A stretch of 45,653 nucleotides of DNA from the NCBI GenBank assembly GCA_949840905.1, contig CATKXW010000019.1, positions 1 through 45,653 on the forward strand, read 5' to 3'. The stretch's first letter is position 1. Each line of letters opens with the position of its first letter. Position numbers and translations under genes: made by a program. The notes beneath the pieces are model-generated. The model ran no database searches. It saw nothing but the letters and a program-made list of their open reading frames with translations, and had not been told where the DNA came from. Of this stretch, positions 1 to 45,653 are shown piece after piece. The DNA is from an uncultured Eggerthellaceae bacterium (GTDB lineage Bacteria; Actinomycetota; Coriobacteriia; Coriobacteriales; Eggerthellaceae).

Positions 1-123
1 AAATGCGAATGGATATTGTGTCCTGTTTGTGGGAGCAAAACCCGTAATAAAATTAGGAAGGACACTGTTTTGGAGAACCGCCGCCGTAAACCAAGCACCT
101 TCAATGCCGCACCCTTTCCCTGA
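1..123 (+). pseudogene. Cysteine-rich KTR domain protein, truncated
   Basis: The frame open from base 1 reads KCEWILCPVCGSKTRNKIRK followed by DTVLEN, which matches the start of the small cysteine-rich KTR proteins common on Firmicute and Actinobacterial conjugative elements. A zinc-ribbon-like CPxCG pair is present. In the family the DTVLEN segment is followed by a second CPKC knuckle. Here homology stops at about base 78 and an unrelated tail runs to a TGA at 121-123. The start codon would lie just outside the window. The break coincides with the broken end of the radical SAM gene on the other strand, so both genes were cut by one rearrangement. The family assignment is from memory of the family. 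Confidence 0.7.
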
Positions 124-693
124 GATGCCCGCAAGGTAGAAAAACGCATAGGCGATATCCGCCGCATCGAGGCGTGCGCATTGTGCAACAATATCTTGCG
201 CCACATACCCTTTGTTCATGAAGGCAAGGGCGGCATCGTCTCCCGTTTCTATTCCAATGGTAAGGCCGGTATATCCCGCTTCGCGAAGCGCCGCGAGCTC
301 CTCGTCTGTTTTTGAAGCAATATCGGTTACGCGCGCGAAACAACCGATCGTCTTGCACGTTGGGAAGTGCTCATGAATGAGACCAGCGATCTCGAGCAGA
401 CGTTTTGATTTCAGAGCGAACGGGTTTGCACCCGCCAAAAAGACGCGACAGCGTTTAGGCGCAGGCAGACTGAAAAGGTGTGACTCGATCTTCGACAGCG
501 GATCGTGAAACCATGTCTGCGCCTCAAGAAGATCGGATTCTATGGTGGAGAGTTCCGATGCTTTGAATTTGAAGGGAAGCTCGTCGTAGAGCGTGCAGAA
601 CTTGCAGGCGCGGTGCGTGCAACCCGCAGTCGCTTCCAAGATGAGTGAATCAGCCTCATAAGGTGGTCTCCAGATGGTTCCTGTGTAATGCAT
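76..693 (-). pseudogene. Radical SAM protein, C-terminus lost
   Basis: ATG at 693 is preceded by AAGGAG. The protein begins MHYTGTIWRPPYEADSLILE and has the 4Fe-4S motif CTHRACKFC at about residues 25-33, typical of radical SAM enzymes that cleave S-adenosylmethionine. It also has the TGLTIGIETGDD strand of the TIM barrel. Relatives continue well beyond this point; here the match ends near residue 206 at the KTR junction, and the frame then runs open off the window without recognisable sequence. The substrate of this subfamily is unknown. It is divergent from the HxlR gene at 811, which may have regulated it. Probably non-functional because the barrel is incomplete. Confidence 0.75.
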
Positions 694-810
694 GATATGC
701 TCCTTGCTTCAGATTTCCATATGACGATTAGGCTTTCCGCATCCATCATGCAAATGAAGCTTTAGAATTGAAAGTACTGATATTTTTTGCAGTACATAGG
801 AGTTACGTCT

Positions 811-1143
811 ATGGCAAGAAGAAAGGGCGAAGAGGTAGAGCGCTGCAAATCGGTCTCCACACTCCAGCGCATGATCGGTGGCAAATGGAAGATCGAAATA
901 CTCTTCTACATCGCGCTCAAGGATGTGAGGCATTTCGGGCAGCTTCGGCGCTGCATCGGCAATATCTCCGAATCCACACTCTCCAAACAGCTTAAGGAGC
1001 TTGTCGAAGACGGATTCCTTGAGCGCATCGATTACGGCGAAGTGCCGCCGCGCGTCGAGTACAAGTTGACATCTCAGGGCGAAAGCTTCGTCCCCATTCT
1101 GTTAGCCATGAAGCGGTGGGGCGAAGAAGAGCTGGGATTGTAA
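811..1143 (+). CDS. HxlR-family transcriptional regulator
   Basis: A 110-residue winged-helix protein with the HxlR signature: an N-terminal Cys12, the helix MIGGKWKIEILFYI, recognition region ISESTLSKQLKELVEDGFLE and the wing RIDYGEVPPRVEYKLTSQG. ATG at 811 is chosen because AGGAG lies 8 nt upstream at 798-802; an upstream TTG has no such site. HxlR proteins respond to redox or electrophile stress and usually control a divergent neighbour, here the radical SAM gene. Effector and target are inferred, not shown. Confidence 0.9.
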   Translation: MARRKGEEVERCKSVSTLQRMIGGKWKIEILFYIALKDVRHFGQLRRCIGNISESTLSKQLKELVEDGFLERIDYGEVPPRVEYKLTSQGESFVPILLAMKRWGEEELGL

Positions 1144-1159
1144 GGTAACCAGCAAATGG

Positions 1160-1765
1160 TCATTCAATATACAGCTTTACAAATGAGCCATTGCCTATCT
1201 TGCCAAGCGCATCTAGTCTTTCTGGTTCGATGATGAACAGCATAGTCTTGATAAGGAAGGCATGGGTCACGACCAATATGTTCGAGTCGATCCCATGCAG
1301 CTTAGCAGCGTCTTGCAGGAATTCCATTGCCCTATTGGCTATTGATTGAAACGATTCGGCAGTGCGGGTTTCGTCATGGGAGCGTATTGCCTCGGCGACC
1401 TCCGGTAACCTTCGGTTCATGTCGTCAAGCGAGTTCGGAGGTCCGATCCATTCCGAAACCCGTCTTGCAAATACATCGTTGGATTCGGCCTCCATCGAGC
1501 CTAAGCACCATTCCCTCAGGCGAGAGTCTTCGACGACGGAGCAAGACCCCTGACCTGCAGCCTCAAGGCAAATCCGCGCCGTCTGAACCGCCCGCATGGT
1601 GTCGCTTGCATAAGCGGCATGCAGCGGAACAGTTGAGAGCAGGCTGCCTAAGCCCGCCGCGGCATCTTCGCCTTCCGCAGTTAACGGCGAATCGCACCAA
1701 CCTTGCGCTCTTCCAAGTGCGTTCAGCAGTGTCTGTCCATGTCGCGCGACATAGAATGTGGCCAT
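1160..1765 (-). CDS. Histidine phosphatase (phosphoglycerate mutase-like) family protein
   Basis: About 201 residues. The catalytic RHGQT motif sits near the N-terminus (ATFYVARHGQTLLN), the proton donor region is LREWCLGSMEAE, and the second catalytic histidine is in VVTHAFLIKT. This is the branch-1 histidine acid phosphatase fold, which forms a phosphohistidine intermediate. Substrates range from sugar phosphates to phosphoproteins and cannot be told here. ATG at 1765 is preferred over GTG at 1771 because an AGGTAGG ribosome site is correctly spaced from it. No signal peptide, so cytoplasmic. It converges with the HxlR gene, 16 bp apart. Confidence 0.88.
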   Translation of the reverse strand: MATFYVARHGQTLLNALGRAQGWCDSPLTAEGEDAAAGLGSLLSTVPLHAAYASDTMRAVQTARICLEAAGQGSCSVVEDSRLREWCLGSMEAESNDVFARRVSEWIGPPNSLDDMNRRLPEVAEAIRSHDETRTAESFQSIANRAMEFLQDAAKLHGIDSNILVVTHAFLIKTMLFIIEPERLDALGKIGNGSFVKLYIE

Positions 1766-1813
1766 GATCACCTACCTATTTGCTGGATGCATTATTCTAT
1801 GCCCAGAAAACGC

Positions 1814-2326
1814 CTAATGGCATGTCAGAAGCTCTCCAACAGGTATTCTCTCGGTCGCGTGTCGGTCGGGAGATTTTGCGGGCCCGTCACCGTATCCTAT
1901 GGCGAGTATGTTTATCGGCTCAAGGGTTTCGGGAAGGCCGAACTCGTGGGCGACGACTTCGGGGTCGAACCAGCATATCCACACGCTCCCAAGCCCGAGG
2001 CTTGTTGCCTCCATCATCATGTGGTCGGTGGCGATTGACGCATCGATGTCAACAGTGCTCTTGCCGTCAGCTGGGCGCTTCCAGGCTTTCGCGTGATCCG
2101 CGCACACGATGATGGCGAGAGGCGCGCTGTAGACATTTGCCGCACGGCTGAGCTTTTCCATCCCGGCCTTATCATCGACAACGACAAGGCGCGTTGGCTG
2201 TAGGTTGGCAGCCGATGGGGACACCCGCGCTGCCTCCAAAATACGAGCGACCTTCTCCTTTTCTACGAGTGTTTCCCTATACGTCCGTACCGAATACCGC
2301 CTCTTTGCTAGATCTAGGAAATCCAT
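1814..2326 (-). CDS. Nitroreductase family protein
   Basis: 170 residues. The N-terminus MDFLDLAKRRYSVRTY is the classic FMN-binding start of nitroreductases, followed by AARVSPSAANLQPTRLVVV and a C-terminal LGLGSVWICWFD and NILAIGYGDGPAKSPDR. Such enzymes are dimeric FMN oxidoreductases using NAD(P)H. The short length suits the small subgroup found in anaerobes. ATG at 2326 is chosen for AAGGAGC five bases upstream; an earlier ATG at 2362 lacks a site. It is divergent from an HxlR regulator with an inverted repeat between them, a frequent arrangement in which HxlR controls the reductase. Physiological substrate unknown. Confidence 0.9.
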   Translation of the reverse strand: MDFLDLAKRRYSVRTYRETLVEKEKVARILEAARVSPSAANLQPTRLVVVDDKAGMEKLSRAANVYSAPLAIIVCADHAKAWKRPADGKSTVDIDASIATDHMMMEATSLGLGSVWICWFDPEVVAHEFGLPETLEPINILAIGYGDGPAKSPDRHATERIPVGELLTCH

Positions 2327-2382
2327 GGAAAGCTCCTTTCTTCGACAGGTTTCTGCATTCAAGAATAGCTTCCGATTTCACA

Positions 2383-2419
2383 TTGGGAAGAATGCACTAT
2401 TCGGGTATATACTTCCCAA
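2383..2419. promoter_or_regulatory. Probable HxlR operator
   Basis: A perfect inverted repeat, TTGGGAAG at 2383-2390 and CTTCCCAA at 2412-2419, lies in the 113-bp space between the divergent nitroreductase and HxlR genes. Its position over both promoter regions suggests autoregulation and control of the nitroreductase. Binding is inferred. Confidence 0.6.
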
Positions 2420-2439
2420 ATGGATAATAAGGAGGATGC

Positions 2440-2769
2440 ATGGGCGTTCGTGCGAAGCGGGAGTTCAACTGTCCGGTGGATGCAACCATCTCGCTCATCG
2501 GCGGGAAGTACAAGGCAGTGATACTTTGGCACCTCAAGGGGAATACGCTTAGGTACAGCGAGCTGCATCGGCGTATCCCGAAGGCGACCGACAAGATGCT
2601 GGCTCAGCAGCTTCGCGAGCTTGAGCAAGACGGCCTTATAAAGCGTGTGGTCTATCCCGTTGTGCCACCGAAGACAGAGTACTCCCTTACGCCGGAAGGC
2701 GAGACGCTTTATCCGGTGCTTGATGCCATGTGTGATTGGGGCGCGAAGTACATGGGGCAAAGCGATTAG
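2440..2769 (+). CDS. HxlR-family transcriptional regulator
   Basis: 109 residues with the HxlR hallmark FNCPVDATISLIGGKYKAVI (redox-candidate Cys11), recognition helix TDKMLAQQLRELEQDGLIKR and wing VVYPVVPPKTEYSLTPEGE. ATG at 2440 follows AAGGAGG. It is divergent from the nitroreductase and followed 17 bp later by the HEAT-like gene, so it is probably co-transcribed with the latter. It is only distantly similar to the HxlR protein encoded at 811-1143, so this is not a recent duplication. Confidence 0.92.
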   Translation: MGVRAKREFNCPVDATISLIGGKYKAVILWHLKGNTLRYSELHRRIPKATDKMLAQQLRELEQDGLIKRVVYPVVPPKTEYSLTPEGETLYPVLDAMCDWGAKYMGQSD

Positions 2770-2786
2770 ATGCAATAGGAGAAGCT

Positions 2787-3245
2787 ATGCTTGATAGCTT
2801 GAACATCGCGGAGCAGGTGTGCATGCTCCGATGCCCGAACAATCGCGAGGCATATCGCGCCTTGCAGTCTCTCCAAGAGGCAAGTGACTTGGACGATGCC
2901 GTTTACACTCACATCGACGCCTTCATCGAGATGATGCGCGATTCCAATTCCTATGTTCGCACCCGTGGACTGACCCTGATCGCCTGCAATGCGAAATGGG
3001 ACGAAACGGGAAGGATCGATGGAATCATCGACGAGTATTTGGATCACGTGACCGACGACAAGCCCATAACCGCCCGGCAGTGCATACAATCTCTCCCGAA
3101 GCTTGCCGAAGCGAAGCCGCATTTGATAGTTCGTATCGCTTCTTCACTTAGGCAGGCCAACATATCGCAATACGCTGACAGTATGAGGCCGCTTGTCCAG
3201 AACGATATACGCGATGCGCTGCTCGTTCTGGACTCTATGCAATGA
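2787..3245 (+). CDS. Small HEAT-repeat-like protein (often labelled SufBD protein)
   Basis: 152 residues, all helical in appearance, with repeated helix pairs such as NREAYRALQSLQEAS, DNSNSYVRTRGL-like (SNSYVRTRGLTLIACNAKW) and PITARQCIQSLPKLAEAKP. It resembles a short family in Clostridia and Coriobacteria that databases often call SufBD protein, although nothing here resembles the SufB/SufD beta-helix. ATG at 2787 is chosen for AGGAG at 2777-2781. It sits directly downstream of HxlR and probably shares its transcript. No catalytic residues are evident; a protein-binding scaffold is a guess. Confidence 0.7.
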   Translation: MLDSLNIAEQVCMLRCPNNREAYRALQSLQEASDLDDAVYTHIDAFIEMMRDSNSYVRTRGLTLIACNAKWDETGRIDGIIDEYLDHVTDDKPITARQCIQSLPKLAEAKPHLIVRIASSLRQANISQYADSMRPLVQNDIRDALLVLDSMQ

Positions 3246-3388
3246 GGGGACATCGTCAAACCCCAGTTCAGCGGTACATGTAAAGACCTTTTGACATGGC
3301 ATGGCGCTTCCAAGCCAGCGATGTAAAACTGTCTTGGTGGTATTTTCTTACCGTAGATGAAAACCTCGTCTCGTGGAAGGAGGCACCC

Positions 3389-4006
3389 GTGGAGCTACCC
3401 GAACAATTAAAGGCCAATCGCGAACGTATAGGACTGTCGCAAGAGGATGTCGCCCATGCGATTTTCGTTTCGCGTCAGACCATGTCCAGCTGGGAGAACG
3501 GCAAGACCTATCCCGACGTACAGAGCCTGCTGTTGCTGAGCCAGCTCTTCGGAGTCTCGATAGATGAACTCGTGAAAGGAGACGTGGTTTCAATGAAGGA
3601 AACGGTATCGAAAGACGCAGTGCGGATGGAGCGACTCAGTTGGGCGAGCATGCTACTGCTCATTATTGGATCTGTCAGCATGATTGTCTTCGTTTCTGCT
3701 CTGGATAGCCGCATGATCTTACCCCGTGTTTCCGACGGGGTCTTGGCGGGTTTCACGTCGTTTTTCATCTTCGCTGTTTTTGCCATGATCTGCGCTGTTC
3801 GCATCGAGAAGATCAAGGCTGCCCACAACTTTGTGAGCTATCGCGAGATCAGCGCCTTCATGGACGGCGAAGAGGTGTCTGCGGACAAGTCCGCCTTGGG
3901 TAGGAAGCATCCTCTGCTTAGCAATGCGCTCAAGTTTGTATGTGGTGCCGGTTTCGGTTTGGTGATCGGGTTCTTGCTCACCGTTATCGTAACTAGCCTT
4001 AATTGA
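3389..4006 (+). CDS. Membrane-anchored XRE-family regulator
   Basis: 205 residues from a GTG start. An N-terminal HTH_3 domain (residues 3-60, LKANRERIGLSQEDVAHAIF then SRQTMSSWENGKTYPD) is followed by a hydrophilic linker and three hydrophobic segments: MLLLIIGSVSMIVFVSA, GFTSFFIFAVFAMICAV and FGLVIGFLLTVIV. This HTH plus membrane layout is common in anaerobe regulators of envelope functions. GTG at 3389 is preferred because AAGGAGG stands at 3377-3383. The gene converges on the sortase gene with a 1-bp gap and no obvious terminator, so transcripts may overlap. Target genes unknown. Confidence 0.85.
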   Translation: MELPEQLKANRERIGLSQEDVAHAIFVSRQTMSSWENGKTYPDVQSLLLLSQLFGVSIDELVKGDVVSMKETVSKDAVRMERLSWASMLLLIIGSVSMIVFVSALDSRMILPRVSDGVLAGFTSFFIFAVFAMICAVRIEKIKAAHNFVSYREISAFMDGEEVSADKSALGRKHPLLSNALKFVCGAGFGLVIGFLLTVIVTSLN

Positions 4007-4007
4007 G

Positions 4008-4676
4008 CTAAGCCGCGAACACTATCGCCCGAGAGTTTCTTGTCTGATAAGAACATGTTACAAAAGCATAGAGCTGTCTTTCGTCTGTTAGTTCACTGAG
4101 CATGAAATCCGCACCTGCAATCAGTTGCTCATAATCAGCCTTCTGGTCGATTATGAGCAACTCCCGGTTCGCATTGACAATGTCCACGGCAACAGGCTGC
4201 AGCTCAATGATCTCCCCGCTGCGTTTGTAGACGATGATCCTGTTATGTTCCCGCGCATACCCTTCGTCTGTGTAGCTCGCGAAGTCAGCAAACACAGAAC
4301 CGTCGGACATATGATGGCCATAAATCATGACGAAGCGAGAATCTATCGAGCAATCGCAATCTATGTAGGGCGTCCCGTACGCTCCCTGACCGAACACGTC
4401 CTTGTAGAGGTATGCGTTCGGGGAATCGGGCGTAGCCTGCACGATCGGCTCGTTTATTCCCGTGCCTGGCACTTCCACCCATGCGACTACCTCTGCGGGG
4501 AGGCTATCCCAATCGATCTGTCTTCCGGGCTCCTCCCGGTCGCTAGTGCTTTCCAACGCATCGATCAGCGCTTTGCGGTCCTCTTCCGGCGCGCAGAGGA
4601 CGGTGATGACAAGCGCCGTGAGGATGGCGGCTACGATCACGCTCGTGCCCCTTGCCGCCTTTCTGATTCTCTTCAT
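4008..4676 (-). CDS. srtB: Class B sortase
   Basis: 222 residues. An N-terminal anchor (residues 11-29) precedes an extracytoplasmic sortase domain. The catalytic set is visible: His121 in YGHHM, Cys208 in VTCSY and Arg216 in NSRAIV. The wider class B pattern EVPGTGINEPIVQ and YIDCDCSIDSRFVMIYGHHM is also present. It is a transpeptidase that cleaves a sorting motif and joins the protein to peptidoglycan or another pilin-like subunit. The obvious substrate is the adjacent Cna-B protein with a YPKTG motif. It is the last gene of the transfer operon, behind a terminator-like hairpin, and has its own AAGGAG site. Confidence 0.93.
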   Translation of the reverse strand: MKRIRKAARGTSVIVAAILTALVITVLCAPEEDRKALIDALESTSDREEPGRQIDWDSLPAEVVAWVEVPGTGINEPIVQATPDSPNAYLYKDVFGQGAYGTPYIDCDCSIDSRFVMIYGHHMSDGSVFADFASYTDEGYAREHNRIIVYKRSGEIIELQPVAVDIVNANRELLIIDQKADYEQLIAGADFMLSELTDERQLYAFVTCSYQTRNSRAIVFAA

Positions 4677-4698
4677 CTTTTGCTCCTTGTGTCGAAAA

Positions 4699-4729
4699 AG
4701 GGTGGGACGCCCAGCGAGCGCCCCACCCT
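4699..4729 (-). terminator. Terminator-like hairpin ahead of sortase gene
   Basis: Reading the minus strand, AGGGTGGG pairs with CCCACCCT around a 15-nt loop and is followed by a run of T. It lies between the Cna-B stop and the sortase start, so it may reduce read-through and set sortase at a lower level than the surface protein. Confidence 0.65.
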
Positions 4730-4780
4730 GCCATCCTTAGCTTTCAGCTAAAATTCCTGTCGCTCGCGCGGAGGGTCGGT

Positions 4781-7700
4781 TTAATCCTCATCAGCTGCCG
4801 TCAGCGCTTCCTCTTCCATCTTTTCTATGGCATCGGTCTGTGTGCGGCTGCGGCGGACGTAGGCATAGGTAGCACCGGCGATGCCGCAGAACAGGATCAC
4901 CGCGACGCTGGCTGCGACAAGACCGACCTCGGCGAATGCTCCGGTCTTCGGGTATCCCTTACCTGGGTTTTCCGACTCTGGCACGGGCTCGGGAAAGCTC
5001 ACGGTCTGGCCGTCGTCGTTTATGTTCTCGTGGGTTGCGATGATGTTCTCCTGTGCATCTGAGAGCTTCTCGAAGAACACGATGTCGTGACCCGCGAGCT
5101 CGCGCGAGTCAATCTCGACCTCGACATCAATAGTGCCGTCCGGCGTCTCGGGCGCGAACTCGGTCGTTACCACGATGGGAAGGCCATCATCGCCCAAGAT
5201 CAGGTTTTCGGCATCCTTATCCATGAGCATGGTGAACAGCTTGTAGGTGTTGCCCGGCGCAAGCCCAGTGTAGGCAACCGTGTCGATGAGCTTCACGCGC
5301 TCGCCGATGGTGCCAACGTTGCTGCCAGTCTCGGCGTCGTGCGCCTGGGTGGCGATATTCACGATGGCCACCGTCTGCTCAATATCGTTGATGTCGGCGT
5401 GAACCATGTACTCTGCACCTTCGAATTCCATGGTCTCGAATGCCACGAGCTGCTTGCCAGCAAGGGATGCGCCTGCGAAGGTGAAGGTCACGTTCACCGT
5501 ACCGCAGGATTCTTCTGCAGTGAAGGTGGTGGACGCCGTGATCATATTGCCCTCATCGTCGAGCGCGGGCTCGCCGGTGACCTTGTCCATGAGGGCTCCG
5601 CTCACGGTGTACTCGTTTTCGGGGACGAGCCCCGTGTATTCGATGGTGTCCACGATGGTGAGCTCGTTGCGGGCTTGGCCCTCGTGGGTTCCGCTCTCAG
5701 AGTCGCTGGCCGTGGTCTTCATGGTCTTCGGCATGTTGTCGAGCGCGAACTCGTGCGTCTGTGCCATGGCCCCGCTCTCGTCCCACTCGATCATGCCCTG
5801 GTCGTTCACTTTGAAATCGGTGATGGTGGGGTTGCCCTCCTCATCGAGGTCTACGATGGCGTAGCCCTCGGGAGCCTCGACCTCCTGGATGTGGTAGCTT
5901 CCGTGCTTCGCGTAGGCAAGCGAGATGATCCCGTTCTCGTCGGTAGTCATCTCCTCGTCGAAGGTTCCCTCGTCGTTCCAGATGCGGAACACCGCCCCTG
6001 CGACGGGGGTCTCAGGATCGAGCGCGTCGACTTTCTTGATCTCAGGGTCGGTGGGGGTGTTGGTCACGGCCTCCTCGTGGTCGTAGACGGCCACCTCCTG
6101 GCCCGCGTATTCGAGAGCCACCGTCTTCTCGACAACGTCGAGCGCGTAGCCATCCTTTGCCTTGGCCTCGTATACCGTGTAGGTGCCGAGGTAAAGCTCG
6201 GGCGTGGTCGCCTTTCCGTCATCGTCGGTCGTGAGCGTGGCGACGATCTCGCCCTCGTGTGCCCTGATGGTGCCGTCGGGTGTCTGGATGGTCTCCGCCG
6301 CCTTCACGATGTAGACAGACTCGTCCACGGCCTCTCCCGTCCAGGAGTCGGACTTGGCGACGGTGATGGTCGCCTTCTGGGGCATGTTCGCAAACTCGAT
6401 GACGAGCGGGCTGTCCCAGCCGTTGTAGTCCTCGCCGACATGGAACGCCTTGCCCTCAAGCTCCTTCACGTAGCCGTAGGGTGCCTGGACCTCCTTGAGC
6501 GTGTAGTCGCCCTCTTCGAGCAGCATCGGCAGCGTCAGCTCGCCGCGCTCGTTGGCCGTCCAGGTGTCGATGGTCTCGGTCACGGGGTAATGGGAGGTGT
6601 AGGTGACGAGGTTGCCGCTTGCGTCCTCAAGCTGGAAGCTCACGGGAAGCGGGACCTGCTTTCCGGTCTCGGCGTCGATCTTCACCACCTTGAGAGGGGT
6701 CTGCGGGATGCGGTCGTTCACGAGCTGCGGCGGGTCGTACTGACCCTCCTCGCGGATCGTGGTCTTCCAGTCCTCAACGGGAAGGAGCGTCTTCCCCCAC
6801 TTCGCCTTGAAGGCATCAGCCACGTCTTGCGGGATCACCTCGTGGATGCGGTAGGTTCCGTATGCGAGCGCTCCGGTCCAGTCGGCGGGCTTGCTCCAGC
6901 CGTTCACGTCGGCGTTGTCGTCTCTGGTGGTGGCAAGTCCGCTCTCGTCGACCGTGATGGTGCACACTCGGTTGCCGGGCTCGACGAGCTTGCCTGTCTC
7001 GGGCGAGAGCACGGCGCTCTCCGAGTCGTTGCAGAGCTCGAACTTGACCCCTGGGACGAGCACGCGCACGACCTCCTGTGGCATGTCGCCGCTAAGAGAG
7101 TCGTAGATCTCCACGGGTACTTCTTTCACGAGGCGGAAGTCGCCGCGTTTTACGGTGTCGGGCACCTGGGGCGAGTTGTAGGTGTAGACGGACTCGCCGA
7201 CCGCGCCGTCTTGCGTGATGCGCACGCAGAACACCTTTGGATCCCCGCCGTGCCCATCGTCGAGGTTGTAGCCCTGGGGCGCGCGGGTCTCCTGGATCAG
7301 CACCGTTCCCAGGGGAATCGATGCGTCGCCGTTGGTTTGGTAGTAGAGGGGATCTCCCGAGTGCTTGTACTCGTCAGCCAGGTAGGCGAATCCATCGGCA
7401 TCCGTCTCGAACACCCAGGTGCGTGCAGGCGCGCCGGACGCCTCGGCCGATGCCGCGTCAGCGTAGTCGCCCGCGTAGTAACGGGTGGTGAAGAGCGCGC
7501 CTTCGAGCGTCGCATCGCCTTCGGGCTCGCTATCGTTGGTATCGGCGTCAACCTTGCCGACGAGCATTCCCACGGGGTCTGACTGCGGGATGTCGGATAC
7601 GGTCTTGCCGTTCACCCGCGTGGTCTCGTCCGACCTCACCTCGACCGGATACACGGTCGGGTCGAGCGCATGTCCCGGAGCCTGCTTGGTCTCGCGCACC

Positions 7701-8542
7701 CAGTAGCTGCCCGGCTCAAGCTCCTCCAGTATGCCGTAGCCATCCTCGTCGGTCGTGATGGAGCCCGCGACATCCGTGAGCCCCGAGTTGCGGTACACGG
7801 TGTACACCGCGCCCTCCACGGAGTAGAGCGGATTGCCCCCGCACATCTCCTCGTTGGCAGTGACCTTCAGAAGGTCGATCTTGCCATAGGGGGTGTACTT
7901 GAACGAGAGGATCAGCTGGTTTCCCGCGCCCGTGTAGAGCATGAACGCCTCGAAGTTCGAGGGGACCTCGCCCTGCATGCGCGAGATCTTTCGACCGGTC
8001 GCATCGTCGTTGCACATCGTGCCCGATGAGTCGAAGCCGATAACGTTGTAGCGGCACCATTCCTTGAAGGACTCGTTGCACCCGTAGAGCGCGTAGCTGC
8101 CGTTGCTGGAGAACGTGTCCGAGAGCAGGATATGCGCGAGCGCCGCGTATCGCGCATCCGTCATGGCCGTGCCGTCATACCATGCGCTTGGCCAGAGGCT
8201 CTTATCGAATCCCGGGCTGCCGTAGCTGAACCAGAGGTCTGCTATTGTCTCCGCATCGCGACCCGATGTCGAGTTTATCGCGCTTTTGGTGTAGGTGCCT
8301 GCAGGTGGCGTTGCCGCAGAAGGGTTCCCGCAATAGGCCATCTCGCCGTCGGCATACATCCATGTGGTCGTGTATCCCGCGTAGGGGATCTTGCCCCCGA
8401 TGCTCAACGAGGCGGTCTCTGCGGCGAATGCGCTTTGCCCCGTGACCGCAAGAGAGCCTATGACCGAGCTCAGGGCGATAAGCGCTGCGAGCAGGCAGCG
8501 CAGGGCCTTCGAGCCGGAAGTGCCAGTCGTCGTAACTTCCAT
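4781..8542 (-). CDS. Giant sortase-anchored surface protein: thioester, Cna-B and VaFE domains
   Basis: 1,253 residues. A signal peptide ends near residue 40 (QSAFA/AE). The next region has the thioester-domain start MAYCGNPSAATPPAGTY, with Cys71 the candidate for a thioester that can bind host amines. Then come about six Cna-B (SpaA-like) domains, marked by E-box endings such as YWVRETKQAPG, YTLKEVQAPYGY and YHIQEVEAPEGY, which form isopeptide bonds. Two VaFE repeats follow. The C-terminus is a sorting signal, YPKTG at about 1197, with a membrane span and a positively charged tail. ATG at 8542 has an AGGCGG site. It probably mediates adhesion or mating-pair contact. Confidence 0.93.
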   Translation of the reverse strand: MEVTTTGTSGSKALRCLLAALIALSSVIGSLAVTGQSAFAAETASLSIGGKIPYAGYTTTWMYADGEMAYCGNPSAATPPAGTYTKSAINSTSGRDAETIADLWFSYGSPGFDKSLWPSAWYDGTAMTDARYAALAHILLSDTFSSNGSYALYGCNESFKEWCRYNVIGFDSSGTMCNDDATGRKISRMQGEVPSNFEAFMLYTGAGNQLILSFKYTPYGKIDLLKVTANEEMCGGNPLYSVEGAVYTVYRNSGLTDVAGSITTDEDGYGILEELEPGSYWVRETKQAPGHALDPTVYPVEVRSDETTRVNGKTVSDIPQSDPVGMLVGKVDADTNDSEPEGDATLEGALFTTRYYAGDYADAASAEASGAPARTWVFETDADGFAYLADEYKHSGDPLYYQTNGDASIPLGTVLIQETRAPQGYNLDDGHGGDPKVFCVRITQDGAVGESVYTYNSPQVPDTVKRGDFRLVKEVPVEIYDSLSGDMPQEVVRVLVPGVKFELCNDSESAVLSPETGKLVEPGNRVCTITVDESGLATTRDDNADVNGWSKPADWTGALAYGTYRIHEVIPQDVADAFKAKWGKTLLPVEDWKTTIREEGQYDPPQLVNDRIPQTPLKVVKIDAETGKQVPLPVSFQLEDASGNLVTYTSHYPVTETIDTWTANERGELTLPMLLEEGDYTLKEVQAPYGYVKELEGKAFHVGEDYNGWDSPLVIEFANMPQKATITVAKSDSWTGEAVDESVYIVKAAETIQTPDGTIRAHEGEIVATLTTDDDGKATTPELYLGTYTVYEAKAKDGYALDVVEKTVALEYAGQEVAVYDHEEAVTNTPTDPEIKKVDALDPETPVAGAVFRIWNDEGTFDEEMTTDENGIISLAYAKHGSYHIQEVEAPEGYAIVDLDEEGNPTITDFKVNDQGMIEWDESGAMAQTHEFALDNMPKTMKTTASDSESGTHEGQARNELTIVDTIEYTGLVPENEYTVSGALMDKVTGEPALDDEGNMITASTTFTAEESCGTVNVTFTFAGASLAGKQLVAFETMEFEGAEYMVHADINDIEQTVAIVNIATQAHDAETGSNVGTIGERVKLIDTVAYTGLAPGNTYKLFTMLMDKDAENLILGDDGLPIVVTTEFAPETPDGTIDVEVEIDSRELAGHDIVFFEKLSDAQENIIATHENINDDGQTVSFPEPVPESENPGKGYPKTGAFAEVGLVAASVAVILFCGIAGATYAYVRRSRTQTDAIEKMEEEALTAADED

Positions 8543-8552
8543 GTCGCACCGC

Positions 8553-9017
8553 CTATCGGGAGACGGGCTCGGCCTGTCGGGCCTCGCGGGTCTGATTGGC
8601 CGATGCCTCACGTGCCTCCTTGGCCTTGTCGTCGAGCGATGCGAGGTAGGCCGCCCTTCCCTTGTCGATGCCCTCCTTGAGCGCAGCGGGCATCACCTTT
8701 ATGACCTCGCGCACCTGCTTGCCATCCTCGTCGAGGGTGGGGCTGCCGTCCGGCTCCAGCACACTCTTCTTCAGCCATACCTCCTTCTCGGCCAGAAGGG
8801 GGATGTCTCGGTAGTTCTCGCCCTTGAATCGGGACGGGTTCACGAAGAGGGGGCTGAACTGGCTGTAGCTCACATCCTGCCCGTTGACCACGGTGCCCTT
8901 GGGCAGCGTCACCGAGTTGAAGGTCTTGGTCTCGCCGGTCTTTCTGTCCTCGTACTCAATGCCTTCGTGCACGAAGTTCTTGTGCAGGGTGATGTAGACG
9001 TTTTTCTTGTCGTCCAT
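8553..9017 (-). CDS. ICE-associated hypothetical protein
   Basis: 154 residues, beginning MDDKKNVYITLHKNFVHEG. It has no signal peptide or membrane span. The first two thirds look beta-rich (NSVTLPKGTVVNGQDVSYSQ, FSPLFVNPSRFKG); the end is a charged helix rich in Ala, Lys and Arg (LASLDDKAKEAREASANQTR). Not recognised beyond being typical of short proteins beside surface-protein genes on Tn1549-like elements. ATG at 9017 follows AAAGGAG; 10 bp separate it from the Cna-B gene, so the two are probably translated from one message. It may help expression or export of the surface protein, which is speculation. Confidence 0.7.
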   Translation of the reverse strand: MDDKKNVYITLHKNFVHEGIEYEDRKTGETKTFNSVTLPKGTVVNGQDVSYSQFSPLFVNPSRFKGENYRDIPLLAEKEVWLKKSVLEPDGSPTLDEDGKQVREVIKVMPAALKEGIDKGRAAYLASLDDKAKEAREASANQTREARQAEPVSR

Positions 9018-9125
9018 TTTGCTTTCTCCTTTGCGTCTTGTGTCTTCTTGGGGTCGATTGGTGGAATGCCCCTGTGGGTGCCCCATCAGCCCATAGGCAC
9101 CACCTCCTCTCTTGCTGGCATGCAC

Positions 9126-10130
9126 CTAGAACCCGCTCACGATGTCTCGTGCCCAGGCTCCGCTCTTCACGAGCGACAACACGAGGAGGATGCACATGGC
9201 GAGGTACTGGAGCGCGTAGGTGAGCCCATTCGCTATCGCGTCTATGGGCGTTCCGGTTCCCGGGTTCACGGCGACGATGCCGCCCAGGATCACGGGGAAG
9301 CTGATGAGCAGGATCAGAATAATGAGCCCTGCGATGCAGACGGCACCGAAGCTCTTCAGGTACCCGAGCCCGATCTGGCGCGTCTGGTCGAAGCCAAGAA
9401 ATGCCAACGGAATCGGGGAGAACGCCGCCATGACGTAAAGCTGTATCGCGCGCGCCCAGCAGACGACGAGCGCCACGATGTATGCGACGAGCACGACAAG
9501 CCAACTGATGACCGCCACGACGAGCAGCGCGAGCAGTGCTGAGAGGTCGTCATCACCCGTCACAATCGAGACCGCCGTCATGTCGAGCGCCCCTCCAGTT
9601 CCGAAGAGTCCCTCCACACGGTCGATCGCAAGGCCTATGACCTCATAGATCGCCGCCATGAGGTCGAAAGAGTGCTGGATCAGGAAGAGGAACACCGCGA
9701 AGAAAACGAGGAGGAACACCACCTCCTTCACGCCCGGGAAGGATTGGTTGCCGTCCATTCGCTGCGATATCTCGATGAGCTTCAGAGTGAACACCAGGCC
9801 GAGCACGCCGCAGCCGATGGGCAGCACCGCCACCTGCCACACGCCTCTCGCGATGTCGTGCATCGACACGTCTCCCGCGCTCGTGAGCATGGTCTCGAAC
9901 GGTGCCGAGAGCACGCCGTTTGCGCCGAGCGAGCGCATAACGTCGGTCTGCGCCGCGAATATCCAGTTGCACCAGTCGCGGAGCACGCCGCATAGCCATG
10001 CGTTGATGTCGTCTGCGATCGAGCCCCAAGCGAGTTGCGTCGGTATGAGCAGCGTGGAGAGTAATGCGAATGAGGCCGCGAACGCCACTATGAATCGTCT
10101 GTTTGAGACGAGGCTTTTGACCTTACCCAT
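9126..10130 (-). CDS. VirB6/TrbL-like conjugal transfer membrane protein
   Basis: 334 residues with an N-terminal export/anchor segment and about six further hydrophobic helices, including VVFLLVFFAVFLFLI, VVAVISWLVVLVAYIVALVV and AGLIILILLISFPVILGGI. The central YVMAAFSPIPLAFLGFDQTR followed by a conserved small-residue region is the TrbL/VirB6 pattern of the inner-membrane channel in type IV secretion. It lies between the lytic transglycosylase-like genes and the surface-protein block, as in Tn1549-type elements. It has 5 bp to the upstream gene. No truncation is evident. Confidence 0.85.
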   Translation of the reverse strand: MGKVKSLVSNRRFIVAFAASFALLSTLLIPTQLAWGSIADDINAWLCGVLRDWCNWIFAAQTDVMRSLGANGVLSAPFETMLTSAGDVSMHDIARGVWQVAVLPIGCGVLGLVFTLKLIEISQRMDGNQSFPGVKEVVFLLVFFAVFLFLIQHSFDLMAAIYEVIGLAIDRVEGLFGTGGALDMTAVSIVTGDDDLSALLALLVVAVISWLVVLVAYIVALVVCWARAIQLYVMAAFSPIPLAFLGFDQTRQIGLGYLKSFGAVCIAGLIILILLISFPVILGGIVAVNPGTGTPIDAIANGLTYALQYLAMCILLVLSLVKSGAWARDIVSGF

Positions 10131-10135
10131 CCCTA

Positions 10136-10876
10136 TCAGAGCGCCTCGATCGTGCCGTCGGATGAGCGCGTGACCGAGATCATGGTCGATGCCCCATCAT
10201 CGAGCGTGAACGTGGTCGTTGCCGCGTTGTTCGCGTAGTCTATCCACGCCTCGGCATCCCAGATGGCGCGGGTCGCGCTCGGAGACACGGCGGCTGCTCG
10301 CGTCGAGACAGCGGCCTCGATCTTCGCGGCATCGACTCCCATGGCCTCTTCGAGCTTGGATGTGACGCCGGTGAAATGAAGCGTGCGGTCCCCGAGCTGC
10401 ACCTGCCTGTATGCGCAAGCGAGGACGTCGGATCGGAGCACGGTGTCTGCACCCTCGCTGCTCACGGAGACGAGGACGGGGCTCGCGGCATCGGTCATCG
10501 ACTTCGAAGCGAGCACGGTGGCTGTCATTCCGGAGGAAAGCAGCTCCTCGTTGTCGAGCGTCCAATAGGTCACCTCCGTGCCGCCGTCCTTGGTCTCAAC
10601 GAAAGCCCCCTTGACGATGGAAAGCGAGCGCGTAGCGTCGTCTATGCCTACCCACGAGGTTCCGATGAGCGATTCGATCCCGGAGCCTGACTCGCCGTCT
10701 GCGGCATCGGTCTCGGGCTGAGGGTTCTCTGCAGTTGTGTTTTCCGCCGATTCGACGACGGCTCCGCCTTCAGGAGCCATGTTTCGAGCGAGCGTGCACC
10801 TTGCAACGCCCGAGCCCACAAGGAGCAGCGCCGCCACGATGGCCGCAGCGAGCATGATCTTGTTCTTTCTGGTCAT
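10136..10876 (-). CDS. Membrane-anchored hypothetical transfer protein
   Basis: 246 residues. A basic start MTRKNKIM and one hydrophobic helix (AAAIVAALLLVGSGVA) anchor it in the membrane; the Cys that follows is preceded by Arg, so a lipobox is unlikely. The acidic linker and C-terminal globular part (SLIGTSWVGIDDATRSLSIV, SDVLACAYRQVQLGDRTLHF) would be outside the cell. No known domain is recognised. ATG at 10876 with AGGAAGGA upstream is the start; the stop of the wall hydrolase lies 13 bp before it. Because of the frameshift in that gene, the two appear as one long open frame. Confidence 0.72.
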   Translation of the reverse strand: MTRKNKIMLAAAIVAALLLVGSGVARCTLARNMAPEGGAVVESAENTTAENPQPETDAADGESGSGIESLIGTSWVGIDDATRSLSIVKGAFVETKDGGTEVTYWTLDNEELLSSGMTATVLASKSMTDAASPVLVSVSSEGADTVLRSDVLACAYRQVQLGDRTLHFTGVTSKLEEAMGVDAAKIEAAVSTRAAAVSPSATRAIWDAEAWIDYANNAATTTFTLDDGASTMISVTRSSDGTIEAL

Positions 10877-10889
10877 GTTTCCGTCCTTC

Positions 10890-12538
10890 CTATCTGATCT
10901 TGATGGCGCTCGCGAAATGCGACGCGCCGCTCGATATCGTGCAGGCCGCACCCGAATGCGGCTCGTGGATGTAGCGGTCGTCCCCGATGTAGATGGCCAC
11001 ATGACCGGGCTCCAGAGGATGTCGCCGGGTGATGCCTGGGACACCGGAACCTTGCGACCGAACGCTGCCTGGTCCTCGGAGTTTCGCGGGATGGCGATGC
11101 CTGCTTGGCGATAGCAGTACTGGGTGAGCCCCGAGCAGTCGAGGCTCACGCCTGGTGTCGTTCCACCCCATACGTAGGGCACGCCGAGCTGGCTGTAGGC
11201 GGCGGCGATGATCGCGTCTGCCGAGAGCGCCCCGCTCTCAAGGTCCTCCACTGTCATCGAGTCGAAGCGGCGCAGGTTGTAGGTGTCCATGGCGGACTTG
11301 AGGGAGTCCACGTAAGCCGAGCTCGTTGCCCATCCCGCGTCCTTGAGCCCCTCCGCCATCTTGTCGGATGAGCGCTCTGCGATGGCCTGCTGGATGAGGG
11401 CGTTGTTGCGGTAGTGGGATGCCTGCAGGAACACGCGGCTTCGGAAGCGGATGCATTCCACATCCCCCTTGAACACCGTGAAATACGCCGTGATGGTCGT
11501 GAAGGTGCCCGGTGTGTACTCCTCCTGCGTGCTCCATCCCGCCTTTCCGGCGACTTCCGACGCTGATGCGAAAGACGACGCCCATTTCATCCCGAAGAGG
11601 TTGTGGTCGCGCGTGGCGAGCTGGCTCATGGAATCTCCCTGACCCGACTCGCAGATGATCTGCGCGATGGTGCACCCGGCAGGGTGACCGAACTCCTCCT
11701 GGCAACGGACGGCTTCCTCCACCATCTCGTAGGTGATGTAGGGCGGAAGCCCCTCCATGGAGCGCTTCTTGTCCTCCGCGTCCCAGAACCCGAACAAGGC
11801 CGAGACTATCTGGCCGATGACGAGCGCCACTAGCACGAAGGCGATGACCCCGCAAAGCACCCCGCCCCCTGCCGCAAGCCCGCTTCCGCCGACCGTGCCA
11901 GCGAGGGCCGCGTTGCCGGATGATGAGGCAGCCGTCTTCGCGGCGGTTCCCGCCGCCTGGGCGGCGGCATGGCTCACTTGCGTATGACTGACTCCTTGGG
12001 CGCTTGTTGTTTTCGCCTTCTTCGCGCCCTGGGCGCTCGTGCTCTTGGTGGCTTTTGCGCTCGCGCCCGACCCCTTGGAACCGCCTGAAGCGGAGTGGGT
12101 CCCTTTCGCCTTCCTATCCCGCATGGCTGCGATCGCTCGCTTGGTGCCCTGCCCGGCGTCATAGGCGCTGCCCGCGCCCTCGAACTCGTCGGTGTCGTCG
12201 AGCTCGGAGATGGCCTCGCGCTCAAGGAACTGGCGAACCTTGAGCCGCTCGCTCGGGGCGTTTGTCTTCTCGGTTCCCGCAGATGCATCCCCGGCACCCG
12301 ATACGCCATCGGAATCGGCATTCACCACACCCACACCTTGCGACTTGCTCATGCGTTCCTTGGAAGGGCTTGCCTTGCTCGTTGTCCTCGTGCCGAGCGC
12401 GGATTCCTTCTTGCTCAGGGCGGAGAGGCTTTGGCTCTCGTCGTCCTTCACGATCCCCGCGCTCACGGCATCGAGCTTATCGGCGGTTACGATGTCGGCG
12501 ATCGACGCGCTTTGCTTGTCAAGGCTTCTCAGATCCAT
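10890..12538 (-). pseudogene. GH73 + NlpC/P60 wall hydrolase (CwlT/Orf14-like), frameshifted
   Basis: A bifunctional peptidoglycan hydrolase that opens the wall for the transfer channel. A low-complexity cytoplasmic N-terminus (about 1-210) leads to a membrane helix (GVLCGVIAFVLVALVIGQIV). Next is a glucosaminidase-type domain with catalytic Glu in IAQIICESGQGD, then NlpC/P60 with its Cys in VSLDCSGLTQYCYRQ. After SQASPGDILW the frame is lost; the catalytic His segment GHVAIYIGDDRYIHEP and the normal end at 10890 are in the next frame. Restoring one base near 11012-11014 repairs it. As read, the peptidase lacks its His while the muramidase-like domain is intact. Could also be a base-calling error. 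Confidence 0.85.
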
Positions 12539-15136
12539 CTAGCCCTGGCTTTTCTTCGCGTTTGATTCGAAGGCACGGGCGCGCTTCAGCTGCGCGATCT
12601 CCTCGGGCTTGGTGTTCCATAGGTCGTAGAGCGCGCCTTTGGGAAAGTCGTCTCGGATCGGCACGCGCGCCCCTCCCGCGACGAGCAGGCCCTCTCCGGC
12701 TTTGATGGACTCGTCGATGTACTCGCGCTCGGCACCGGATAGCGAGAGCATCTCCGCCCATGCGGCCAAGTCCTGGCTCGCCTGCTTGTGAAGCAGCATG
12801 AAGTCCGAGTTCAGAACCATGGTACGTGCGCGTTCGTGGGTGAGCATGTGCGAGGTGTTCTGGGAGATGCCGGTGCAAATCAAATTAAACTTCCTCCCTT
12901 CCGCCCAGAACTTCGCGAAGTAGTCGATGATGGTGGGGTGCCCGAAGAGCGACTGAACCTCGTCTATGTAGAGCCAGGTAGTTACGCCGCGTTCGAAGTT
13001 CGCGTACATCCGATTGCGCACGGCCTCAAGGGCGGTGAGCATGCCGAACACGCGCATGTTGGTTGAGAGGTCGTGCAGATCGATGTTGGTGATGCGGTTG
13101 TCGAAGCCCACGTTGGACTGGCGGTTGAAGAAGGAGAGCGCGCCTGTGACGTAGCGCTCATACCTGAGCGCGATGTCGCGCGCCTCCGCCTCGGGCTGGC
13201 CGACGAGTATCTCGTGGAAGTCGGAAAGCGTCGGCACCCCTTGTGCATCTGTGCACCTTGTATAGGCCGCCTCGACGCATCTCGTGATGATCGACTTGTC
13301 CGCCTCGGGAAGGCCTTCGGAAGACTCCGCCATCATCGCCGACGAGAGTGCGAGGAACGCGTCGATCTTGAACGCGAGCTGAGCGGCGTCCGCGCGCCTC
13401 TCCACGTCCGAGAGGTCGAAGGGGTTGAGCGCGGTGTCCGCATCCGGGGCGAGCCGGACGTTCACGCCGCCGAGCGCCTCGATGAGGTTTCCGTACTCTC
13501 CTGCGGGGTCGAAGATGATGATCTCGTCCTCCGGGTAGGCGAGCACGGTGTTGGTGATCTCGCGCTTCACGGAGAAGGACTTCCCGGAGCCGGGCTTGCC
13601 GCAGACGAACCCCATGGGTGATGCGAGCTTCTTTCGGTTGCATATGACGAGGTTGCCCGACTGCTTGGACTGCCCGTAGTAGCCGCCGCCCTCCTGGTTG
13701 AGCTCTAACGATGCGAAGGGCATCTGCATGGCTATCTGGCCTGTGGTGAGGTAGCGGGTGACGTCGATGTGGTTCATCCCTAGGGGAAGCACCGAGTTCA
13801 GCGCCTGGCGCTGCCGGTAGTAGAGCGGCTCTATCCCGAGCGAGTTGCCCTGCCCGATAGATACGATCTGGTCCACTTGGCGCTCAAGTGCGTCCACGGA
13901 GTCTGCGTAGGTGTAGATGAGGCCGGTGTAGGTGAAGAGGCGCTCGTTCTTGTTGCGAAGGAAGTCCAGGAGCTCCTCGGCCTCCTCCTTGGAGTACCTG
14001 AGCTCCGGTGGCAGGATCGTGTAGTCGTAGCCCTTCTTCATCGCGCTCATCTGCTCGTCGATGATCTCCTTGTCCATCCAGTCGAGCTGGCGCTTCACGA
14101 GCGCGAGGGCATCCGACTGCGCGATGGGCTGGATGTGCAGGTTCACCGAGAGCGGCATGGGAAGATCGATGATGTTCGCGAGGTAGTAGTCCTCAAGCAT
14201 CGATCCGAACGTGCGGATGGAGAGCACGCATCCGTATGTCTCGTCGATCCTGAAGATGTCCGAGCGTCCGCTGGGCTTGAAGTCCACGAGCGCGGGGGCG
14301 ATCAGGTCGCGCGTCCTCGTGTTTGAGCAGGGGTTTACCTTATCCCAATCAAACGTGAACGCTGCCTTCGGGCGAAGCTGGGAGTGGATCGCATTCAAGC
14401 GCTCGGTGCCGTTTAGGGCATGCGCTTCGCAGCGGATGCGAGAGAGCGTGTCGGTGACGTCGCCCTTGATGCGGGAGAGCTTCGGCACGGCTTCCCACAC
14501 GTCGCTCGCACCGACCATGTAGGTGAGGTAGCGATGGCGCGTGAGGTTTGAGACACCCTCTCGCATCTTGTCGTTCAAGATTTGGTTGTACTCCTCGGCA
14601 TATCCTGCCGTGTCGGCATCTGCCGCCTTGAAGAAGCGCTTCTTGCCGATCTCCTCCTCAGGGATGGGGACGTTTGCGATAGTGAGCTGCACGCACGAGT
14701 CCGCACCGAAGTAGTTGTAGAGCGAGGAGAGCACGGTGAAGATGTTCTGCTGGTTCTCGCGACGGGCCGACTGGTAGGAGATGTCTGAGAATTCGATCGT
14801 CTGCGAGAAGAGCCCTTCCTCGACCTGTGCTATGCCGTCCTTGTAGATGGCATCGTAGCCAATGTAGGAGGCTATATCGCTCGCTGAAGCCCTTGTCTTC
14901 TTCTGGCGCTTCAGCTTCTCCTCATGAGCCTTCTTCGAACGGTCGGACTTGGTGGACATTCCGGTGAGTTGCCGCAAGAGGCTCGATTGAGAACCGCCTC
15001 GCTCGCGCCTGACCTTCGCCCTTGCATCGCGCTCGGCCTTGATGCGGGCCTTGGCGAGCTTCTTCTCATTCTTGAGCCTCTTCTTGTCCTCTTTCATCTC
15101 TTTGCTCGACTTCTTCGTATTCTCTGGTTGGCTCAT
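12539..15136 (-). CDS. VirB4-family conjugation ATPase
   Basis: 865 residues. Walker A CGKPGSGKSFSVKRE lies at about 513, Walker B in TWLYIDEVQSLF near 725, and the conserved C-terminal GISQNTSHML and LNSDFMLLHKQ blocks are present. This is the cytoplasmic ATPase that drives assembly and substrate passage in the type IV secretion channel (Tn916 Orf16-like). A lysine/arginine-rich coil occupies residues 1-75. The start at 15136 overlaps PrgI by 71 bp and has AAGGAGCGGAGG upstream; the stop touches the ATG of the wall hydrolase, indicating translational coupling. Full length. Confidence 0.96.
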   Translation of the reverse strand: MSQPENTKKSSKEMKEDKKRLKNEKKLAKARIKAERDARAKVRRERGGSQSSLLRQLTGMSTKSDRSKKAHEEKLKRQKKTRASASDIASYIGYDAIYKDGIAQVEEGLFSQTIEFSDISYQSARRENQQNIFTVLSSLYNYFGADSCVQLTIANVPIPEEEIGKKRFFKAADADTAGYAEEYNQILNDKMREGVSNLTRHRYLTYMVGASDVWEAVPKLSRIKGDVTDTLSRIRCEAHALNGTERLNAIHSQLRPKAAFTFDWDKVNPCSNTRTRDLIAPALVDFKPSGRSDIFRIDETYGCVLSIRTFGSMLEDYYLANIIDLPMPLSVNLHIQPIAQSDALALVKRQLDWMDKEIIDEQMSAMKKGYDYTILPPELRYSKEEAEELLDFLRNKNERLFTYTGLIYTYADSVDALERQVDQIVSIGQGNSLGIEPLYYRQRQALNSVLPLGMNHIDVTRYLTTGQIAMQMPFASLELNQEGGGYYGQSKQSGNLVICNRKKLASPMGFVCGKPGSGKSFSVKREITNTVLAYPEDEIIIFDPAGEYGNLIEALGGVNVRLAPDADTALNPFDLSDVERRADAAQLAFKIDAFLALSSAMMAESSEGLPEADKSIITRCVEAAYTRCTDAQGVPTLSDFHEILVGQPEAEARDIALRYERYVTGALSFFNRQSNVGFDNRITNIDLHDLSTNMRVFGMLTALEAVRNRMYANFERGVTTWLYIDEVQSLFGHPTIIDYFAKFWAEGRKFNLICTGISQNTSHMLTHERARTMVLNSDFMLLHKQASQDLAAWAEMLSLSGAEREYIDESIKAGEGLLVAGGARVPIRDDFPKGALYDLWNTKPEEIAQLKRARAFESNAKKSQG

Positions 15137-15524
15137 TGGCCTCCGCTCCTTTGCGTTTGGATATCCTCTTCGCCCTGCGGCTTGGCGCTCCGCGCTCGAT
15201 GAGCGTCAGATGCTTCGATGCCGGGCTTTCGTAGAGGAGCCTCTGGTCTTTCATGTGGTGGGAAAACAGAAGGGGTGCGAACTTCTCCGCGCGCATCCCG
15301 AAGGGACGCCAGAAACCGGCGAGCCAGAACGGGATCGATGCGCACATGACGGGGAAAGCGGCGTCGGCGACTTCTATGCCGATCCAGAAATGGCATATCA
15401 CTGCCACGAGGATCGCCGACCCGAAGCCTCCCGCCACGCACACAAGGGTGCGGAAGGAAAGCTTTCCGACGATCTTCTCCTCGTATTCGCCGATGTCCTT
15501 CTGAATGGGGATCTGAAGCGACAT
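15066..15524 (-). CDS. PrgI family conjugation membrane protein
   Basis: 152 residues. It starts MSLQIPIQKDIGEYEEKIVG, the PrgI/TcpE-type opening, then two close membrane helices (LVCVAGGFGSAILVAVICHF and AAFPVMCASIPFWLAGFW) and a long basic tail. The family sits before VirB4 in Gram-positive type IV systems and is a VirB3-like partner of VirB4, as here with a 71-bp overlap. Start at 15524; the gene follows Maff2 by 14 bp. Confidence 0.9.
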   Translation of the reverse strand: MSLQIPIQKDIGEYEEKIVGKLSFRTLVCVAGGFGSAILVAVICHFWIGIEVADAAFPVMCASIPFWLAGFWRPFGMRAEKFAPLLFSHHMKDQRLLYESPASKHLTLIERGAPSRRAKRISKRKGAEANEPTREYEEVEQRDERGQEEAQE

Positions 15525-15538
15525 GGCTCACCGCCTTC

Positions 15539-15754
15539 CTAGGCGGGGAGCCAGGACGTGTCGAGCATCCCGAAGTAGACCGCTGCGGCGATGATGATCG
15601 CGCCGCCCGCGATGGTCGATATCGCCGAGGCGATCTGACTGCCTCCCTGCTGCTCCCTGATGGCGAGTCCGAGCGACACTGCGCCCCAAACGACCAGAAA
15701 GCCGCCGAGGAAGGTGACGCAGCCAGAGACAAGGCTGATGATGTTTGCGAGCAT
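15539..15754 (-). CDS. Maff2 family small membrane protein
   Basis: 71 residues, beginning MLANIISLVSGCVTFLGGFL, with two hydrophobic helices (VTFLGGFLVVWGAVSLGLAI and ISTIAGGAIIIAAAVYFGML). This size, sequence and place between VirD4 and PrgI fit the Maff-2 mobile-element family, probably a VirB2-like pilin or channel subunit. That role is inferred from context. Start ATG at 15754. Confidence 0.85.
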   Translation of the reverse strand: MLANIISLVSGCVTFLGGFLVVWGAVSLGLAIREQQGGSQIASAISTIAGGAIIIAAAVYFGMLDTSWLPA

Positions 15755-15944
15755 TTGCCCTCCTTTGCCGTCTTTCGCGCTGCCGCCCTGAATGTGGAAT
15801 GGGTCGGTTGCGCGCCGATGATAGAATTGGGTTCGCAGGGGCGCTTGCGCGCTCCTTTGCGTCTTTCGGCTGCGGCAGCGTCCGGGTGCGTGGAATCACC
15901 CAGGCGTCTTGGGGATCCGCCGATCCTTGCCGCAGCCGCATGTT
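15755..15944 (-). promoter_or_regulatory. Structured intercistronic region in transfer operon
   Basis: There is no gene in these 190 bp between VirD4 and Maff2. They hold an 11-bp perfect inverted repeat, CGGCTGCGGCA at 15867-15877 and TGCCGCAGCCG at 15928-15938, enclosing a smaller GGGTG/CACCC stem. In the RNA this would form a branched hairpin upstream of Maff2. It lacks a T run and so is more likely a processing site or attenuator than a simple terminator. Confidence 0.55.
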
Positions 15945-17771
15945 TCAGGTCTCCATCAGCTCTCCTTCCCGTCGGGCGCGGTACCGCCTGAAGTCGAAGG
16001 GCCCGGATTTCTCAGCCCTTGCCAGCAGTGATGCGCGGGGGTGCGACGAAAGCACGTACTTCTTGTCCTTGAACGCTTGCGCCCCGTTTATGAGCACGAG
16101 CGCCTCGTCCTTGGGCATGCGTGAGATCTCGGAACCCTGCATGAGGTCTCGCTCTATGAGGCCGTAGTTGTGCGTGTAGGTGGGGTTGTTCCCGCGAGAG
16201 TCGTTCACGGAGACGTTCGCTACCGTTTGTTTCCCGATCATCTCCGCGATCTTCTGGTTGGTATCCGCCGACTTGCCGCCCAGGTAGAGCATCGTGTCGC
16301 AGGCGTTCACGATCGTCGCCGTATTGTTCTCGCCGTAGTTCTCGTCGAGCTGCGAGAGGGATTGGCAGATCATGGACACGGCGATGTTGCGGCTTCGGGT
16401 GACCGTGATCATCCGCTCGAAGTCGGGGATGGTGCCGATGTTCGCGAACTCGTCGAACATGAAGTGCACGCATCTCGGAAGCCGTCCCGCGAAGCGCTTG
16501 AGCGCGCACTCGCAGAGAGTGTCGAGCGCTTGTTGCATGAGGAGCGCGAATACGAAGTCGAAGGTGGAGTCTGTGTCTGACATCGATGCGAACACGGCGA
16601 CCTTCGCATTCGCATCTCCCATGTGGTCGAGGGCCATCTCGTCGAAGCGGAGAAGCTCGCGCATCTCGGCGATGTCGAAGGGCTTCATGCGGACGTTGCA
16701 CGAGATCATGATGGATTTGAGGGTCTTACCCGCCGCCACCTTGAATTGCTTGTAGCTCGACAGGGAGAAGTCTTCCTCAGGCCGTACGGGCTCAGCCACC
16801 TTGACCCATGCCCAATCTCCCGCATCCGTTGCGAACGCTCGGGAGCTCGGGTCGAATGCGCGACCGTTGGACACCTTCATGAGGCGACGTCCCGTTTCGA
16901 GCTCTTTGAACAGCATGTCGAGCGGGCTCAGGTAGCCTTCGTCATCCTCGCGGGCATCCGCCAACGCGAGAAGGGAGAGGAGGCCGGGGATGTTCCTGTC
17001 CTCCTCCGGGCAATGGTCGAGGAGATATGCGACAAGTGCTGTGTAGAGGAGCTTCTCGGCGTTCACCCAGAACGGGTCCGTCGTGCTCTCGCCCTCTGCG
17101 GTGGTATTCCTGATGAGGCACTCCACGAAGCGAAGGAGCCCAGCCTCGTCCTTGATGTATGCGATGGGGTTGAAGTGCATGGAGCGCGAGAAGTCAACGG
17201 TGTCGAACGTCTTGATCTCGTATCCCAGCCATTCGAGCACCCATCCCATGTCGTGGATAAGCGTCCCTTTGGGATCCGTTATGAAGAAGCTTGCGTTGGC
17301 CTGCATGAGGTTGGGCTTCACGTAGTAGCGCGTCTTGCCCGTGCCGGGACCTCCGACGACGAGGACGTTGTTGTTCGTCTCCGTCCTCTGGTCGTGCGAT
17401 GTGTCCTCAAGCCGCTTGCGCGCAGATGCCGTGAGGATGATGTTGTTGTCGGGGTTGGCCTTGTCGGAGAAGGCCACCATCTCATTTGCCGTGGCCCAGC
17501 GGGCGCTTCCGTGCTCCTCGCCCTTGCGGTAGCTTCCGCGCCGTTCCCACCATCGCACCCATACGAGCCATACGGCGCACGCACACGCCGCACCGATGCT
17601 CAGCGGGAGGGGTTCCGCATAGAGCACCCGTGCTTGCGATAATCGATTGATGAAGGCATAGGCAAGGTCTAACTGCGCGTTTCCCGCCTCCATGACGAGC
17701 CCCGTGCAGATGTTGCCCAGCATGAACAGTGCGAGGGATATGAGCCCGATGGCGAGAAGCTCTCGCCTCAT
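15945..17771 (-). CDS. VirD4/TraG type IV coupling protein
   Basis: 608 residues. Two N-terminal membrane helices (7-28 and 56-72) are followed by Walker A GGPGTGKT at 140-147, the DPKGTLIHDMG block, and Walker B HFMFDEFANIG with Asp440-Glu441. The motor domain ends with QSLSQLDENYGENN and CDTMLYLGGKSADT, all typical of coupling proteins that bring the relaxase-DNA complex to the channel. No relaxase partner is present in the window. The start overlaps the stop of the preceding DUF3801-like gene by 4 bp. Confidence 0.96.
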   Translation of the reverse strand: MRRELLAIGLISLALFMLGNICTGLVMEAGNAQLDLAYAFINRLSQARVLYAEPLPLSIGAACACAVWLVWVRWWERRGSYRKGEEHGSARWATANEMVAFSDKANPDNNIILTASARKRLEDTSHDQRTETNNNVLVVGGPGTGKTRYYVKPNLMQANASFFITDPKGTLIHDMGWVLEWLGYEIKTFDTVDFSRSMHFNPIAYIKDEAGLLRFVECLIRNTTAEGESTTDPFWVNAEKLLYTALVAYLLDHCPEEDRNIPGLLSLLALADAREDDEGYLSPLDMLFKELETGRRLMKVSNGRAFDPSSRAFATDAGDWAWVKVAEPVRPEEDFSLSSYKQFKVAAGKTLKSIMISCNVRMKPFDIAEMRELLRFDEMALDHMGDANAKVAVFASMSDTDSTFDFVFALLMQQALDTLCECALKRFAGRLPRCVHFMFDEFANIGTIPDFERMITVTRSRNIAVSMICQSLSQLDENYGENNTATIVNACDTMLYLGGKSADTNQKIAEMIGKQTVANVSVNDSRGNNPTYTHNYGLIERDLMQGSEISRMPKDEALVLINGAQAFKDKKYVLSSHPRASLLARAEKSGPFDFRRYRARREGELMET

Positions 17772-18316
17772 CGAGTCTTCACCTCGATGCGTTCCATCTC
17801 GTGCTCGGCCTTACCCGCTGCCTGATACGCATGGCTAGCCTCGCGTGCAGCGGAGACCTTTTGCTCAAGGGGTTCTGCGTCGCGCTCCGCGTTCAGGTCG
17901 TGCCCTCGTTCATTCACTGCTCGCTCGCATGCCGCATCGGCATCGCGTTCGAGCTCCTTGAAGGCTTCGTCCACCTCGGGCGCATCTTCCACCCTGAAGA
18001 TGAGGTGGTCATGTCCGTCGATGCTCGCGATGTCGTGCTCGATCGCGGCAGCGTCGAGCCGGACATCAATTATCTCGCGCAAACTTGCGTAGTCGGGCAG
18101 CTCTTCGAACTCTGAAAGGTTGAGCCGCGCGTATTCGCGCACGTCCTCGCGCTCCGCTTCCGCTGGGGGATCATCAATCTGACCTCTGAGGTTTCTGATG
18201 GCGCTTTTGAGCTTCTCGGCGCTCGCCCGGATAGCGTCCTGGCTTGCGTCTTGGCCCATCCTCAGCATCCAGTCGAAGAGCCTCTCTCCCGCCTCATCGC
18301 CATAATCGCTTGCCAT
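17768..18316 (-). CDS. DUF3801/PcfB-like accessory transfer protein
   Basis: 182 acidic, soluble residues. The central block EFEELPDYASLREIIDVRLD and the segment HDHLIFRVEDAPEVDEAFKE resemble the core of DUF3801 (PcfB) proteins, which lie just before VirD4 in many Gram-positive elements, as here with a 4-bp overlap. PcfB helps deliver substrates to the coupling protein. The similarity is at pattern level only and the N-terminus differs, so the family call is moderate. The C-terminal third is a charged coiled coil. Confidence 0.6.
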   Translation of the reverse strand: MASDYGDEAGERLFDWMLRMGQDASQDAIRASAEKLKSAIRNLRGQIDDPPAEAEREDVREYARLNLSEFEELPDYASLREIIDVRLDAAAIEHDIASIDGHDHLIFRVEDAPEVDEAFKELERDADAACERAVNERGHDLNAERDAEPLEQKVSAAREASHAYQAAGKAEHEMERIEVKTR

Positions 18317-18333
18317 GATGTTCGCCCTCCGCT

Positions 18334-19089
18334 CTATCTTTCGTTTTCATGCGCCTGCTCTGTATGCTCTGTTCGAGCTTGGTTCTCAGATGCGACGACG
18401 GCGTGTCTCGCTTTATCTGACAGCCCTTGGGCATCCAGAGACATAGCGGCCTTCTCGTACTGGTCCGTCTTCTCGACCGCAGCTCTTATCTGCTCAAGCA
18501 AGGTGTTGAAGTTCTCGGAGTCGAGGCCTTCGAGCAGGTCTTCCTGGGCCGTCATCGAGACGCCGCGCCCTATTCGGCTTGCGACGACTTCTAGCTCGAA
18601 ATTCTCGCCTCGTGCCCTGACGTAGCCGCTCGAATCATCGGGAAAGGCCTCTCCGTCCCAAACGAGAGAGGTCTTCGGCAGCGAGTATTCGAGTCGCTTG
18701 CACTCTTCTGGCGTTGCCAGCTGCATGCTCGCGATCGCACGCGTGAAGCGGCTCATGTCGGGCAGGATGTAGCTCATGGTGTAGCTCTCGAAAGCAAGCC
18801 ACGACCCATCGGGGCATCTCTTCAGAGTCCACCATTCATCTCCGCCGTTGATCTGCTGGATGAAGGCGAGGTCGCCGAAGAGCACGCCTTGGCGGATTGC
18901 CCAGTTGCCGTTTGAGAAGAAGTCGGCGAGGTCTTTGATCGTGGGAGCGCGTGAGAATTCGTAAGGATATTCTTCGAACCACGGATCGTCTTGCCAATCG
19001 AATCCGCCTCGCTTGAGCCATCCGTTCTTCTGGCACTTCTCGACGAGCGAGTCGTGCTCCTCTTGGGTTGCCAGTGTGAGGTTGAACAT
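18334..19089 (-). CDS. ICE-associated hypothetical protein
   Basis: 251 residues, not recognised. The N-terminal part is rich in aromatic residues (GGFDWQDDPWFEEYPYEF, INGGDEWWTLKRCPDGSW), the C-terminal third is helical and charged. No membrane span, no relaxase HUH or MobA/L motif and no catalytic pattern is visible. ATG at 19089 follows AAGGAG. It is the first gene of the transfer operon, with 163 bp of non-coding sequence upstream that likely hold the promoter. Confidence 0.75.
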   Translation of the reverse strand: MFNLTLATQEEHDSLVEKCQKNGWLKRGGFDWQDDPWFEEYPYEFSRAPTIKDLADFFSNGNWAIRQGVLFGDLAFIQQINGGDEWWTLKRCPDGSWLAFESYTMSYILPDMSRFTRAIASMQLATPEECKRLEYSLPKTSLVWDGEAFPDDSSGYVRARGENFELEVVASRIGRGVSMTAQEDLLEGLDSENFNTLLEQIRAAVEKTDQYEKAAMSLDAQGLSDKARHAVVASENQARTEHTEQAHENER

Positions 19090-19190
19090 ACGGTGCGCTC
19101 CTTGTTTGCCATTCGAAGGCGGCGGGGCGCATGTCTTTCGAGCCAAGCCCTGAGGGGGTCCGAGTTAGTTGTGTTTCGGGCGACCTGCAT

Positions 19191-19223
19191 CTCCCCGCCG
19201 CTTATTTGCTTTATAGCGGGGAG
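19191..19223. repeat. GC-rich hairpin between AbiEii and the transfer operon
   Basis: CTCCCCGCCGCT at 19191-19202 can pair, with a bulge, with AGCGGGGAG at 19215-19223 around an AT-rich loop. On the plus strand it is followed by TTATTCTTTT. It may end transcription entering from the AbiE operon or lie in the 5' leader of the transfer operon. Confidence 0.45.
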
Positions 19224-19309
19224 GCGAGGATTATTCTTTTGGGAATGACTTGCGTGGGTTCTGCAGGGTTCTGCAAAGCTTTTGGTCAACGATTCGTTCT
19301 TGGGACTGG

Positions 19310-20152
19310 CTAGATGAGCTCTCCCGTTGCGAGAAGACCCCTTACAGACGAAACGACATCATCCCATTTCGCCTCGACGGCGAAGGGATTGCCTACCAGA
19401 TACCTTTGCCATTGCTCTGACAACTCGCTACTTCTCTCGATTTGGCTCATGGCTTCTCCTGCACGCGGAAGATATTCGCTGTGCCCTCTGTTCGCAGCCG
19501 TGGCCCGAATCGCGTCTCTAAAGATTGCGGCATCGATGGGGTCGTATACGGTCGTCAGCATGAAGATGTCGTAGAAGTCGCGCATGCGGGTGTTGAGCAC
19601 GCCTCGGACGATGACGGTCTCGGCTTTCTCGGCGAGCACGGTCTCAAGGTTGTACGCCCAGATGTCTATCTTCCTGTCCTCAAGCATGAGGGGGAACTGA
19701 AATGCGACCTTTGACGGCGTGATGGCATCGCCTGTCGAGATGTCGATCTTGAGCTTTATTTCCATTCGCCCGAGGTATGCGCGTATGGGAATCTGAACCC
19801 CTCCGTATTCCGAGTCCTTCATGATCTCGCGCGAATCGCCGACCTCGAACGTCATGTCATCGTCCAGCTCAATGGCGGCAATCTCGCTGACAATCTTCAG
19901 CGCGTTCTTGGGTGAAAGGGTCTGCCCCGTCATCGTGGCATCCACGTCCATGGTCGAACGTTGGTCTATGCCGATCATGGACGAGACGAGCATCCCTCCC
20001 TTGAGGATGAAGTTGTCGCGATAATGCGATACGGATATCCGCTCCAAGAGACGCTCCATCGCATAATGCCTTTGGAGCGTTTGCGCCTTCGTGCTATCTC
20101 CCTGCGCCTTGTTCCTAATGAGGTCTTTGACCCGTCTCGGGTTCTTGATCAC
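19310..20152 (-). CDS. abiEii: AbiEii-type nucleotidyltransferase toxin
   Basis: 280 residues. The minimal nucleotidyltransferase signature is clear: KGG at 51-53 in FILKGGMLVSS and RSTMDVDAT (Arg65, Asp69, Asp71) for metal and NTP binding. Later LDISTGDAITP-like (KLKIDISTGDAITPS) and LAEKAETVIVRGVLNTRMRD complete the DUF1814 pattern, with Lys in the EK pair. AbiEii toxins are growth-inhibiting nucleotidyltransferases that protect against phage by abortive infection; tRNA is a target in related enzymes. It overlaps the antitoxin gene by 4 bp, the usual operon order AbiEi then AbiEii. Confidence 0.93.
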   Translation of the reverse strand: MIKNPRRVKDLIRNKAQGDSTKAQTLQRHYAMERLLERISVSHYRDNFILKGGMLVSSMIGIDQRSTMDVDATMTGQTLSPKNALKIVSEIAAIELDDDMTFEVGDSREIMKDSEYGGVQIPIRAYLGRMEIKLKIDISTGDAITPSKVAFQFPLMLEDRKIDIWAYNLETVLAEKAETVIVRGVLNTRMRDFYDIFMLTTVYDPIDAAIFRDAIRATAANRGHSEYLPRAGEAMSQIERSSELSEQWQRYLVGNPFAVEAKWDDVVSSVRGLLATGELI

Positions 20153-20757
20153 AACAGCACCTCCATTGCCTGCGCCACCTGCCGCTCGATCCCCATCCTC
20201 TGAGCATACTCACTCAGGTTTAAGAGATTCTTCTCGGGAGAAGCGGCATAGTGCCGAAGCGCGTACCTGTAGGCGGCGGGATCCGTCGCCTTCTTTCTTC
20301 TGATCATGTCGCAGAGGGTGCGCTCCTTGTCATACGACCTTACGAGATGGCCACCGGGGGACTTCACCTCGCATGCGCCCATGTCATACCAGTCGGGTTT
20401 GACGTAGTAGATCTTCACACCTTGGTCGGAAAGCGATCCTGCGTTGTAGTTGGAATCGACGGTGAGCGAGACGGGAAGCGGCTCGCGCTCCGCTAGGTCG
20501 TGGAGCCACAAAGCGGTTTGATGCGAGAAGATGATCTTGGGATAGCGCTGCTGTAGCAGGTACAGCTCGTCGGGAATCTCGTCGGGGCTCACATAGACCC
20601 CGTGCGACGCCTTCTCAAGCTCGTTTTCCTGAATGAAGCGGTAGAGGACCTTCTTCGGGATGTTGGCATCCGAGGCGTCCCGCGCGGTAAGGACGCCGCC
20701 TTTTCGTTCCAGCATGTCGCTCAAGAGTTCTTCGTATGTCATATAAGGAACTTTCAT
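20149..20757 (-). CDS. abiEi: AbiEi-type antitoxin / transcriptional repressor
   Basis: 202 residues from ATG at 20757. An N-terminal winged helix (TYEELLSDMLERKGGVLTAR, then KKVLYRFIQENELEKASHGV) is followed by the AbiEi C-terminal region (IIFSHQTALWLHDLAEREP, GHLVRSYDKERTLCDMIRRK). It neutralises the toxin at the RNA or transcription level and represses its own promoter. The ATG is inside a palindrome and has no Shine-Dalgarno; TACAAT ends 7 nt before it, suggesting leaderless mRNA. An alternative ATG at 20742 also lacks a site. Confidence 0.9.
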   Translation of the reverse strand: MKVPYMTYEELLSDMLERKGGVLTARDASDANIPKKVLYRFIQENELEKASHGVYVSPDEIPDELYLLQQRYPKIIFSHQTALWLHDLAEREPLPVSLTVDSNYNAGSLSDQGVKIYYVKPDWYDMGACEVKSPGGHLVRSYDKERTLCDMIRRKKATDPAAYRYALRHYAASPEKNLLNLSEYAQRMGIERQVAQAMEVLL

Positions 20758-20776
20758 GCTGATATTGTAGCATGAA
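20753..20776. promoter_or_regulatory. AbiEi operator / leaderless promoter
   Basis: A perfect palindrome, TTCATGCT-N8-AGCATGAA, covers the antitoxin start codon, and its spacer contains TACAAT on the minus strand (20769-20764), a good -10 box. The start A lies 7 nt downstream. This fits direct autorepression of the promoter by AbiEi. Confidence 0.7.
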
Positions 20777-20824
20777 GTCAGCGTGATAGTACCTATTGGG
20801 ACCGCACTCGGCAAAGCGAACAGC

Positions 20825-21082
20825 TCAACCCTTTCCGTGTCTTTTGCCATCACGCGCAAATATGGTGTTTCGCTTGAACCAGGCCATGAGCTCGCCACGT
20901 TCGGCAAGAGCTCCACGAGTTGACCATCCATACACCCGCATCGGCAACGGGTCATCGTCGCGATTGATCAACTCGTAGTATTTCTGTTTGCTAATGCGCA
21001 AGAGACGCATGACCTGCCTTGAGTCGTAATAATCTTGGGGTAGGATTTGCTGCTTCTCTTGTTTGGGACTATCTTCGCTCAT
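20825..21082 (-). CDS. Helix-turn-helix protein, AlpA/excisionase-like
   Basis: 85 residues. The core YYDSRQVMRLLRISKQKYYE then LINRDDDPLPMRVYGWS is a MerR/AlpA-type winged helix with the tail LAERGELMAWFKR, as in small excisionase-like regulators. It has no membrane segment. It lies in the control region of the element between AbiE and an XRE regulator on the same strand. Function could be excision or transcription control; a second excisionase-like gene adjoins the integrase, so regulation is more likely. It does not overlap the AbiEi gene if that starts at 20757. Confidence 0.75.
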   Translation of the reverse strand: MSEDSPKQEKQQILPQDYYDSRQVMRLLRISKQKYYELINRDDDPLPMRVYGWSTRGALAERGELMAWFKRNTIFARDGKRHGKG

Positions 21083-21120
21083 GGAACCATCTCGAATAGA
21101 TTTGCATGCTGGCAGGACGA

Positions 21121-21405
21121 TCAGCTCTCGAAGCTATGTGGATTCGTGCTCAGGTCCCGAATTGCCTTCCAGCACCTGGCATCGAGGTCTTCCTGGATCT
21201 TCTCGTTGATGAAATGGTTGAAGTCGAGCTTGAGGACGTAGCAGAGGGCGACAAGCTCGTCTGCCTTCATCTCTCGGTTTCCGTGAAGGGTCTTCCAAAG
21301 GGTCTTGTTCTTGATACCAGCCCGTCTTGCCAGCTCGGTGATGTCTTGGCCATGTTGCGAGCGGACTTCGTCAATCCTTATCGATATTAGCTCGATTAGC
21401 TCCAT
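21121..21405 (-). CDS. XRE-family transcriptional regulator
   Basis: 94 residues with a Cro/C1-type helix-turn-helix: ITELARRAGIKNKTLWKTLH followed by GNREMKADELVALCYVLKLD. It is divergent from the excisionase/integrase genes with a 367-bp region rich in dyads between them, so it probably represses excision, the transfer genes or itself. No peptidase or sensor domain is fused. It is 38 bp upstream of the AlpA-like gene on the same strand. Confidence 0.88.
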   Translation of the reverse strand: MELIELISIRIDEVRSQHGQDITELARRAGIKNKTLWKTLHGNREMKADELVALCYVLKLDFNHFINEKIQEDLDARCWKAIRDLSTNPHSFES

Positions 21406-21772
21406 CCTCGTCTACCTAACGCATCCTTCTCATTAATCCAATAGGTACATTAATTAGGCTAAAGGCGATATAGACGCTCTTGCGATTGTTTCCCCTTCAG
21501 AGTGATTTATTTCACCGACATGGTGAATATTTCCAGTTCCCGGCCCTTTTCTCACTAGTGTTCGAGAGACGACACAGCGCTTCGTTTTCGCAATCTGGGA
21601 AATGTGCGCCGAGCCGCGTATTTTGACACTCGAATACGCAACCGCCTCGCAAATGCGGGGCACAACCACCCCGACACGTCAACGATGCGAACTGCGTTTT
21701 CGCATCGTTGTTCCAAGTGTCTTCAAAAGAAATGATTGTGGCAGTAAGCCACCTTCACGAGAGGAGGCTGAT
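21406..21772. promoter_or_regulatory. Dyad-rich control region between XRE and excisionase genes
   Basis: No gene is supported here. The region holds three inverted repeats: TTCACC/GGTGAA at 21511-21527, GCGTATT/AATACGC at 21616-21639 and a perfect 12-bp pair CAACGATGCGAA/TTCGCATCGTTG at 21680-21710. They are candidates for repressor or excisionase binding sites, or part of an origin of transfer. Confidence 0.55.
21680..21710. repeat. Perfect 12-bp inverted repeat
   Basis: CAACGATGCGAA and TTCGCATCGTTG flank a 7-nt spacer, 63 bp before the excisionase-like start. No T run follows, so a terminator is unlikely. A protein-binding or nicking-site role is inferred. Confidence 0.7.
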
Positions 21773-22078
21773 ATGGAACATGAGATAGAAGAAGTCCCCT
21801 ACGACGAGCAGCGCCTAAGAGATGCCGACCCCGACGGTCTCTACCTTTTCATGTTGGAGCCTTATCCGTACATGATGACCCCGGATCAGGTCGCAGACTT
21901 CACCGGTTCGACCGGACAGGAGATAAGAAAGCTCCTGAACAGGGGTGATATCCAGGGCTGCCGCATCGGCATCAAGTGGTGCATCCCGAAGCTCGGGCTT
22001 CTCAACTACCTCAACAAGAACCGAAAGGTAGGAGATGGAATTGGGGACGAAAAAGCTCAGGTGCGACAAACCGTATGA
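21773..22078 (+). CDS. Excisionase-like DNA-binding protein
   Basis: 101 residues. The central LEPYPYMMTPDQVADFTGST then GQEIRKLLNRGDIQGCRIGI is a winged-helix excisionase (HTH_17-like) core, ending KWCIPKLGLLNYLN, which resembles the binding wing. ATG at 21773 follows GAGAGGAGG. Its 3' end overlaps the integrase start by 44 bp, so the two are translated together, as usual for excisionase and integrase pairs. It probably directs the integrase toward excision. Confidence 0.8.
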   Translation: MEHEIEEVPYDEQRLRDADPDGLYLFMLEPYPYMMTPDQVADFTGSTGQEIRKLLNRGDIQGCRIGIKWCIPKLGLLNYLNKNRKVGDGIGDEKAQVRQTV

Positions 22079-23423
22079 CATCGACGAAGCACGCAAGCAG
22101 AAGGGATTGCCGCGCCGCCGCCGCAAGGATTCGCGAACGACCGCCTACGAGCTGACTATCCGTATTCCCGAGGAGTACCGTACCTACTTCGACGGAAAGA
22201 AGAAGCTCACGAAGGTCGTTTTTGCGCTCAACAAGAAAGAGGACCTCAAAGATCAGATAGACGCGTTCGAAGACGTGAAGAACGCCGAGCTCGAACGTGC
22301 GCTTGAGTTGCGCGGATGGACCCGAAGCGGCGACGGGAAGAGCAAGCCCGGCGAATGCATGACTCCTTTAGGAAGCTACATCGAGCGCTACATAGAGATC
22401 CGAAGCAACGGCTCTGTCACCGATGCCGTTATCAAGCATGAGCGCCTGTTCCTGAAATACATAGACGAGGCCATCGGCGAGATCCCGATATGCAAGGTAA
22501 CGGCGGAGGATATCGAGGGGTGCCTGCTCAAAGTTCCTGAGTTTTCCAAGAAGTGGGCGCTTGAGCGCAGGGCGCAACAGGAAGAGAACCGAAAGACGGT
22601 CAGGTGGGCGAAGAAGCACGGCACCTTGAACAAGCCCTACAAGCCCATAAAGGTCGCCGGCCCCGACATGCAGTCGAAGATACTCAAGTTCCTCCGCGAG
22701 GTTATGAACTACGCGCTTGAGAAGGATGACATCCTGAAGAACGTGGCGAAGGCGAAGTTCCTCACTCGCGTGTTCAAGAAGAGCAAGCCTTTGATCGATC
22801 CGCTCATGGCAGACGATGCCGGACGTTTCTTAGGCGAGGTCGAGAAGCTTCCCCTGGACTATTTCAAGGTGAGCCTGCTTCTGCTCTTGAACACGGGGAT
22901 GCGCCCGGAGGAGATGCTCGCCATCCATGTCGGAGACATCGCCTTCGATGGCTCTGAAGCTGCAATCAACATCGTCAGCGTTCTTGACCGTGACGGCAAG
23001 ACGATAAGGAACTATCCGAAGTCGGATGCCGGGCGCAGGTCCGTGCCGATCGATGCCTACACGGCAGGCGAGGTCAAAACATGGATCGACATCAAGTCGA
23101 GCCAGATGAAGGCAATGGGGCTCAAGCCCTCGATGTCCATGCTGGTATGCGGCCCGGATGTCATCCCCCGCACTTACCAGTCCTGGCTCAGGGACTGGAG
23201 GAGCTTCATAAGCTCGGCTGGCTTCGAAGGGACCAGGCCCTATGCGCTCCGGCATACGTTCGCTACCTTGAACCTTGCCAATGGCGAGAACATCAAGACG
23301 GTCTCTGTGCTCATGGGTCATGCGAGCTCTGCCTACACCCTCGATCTGTATGCTGGCTACGTTCCAAACACCGGCATCGGGATCGGATCGAGGTACATGA
23401 GCTTTCTGCGCTCAGCCGTTTAA
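22035..23423 (+). CDS. int: Tyrosine recombinase integrase
   Basis: 462 residues. An N-terminal arm-binding region and a core-binding SAM-like domain (about 112-245) precede the catalytic domain. Catalytic residues are visible: Arg290 in NTGMRPEE, Lys329 in NYPKSDAG, Arg406 in YALRHTFAT (the usual His of HxxR is Tyr403), His429 in LMGHAS and the nucleophile Tyr439 in TLDLYAGY. AGGAG abuts the ATG at 22035, while a TTG at 22041 is six bases away and may be the real start. It reads toward the tRNA-Gly gene 72 bp downstream, the likely attachment site. Confidence 0.95.
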   Translation: MELGTKKLRCDKPYDIDEARKQKGLPRRRRKDSRTTAYELTIRIPEEYRTYFDGKKKLTKVVFALNKKEDLKDQIDAFEDVKNAELERALELRGWTRSGDGKSKPGECMTPLGSYIERYIEIRSNGSVTDAVIKHERLFLKYIDEAIGEIPICKVTAEDIEGCLLKVPEFSKKWALERRAQQEENRKTVRWAKKHGTLNKPYKPIKVAGPDMQSKILKFLREVMNYALEKDDILKNVAKAKFLTRVFKKSKPLIDPLMADDAGRFLGEVEKLPLDYFKVSLLLLLNTGMRPEEMLAIHVGDIAFDGSEAAINIVSVLDRDGKTIRNYPKSDAGRRSVPIDAYTAGEVKTWIDIKSSQMKAMGLKPSMSMLVCGPDVIPRTYQSWLRDWRSFISSAGFEGTRPYALRHTFATLNLANGENIKTVSVLMGHASSAYTLDLYAGYVPNTGIGIGSRYMSFLRSAV

Positions 23424-23478
23424 GCTCTGACTCGTGGTGTTTTATTGGAATGACCTGAGGGACGTGAGGAGGTAAGGT

Positions 23479-23484
23479 TATAAT
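23479..23484 (+). promoter_or_regulatory. -10 box of the tRNA-Gly promoter
   Basis: A consensus TATAAT ends 11 nt before the mature 5' end of the tRNA. No clear -35 hexamer is seen at the right distance. It shows that this tRNA copy has its own promoter rather than depending on the integrase. Confidence 0.5.
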
Positions 23485-23495
23485 GGTTTGTCAAT

Positions 23496-23569
23496 GCGGG
23501 CGTGATTCAATGGTAGAATTTCAGCTTCCCAAGCTGACCACGCGGGTTCGATTCCCGTCGCCCGCTCCA
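23496..23569 (+). tRNA. tRNA-Gly (anticodon CCC)
   Basis: 74 nt including an encoded CCA. The acceptor stem GCGGGCG pairs with CGCCCGC; the anticodon stem TCAGC/GCTGA encloses the loop TTCCCAA, giving anticodon CCC for codon GGG. The T loop is TTCGATT. The 3' 47 nt are repeated at 23756-23802. The integrase lies on its 5' side. Confidence 0.95.
23523..23569 (+). repeat. att core, copy 1 (inside tRNA-Gly)
   Basis: 47 bp from the anticodon stem to the CCA, identical to 23756-23802. Tyrosine recombinases commonly use the 3' half of a tRNA gene as attB, so this is the likely crossover segment. Confidence 0.8.
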
Positions 23570-23755
23570 GAAAAAATCGTGTTGAAGGTCGCCTTTTGGC
23601 GACTTTCGTGTTTCAGAGTAGAATTGTTTGTTGGTTGGAAAACTAATCGTTTTTCCAGTATTTCGTCCAGTACGTTTGCTAGAATTATAGTGTTGGTTTT
23701 AAGAACAGCGAGGTCAGACGGTTAATTCAGGTCGCGGAAGATTGGGCAAGGAATA
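23570..23755. other. 186-bp segment between the two att copies
   Basis: AT-rich and without a gene. It begins with a hairpin, AAGGTCGCC-TTTT-GGCGACTTT at 23585-23606, that probably ends tRNA transcription. By the usual logic for tRNA 3' insertions, this is the inserted side, so it may be the remnant of a deleted element or one arm of the ICE. Confidence 0.55.
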
Positions 23756-23802
23756 AGCTTCCCAAGCTGACCACGCGGGTTCGATTCCCGTCGCCCGCTC
23801 CA
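23756..23802 (+). repeat. att core, copy 2 (tRNA-Gly 3' fragment)
   Basis: Exact copy of tRNA positions 28 to the CCA. Sequence before it does not resemble the tRNA 5' half, so it is an attachment-site remnant and not a second tRNA. It is followed directly by a strong terminator, likely the original end of the chromosomal tRNA unit. Confidence 0.85.
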
Positions 23803-23813
23803 CTCAAGCTCAC

Positions 23814-23840
23814 CGAACGCCGTCCTCGCGACGGCGTTCG
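23814..23840 (+). terminator. Rho-independent-like terminator
   Basis: CGAACGCCGTC and GACGGCGTTCG form an 11-bp perfect stem with a CTCGC loop, followed by TATTATA. It closes the original tRNA unit and may also serve the convergent DUF1048 gene. Confidence 0.75.
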
Positions 23841-23861
23841 TATTATACGGGAAAGCGCAGG

Positions 23862-24224
23862 TCAGGTGAGCTTCTTGGCTACGGCGGCGTTCAGCTTCTC
23901 GCTCTGGTCGCCCGTATAGGTGCGAGCACCCTTGATGAGCTCATCAGCGAAAGCAGCCATGTCGGTGCCGGTGATGTCGAGCACGGGCCTCCCTTGCGCC
24001 GCGCCCTCCTCGAACAGCTCGACCAAGCCCTCCTGAAGCGCCATCATGTCATGTCCAGAACCCGTCGCGAATTCCCACATGTACTTCTGCATCTTCTCGA
24101 ACACGAAGCGATAGTCCTCGGGAAGCGCCTTGACGCGCGCCATCATCTCCCGATACTCGCGCTTCTCTTCGAGCATCTTCCCGATATTGAGATAGTCATC
24201 GATGAATCGTTTGATGTCAGCCAT
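23862..24224 (-). CDS. DUF1048 family protein
   Basis: 120 residues, helical. It starts MADIKRFIDDYLNIGKMLEE and contains REYREMMARVKALPEDYRFV and a C-terminal GTDMAAFADELIKGARTYTG, matching DUF1048 proteins that are nearly always paired with a PadR regulator. Here the PadR gene stops at the base before this ATG. The fold suggests a small four-helix protein; biochemical role unknown. Confidence 0.87.
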   Translation of the reverse strand: MADIKRFIDDYLNIGKMLEEKREYREMMARVKALPEDYRFVFEKMQKYMWEFATGSGHDMMALQEGLVELFEEGAAQGRPVLDITGTDMAAFADELIKGARTYTGDQSEKLNAAVAKKLT

Positions 24225-24548
24225 TCATTCGCCCCTCTCCAGTTCGTCCACCATGGTCCGCAGATGGTCCCACTTCTTCCAGAACCGCTGCAGCTCTGCA
24301 CGCCCCTCTGCGTTGAGGGCGTAGAACTTCCGCGGCGGCCCGAGCTCAGAGGGCTTCTTCTCCACATCCACCAGACCACGCTTCTCCAGCCGGACGAGGA
24401 TCGCGTACACGGTGCCTTCCACCACGTCGCTGAACCCGCGCTCGTTGAGCTCACGGGTGATCCGATACCCGTAGGTGTCACCGCGGCCGATGATCTGCAG
24501 AACGCACCCTTCCAGCACCCCTTTCAGCATCTCGGCTATGCTGCCCAC
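24225..24548 (-). CDS. PadR-family transcriptional regulator
   Basis: 107 residues from a GTG at 24548. MLKGVLEGCVLQIIGRGDTY and YGYRITRELNERGFSDVVEG plus TVYAILVRLEKRGLVDVEKK make the PadR winged helix; the C-terminal helix for dimerisation follows (NAEGRAELQRFWKKWDHLRT). A GTG at 24572 would add eight residues but leaves the family start further inside. It probably represses itself and DUF1048 through the inverted repeat upstream, releasing on a phenolic or drug-like ligand as in relatives. Confidence 0.9.
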   Translation of the reverse strand: MGSIAEMLKGVLEGCVLQIIGRGDTYGYRITRELNERGFSDVVEGTVYAILVRLEKRGLVDVEKKPSELGPPRKFYALNAEGRAELQRFWKKWDHLRTMVDELERGE

Positions 24549-24589
24549 TGCACCACCTCGCTCCCGCTTCACCGATCTCTCTTAGTACC

Positions 24590-24626
24590 TAGCAACACTA
24601 TATACTATAACTACTATGTGTTGCTA
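24590..24626. promoter_or_regulatory. Probable PadR operator
   Basis: TAGCAACAC at 24590-24598 and GTGTTGCTA at 24618-24626 form a perfect 9-bp inverted repeat around an AT-rich spacer (tatactataactactat) that can hold the -10 box. It is 42 bp upstream of the PadR GTG. Confidence 0.65.
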
Positions 24627-24758
24627 AGTAGATAGGACATAGCGCACCAAATCCCCACGACCCTCCCCTCCCTTGCGGCGCATCGCCGATACCGGCGAAA
24701 GCTCTCGCACCCTCAGCGGTTACAATGAGAGCGCGAGCACCGACGAAAGGGACCCCCT

Positions 24759-25006
24759 ATGGCCTCATCAAAGGAATGCGTCGCCTACGTGATGGAACAG
24801 CTCTCCGAAGCGGGAGAGGTTTTCTCGTGAAGCCCACCGCTTCGGCAAAAGCGCTGCTGCCCACCGCCGAATACCAGATCCCCTACCCGGGCGCTAAAGA
24901 GATGCTGCTGGTCGATGCCATCGAGGATCGGAAGCTCATGGCCGAACTGCTCGAAGCCATGTATCCCGAGCTTGCCGCCCCCAAGCCGCGCAAGAAGAAA
25001 CAGTAG
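24759..25006 (+). pseudogene. TfoX/Sxy N-terminal domain protein, internally deleted
   Basis: From ATG at 24759 the frame reads MASSKECVAYVMEQLSEAGE and then hits TGA at 24828-24830. A second frame supplies GFLVKPTASAKALLPTAEYQ and PGAKEMLLVDAIEDRKLMAE to a stop at 25006. Both parts match TfoX N-terminal-domain proteins, but about 25 residues between them, including the family's glycine-rich centre, are missing and the frame is broken. The join is near 24817-24820. Small TfoX-domain proteins have no settled role. This copy should be non-functional. Confidence 0.85.
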
Positions 25007-25080
25007 CAGCAGCTCGTTGCGGCGGAACAACGCTGGAGCGCCAACGAACACGAACGGGAAGGGGCACGCGCCTCGCCCGC

Positions 25081-25641
25081 TCACTCGTGGAGGAAACATC
25101 CCTCATCGTGGGAGCGGATGATGCCTATGGATTGAAGGTATGCATAGACCACGGTAGTGCCGACGAACTTCATGCCACGCTTCTTCAAGTCCTTCGAAAT
25201 GGCATCCGACAACGGAGATGAGGCCAGACCGACCTCATGGATGACCTGACCTTCGGTCCATCCCCAGATGTAATCAGAGAAAGTGCCGAACTCGTCTTCG
25301 ATCGCGCGGAACGCCCGCGCGTTGCCGACGGCCGCAGTCACTTTCAGGCGATTGCGGATGATGAGCGCGTCCTGCAGCAGGCTCTCCATCTTCTCCTGTC
25401 CATACGCGCAAACAGCATCGAGGTCGAACCCGTCGAACGCCTCACGGAACGCCTCGCGCTTGTTCAAGACGCATTCCCAGGAAAGGCCCGCTTGGAAGCA
25501 TTCGAGGACGAGCATCTCGAACAGGTCGCGATCATCGTAGGTGGGAACGCCCCATTCCTCGTCGTGGTAGGCGATATAGGTCGGGTTCTTCGGGTTCGCC
25601 CAGAAACAGCGCGTCTTCCCGTCTTCCCATCGCGGCTCCAT
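25081..25641 (-). CDS. tag: DNA-3-methyladenine glycosylase I
   Basis: 186 residues. The family zinc ligands are present: Cys12, His26 in YIAYHDEEWGVP, His178 and Cys182 in the tail SHDEGCFLHE. FEMLVLECFQAGLSW and the DNA-binding LKKRGMKFVGTTVVYAYLQ are highly conserved. The enzyme removes 3-methyladenine from DNA to start base excision repair. ATG at 25641 is chosen for GGGGAGG upstream rather than GTG at 25662. It lies 36 bp after Ogt, so the two alkylation-repair genes are likely one operon. Confidence 0.95.
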   Translation of the reverse strand: MEPRWEDGKTRCFWANPKNPTYIAYHDEEWGVPTYDDRDLFEMLVLECFQAGLSWECVLNKREAFREAFDGFDLDAVCAYGQEKMESLLQDALIIRNRLKVTAAVGNARAFRAIEDEFGTFSDYIWGWTEGQVIHEVGLASSPLSDAISKDLKKRGMKFVGTTVVYAYLQSIGIIRSHDEGCFLHE

Positions 25642-25677
25642 CCGTCCCTCCCCTTCTTCCACCGACGCACCCTCTTG

Positions 25678-26232
25678 CTAGAGGGCCGTCCCCTGCTCGG
25701 GGCGGTAGAGCTTCGACACATCGACCCCTTCATGCTCTAAGAGCCACAGCTTCTTGTCGAGACCGCCAGCGAATCCCGTGAGGCTGCCATCGGCGCCCAC
25801 CACTCGATGACAGGGAACTATCACGCTGATGGGATTGTGGCCCACCGCGCCTCCGACCGCCATGCTGGCAGTGCGCACCTTCCCTTGGGCTCTCGCCACC
25901 TTGCGCGCTATCTCGCCATAGGTGGTCACCTCGCCGTAAGGGATCTCGCGCAGACAGGCCCACACGAGCTGCCGGAACTCGCTGCCCGCAGGAGCGAGCG
26001 GCAGCGCGGTTATCGCCGGCTCATCACCCGCGAAATAGCGATCGAGCCAATCGGTCGCCCGGTCGAGCACCTTGTCCTCACCGGCAGCGACCAGGGTCGT
26101 CTCGCCCGCAACGGTGCCGCCGTAGTACTTCTGCCCGTCCATCCAAAGCCCGACCAGCGCCTCCCCGTCGCTGCACAAGGTGAGGCCTCCGATCGGCGAG
26201 TCGTAGCGGGTCTCGTAGTATGCGCAGCCCAT
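25678..26232 (-). CDS. ogt: Methylated-DNA--protein-cysteine methyltransferase
   Basis: 184 residues with the active-site motif PCHRVVGADGSLTGFAGG (Cys141) and the DNA-binding segment PYGEVTTYGEIARKVA. GHNPISVIVP precedes the active site as usual. The protein moves a methyl group from O6-methylguanine to its own cysteine in a suicidal reaction. ATG at 26232 follows GAAGGAAGG. The upstream 71 bp separate it from the threonine aldolase gene on the same strand; Tag lies downstream, giving a repair pair. Confidence 0.95.
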   Translation of the reverse strand: MGCAYYETRYDSPIGGLTLCSDGEALVGLWMDGQKYYGGTVAGETTLVAAGEDKVLDRATDWLDRYFAGDEPAITALPLAPAGSEFRQLVWACLREIPYGEVTTYGEIARKVARAQGKVRTASMAVGGAVGHNPISVIVPCHRVVGADGSLTGFAGGLDKKLWLLEHEGVDVSKLYRPEQGTAL

Positions 26233-26303
26233 CGAACTTCCCTTCCTTCGTCTCTTCGAACGCACCTAGCCCCGTTCGCGCCTCGCACCGCGAGAACGAC
26301 CGA

Positions 26304-27359
26304 TCAAGCGAGGGCCTCCAACGCTGCTTCCACGTCCGCAGAACAGGTGGCCCACCCGGTAGCGAGGCGGATGACAGCACGACCATCGCCGAGCCGCTCC
26401 CACAGGCTATAGCCGAGCCGCTCAGCCAATGGCGCGAGCTCGCTCTCGTCCGCGATAGGAAACACCTGGTTGGTGGGCGAGGGCACGTGGAGCTGCCGCC
26501 CGCGAGCCACCAGCCCCTCTCGCAGAGCGTCGGCCGCCCGCAGGGCATTCTCGCCGATGCGCCGGTAGAGCACGCCTTCGTCGCCCCCTTCGAACAGGCT
26601 CTCGAACTGCACGCCTAGCAGGCGCCCTTTGGCCAGCAGCGCACCATGCTGCTTCTTCTGCGCTACCAGATGAGGGATGGCGCCCCCTTGCGGGATGACC
26701 ACTGCCTCGCCGAACAGCGCACCACATTTGGTGCCGCCGATATAGAAGGCGTCGGTCAGCCGTGCCAGATCGGCAAGTCCCACATCGTTGGTCGAACACG
26801 CCAACCCATAAGCGAGGCGCGCGCCATCCACATAGAGCTTCAGCCCATGGGCGTCGCACGCCTTCGCGATAGCCTCCAGCTCGGCCAGCGAATACAGCGT
26901 GCCGTACTCGGTCGGCTGCGAGAGATACACCATGCCCGGCATCACCGTGTGCTCGCGCGTACCATCCTGCTCCCAACCATTAGCGCACGCCTCCACCTGC
27001 TCGGCGTTCAGCTTTCCGGCGTGGGCGGGCACGGTCAGCACCTTATGGCCGCCGAATTCGATGGCCCCCGCCTCATGAGTGGCGATATGTCCCGTATCCG
27101 CTGCGATGACCCCTTGATACGGCGCTAAGAACGCATCTATGATGAACGCGTTGGTCTGCGTACCGCCCATGAGGAACGTCACGTCGGCCTCCGGACAGTC
27201 GCACGCCCGCCGTATCAGCTCCTGTGCCCGTTCGCAATGGGCATCGGTGCCATAGCCCGACGTCTGCTCCTCATTGGTGCAAACAAGATGCTGCAATACC
27301 TCTGGATGCGCGCCCTCCAGGTAATCCGAAGATAGGTCCACGCGCGCGTTCGCTACCAC
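26304..27359 (-). CDS. Low-specificity threonine aldolase (PLP fold type I)
   Basis: 351 residues from GTG at 27359. The PLP lysine is Lys211 in YIGGTKCGALFGEA, and the cofactor aspartate is in LKLYVDGARLAYG (Asp178). FLMGGTQTNAFIIDAFL and THEAGAIEFGGHK mark the beta-eliminating lyase/threonine aldolase family, which splits L-threonine or allo-threonine to glycine and acetaldehyde. It could instead act on other beta-hydroxy amino acids. The macro-domain gene lies 26 bp upstream and is probably co-transcribed. Confidence 0.9.
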   Translation of the reverse strand: MVANARVDLSSDYLEGAHPEVLQHLVCTNEEQTSGYGTDAHCERAQELIRRACDCPEADVTFLMGGTQTNAFIIDAFLAPYQGVIAADTGHIATHEAGAIEFGGHKVLTVPAHAGKLNAEQVEACANGWEQDGTREHTVMPGMVYLSQPTEYGTLYSLAELEAIAKACDAHGLKLYVDGARLAYGLACSTNDVGLADLARLTDAFYIGGTKCGALFGEAVVIPQGGAIPHLVAQKKQHGALLAKGRLLGVQFESLFEGGDEGVLYRRIGENALRAADALREGLVARGRQLHVPSPTNQVFPIADESELAPLAERLGYSLWERLGDGRAVIRLATGWATCSADVEAALEALA

Positions 27360-27385
27360 GACTCGATACCTCTCTCTTTTCCACG

Positions 27386-28249
27386 CTAACGGAGCGTGAT
27401 GCCCTCAGGGAGGTCGATGGTGCGCCAGTCCTCCTCGTCGTCATCCTCGACAACAGGGGCCGCTACGACTTCGACCTTCTTCTCGAAGGCGGAGCGGAAC
27501 GCATCAGCATGCTGACGCGGGACCGCGAAGACGATGCGGGGGATGGCACCGGGATGCTCGGCTATCCATGCAGCGAACAGCTCGATCACCTGCTGAGGGT
27601 CATAGCCGAGGCGGCCGCACGCGAACGCGCCGCACACGAGCGTCTCGCATTCATTGGCGGCGGCGATGCGCAACAGCGTCTCTATGCGATCGCGCAGGGC
27701 ATTGTCGCACTCGCGCTCGGAGCGATGGTTCTCTAGCGCGGGTGTCCGCAAGGGCTCGGCCACCGCGATGACGTCGACCTTCTTCGGCGTCCCGCCGCGC
27801 AAGAACACCACATCGGGCAGGAAGACCGCCCTGTCGGAAAAGAGCATCCCGCGACGATAGTCGCGGTTGCGATCATGGTATCGGTCTTTGATGCCGCACA
27901 GCACCTGATATAGGTTGCTCTCTGCGCACAGGGCCTGCTCGGGCCCGAACGCGCCATCCTCGTAGGCACCGCCCGGCCGAGTGAACGCCGCCGGGTCCAC
28001 CACCGTCACGCGCCCCTTGCCCTCACGCCAAATGGCCGCCGGCACGAAGCTGGTGACCACCAAGGTCTCCGTTTCCTCGGCGGCAGTCTCGGGCAGCGGC
28101 AGCTCGCGTCCCACGCCCTCCTCGTAGATGACCGCAGCCTCTATGGTGCTGCTCGTCTCCTGCGCCAGCGTCGTCTTCATGAGGCCTTCGTGCTTCGCTG
28201 CCGCCTCGCGGCGCTCGTCTCGATCGCGTTGTCCGTCCGTCTGTGCCAT
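27386..28249 (-). CDS. TIGR02452/PARG-like macro-domain protein
   Basis: 287 residues. An N-terminal helical part (MAQTDGQRDRDERREAAAKH) is followed by a macro-like domain: VTVVDPAAFTRPGGAYEDGA, then FGPEQALCAESNLYQVLCGI and FLRGGTPKKVDVIAVAEP, ending with LVCGAFACGRLGYDPQQV. This is the microbial poly(ADP-ribose) glycohydrolase-like family. Where canonical members have a QEE catalytic pair, this one reads GPEQ, so the second Glu is Gln and activity may differ. ATG at 28249 has AAGGAA upstream. The C-terminus is acidic. Confidence 0.8.
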   Translation of the reverse strand: MAQTDGQRDRDERREAAAKHEGLMKTTLAQETSSTIEAAVIYEEGVGRELPLPETAAEETETLVVTSFVPAAIWREGKGRVTVVDPAAFTRPGGAYEDGAFGPEQALCAESNLYQVLCGIKDRYHDRNRDYRRGMLFSDRAVFLPDVVFLRGGTPKKVDVIAVAEPLRTPALENHRSERECDNALRDRIETLLRIAAANECETLVCGAFACGRLGYDPQQVIELFAAWIAEHPGAIPRIVFAVPRQHADAFRSAFEKKVEVVAAPVVEDDDEEDWRTIDLPEGITLR

Positions 28250-28420
28250 GAGCGTTTCCTTACCGTGATGAACCGATGGACCGTATCCTCTTATGATAGC
28301 CTGTTTCGCCCTGCACGCTCCCATCGAAGCCGACGGATCCTCCCTTTCCTCGTCGCTCTCTCCTCGACCCGCGACCGCCCAACACCCCTTTTCAACAGGG
28401 AAGTAACGGGAAGGTTTCTT

Positions 28421-28462
28421 ATTGACGATAAGTCGTTCCTGTTCATTGACGGTGCGTCAATG
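28421..28462. promoter_or_regulatory. Probable TetR operators upstream of tetR
   Basis: Site 1 (28421-28437) reads ATTGAC-N5-GTCGTT; site 2 (28444-28462) is the palindrome CATTGACGGTGCGTCAATG, 53 bp before the TetR start. The same ATTGAC-N5-GTCAAT pattern recurs at 40695-40711 before the permease operon. Confidence 0.7.
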
Positions 28463-28514
28463 AAGGCATAACGTAGCCATCTGTAAGGCATGTTCTCTTA
28501 AGTTAGGCGGAACG

Positions 28515-29126
28515 GTGACGGGTGCCATGCCAGATCCTCGCGCGACGAAGAGGCCCACACGGGCCGAAGCGCGCCGCGCCGAGATCATCGCGACGGCTCG
28601 CGACCTCTACGAAGAGCGCGGGATGACGCGCACCTCCATCCAGGATATAGCCGACAGGGTGGGCGTCACACGATCGCTGTTCTATCACTACTTCAGAGAC
28701 AAAGACGAGCTGACATCGGCCGTGATCGACACCCTCGTCGCCGACTACGTGGAAGCACTCAGCTATTGGGACGATGAGCGCCAACAGGGCAAGGTGGACG
28801 ATGCACTGCTGTCAGTGGTGAAGCTGCTGCGCATCGGAGTGTTCGAGAACAGCCCTTTGCACGCCGCCCTCGCTTCCCACGAGAACTCGTCGCTGTACCT
28901 CGAGTTCGTCAACCGCGTGGCACACCATATAGCCACGTACATGATAGAGACCACCGTGCAGGATTATGGAAGGCTGCACAAAATACGGATACAACATCTA
29001 TATGAGACGTTCTACGTGCTCATATTGGGTGTTATCGGGTATCTGCGCACTCACCCGGACGCCGACGACGCTGTCATAGCCGACGTGATCGCTCAGACGC
29101 TCTATCTGGAAAGGCCCACGAGTTAG
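28515..29126 (+). CDS. TetR-family transcriptional regulator
   Basis: 203 residues. The N-terminal HTH is typical: IIATARDLYEERGMTRTSIQ, then DIADRVGVTRSLFYHYFRDK. The C-terminal ligand domain is unassigned. GTG at 28515 with a GGCGGA site is given as the start; ATG at 28527 is possible. It lies 9 bp before the DUF5692 gene and is co-transcribed with it. The palindromes upstream suggest autoregulation, and a matching site 12 kb away suggests control of the amino-acid permease/peptidase operon. Confidence 0.9.
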   Translation: MTGAMPDPRATKRPTRAEARRAEIIATARDLYEERGMTRTSIQDIADRVGVTRSLFYHYFRDKDELTSAVIDTLVADYVEALSYWDDERQQGKVDDALLSVVKLLRIGVFENSPLHAALASHENSSLYLEFVNRVAHHIATYMIETTVQDYGRLHKIRIQHLYETFYVLILGVIGYLRTHPDADDAVIADVIAQTLYLERPTS

Positions 29127-29135
29127 GAGGAGATC

Positions 29136-30296
29136 ATGTTATTCGACGTATACGGGCCGAATGCGCTGTACCAATGGCTAGGCCTGGCCATGGTGCTGGT
29201 CGCGCTCATCTTGCTGAACGAGTTCGCACGCCGCACGAAAGGCGGTGGCATGCTCATATTCTTCGGCGTTGCCGGCGTCATGACCGTCTACTGTCTCGTC
29301 GTCGAGATCGGCGCGGCCATGGGCGCGCAATGGGCGCTCACCAACCCCACCCACACCGACATGAACAGCTGGTTCCATTACGCCAAGGTGTATGCGGCCC
29401 TGGCCGGGTGCATCGGCTTCATGGCCCTCAAGTACTCCTGGGGAAAGATCGGCCGCTCCCACTGGTTCAAGGCGTTCCCGTTCATCATCGTGGCCATCAA
29501 CATCCTCATCGCCGTGGTGAGCGACTTCGAGAGCGCGGTGCGCGCTTTCGGCACCACCTGGGTGACCACCGAAGGCGTCACGCTGCATGGCGGCTGGCAC
29601 AACGTGTTCAACGGCGTGGCGGGCATCATCAACATCGCTTGTATGACCGGCTGGTTCGGCATCTACATCTCCAAGAAGCGTCAGGACATGCTGTGGCCTG
29701 ACATGACGTGGGTGTTCATCATCTCCTACGACATCTGGAACTTCTGCTATACCTACAACAACCTCCCCACGCACTCCTGGTATGCCGGCATCGCGCTGCT
29801 GCTAGCCCCCACCATCGCAGGCCTCCTGTGGAACAAGGGCGGGTGGATCCAGAACCGCGCGTTCACGCTGGCCATATGGTGCATGTTCTGCCAGATGGTC
29901 CCCATGTTCGCCAACGATTCCATCTTCGCGGTGCAGTCGGTGAACAACCCTGACGTGAACCTGGCGGTGTCGCTGGTGGCCCTGGTGGCGAACGTGGCGG
30001 CCCTGGCTTACATCATCTACCGCGCGAAGAAGCTGCACGTGAACCCCTACAAACAAGAAGTGTTCGTGGGCACCAAGGACTTCCGCGAGGCCATGGCCCG
30101 TCGTGCCAGCACCCCGTATCTGCTGGAGACCATGCCCAAGAGCGCGACCGCTTCCGAGATCGCCGAGATGGTCGCTTACAACGAGCAGCCTGAGAATGGC
30201 GAGGTCGGGTTCGTGTACGTAGCCAAGGACGGCCACGACGACACGACAGTGGACGTGGAAACGACCCGCGACGTAGAACCCACCCCGAGGAAATGA
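29136..30296 (+). CDS. DUF5692 family membrane protein
   Basis: 386 residues. About nine hydrophobic helices (such as WLGLAMVLVALILLNEFA, MLIFFGVAGVMTVYCLVVEI and VSLVALVANVAALAYIIYRA) precede a soluble tail of about 80 residues. The aromatic-rich stretch TWVFIISYDIWNFCYTYNNL and repeated Trp/Tyr residues fit DUF5692, found in anaerobic Actinobacteria and Firmicutes. GGAGG precedes ATG at 29136. Function unknown; as it shares an operon with the TetR regulator, it may be a transporter or sensor linked to peptide or amino-acid use. Confidence 0.85.
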   Translation: MLFDVYGPNALYQWLGLAMVLVALILLNEFARRTKGGGMLIFFGVAGVMTVYCLVVEIGAAMGAQWALTNPTHTDMNSWFHYAKVYAALAGCIGFMALKYSWGKIGRSHWFKAFPFIIVAINILIAVVSDFESAVRAFGTTWVTTEGVTLHGGWHNVFNGVAGIINIACMTGWFGIYISKKRQDMLWPDMTWVFIISYDIWNFCYTYNNLPTHSWYAGIALLLAPTIAGLLWNKGGWIQNRAFTLAIWCMFCQMVPMFANDSIFAVQSVNNPDVNLAVSLVALVANVAALAYIIYRAKKLHVNPYKQEVFVGTKDFREAMARRASTPYLLETMPKSATASEIAEMVAYNEQPENGEVGFVYVAKDGHDDTTVDVETTRDVEPTPRK

Positions 30297-30327
30297 CACC
30301 GCTTCCTCTGAACGCTCCATCTGATGA

Positions 30328-30363
30328 GAACGCCCCGCGGAACAGCGCTTCCGCGGGGCGTTC
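30328..30363. terminator. Bidirectional hairpin between convergent genes
   Basis: GAACGCCCCGCGGAA and TTCCGCGGGGCGTTC make a perfect 15-bp stem with a 6-nt loop between the DUF5692 stop and the convergent DUF488 gene. No T run follows, but the stem is very stable. Confidence 0.75.
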
Positions 30364-30427
30364 CATCGATTCGGGAACGGTCGTCATCGCGGTCATCGCG
30401 GCGGCCGACGCCGAAGACGAACGAGCA

Positions 30428-30862
30428 TCAAGCCTTCGCCTGTGCCGCCAAGTGCTCCTCCAAAAGAACCCTCAGCTCCTCGGCGTGGGAGCGCCGCTTG
30501 TCGGTAGCGGTGCCCACGATAGCGATGGAGCGGTAGCGGCCGTACTTCTCGAAGAAGGCAGGGATGGCATCGCGCTGCTCCATCTCCTTTTTGTAGGCGG
30601 CGAAGTAATCCTCATAGGACATGCCGTGATCGAGATACTGGTCGAGCAAGGTCTTCGACGGCGAGAACTCCACGTCATGAGCGTAATCGGCATGGGCGAT
30701 GACGCGAGTGAAGTACGCGAGGTCTTCCTGTTTCGTGAATCCGGCCAGCTGATTGGTGTTCTTCAGGCGCACATCCAGCACCAGATCGGTCTTCCACGCG
30801 ATCACCTTGTCGAAGAACTCCTCGGCGGTGGTCTGATAGGCGCTCAATACGTTGATATCCAT
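30428..30862 (-). CDS. DUF488 family protein
   Basis: 144 residues. VLDVRLKNTNQLAGFTKQED, then YFTRVIAHADYAHDVEFSPS and a later SIAIVGTATDKRRSHAEELR match the DUF488 pattern (a Rossmann-like fold with conserved DVR and a final His). No membrane segment. ATG at 30862 follows AAAGGGATG. The role is unknown in the family. It converges on the DUF5692 gene. Confidence 0.82.
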   Translation of the reverse strand: MDINVLSAYQTTAEEFFDKVIAWKTDLVLDVRLKNTNQLAGFTKQEDLAYFTRVIAHADYAHDVEFSPSKTLLDQYLDHGMSYEDYFAAYKKEMEQRDAIPAFFEKYGRYRSIAIVGTATDKRRSHAEELRVLLEEHLAAQAKA

Positions 30863-31079
30863 GGCGCATCCCTTTCTGTACGGGTCTTCTCGAGGCCATT
30901 ATAGGAAGCGCTCGCAACGTCTGCGGCCCCGCCCGAAAACCGTCGCGAAACCGTGATGGAGCCCTCTTTGCCACCTTGCGAGGAGTTGAGGGAGAATGAT
31001 GGCCAGCATCAACGGCGGAGCCTTTGGCAGCGGATCCTTTGGCGAGCGACCTCACCAAGCCTCTTTTCAAAGAGAGGGT
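30863..31079. other. Intergenic, no supported gene
   Basis: No convincing coding sequence. The right end has CCTCTTTTCAAAGAGAGG at 31061-31078, a small hairpin that could terminate the decayed Rpn gene on the minus strand. Confidence 0.4.
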
Positions 31080-31441
31080 CTATGCGATCGCAAGTTCCGC
31101 GAACGATTCTTCGCGATAGGCAGGATCAACGGTGATGCGCTTGAGATCCTCGAGGCGATCGGCCGCTATGAGCGCCGCCACCAGTTCGTTATACCGCGCT
31201 TCGCCTTGGGCTTCGCCCTTCTCGAAGGCGATGTCAGCCTGCAGCTCTATCTCATCTTGCTGGGTCCAGAACAGCTCCATCAGCTTCTCCGATCCGTTGA
31301 GCTCATCGACCTTCGCATCTATCTCCTGCACCAAAGGGGTCGCGCGTATTCACCGTACCGCTCTCGATGTATGACAACAAGGATCGCAGGTCCTCATCCG
31401 GTTCGCGACCGAAAGCTGAAGCATTGCCGATCAAGGCAGCA
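31080..31441 (-). pseudogene. Rpn-family (PD-(D/E)XK) nuclease/transposase remnant, C-terminal part
   Basis: The C-terminal 82 codons, LVQEIDAKVDELNGSEKLME to the stop at 31080, match the tail of Rpn-type recombination-promoting nucleases (the EKGEAQGEARYNE charged helix is typical). Just upstream, in another frame, IGNASAFGREPDEDLRSLLS and YIESGTVNTRDP continue the same protein. The frames join if one C is removed from a CCCC run near 31332-31336, so a +1 frameshift broke it. The catalytic N-terminal domain is not recognisable. These genes decay often in anaerobe genomes. Confidence 0.7.
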
Positions 31442-31599
31442 TCTCTCCTCTTCAAGCACCCCCGAACATACCCCCTGGAACACCTCTTTCACCCTCTCGC
31501 GAATCCCTGAAAAGGGATGTCGGTAGGTGGCGAGGTGCTTCAGACACGCCCCCTTCGAGGCATCGCTCAAGGGCGAGCCGCGTCAAGGACTGCAACTCG

Positions 31600-31815
31600 T
31601 CATTCAGGGGAGGGTCCTCTCGCTCTTCTGCAACGCCAGCGAGCGAGCTCTATGGTGCAGGAAAGCTTGGCTATGCGATAGATACGTTGACCCTGCCCCG
31701 TTGGCATCGAGACTGTGCTCTTGCCGGTCTGACGAGGGCCGATGACCATCTGCATGGAGCGCCGGGGTTCCGCCGACCGCCCCCGTAACGTCGTGACCAA
31801 CTTACGTTCGAGCAC
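31600..31815 (-). pseudogene. AAA-family ATPase (DUF4143-type) N-terminal remnant
   Basis: From a GTG at 31815 the frame reads VLERKLVTTLRGRSAEPRRS and then MQMVIGPRQTGKST, the Walker A region of the ATPase family in which GPRQxGKTT follows an arginine-rich lead. After the P-loop the sequence is unrelated and soon ends, so about 90 percent of the protein is gone. Two copies of TGATAGGTT (31883-31891 and 31921-31929) stand upstream and could be an old operator. Confidence 0.65.
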
Positions 31816-31951
31816 GACAGCCTCCGCTCTTTGATCGCTTTCGACCAGCGCATAACCTAACAAAAATGCAGATTCGACGAAATGATAGGTTCTCCTACCA
31901 AAACGGCAAGATCGCAGATTTGATAGGTTGGCGCCCATCCCCCATAACGCA

Positions 31952-31991
31952 CCTGGCACCCGCGCCTTCCGAAGGAAGGGCGGGCGCCAGG
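31952..31991 (-). terminator. Hairpin at the end of the peptidase operon
   Basis: CCTGGC-CCCGC-CCTTCC pairs with GGAAGG-GCGGG-GCCAGG around a GAA loop, with single-base bulges. It lies 37 bp after the PepC stop on the minus strand. No T run follows. Confidence 0.6.
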
Positions 31992-32028
31992 ATGAAAGGG
32001 GTCTGCTACTGGGTGCAGAACAGCTACG

Positions 32029-33378
32029 CTAGGCGCTGAGCACCGGGTTGAAGGTGTTCCAGAACGGCCACACGATGGGCTCGGAGTCGAGGGCCTTGAG
32101 AGTTTCGGGCTTCAACAGGTCCTTGCGGATGGCCACTTCGTAGACGAAGTTGTCGAACCACTCGTCGCTGCACACGAAATAGCCGTTGTTACCGGTCTTG
32201 ATGCCATGGTTCTCGGTGCCCCACGAGTTCTCGATCTTCCACTTGTCGGGCTTGCCCTCCTTGATATCCACGCCGGCGATGGTCATAGCATGGGTGGGCA
32301 GGCTCTCATGCATGGCGAAGCGTTGGGCCTTGTCCATGTCGAACTTGATGCCGAACAGGCTCTCAAGGTCATACAGGTCAGATGCCATCACGCCCGCGTT
32401 GCGATCGCACCACTGCAAAACGTCGCTACCGAACCACACCGGCTCGCCAGCCTTCAGCGACTCGATGACATAGCCCTTGAGCTCCTCCATGGGCACGTTG
32501 ACGTAAAGGTTGCGGCGCTCAGGGATCTGATCGGAATCCTGGATGGCGTACACATGGCCATAGGGGTTGTTCTCACCGGGCACGTTGATGACGCCTACGT
32601 AGTCGTCGAGGTCGATGGGCACGTACTTCTTCAGGAACTCCAGCGGCGTGATGCCCAGGTCGGCATGGTAGTTCTTCTTGTTGTCCACATAGGTGAAGTC
32701 GAACTTCTCCGGCGGCTCACCGAAGCACACGGCCAGGATGCGGTACACGTCGTTGAGCATCTCGAGCTGGGTGGCCTCGGTATCCTTGCCAGCGTTCGCC
32801 ATGTCGCGCAGCTTGATAGCGTCTTGGCGCAGCAGGTGGGACAGCACGGTGTTCAGTTCGGCGGTGTCATTGGTGCAATGGGTCTCGGCCATGGCCTCGT
32901 GCGGCACCACGCCGTACTTCTTCACCAAGGCGCAGATCATATCCCAATCGCCACCATCGGCCATGGGCGCGCTGATCAGCCAGTCCACCTCGCGATCATC
33001 GAGGGCCTTATCAGCCGTGGCCACCACATGCTGCAAGAACCATGCGGCACGTTCTAGCTTGTTGTAGAAGGCCAGATACGACTGGGAGAGCTCGAAGGTG
33101 CCGCGCGGCAGGTCGAGCTCCTTCTCGATATGGAACCGCAGCACGTTCAAGCATGCGAACATCCAGCAGCGGCCCGACATCTTCTGGTTCGCCACCGCTT
33201 GGTCGTCCACATCGATGGAGAACGCGAAGTTCGGCGGGCTCATGCGCTTGAGCACCTCCACGCTCTCAGCCGACTGCAAGATGCCATTCTTGGTGACGGC
33301 TCGCTGGGCCACATGCTGGGTCTCGGCGTTGCGGTAAGACGCCGACATCTTGGCGATCTGTTCTTTGGAGAGTTTCAT
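32029..33378 (-). CDS. pepC: C1 family aminopeptidase (PepC / bleomycin hydrolase)
   Basis: 449 residues, the usual PepC length. The catalytic Cys71 is in NQKMSGRCWMFACLNVL; the His is in LPTHAMTIAGVDI and the Asn in WKIENSWGTENHG. It is a cytoplasmic hexameric aminopeptidase that trims peptides, and lacks a signal peptide. ATG at 33378 is chosen for AGGAAG upstream; a longer frame to 33480 has no support and would overlap the previous gene. Last gene of the permease/peptidase operon. Confidence 0.95.
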   Translation of the reverse strand: MKLSKEQIAKMSASYRNAETQHVAQRAVTKNGILQSAESVEVLKRMSPPNFAFSIDVDDQAVANQKMSGRCWMFACLNVLRFHIEKELDLPRGTFELSQSYLAFYNKLERAAWFLQHVVATADKALDDREVDWLISAPMADGGDWDMICALVKKYGVVPHEAMAETHCTNDTAELNTVLSHLLRQDAIKLRDMANAGKDTEATQLEMLNDVYRILAVCFGEPPEKFDFTYVDNKKNYHADLGITPLEFLKKYVPIDLDDYVGVINVPGENNPYGHVYAIQDSDQIPERRNLYVNVPMEELKGYVIESLKAGEPVWFGSDVLQWCDRNAGVMASDLYDLESLFGIKFDMDKAQRFAMHESLPTHAMTIAGVDIKEGKPDKWKIENSWGTENHGIKTGNNGYFVCSDEWFDNFVYEVAIRKDLLKPETLKALDSEPIVWPFWNTFNPVLSA

Positions 33379-33461
33379 TTTCTTGCTTCCTATCTCTGTC
33401 GATCCGATATGTTGCTCTATGGATACAGGGGGCGTGCGAGCCGCTCCCAGGGTCGCTTCCG

Positions 33462-34820
33462 CTAGTCGAACAGGGTCCACGGTTGGGTGGGCCTATCCTG
33501 CAGATAGCCGTCCATCCACTTCCACAGCGGGTGCTGGTCCATGAAGTCTTTAGCGTTGAACTCCACACCATCGGCCCGCCCGTACCGGCCCCACATCCGC
33601 AGGTTCTTCACGTCGTCGGGGGCCGCCGCCTTGCCATCGCAGGATCCTGCCGGATAGAACGGGATGTTCCACACCGCATCAGGATCGTCGGCATAGTATT
33701 GCGGGTCCACGTCGTAGTGGGCGCAGATGTTGCGGGAAGAGGGGTTGTCATAGCCCGTGTACACGTCGTAGGTGTCGGCGAGCATCTTCTTCACCACGTC
33801 GAGGTCGATCTTGCCGTAGTACTGGTCGATCAGCTCCATCCAACGCTGACGGCGCGCGCCGGTCTGCTGGCGCGGGTCGTTGAATCCGTTGTCCTTGCAC
33901 TCCAGATTGCGGATGCGCGGGTCGAACACCGCATTGCAGCCGAAGAAGGTACCATCGAAGGTGCGCTCCAGCGACGTGTAGGCCAAACCCTGCTCGTAGC
34001 GGGCTATCTCGCCGGTGTTATGGTCGGCTATCAGCCACGCGTTGGCGTAGCCGCCGTTGTTGCCCTTGTCCAGCCGCTCCACGAACGCATCGATGGTGCC
34101 GCCGAACTGCACGGCATCGCGGATGCGCACCCACTCGGGCATGCCCGTCTCGTCATAGCGGTCGAAACCGGCCAGGGTGGTCTCGGTGATGTTCAGCCCC
34201 GCCGAGGTCACGTAGAAGTCGGTCATGGAGGAGAGCATGCACGGTGCCGAGGCCTGCATGATGAAGCTGTAGCCCTCTTCTGGCTCCACGCGCTTGCATA
34301 CGTTGAAGTACTGGCCGCTCCAGAACTCATCGAAGCTCTCATGGCCCAGGTAGGGCTTGCCGTCCACCGTGGCAGAGCCGGTGGCCACGATGGCCGAGCA
34401 ATGCTCCTTGCGATGGGTCTTCATCAGCGGTCGGCTCATGATCTTCCCAGCGTTCTGGGGCCACCAGTAGCCGGTCACTTCCATCCAGTCGTTCCACGCG
34501 ATCAGGTCGTCGAGGGTCTGGGCGCACCCGGCAGCGGTGAGGCCATCGGCCATGCCCTGCAGCTCCTGTGCGTAGCGCTCAGGGATCATGGCCTTGTGCA
34601 TGCGAATGGACTGCTCGGCGAACCACTCGTAGGTCATGCCGAAGGTCTGCAGGGTCATGTACTTGTATACGCGCAGGCCATCTTCGTACTCGTCAGCCAG
34701 CAGATAGCCCTCTTGGAAACCGCGCTCGTAGGCGGTGCCCTTCACCTTGATGTGCTGCCAACCGTTCTTCTGTTCGCATTGCGCACCATCGACGATGCGC
34801 TGTTGTTCTTGCGTGAGCAT
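33462..34820 (-). CDS. C45/phospholipase B-like Ntn hydrolase
   Basis: 452 residues. THRKEHCSAIVATGSATVDG followed by KPYLGHESFDEFW is the pattern of Ntn hydrolases of the acyltransferase/phospholipase B group, with Cys141 as the nucleophile after internal self-cleavage. GLNITETTLAGFD and NNGGYANAWLIADHNTGEIA also match the family. No signal peptide is present, unlike many secreted relatives. The substrate is likely an amide bond in a peptide or acyl-amino acid. ATG at 34820 follows AAGGAGC. Confidence 0.83.
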   Translation of the reverse strand: MLTQEQQRIVDGAQCEQKNGWQHIKVKGTAYERGFQEGYLLADEYEDGLRVYKYMTLQTFGMTYEWFAEQSIRMHKAMIPERYAQELQGMADGLTAAGCAQTLDDLIAWNDWMEVTGYWWPQNAGKIMSRPLMKTHRKEHCSAIVATGSATVDGKPYLGHESFDEFWSGQYFNVCKRVEPEEGYSFIMQASAPCMLSSMTDFYVTSAGLNITETTLAGFDRYDETGMPEWVRIRDAVQFGGTIDAFVERLDKGNNGGYANAWLIADHNTGEIARYEQGLAYTSLERTFDGTFFGCNAVFDPRIRNLECKDNGFNDPRQQTGARRQRWMELIDQYYGKIDLDVVKKMLADTYDVYTGYDNPSSRNICAHYDVDPQYYADDPDAVWNIPFYPAGSCDGKAAAPDDVKNLRMWGRYGRADGVEFNAKDFMDQHPLWKWMDGYLQDRPTQPWTLFD

Positions 34821-34899
34821 CTCATGCTCCTTCCTGCAAGGAGAGCTGCCTCTCGGCCACCTCGGATGATCCAAGAGGCGCTCTCCCGCTCATTCGTCT

Positions 34900-34919
34900 C
34901 TCCCTTCGAGAAAAGGGAG
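34900..34919 (-). repeat. Intercistronic hairpin
   Basis: CTCCCTT and AAGGGAG form a 7-bp stem with a 6-nt loop between the S10 and C45 genes. It may be a processing or stability element of the operon mRNA. Confidence 0.5.
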
Positions 34920-34944
34920 CTGTTACGAAGCGCTCGCGAAAAGC

Positions 34945-36441
34945 CTAGGCCTCGTGACGCTTCTCGTAGAAGGCCGCCAGCTCCGGTGCCATCTTCTCCA
35001 GCGTGGGCTGGTCCTCATAGGCCATATGGCCGTTCTCGTGCACCTTGTATTCGATGCGGCTCGTGATGGACTCCGGCAGGAACATCTTGGAGATGGAGTG
35101 CTTCACGTTCCAGAACGGGGTGGCCGCATCGTGGATGCCACCGAAGAACAGCACGCGGCACTTCGGGTTGCGGCGCAAGGCCGTGCCCATGTCGTAGGCG
35201 GTGTTCGGGCACACCGGACTGCCCATGGTGCCGGGCGCCTGGTGGGTCCAGTTCCAGTCTTCGTTGACCTTGAACGACAGCAGCACGTTGTTCGGCGAGC
35301 CCTTGAAGCCCGTCTCGTGCACCAGCTTCATCCAGGCCGACTGGTCCGGGGTCATGATGGCGTCGCCGGAAGGATCCTCGCCGGCGAAGAACTCGTTGTC
35401 GCCTTGCACGTCCATGTAGGCCGGCTCGGTGAAGCGCGTATCGTAGCGACCGGTGAACAGCCCGCGATCGGCAACGATGAGCTTGCGGAAGGTATCCAGC
35501 TCGATGCGAAGGTGCTTCTTCTGGATGATGTCGGCGTCGATGCCGATGAGCTCGGCCATCTCCCCGGCTATCTTCGCCTCTTCCTCAGCGGTGATCGAAT
35601 CGCTGCGGATGAGCGCGGCAGCCAGGGTGTCATCCACGTACTTCCAGGCCTTGTCGAACCACTCGAACTGGTCCACGCCCGCACCGGCCTTGCCGAAGTA
35701 GTTGGCTGTGGCCGCATACACGGGGAACATGCCCATGTAGTACAGGTCGTTACCGGACAGGGTGGGCGCGTAGTCCAGGATGCTCGACTGCTCGATGACG
35801 CCGGTCAGCCCGATGCCGCGCTCGCCCAGCACCCGCATCAGCACCGAGTTGCGCATGGTGCCGTACGACTCTCCGTACAGGTACAGCGGGGCGTTCCAGC
35901 GATCATGCTCGGTCAGCCATGCGGCGATGCCGCGCATGAAGGCGTCCGCGTCGCCATCGACGCCCCACACCTTCTTCGGGTCGTAGCCCTCCGCCACCTT
36001 CGAGTAACCGGTGCCGAAGGCATCTAGATACACCAGGTCAGTGGTGGGAATGAGCGACCAGGGATTGTCCACGGGCTCGGTGGGGCACGGCAGCTGCTCT
36101 TGGCTGCTGATGGGCACATGACGCGGCCCCATGCCGCCGATGTTGACCATGGCGGAGGAGCCGCCAGGACCACCGTTCCAGCAGAACGTGACCGGGCGAT
36201 CGGTCTTGTCCTTCTGGTCGGTCACATAGGAGAGCGCGAACATATGGCCGATCAGCGTGCCGTCGTCCTCGCGCACCTCCAAACACTCCGCTGTGGTCTC
36301 GTACTTGATCGTCTGTTTGCCATCCGTCCAGCTCATAGCCTTGGTGGCCGGCTCCGGTACCGCAGGGGCCGGGGATGCGGCCTTCTTCTCGGGTTCCAGC
36401 TTCAGGGTGACCGTCTGCGCTGTTTGCATCGTCTCTGCCAT
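34945..36441 (-). CDS. S10 family serine carboxypeptidase, cytoplasmic type
   Basis: 498 residues. The oxyanion motif WNGGPGGSSAMVNIGGMGP at about 88-106, Ser192 in LYGESYGTMRNS, Asp438 in GGIHDAATP and His472 in ENGHMAYED form the serine carboxypeptidase triad. There is no signal peptide; a Pro/Ala-rich leader of about 40 residues precedes the fold. It removes C-terminal amino acids from peptides. ATG at 36441 is 148 bp after the permease stop. Together with PepC and C45 it suggests intracellular breakdown of imported peptides or permease substrates. Confidence 0.92.
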   Translation of the reverse strand: MAETMQTAQTVTLKLEPEKKAASPAPAVPEPATKAMSWTDGKQTIKYETTAECLEVREDDGTLIGHMFALSYVTDQKDKTDRPVTFCWNGGPGGSSAMVNIGGMGPRHVPISSQEQLPCPTEPVDNPWSLIPTTDLVYLDAFGTGYSKVAEGYDPKKVWGVDGDADAFMRGIAAWLTEHDRWNAPLYLYGESYGTMRNSVLMRVLGERGIGLTGVIEQSSILDYAPTLSGNDLYYMGMFPVYAATANYFGKAGAGVDQFEWFDKAWKYVDDTLAAALIRSDSITAEEEAKIAGEMAELIGIDADIIQKKHLRIELDTFRKLIVADRGLFTGRYDTRFTEPAYMDVQGDNEFFAGEDPSGDAIMTPDQSAWMKLVHETGFKGSPNNVLLSFKVNEDWNWTHQAPGTMGSPVCPNTAYDMGTALRRNPKCRVLFFGGIHDAATPFWNVKHSISKMFLPESITSRIEYKVHENGHMAYEDQPTLEKMAPELAAFYEKRHEA

Positions 36442-36526
36442 GATGGCTCCTTAGTCGAAATGGTTTCCGTTGCTCGTCGTTATCTCTTATATGGGCACCC
36501 CGTCTCCGAGGAAACCGCCTGATCAT

Positions 36527-36561
36527 GCCCTCGCCCTGCGCTCGCGCCCAAAGGCGAGGGC
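36527..36561 (-). repeat. Intercistronic hairpin
   Basis: GCCCTCGCC and GGCGAGGGC form a 9-bp stem with a 17-nt loop in the gap between the APC permease and S10 genes. No T run, so it is unlikely to end the operon. Confidence 0.55.
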
Positions 36562-36589
36562 CTTCCGTGCGGCCAGATCGCGGACCGAT

Positions 36590-38095
36590 CTAGCCGAGGT
36601 TTATCTGCTTCTTCAACACCTTGGTGAGCACCAGGTAGTACACGATGCCGATAGCGATGAAGACCACGCCCACGGTAAGGGCCACCTCGCCCACCGACAT
36701 CAGGATGGCGAAGCACACCAGCGCGCCCAGAGCCGGGAACACCAGGTGCATGAGCAGCGCCTGGGCTCCCGTGCGCTCTTTCAGCTGGAACCAGCAGAAC
36801 ACGATGACGGCCACGTTCAGCATGGTGTAGGTGGACAGGGCGCCGAAGTTGCTGATCTTCACCACGGTGTTCATATCGATGCCGCTGAACTGGAATATCA
36901 GCGTGAGCACGATGGACAGCCCGATGATGAACAGCACGGCGTTCAGGGGGGAGTTGGTGCGCTTGTCCATCTTGGCCATGAACTTCGGCAAACAACCGCC
37001 CTTGGCCATGGTGAACATGACGAATGCGATGGAGTTCTGCTGCGCGATGGCGGTGAACACGCCCTGGGCCAAAGCCACGCCCACGGCGCACACGATCATC
37101 AGCCACGGGCCGGCGGCCATCTTCGCTACCAGATAGAAGGCGTTGTCGGTGTCACCAGCGAACGCAGCGCCGGAGGGGTCGATGCACGTGGCGATGAAGC
37201 ACTGGGCGGCGTAGAGCACGCACAGCACGATCGCCATCACCATCATGGCTCGCGACGGACCGTGCTTGGGATCTTTAGCCTCTTGGGTCAGCGTAGCGAT
37301 GGCACCGAAGCCCACGTAGGACATGACGGCCAGCGACACGGCCGACATGGTGCCACCGAACTCGAACTTGGACGGGTCGAACAAGTTGGTGGGCGCGAAG
37401 CTGCATGTTTGCGGATGCGATACCACATAAGCGATGCCGCAACCGACGAACAACGCCAGGATGGCCAACTGCGCCACCAGGGCCACCTTGTTCACCACCA
37501 TGGCGGTCTTCATGCCGATCAGCGACACGATGGCCACTATGATGAGGAACCCGAAGCACAGGGCCAATATGGGCACATCCGGTAGCATGCTATGGATGGC
37601 TATGGCCGCGATCAGATACACCATGGCAGGACTGACCAGGTACTGCAACAGCATCAACCAACCGGCGATGAACCCGGGCAGCTTGCCGAACACGTGGCTC
37701 ACATAGGTGAAGATGGAGCCCGAGGACGGGAAATGCCGGATCATGATGCCGAAGGAGAACACCGAGAACAGCACGGCCACGAACCCGATGAGGAACGCCA
37801 GGGTGGGCATGCCGCCCGAATCGGAGAACACGCCGCCATAGACGGCCATGGGAGAGATGGGCACCATGGTGATGAGGCCCCATACCACCATATCCTTCAC
37901 CGTCAGAGTGGCCTTGAAGGTATCACCGCTCTTCTGCTTGGTGGCCACTGTCGGCTTGGTGACCGTTGTGCCGTTGTTCTCCGGCATGGACATGCGATCT
38001 TTGGCGGCCGGGTCTGCGATGGCCGTGGAGGTCGCTGCTCGCGCGGGAGCAGTGGTGCTTCCCGCGGTCAACTTCACATCGTCGTTTTTCATCAT
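36590..38095 (-). CDS. APC family amino acid permease
   Basis: 501 residues. After a hydrophilic leader of about 60 residues come 12 hydrophobic helices. LTVKDMVVWGLITMVPISPM, then AVYGGVFSDSGGMPTLAFLI and FGIMIRHFPSSGSIFTYVSH are the first three helices of APC transporters; VAVMSYVGFGAIATLTQEAK-like (SLAVMSYVGFGAIATLTQEA) is the conserved helix 6. It imports or exchanges an amino acid or amine by proton or substrate antiport; substrate unknown. ATG at 38095 is chosen for AAGGTG just upstream, not ATG at 38110. Confidence 0.9.
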   Translation of the reverse strand: MMKNDDVKLTAGSTTAPARAATSTAIADPAAKDRMSMPENNGTTVTKPTVATKQKSGDTFKATLTVKDMVVWGLITMVPISPMAVYGGVFSDSGGMPTLAFLIGFVAVLFSVFSFGIMIRHFPSSGSIFTYVSHVFGKLPGFIAGWLMLLQYLVSPAMVYLIAAIAIHSMLPDVPILALCFGFLIIVAIVSLIGMKTAMVVNKVALVAQLAILALFVGCGIAYVVSHPQTCSFAPTNLFDPSKFEFGGTMSAVSLAVMSYVGFGAIATLTQEAKDPKHGPSRAMMVMAIVLCVLYAAQCFIATCIDPSGAAFAGDTDNAFYLVAKMAAGPWLMIVCAVGVALAQGVFTAIAQQNSIAFVMFTMAKGGCLPKFMAKMDKRTNSPLNAVLFIIGLSIVLTLIFQFSGIDMNTVVKISNFGALSTYTMLNVAVIVFCWFQLKERTGAQALLMHLVFPALGALVCFAILMSVGEVALTVGVVFIAIGIVYYLVLTKVLKKQINLG

Positions 38096-38115
38096 CAACA
38101 CCTTCCACATCTTCA

Positions 38116-38154
38116 CTGGGCTGCGTCGCTCTCAACAGGACCGCCGCAGCCCAG
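38116..38154 (-). repeat. Intercistronic hairpin
   Basis: CTGGGCTGCG and CGCAGCCCAG form a 10-bp stem with a 19-nt loop between the two permease genes. It could be a differential-stability element lowering expression of the downstream genes. Confidence 0.6.
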
Positions 38155-38165
38155 CCCCTGAGAAG

Positions 38166-40358
38166 TCACTTCTTCGTCGTGGTGCCCGTCGCGGCGGATG
38201 CCGTATCGGCCCCGTCGCTCTCGGCCACCTTCCGTGCCTGTTCGGCAGCGGCCTCCGCCTCCTTCACTTCGCGTTGGGCATCAGCGAGGTCGCTATCGGC
38301 TTCCACCTGATCCTCGTAGGCTTGAGCCTCTATGGCACGATCTTTCGCCTTCTGCTTATCGGCGCGTTCTGCAGCTTCGGCCTTCTTCTCGGCCTCGGCT
38401 GCCTTGTTGGCGGCCGCCACCGCATCGCGCGGGATCGTGGCCGCTTCCACGGCTTTCGAAGAGGCCGGAGGCACTTCGTGGTCGAGCTGCACGGGCACTG
38501 CTTCCATGCGACGCTTGCCCTTCTTCAGGCCCACCGTGGCCGCTGTGCCGATGCCAGCCTTCTCGGAGATGATGGCGGGCTGGCTCATGGGCACCGACAC
38601 CGCGGTGTTCATGACGCCGTTGGTCTTCACCGGATGGTTCATGGCCGCCGGATCATCGCCCGCCTCGATGGACGGCGAGGACGGATGATGGCCGCCATGG
38701 CCGAGATACTCGGCAGAGAGCTCGATCTGCTCGTTGGGGTCCCACAGCTTCTTGATGGGCATGCCCATGGGGTTCTGGTCTTCGCTCATCATCTCGGATG
38801 GCACGTTGGACAGCACGCGCGCCGGCTTCTTCAAGCCCTCGATCTGCCAGGTGAACGGCGCGAACACGTTATTGGGATCGGCCCAATCATGCTTCTTGGA
38901 CGCCATGTACACCGTAAAGCAGATGGCGAAAGTGACCAGGATGATGGCTACGATGACCACCACGTAGGTGACCGGGCTGCCCACTTCCTCGGCCACCTGG
39001 GCCGGCGGGATGATGGCCAACACGATGCCGAAGACGCTGGCCAGCAGGCCGACGCCAGCCACCAAGTAGGCGCCCACGTTACCGCCAGGCACCTTGAACA
39101 GGCGCGGGCGGTTGGGCTGGTCGTGCCGCAGCTTCAAGAACGAGATGAACATGAGCACGTAGTACATCATGTACAGGATGGTGATGGCCTGGGTGATGAG
39201 GATGACGAAGCCTTCGATGTTCGGGATGAGGAAGCACAGGAAGGCAACGATGGTCATGAAGGCCATCTGCAGATACATCAAGCGGCTCGGCATGCCGTGA
39301 CGGTTGGTGTTCTGCATAAACTTCGGCAAGAAGCCGGAGCGGCCGGCCTGGCCCAACATGAACGACGGGCCTGCCATGTTGGTGACCAGCGATGCCATAG
39401 AAGCGCCGAGGCCGACCCACACGAACGCCACGTATATCCACGGGCAGCTGAAGCACTCGCCCAGGATCTTGTAGGTCTGGAACAGGCCATAGACCAGGTT
39501 CATCTCCGCCTTCGGCGTCACGATGGCGATGCATACCGTGCCCGCGATGAAGATGATCAGCGTCAGGATCATGGCGATGAAGATGGATAGCGGGAACTCC
39601 TTTTGCGGCTTCTTCAGCTGCTTGATGTGAGCAGCGTTCATGTCGATGCCAGCGAAGCTGAAGAACACGCCTGCGGCCAGGGCCATGGTGGTGAGGTTGA
39701 AGCCGTCAGAGAACGGATTGAACGCCTCGGGCGTGGGCGTAACATTGGATACGTTGCCCTGGGCTAGCCATACGCACGTCATGATGACGATGAAGCCCAG
39801 CGGTATGAACGTACCGATGATGACGCCATACTTGGTGAGGCCCGCGAACGCCTTGACGCCCTTGGTGGCCACGAAGGTGAGGCCCCAGTAGTAGGCCAGC
39901 CACGCCAGTATGATGAAGAACTGGTTCTGCGGGTGGTTCATGAAGTTGACGGCCCAATCCCAATCAGGTGTGTAGAACCCGATGGTGGCCGACGCGCTCG
40001 CCACGCCGGAGCCGAAGTTGATAGAAGTTTGGAACCACAGGATCAGCAAGCACGTGAATGCCAGTCCCGGCCCCAGCGCCTCGCCGACCCAGCGGAAGAT
40101 GCCACCGCGCTGTCCCCAGCCCGATGCCAGCTCCGCAGCGACCAAGCCCGTAGGCAGAAAGAAGACGATGGCGCCGATGATGAAGAGCGTAACGGAGGAC
40201 AGCCCATAATAGGCTTGCTGCACGTCATTGGCCACGCTGCCGATGATCGTCACGTTCATCATGACGAGGGCCATCAGGCTGATGTAGGTGCCGCTATTGA
40301 CCTTCGGTGCGCTCTTGCCCTGCGCTTTCGCAGGTGTTGTCGTGTTGTGAGAACTCAT
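38166..40358 (-). CDS. APC family permease (GadC-like) with long charged C-terminal tail
   Basis: 730 residues. The first 485 hold 12 hydrophobic helices; FSFAGIDMNAAHIKQLKKPQ and KEFPLSIFIAMILTLIIFIA resemble the glutamate/GABA-antiporter-type branch of APC transporters. The last 245 residues are cytoplasmic: a Pro/His linker, then a helix rich in Ala, Glu and Lys (NKAAEAEKKAEAAERADKQK, then AQREVKEAEAAAEQARKVAE), probably a coiled coil. Such a tail is not usual for the family. ATG at 40358 has AAGGGG upstream. First gene of the operon, 336 bp downstream of the TetR-type palindrome. Confidence 0.9.
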   Translation of the reverse strand: MSSHNTTTPAKAQGKSAPKVNSGTYISLMALVMMNVTIIGSVANDVQQAYYGLSSVTLFIIGAIVFFLPTGLVAAELASGWGQRGGIFRWVGEALGPGLAFTCLLILWFQTSINFGSGVASASATIGFYTPDWDWAVNFMNHPQNQFFIILAWLAYYWGLTFVATKGVKAFAGLTKYGVIIGTFIPLGFIVIMTCVWLAQGNVSNVTPTPEAFNPFSDGFNLTTMALAAGVFFSFAGIDMNAAHIKQLKKPQKEFPLSIFIAMILTLIIFIAGTVCIAIVTPKAEMNLVYGLFQTYKILGECFSCPWIYVAFVWVGLGASMASLVTNMAGPSFMLGQAGRSGFLPKFMQNTNRHGMPSRLMYLQMAFMTIVAFLCFLIPNIEGFVILITQAITILYMMYYVLMFISFLKLRHDQPNRPRLFKVPGGNVGAYLVAGVGLLASVFGIVLAIIPPAQVAEEVGSPVTYVVVIVAIILVTFAICFTVYMASKKHDWADPNNVFAPFTWQIEGLKKPARVLSNVPSEMMSEDQNPMGMPIKKLWDPNEQIELSAEYLGHGGHHPSSPSIEAGDDPAAMNHPVKTNGVMNTAVSVPMSQPAIISEKAGIGTAATVGLKKGKRRMEAVPVQLDHEVPPASSKAVEAATIPRDAVAAANKAAEAEKKAEAAERADKQKAKDRAIEAQAYEDQVEADSDLADAQREVKEAEAAAEQARKVAESDGADTASAATGTTTKK

Positions 40359-40693
40359 GATCTTACCCCTTGCTGCGGACAGGACGCTCGCGATGCTGAA
40401 AGCTCGCGAACCCACCCTGTCTTCCGATACGTCGGATGCGGCCCTCCCGCAAAGAGACCGCGAGAGATGCCGGTCAGCCCGACGGCGGAGGCTGCCCACC
40501 GCGAAGAGGCGTGAAAGCGCCTTCACGGAGGACGGCTGCTCCTATGGTCGAGCTGTTGCTCTTCGATCGCATATCGCAACCCCCCTTCTTCTCGGCTCAA
40601 TGGGAAAAGCTTCCTTCTAACGTGCCGCAAAGGGGGCTTGTTCCATTTCTTCGATAGCCTTACCTTAGTAGGTTCTGAACAGGCAGGTTACGC

Positions 40694-40712
40694 GATTGAC
40701 GTAATGTCAATC
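40694..40712. promoter_or_regulatory. Candidate TetR operator upstream of permease/peptidase operon
   Basis: GATTGAC-GTAAT-GTCAATC, a 7-bp perfect palindrome. The half sites and spacing are the same as those before the TetR gene (28445-28461). This links the two loci by sequence; binding is inferred. Confidence 0.65.
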
Positions 40713-40772
40713 CGCCGTTACTAACGCGTTGCGAAGCGGAGAAGAACCGCTCTTCTTCCTCTTCTTTTCCAT

Positions 40773-40821
40773 AAAAAACCACCGCTCCTCCTGCTGCTCG
40801 AACAGGAAGAACGGTGGTTCT
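40773..40821 (-). terminator. Rho-independent terminator of the rhodanese gene
   Basis: On the minus strand AACCACCG pairs with CGGTGGTT, with a further imperfect stem inside, and TTTTTT follows. It lies 64 bp after the rhodanese stop. Confidence 0.75.
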
Positions 40822-40884
40822 CATCGATCAGAACGGCCCCTCGCGCCCTCGCGATAAGAGGTCGATCGCTACGATCGAGCGCGA

Positions 40885-41235
40885 TCAGTGCTCGATGGGA
40901 CGCGACTCGTCGGTTATCCAGTCGACCCAGCTTCCCTCATAGCATTTCTGGCCAGTGTAGCCTTTGGACTCCAACAGATCGCACGCCTCATGGGCCAGAC
41001 CGCCGTTATAGCAGTAGACGATGAACTCGTCGCTCGGCTGCAGGCCATGGCCCGCGAACTCGTCGACGAACACCGTGGCGGTATCGCCTTCAGCTTCCTT
41101 CGCCTTCATCAGCTGAATGGAGATGGCGCCCGGGATGCGGCCCTCTTCATACATCGCCTCAGGTCGCACGTCCACCAGCGGCATCTTGCCGAGGTTTTCG
41201 AGCACATAGGTCGCATCAACCACTTCATAAGCCAT
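40885..41235 (-). CDS. Rhodanese-like domain protein
   Basis: 116 residues, a single rhodanese domain. PLVDVRPEAMYEEGRIPGAI is the structural signature and Cys75 in FIVYCYNGGLAHEACDLLES is the sulfur-accepting residue. It carries sulfane sulfur in the cytoplasm; donor and acceptor are unknown. ATG at 41235 follows AAAGGAGG; a longer frame to 41337 has no site. It is divergent from the TDT transporter and ends at its own terminator, so it is not part of the permease operon. Confidence 0.9.
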   Translation of the reverse strand: MAYEVVDATYVLENLGKMPLVDVRPEAMYEEGRIPGAISIQLMKAKEAEGDTATVFVDEFAGHGLQPSDEFIVYCYNGGLAHEACDLLESKGYTGQKCYEGSWVDWITDESRPIEH

Positions 41236-41492
41236 AAGGGCCTCCTTTTCATCAAGGGAGATGTCCTCCCGCCCATTCTGTCGTCCAGCCCATATTAGAA
41301 GGATGATCGTCCAAAAACGATGACGGGAGCGTGGCATCCTCGTTACGGTTCGGATACCGTCATTTTATGGAGACGCGCCGACGGAGCGCTCACAGCAAAG
41401 ACCGTTATGTCAGAATAGCCTGCATCGTGAATGCGGCTGCTCTCCCCCCATTGCGGGACCGAGCGCCGCGACCGACCATCAGAAAGGCGTTG

Positions 41493-42443
41493 ATGCGCGA
41501 ACTCATCAGGAAGGTGCCCATACCCACTGCTGGCGTTGCATTGGGACTGGCGGCCCTCGGTAACCTGCTCAAGCCCCTGCTCGATCCGCTCCATCATGTT
41601 TTCGGCCTGATCGCCCTGCTGCTCATAGGGCTCGTGGCGGCCAAGGCCATCCTCTTTCCCTCGCTCATCCGTGAAGACCTGCGCAACTCGGTGCTCGCCA
41701 GCGTGTCGGCCACGTTCTTCATGACGCTCATGCAGATAGCTACCTACCTGGCCTCCTTCGCCCTGGGCGCGGCGTTCGCGCTGTGGGTAGCAGCGGTGAT
41801 CGGGCATCTCGTGCTCATGACATGGTTCACGTTCACCTTCATCAGGCGGTTCAAGCTTTCTGAGGTGTTCCCTACCTATTTCATCTGCTACGTGGGAATC
41901 ATCGTCGCCTCGGCCACGGCCCCGGCATTCGGAGCCCAGCAGATCGGCTATGGGCTGTTCTGGCTGGGATTCGCCTGCTACCTCGTACTGTTGGTAGTGG
42001 TCACGTACCGCTACGCTAAGCATGAGGTGCCCGAAGGCGCACGGCCTTTGTTCTGCATCTACACGGCGCCCATGAGCCTGTCGTTGGTGGGATATCTCGC
42101 CTGCGCACCGGCACCGAACATGCTGTTCGTCGGCATCCTGTTCGTAGCGGCCCAGCTGCTCTACGTGATAGTGCTCACACGACTGCCGAAGTTCTTGGCC
42201 CTTGATTTCTACCCGAGCTTCGCCGCCATGACGTTTCCGTTCGTCATCACGGCAACGGCGCTCGGGCAGGTGACCGAGCTCTTCCGCGCGGCGGCCGTGC
42301 CCTTCGTCACCGCCCTTGAATGGCTCGCCCTGGGCGAGACGATGGTGGCATGCCTCATGGTCGCCTTCGTGCTGGGCCACTACGTTCGCTTCCTGTTCGC
42401 ACGGCCCCGTGCCGTGGAGGTCGAGGCGGAAGCAGAAGCCTAA
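41493..42443 (+). CDS. TDT family transporter (tellurite-resistance/dicarboxylate type)
   Basis: 316 residues with about ten hydrophobic helices. KVPIPTAGVALGLAALGNLL is the conserved first helix of TDT proteins such as TehA and malic acid permeases. TYFICYVGIIVASATAPAFG, GLFWLGFACYLVLLVVVTYR and PMSLSLVGYLACA follow the family pattern. It may export or import a small organic or inorganic anion such as a dicarboxylate, sulfite or chloride. ATG at 41493 is chosen for AAAGGCG. The C-terminus is a short acidic Glu/Ala repeat. Confidence 0.88.
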   Translation: MRELIRKVPIPTAGVALGLAALGNLLKPLLDPLHHVFGLIALLLIGLVAAKAILFPSLIREDLRNSVLASVSATFFMTLMQIATYLASFALGAAFALWVAAVIGHLVLMTWFTFTFIRRFKLSEVFPTYFICYVGIIVASATAPAFGAQQIGYGLFWLGFACYLVLLVVVTYRYAKHEVPEGARPLFCIYTAPMSLSLVGYLACAPAPNMLFVGILFVAAQLLYVIVLTRLPKFLALDFYPSFAAMTFPFVITATALGQVTELFRAAAVPFVTALEWLALGETMVACLMVAFVLGHYVRFLFARPRAVEVEAEAEA

Positions 42444-42511
42444 AGGGCGCGTTCTTCTGAAGGGCGCGTTCTTCCCACGAGATGAGAGCAGCGGCCTCAA
42501 AGCGCACCCTC

Positions 42512-44083
42512 TCAGTGATCGGATGCGCCGAAGGCGTTCTTCATCTTCAAGCTGCGGTTGAACAGCACCGTGCCCAGCAGGTCGTCGTTACCCTGCTTCA
42601 CCTTGTCGGTCAGCTTCTGATTAGCCTCTTCCAACAAAGCGAACAGCGCTTCATCGTCCATCTCGCCTTCAGCGATGCCCTTGTCGGCCATCAGCTTCGC
42701 TGCCTGGCCGTCGGTCTCGCGCAGCGAAACGTAACCGGCAGCCAGTGTCTCCTGCTGATACGCCGCGATGGGCTCGCGATTCTCGAAGTACTCCGGATCG
42801 GCCAGGGCCGCCACCAACCGATCGGTCCAGTAGAAGCTCTCGGTGCTCACGCGCAGCGGCGTGTCGAAGTATGCGGGCAGCTTCGTGACGTTGGCGTACA
42901 GCGCCACTGCCGTGTTGAACGGCCCGCTGCCGAAGGCGACCCACTGCACGCCGCGCAGCACGGCCGGTACGTAGGGGCGCACTTGCAGGATGGAGCATTC
43001 GCAGGTGCGGTTGATGCCGATGTCGCGGAAGCTGCGATGATCCTCGGTGGTGCCGCGCAGACCGTAGGGGTCGTACACGGTGCCATCATAGGTGGACGAC
43101 AGCATGTTCTTCACGTCCATGACAGATATCTTCGCCTCGGGCACCATCGCCCATGGCATATCGAACGACTCCGGCCCGTAGAGGGCGTTCGGTCCGTGGA
43201 AATCCGCTGATGTGCGGTTGAGCATCGAGCACATGTACCATTTGCGCGGGCAATTGTAGACCATATCGAGCCAGGTGAAGCTGCTGAACGCCTCACGAGG
43301 GTCGAACACCCGCGGAATGCCGCAGAACCGAGGGTCGCTCGAAGGTTCGGCGCTTCCCATGGTGACATCGAGGTGGTTCTCGGCCATCCACTGGGGCAGA
43401 TCGGCGCTGCACATGTTGTCCTTCTGGGCACCCAGGGCATCATCGAGGTCGAGCCGATCGATGCCCTGACGGTTGGGCTGGGCCACATAGGAGTCATCGG
43501 GAACGCGACGGGCGATCCAATGATGGCCGCCGATGGTCTCGATATACCAGATGTCCTTCTCGTCGCCGAAAGCCACGCCGTTCATCTCGTAGGTGCCGTA
43601 ACGCTCCAGCAGCTCGCCCATGCGCTGCACGCCTTCCTTAGCACTATGGATGTACGGCAGCACGATGGTGACCAGGTCCTCTTCCCCGATGCCGCCGGGC
43701 TGCTCGGCCACATGATCGGCATCGCCCGGCTTGCCCACGGCAGGCCGGTAGACAACCAGCGGATCAGCGCCCAGCACGCGCGCATTGGACGAGATGGTCT
43801 CGGTAGCGGTCATGGAAACGTTGGCCGCGTTGATGCCCGCTTCTCCCCACACGCCACCGCTGCGATCGGTGTTCGGCGTGCAGACGTAGCGCAGCGGGTC
43901 GTCCGGCAGTTCGATGGTGGGATGACTGTTCACCCCGGTATAGATGCGAGGTTGATCCGCCGGCTTCACCACTACCATGCTCTTCGCGTTGAACGCCCCA
44001 TCTTCGCAATCCTCGTTGCGCGCTATGATGGTGGAGCCGTCATTGGTGGCCCCTCGGCCAACCAGCAAGGTCGTGCATGCCAT
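42512..44083 (-). CDS. C69 family dipeptidase
   Basis: 523 residues. MACTTLLVGRGATNDGSTII then ARNEDCEDG is the C69 start, with Cys3 as the Ntn nucleophile after removal of the leader. Further matches are RYVCTPNTDRSGGVWGEAGI, NAANVSMTATETISSNARVL and DIWYIETIGGHHWIARRVPD. It cleaves dipeptides with broad specificity in the cytoplasm. ATG at 44083 has GAGGGA upstream. It converges with the TDT gene. It adds to the three peptide hydrolases of the nearby operon. Confidence 0.93.
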   Translation of the reverse strand: MACTTLLVGRGATNDGSTIIARNEDCEDGAFNAKSMVVVKPADQPRIYTGVNSHPTIELPDDPLRYVCTPNTDRSGGVWGEAGINAANVSMTATETISSNARVLGADPLVVYRPAVGKPGDADHVAEQPGGIGEEDLVTIVLPYIHSAKEGVQRMGELLERYGTYEMNGVAFGDEKDIWYIETIGGHHWIARRVPDDSYVAQPNRQGIDRLDLDDALGAQKDNMCSADLPQWMAENHLDVTMGSAEPSSDPRFCGIPRVFDPREAFSSFTWLDMVYNCPRKWYMCSMLNRTSADFHGPNALYGPESFDMPWAMVPEAKISVMDVKNMLSSTYDGTVYDPYGLRGTTEDHRSFRDIGINRTCECSILQVRPYVPAVLRGVQWVAFGSGPFNTAVALYANVTKLPAYFDTPLRVSTESFYWTDRLVAALADPEYFENREPIAAYQQETLAAGYVSLRETDGQAAKLMADKGIAEGEMDDEALFALLEEANQKLTDKVKQGNDDLLGTVLFNRSLKMKNAFGASDH

Positions 44084-44573
44084 GATGATCCCTCGATTCG
44101 CATAAAGGTCGCAGGCCCTATCCCTGCGCTTCCTTCGAGCATACTCCCCTCCCCACCAAAAGACCGCCCAAGCCCTCACCCTCACCGAACCGTAACCCCA
44201 TCGACACCCTCCCGTAACCCGAAAAACGTCGTCGCCGAATGCAACGCGAGGTCAGTTCTTCTGCTGCCCGTACTCGTCATCCTTGAACGGTTTTGAGATC
44301 TTCCCTTTCATGTCGAAGATGCTCACCACAGAAACATGTTCGCCCTTCGCCTCGATGGGCACCTCGACCTTCCGAACCTCATGTTTATCAGTGAGGAGAA
44401 AAGCCGTTCAGACCGCCTTCCTCTCAATTCGTATCTCCTTCAAGGCATGGCTATTTCTCGTTGATGCGTGAAGTGGAAAAGTGATATAAAGACATTTTCC
44501 TCATCTTCAGATCAGCACACGCCTTAGGGACTCGGCGGCCCAAGATGCATAGCGCCGAAGCGAAAGGGCCGCG
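44084..44573. other. 490-bp region with a degenerate small gene
   Basis: Apart from the broken frame described at 44252-44443 and the promoter zones of the C69 and DUF3800-like genes, nothing is recognised here. Confidence 0.4.
44252..44443 (-). pseudogene. Small protein interrupted by an in-frame TGA
   Basis: A minus-strand frame from a TTG near 44443 reads LKEIRIERKAV, then TGA (44408-44410), then TAFLLTDKHEVRKVEVPIEA, GEHVSVVSIFDMKGKISKPF and stops at 44252. The amphipathic, charged composition on both sides looks like one small beta protein of about 63 residues in which a Trp codon (TGG) became TGA. No family is recognised, and no normal start codon with a ribosome site is seen. Confidence 0.35.
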
Positions 44574-45161
44574 ATGGCTGATAAGAACACAACGGCATGG
44601 GGAGACGAGAGTGTCCGCCTGCTTGCGGAAAAGCCGATGTATCTCATAGCTGCATGCGTTTTGCCCGAGGATCCGAAAGCTGCCCTTGCAAAGATCGCGA
44701 AGCTCATGCCGATGAATGCCAAGAAAGTCCATTGGCGAGACATGGGCATCAAAGATCAGAAGAGATCCTTGGAAATCCTTTCTGAAATATCTCATTCCAC
44801 ATACATCGTCGTTGCTGCCCCCTTGAACGGACGCAAACAGGAGCGCGCCCGAAGAAAATGCCTTGAGACATTGCTTCCTTGGCTCGAGCACGAAGGGGTC
44901 TCGGTCCTTGTCCTCGAGAGTAGAGGTGAGCACGCCGATAAGAAGGATATCGACTTCCTTCTCTATCTTCGCCGGTCACAAATAGTCGAATCCATCGATC
45001 TTGAACATGCCGATGGTCGAGCAGAAGACCATCTTTGCATTCCTGACCAGATATTGGGAGCCTACGGTGAGATCACCATCGCCAAAACGCGCTCTCATGC
45101 GTGGGAACCCCATTGGGAAAAGGTCGCAAGATCTGTTCGAATCTTCGAAGTCGACCTCTGA
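44574..45161 (+). CDS. DUF3800-like hypothetical protein
   Basis: 195 residues. The N-terminal TTAWGDESVR, with later KKVHWRDMGIKDQKRSLEIL and a C-terminal SIDLEHADGRAEDHLCIPDQ, resembles the RNase H-like DUF3800 family (DE near the N-terminus and a late D). Membership is by pattern only. No membrane segment. ATG at 44574 lacks a clear purine-rich site. DUF3800 proteins are often linked to mobile elements and defence, which the decayed surroundings would fit, but no partner gene is adjacent. Confidence 0.6.
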   Translation: MADKNTTAWGDESVRLLAEKPMYLIAACVLPEDPKAALAKIAKLMPMNAKKVHWRDMGIKDQKRSLEILSEISHSTYIVVAAPLNGRKQERARRKCLETLLPWLEHEGVSVLVLESRGEHADKKDIDFLLYLRRSQIVESIDLEHADGRAEDHLCIPDQILGAYGEITIAKTRSHAWEPHWEKVARSVRIFEVDL

Positions 45162-45580
45162 ATACGCGCGGAAGCCGGGCCCCGCGAACACGCGGGTGAT
45201 CCGGCTTCCACTTCCTAACCCCCGCAGGGGCGGCATCTGTGGCTTATTATAGCAGGGTTTGAAGACGGCCCGAACTACATGGCCAACCGGTGAAGCAACC
45301 CTCGATCCTGCCATGATATCGAGAAACTAGAAACCCGAAAGATATGTAGCCTACCTCCTTCAGCGCCTTCTTCACCATAACACCGGAGAACATTCTGACC
45401 GGCCTAGACAAACTGCTGCCATTCCAATAGTGCGGCACATCTTAAGACCATCAGCGCAGACAGCTTCTCTATTCCTCGAAGTTCTCCCTTTCTGCATCCA
45501 GCAACATCTTCCATTATCAGCAGATATTCATCTTCGATACAGCAAGAGGTCGGTTCTACTGTTGCATTTCCCCTATCGCC
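45162..45580. other. 419-bp intergenic region
   Basis: It begins with the terminator described at 45170-45209. The rest shows no gene I can support. A minus-strand frame stays open for 58 codons after the stop of the partial gene at the right edge but has no start or recognised homology. Confidence 0.4.
45170..45209 (+). terminator. Terminator-like nested hairpin
   Basis: GGAAGCCGG pairs with CCGGCTTCC, enclosing CCCGCG/CGCGGG, 9 bp after the DUF3800-like stop. A short pyrimidine run follows instead of a T run. Confidence 0.65.
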
Positions 45581-45653
45581 TCAGAACCTCTCACGCTCGA
45601 GCGCGGTCAGGTCCACCGTGAACACGAGGCGTCCCACAGCTTCCGAGACGTCT
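45581..45653 (-). CDS. Partial gene entering from the right edge
   Basis: The last codons of a minus-strand gene read DVSEAVGRLVFTVDLTALER then ERF and stop at TGA 45581-45583. The composition is that of a normal coding region. Too short to identify. Confidence 0.5.
   Translation of the reverse strand, partial: DVSEAVGRLVFTVDLTALERERF

Follow-up and report, generated by a model that had tools for sequence, protein, structure and literature searches.

In an uncultured bacterium of the family Eggerthellaceae (host genome assembly of 1.98 Mb), the genes for a C45 Ntn-hydrolase, the aminopeptidase PepC and a GadC-like APC antiporter (APC1) are present in, and absent from, the same members of a set of 297 genomes of the order, and their adjacency is conserved in two families. 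We propose, with a probability of roughly 0.55, that the three proteins form a module for the dedicated uptake and cytosolic cleavage of a small amino-acid-like amide or short peptide. In the window, i.e., the whole stretch of 45,653 nucleotides that was analysed, the corresponding genes belong to a row of five, which is listed here together with the features upstream of it:

38166..40358, minus strand: APC1, GadC-like APC antiporter of 730 aa, putative core of the module
36590..38116, minus strand: APC2, second APC permease, 2A0306/BcaP-like type
34945..36441, minus strand: S10 serine carboxypeptidase-like hydrolase, probable accessory
33462..34820, minus strand: C45 Ntn-hydrolase proenzyme, putative core of the module
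32029..33378, minus strand: PepC, C1B aminopeptidase / bleomycin hydrolase family, putative core of the module
about 40780..40825, minus strand: intrinsic-terminator-like hairpin and T6 ahead of APC1, parting it from a rhodanese gene
41331-42443, plus strand: SLAC1-type gene, between C69 and APC1
42512..44083, minus strand: C69 dipeptidase (565 bits), a recurrent neighbour outside the transcription unit

The preliminary description of this DNA had already noted that the five genes between 32029 and 40358 run in the same direction, and profile searches back the families that it assigned to them. The intergenic gaps, in the order APC1, APC2, S10, C45 and PepC, measure 49, 148, 124 and 83 bp. Strong hairpins are present in the APC2/S10 and S10/C45 gaps, where it had been suggested that transcription units might end, and none of them carries a T run, which led us to reject them as canonical terminators. 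Because the gap hairpins lack T runs and the S10-C45 gap is only 24-36 bp long in two relatives, the five genes probably constitute a single operon. A pattern scan for terminators returned 11 candidates for 9.4 expected, i.e., no excess, and missed the T6 hairpin before APC1, the stem of which has interior loops. The C69 dipeptidase had been described as lying nearby; it is close and in the same direction, but does not belong to the operon, being separated from it by the plus-strand SLAC1-type gene, the rhodanese gene and the T6 hairpin. Its position and orientation vary across the loci of relatives (L026-L030). A tRNA-Met called by ARAGORN at 38573-38671, on the opposite strand and inside the conserved APC1 gene, was taken as spurious.

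Other parts of the window contain mobile DNA. An integrative conjugative element (4008-23423) encodes an integrase, a coupling protein (T4SS-DNA_transf), a TraE/VirB4-like ATPase, an NlpC/P60-glucosaminidase, a sortase and a surface protein with SpaA, T-Q ester bond and thioester domains, and harbours an AbiEi/AbiEii type IV toxin-antitoxin pair (19310-20955). Within 23496-23802, by the integrase gene, the 3′ 47 bp of a tRNA-Gly(ccc) gene (23523-23569) are repeated exactly at 23756-23802. This repeat is likely an attachment site; it lies beyond the tRNA gene, however, and perhaps marks a second element or a remnant. A microbial-type PARG gene adjoins a threonine-aldolase-like gene, the latter named from sequence reading only (26304-28324). 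A plasmid search with the PepC gene as query gave no match.

The main evidence for the module is the joint inheritance of its three genes. Each of the three has orthologs in exactly the same 18 of the 297 genomes, which belong to nine of the 108 genera and to two families. Orthologs were defined by at least 55% identity for C45, at least 50% identity for PepC and an E-value of at most 1e-150 for APC1; the APC1 limit was fixed before the result and the two identity limits after the scores had been seen, though in wide gaps, the next-best C45 being at 40% and the next PepC outside the module genomes at about 44-45%. Co-occurrence of the three genes has a Fisher p of 3e-29 over the 297 genomes and a probability of 1/C(108,9) = 2.6e-13 when counted by genus, relatedness being ignored in both figures. 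Two genera (g6 and g48) include both members with all three genes and members with none, so that joint gain or loss must have occurred more than once.

The main rival of the module reading is a general salvage of peptides and amino acids, in which peptides imported by ABC transporters would be degraded by unspecific peptidases and the two APC proteins would balance amino-acid pools. It is an unlikely explanation, though one to be taken seriously, since the genome encodes an importer of the SBP_5 type. Salvage sits poorly with a three-gene set that is rare (18/297) and all-or-none while PepC is common: some PepC gene is present in 126 of the 297 genomes, and the match therefore concerns specific orthologs.

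Gene neighbourhoods point in the same direction as the presence pattern. C45, PepC and APC1 form one cluster in 15 of the 18 genomes, in both families and with permuted gene order. The order APC1-APC2-S10-C45-PepC is found, complete or up to the contig end, in G034, G069, G030, G067, A. agrestimuris, D16-34 and L029, a list in which some entries are one genome under two labels and L029 is a metagenome assembly. Five Adlercreutzia-like genomes (G081, G233, G238, G269 and G321) display C45-PepC-APC1-APC2 with S10 elsewhere. The latter four-gene order recurs in the second family (f4) in G101, G131 and G225, where the cluster is flanked by permeases of the basic amino acid/polyamine antiporter type. 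Also in f4, C45-PepC-APC1 is present in G160 and, with one intervening gene, in G300, and the three genes lie side by side in G283. In G163, C45-APC1-APC2 remain together and PepC lies away from them, as three tandem genes with 49-55% identity to the module PepC (L087, 9305-13762). In G154 and G223 the module genes are separated or on different contigs, APC1 of G223 not being on the contig of C45.

Among these relatives the blocks APC1-APC2 and C45-PepC move as pairs. Such behaviour would be expected if two functions simply lay side by side, APC1 and APC2 being unrelated housekeeping permeases carried along with the hydrolases, a reading that we consider highly improbable given that APC1 and C45/PepC occupy the identical 18 genomes and cluster in 15 of them despite the permuted order. 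Taken together, the genomic data indicate that C45, PepC and APC1 are the core of the module and that S10 and C69 are accessories, as APC2 possibly is too. The dedicated pathway proposed in the preliminary description is thus supported for these three genes and not for all five plus C69 as a single pathway, given that neither Adlercreutzia nor the second family has S10 linked to the others. The synteny search in Coriobacteriia suggested there, with scattering in relatives as counter-evidence, likewise gave a divided answer: the three genes are mostly clustered and S10 is often unlinked.

The C45 protein matches the C45_proenzyme profile NF040521 (140.5 bits for a cut-off of 85) and Pfam Phospholip_B, and its Cys141 and His160 are invariant in 18 sequences. 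In an AlphaFold2 model (mean pLDDT of 79, with residues 353-393 unreliable), it resembles the precursor of isopenicillin N acyltransferase (IAT; Z of 32.5, rmsd of 3.0 and 337 aligned residues) and PLBD2 (Z of 29.6). Residue 141 aligns to the mature N-termini of Ntn enzymes (PLBD2 249, NAAA 126 and penicillin acylase 1). The invariance of Cys141 and the model alignment both agree with an Ntn fold with a Cys nucleophile behind a prosegment, and the protein is best described as a predicted Ntn amidase of the IAT/PLBD2 type with Cys141 as its predicted nucleophile. The likeness to IAT (2x1c/2x1d, C45) extends over nearly the whole length of the predicted fold and includes the Cys nucleophile after a prosegment; however, the identity is only 13%, beta-lactam genes are missing and the context is that of peptidases and transporters. 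PLBD1/PLBD2 (C95) share the Phospholip_B match, the fold and the nucleophile position, but are lysosomal and larger, whereas the module C45 is predicted to be cytosolic. A C45/IAT-type amidase is not a standard enzyme of peptide salvage, which again weighs against that rival. Insect Tan is an N-beta-alanyl-amine hydrolase and thus acts on amino-acyl amides. Likened to C45 by description only, this eukaryotic enzyme is related to IAT (PMC10194958). The nucleophile of PLBD2 is Cys249, and the substrates of PLBD1/2 are unknown (PMC9140057).

Outside the module, other families of the phylum have C45 relatives (40-46% identity) with an N-terminal lipobox and unrelated neighbour genes; predicted lipoproteins of this kind are encoded at L094 (9386-10843), L095 (9362-10780) and L096 (7866-9269). 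The family has therefore switched between extracellular and cytosolic forms, and the cytosolic form goes with the transporter. No hydrophobic N-terminus, hence no signal peptide, was found in the S10, C45 or PepC proteins, as had been claimed for S10. A cytosolic module C45 is what one would expect if the substrate were brought inside.

PepC is matched over its full length by its profiles (Pfam, 520 bits; C1B PepC, 8e-156) and by aminopeptidase C of known structure (4k7c, 3.6e-115). The catalytic Cys/His/Asn motifs are present (SGRCWMFA at 68, THAM at 362 and ENSWG at 383), in agreement with membership of the C1B aminopeptidase C / bleomycin hydrolase family. Within that family, the module PepC orthologs stand apart: they share 50% identity or more with the PepC of the window, and no PepC from a genome lacking the module exceeds about 45%.

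The S10 protein has a profile match (Pfam S10, 49 bits), with a triad Ser192/Asp438/His472 that is invariant in 18 sequences and a predicted fold (model pLDDT of 74) whose best matches are cathepsin A and carboxypeptidase Y. Triad and fold are those of a serine carboxypeptidase; the lack of the signal peptide typical of secreted or lysosomal eukaryotic members lowers its likeness to the latter only. The nearest hits to this protein are in Adlercreutzia/Enterorhabdus and in further Eggerthellaceae, many of which are represented by metagenome assemblies. S10 proteins with at least 52% identity occur in 17 of the 18 module genomes and in one other (G051, A. muris), and any S10 in 97 of the 297 genomes, i.e., the family is widespread. 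Besides being unlinked in the groups mentioned above, S10 is present in G051/A. muris without the other three genes, and it was thus discarded as a core member. It lies beside a divergent APC permease at L012 (A. muris) and L013, and beside an aspartate 4-decarboxylase-like gene at L017. One genus of the second family, g80, has S10 clustered with genes for an MFS transporter, a type I asparaginase, an aspartate 4-decarboxylase and C69 (L082, 4920-16871); look-alikes of these genes at L083 were identified by reading alone. This cluster suggests a locus for the catabolism of Asp/Asn peptides, and S10 tends to occur near genes of amino-acid catabolism and not just with the module. PepC and S10 belong to broad-specificity families, which, like the company of asparaginase and aspartate decarboxylase that S10 and C69 keep in other species, speaks for general salvage.

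APC1 belongs to Pfam AA_permease_2, and its residues 26-494 match GadC of known structure (PDB 4dji, E-value of 4.8e-41). The GadC-like character assigned to it earlier is correct as regards homology to the GadC core, but APC1 is no equivalog: the NCBIfam Gln_GABA_anti score of 400 bits is below the cut-off of 650, which excludes APC1 as a Gln/GABA antiporter equivalog, and the scores against the GadC Glu/GABA or Gln/GABA equivalogs (400 vs 650 and 321 vs 640 bits) all fall short. Behind the GadC-like stretch of about 470 residues, the C-terminus extends into a hydrophilic tail of some 230 aa, whose length and short motifs are conserved (33-66% identity in orthologs vs 60-93% for the core). 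This tail, encoded in 38166-38870, is rich in Ala, Lys and Glu and, past the last transmembrane segment, contains a well conserved block, SNVPS...NPMGMPIK. APC2, an amino acid transporter of the 2A0306/BcaP-like type that scores above no equivalog cut-off, adjoins APC1 at most loci; in the second family it is just 43% identical, and at some loci none was seen.

The pairing of a glutaminase with GadC provides a precedent for an amide hydrolase coupled to such an antiporter (PMC6250119). The module might accordingly be imagined as an acid or redox stress system of this kind, in which an imported amide is hydrolysed, ammonia or an amine is freed and the product is exported, chiefly to raise the pH. 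Gln/GABA antiporters are indeed the nearest kin of APC1, but PepC would have no role in such a system and APC1 scores below the equivalog cut-off. Profile searches found neither a glutaminase nor a glutamate decarboxylase among the cluster genes of the window, the flanks in relatives having been read and partly searched. Altogether this explanation seems improbable. Glutaminase-GadC (AR2_Q) acid resistance is the nearest working analogue rather than a family containing the module: in both, a cytosolic amide hydrolase is encoded with a GadC-type antiporter, but here the hydrolase is of the C45 Ntn type and not a glutaminase, there is always an aminopeptidase, a decarboxylase is absent and the antiporter carries a long tail.

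For the module reading, we infer a common substrate, exchange transport, an order of steps and a benefit in energy or pH. APC1, perhaps with APC2, would bring in a small amino-acid-like amide or short peptide and carry a product out. C45 would become active by cleaving itself before Cys141 and hydrolyse an amide bond in the cytosol, PepC would trim residues from the N-terminus and S10, if there is one, from the C-terminus. The amino acid or amine set free in this way would enter catabolism or leave via the antiporter. APC transporters typically carry single amino acids and amines rather than peptides, which counts against this scheme, as do the separation of PepC in G163 and of APC1 in G223 from C45. 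Furthermore, the SBP_5-type ABC importer, encoded elsewhere in the host genome, could admit peptides, with the APC proteins handling only released amino acids; no POT-type peptide importer was found in that genome.

A more specific and rather doubtful version of the proposed module would be a catabolic or energy-yielding exchange route in gut Coriobacteriia, dedicated to one specific conjugate, its antiport being driven by hydrolysis rather than by decarboxylation. A GadC-like antiporter with its conserved tail in the cytosol would import, for example, an amino-acyl amine or a gamma/beta-linked amide that stems from the host or the diet, C45 and PepC would liberate the parts of the conjugate in the cytosol, and a product would be exported in exchange. 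As the preliminary description had stated, no described pathway with this set came to light: we found no paper on C45-PepC-APC1(-APC2-S10) in a literature search that left subscription papers mostly outside. The module would give a common role to peptidases and permeases that are annotated as unrelated to one another in gut bacteria, Adlercreutzia among them, and would open the question of the substrates of cytosolic C45/PLBD-type amidases to testing, the gene set being defined and strains that carry or lack it existing in nature.
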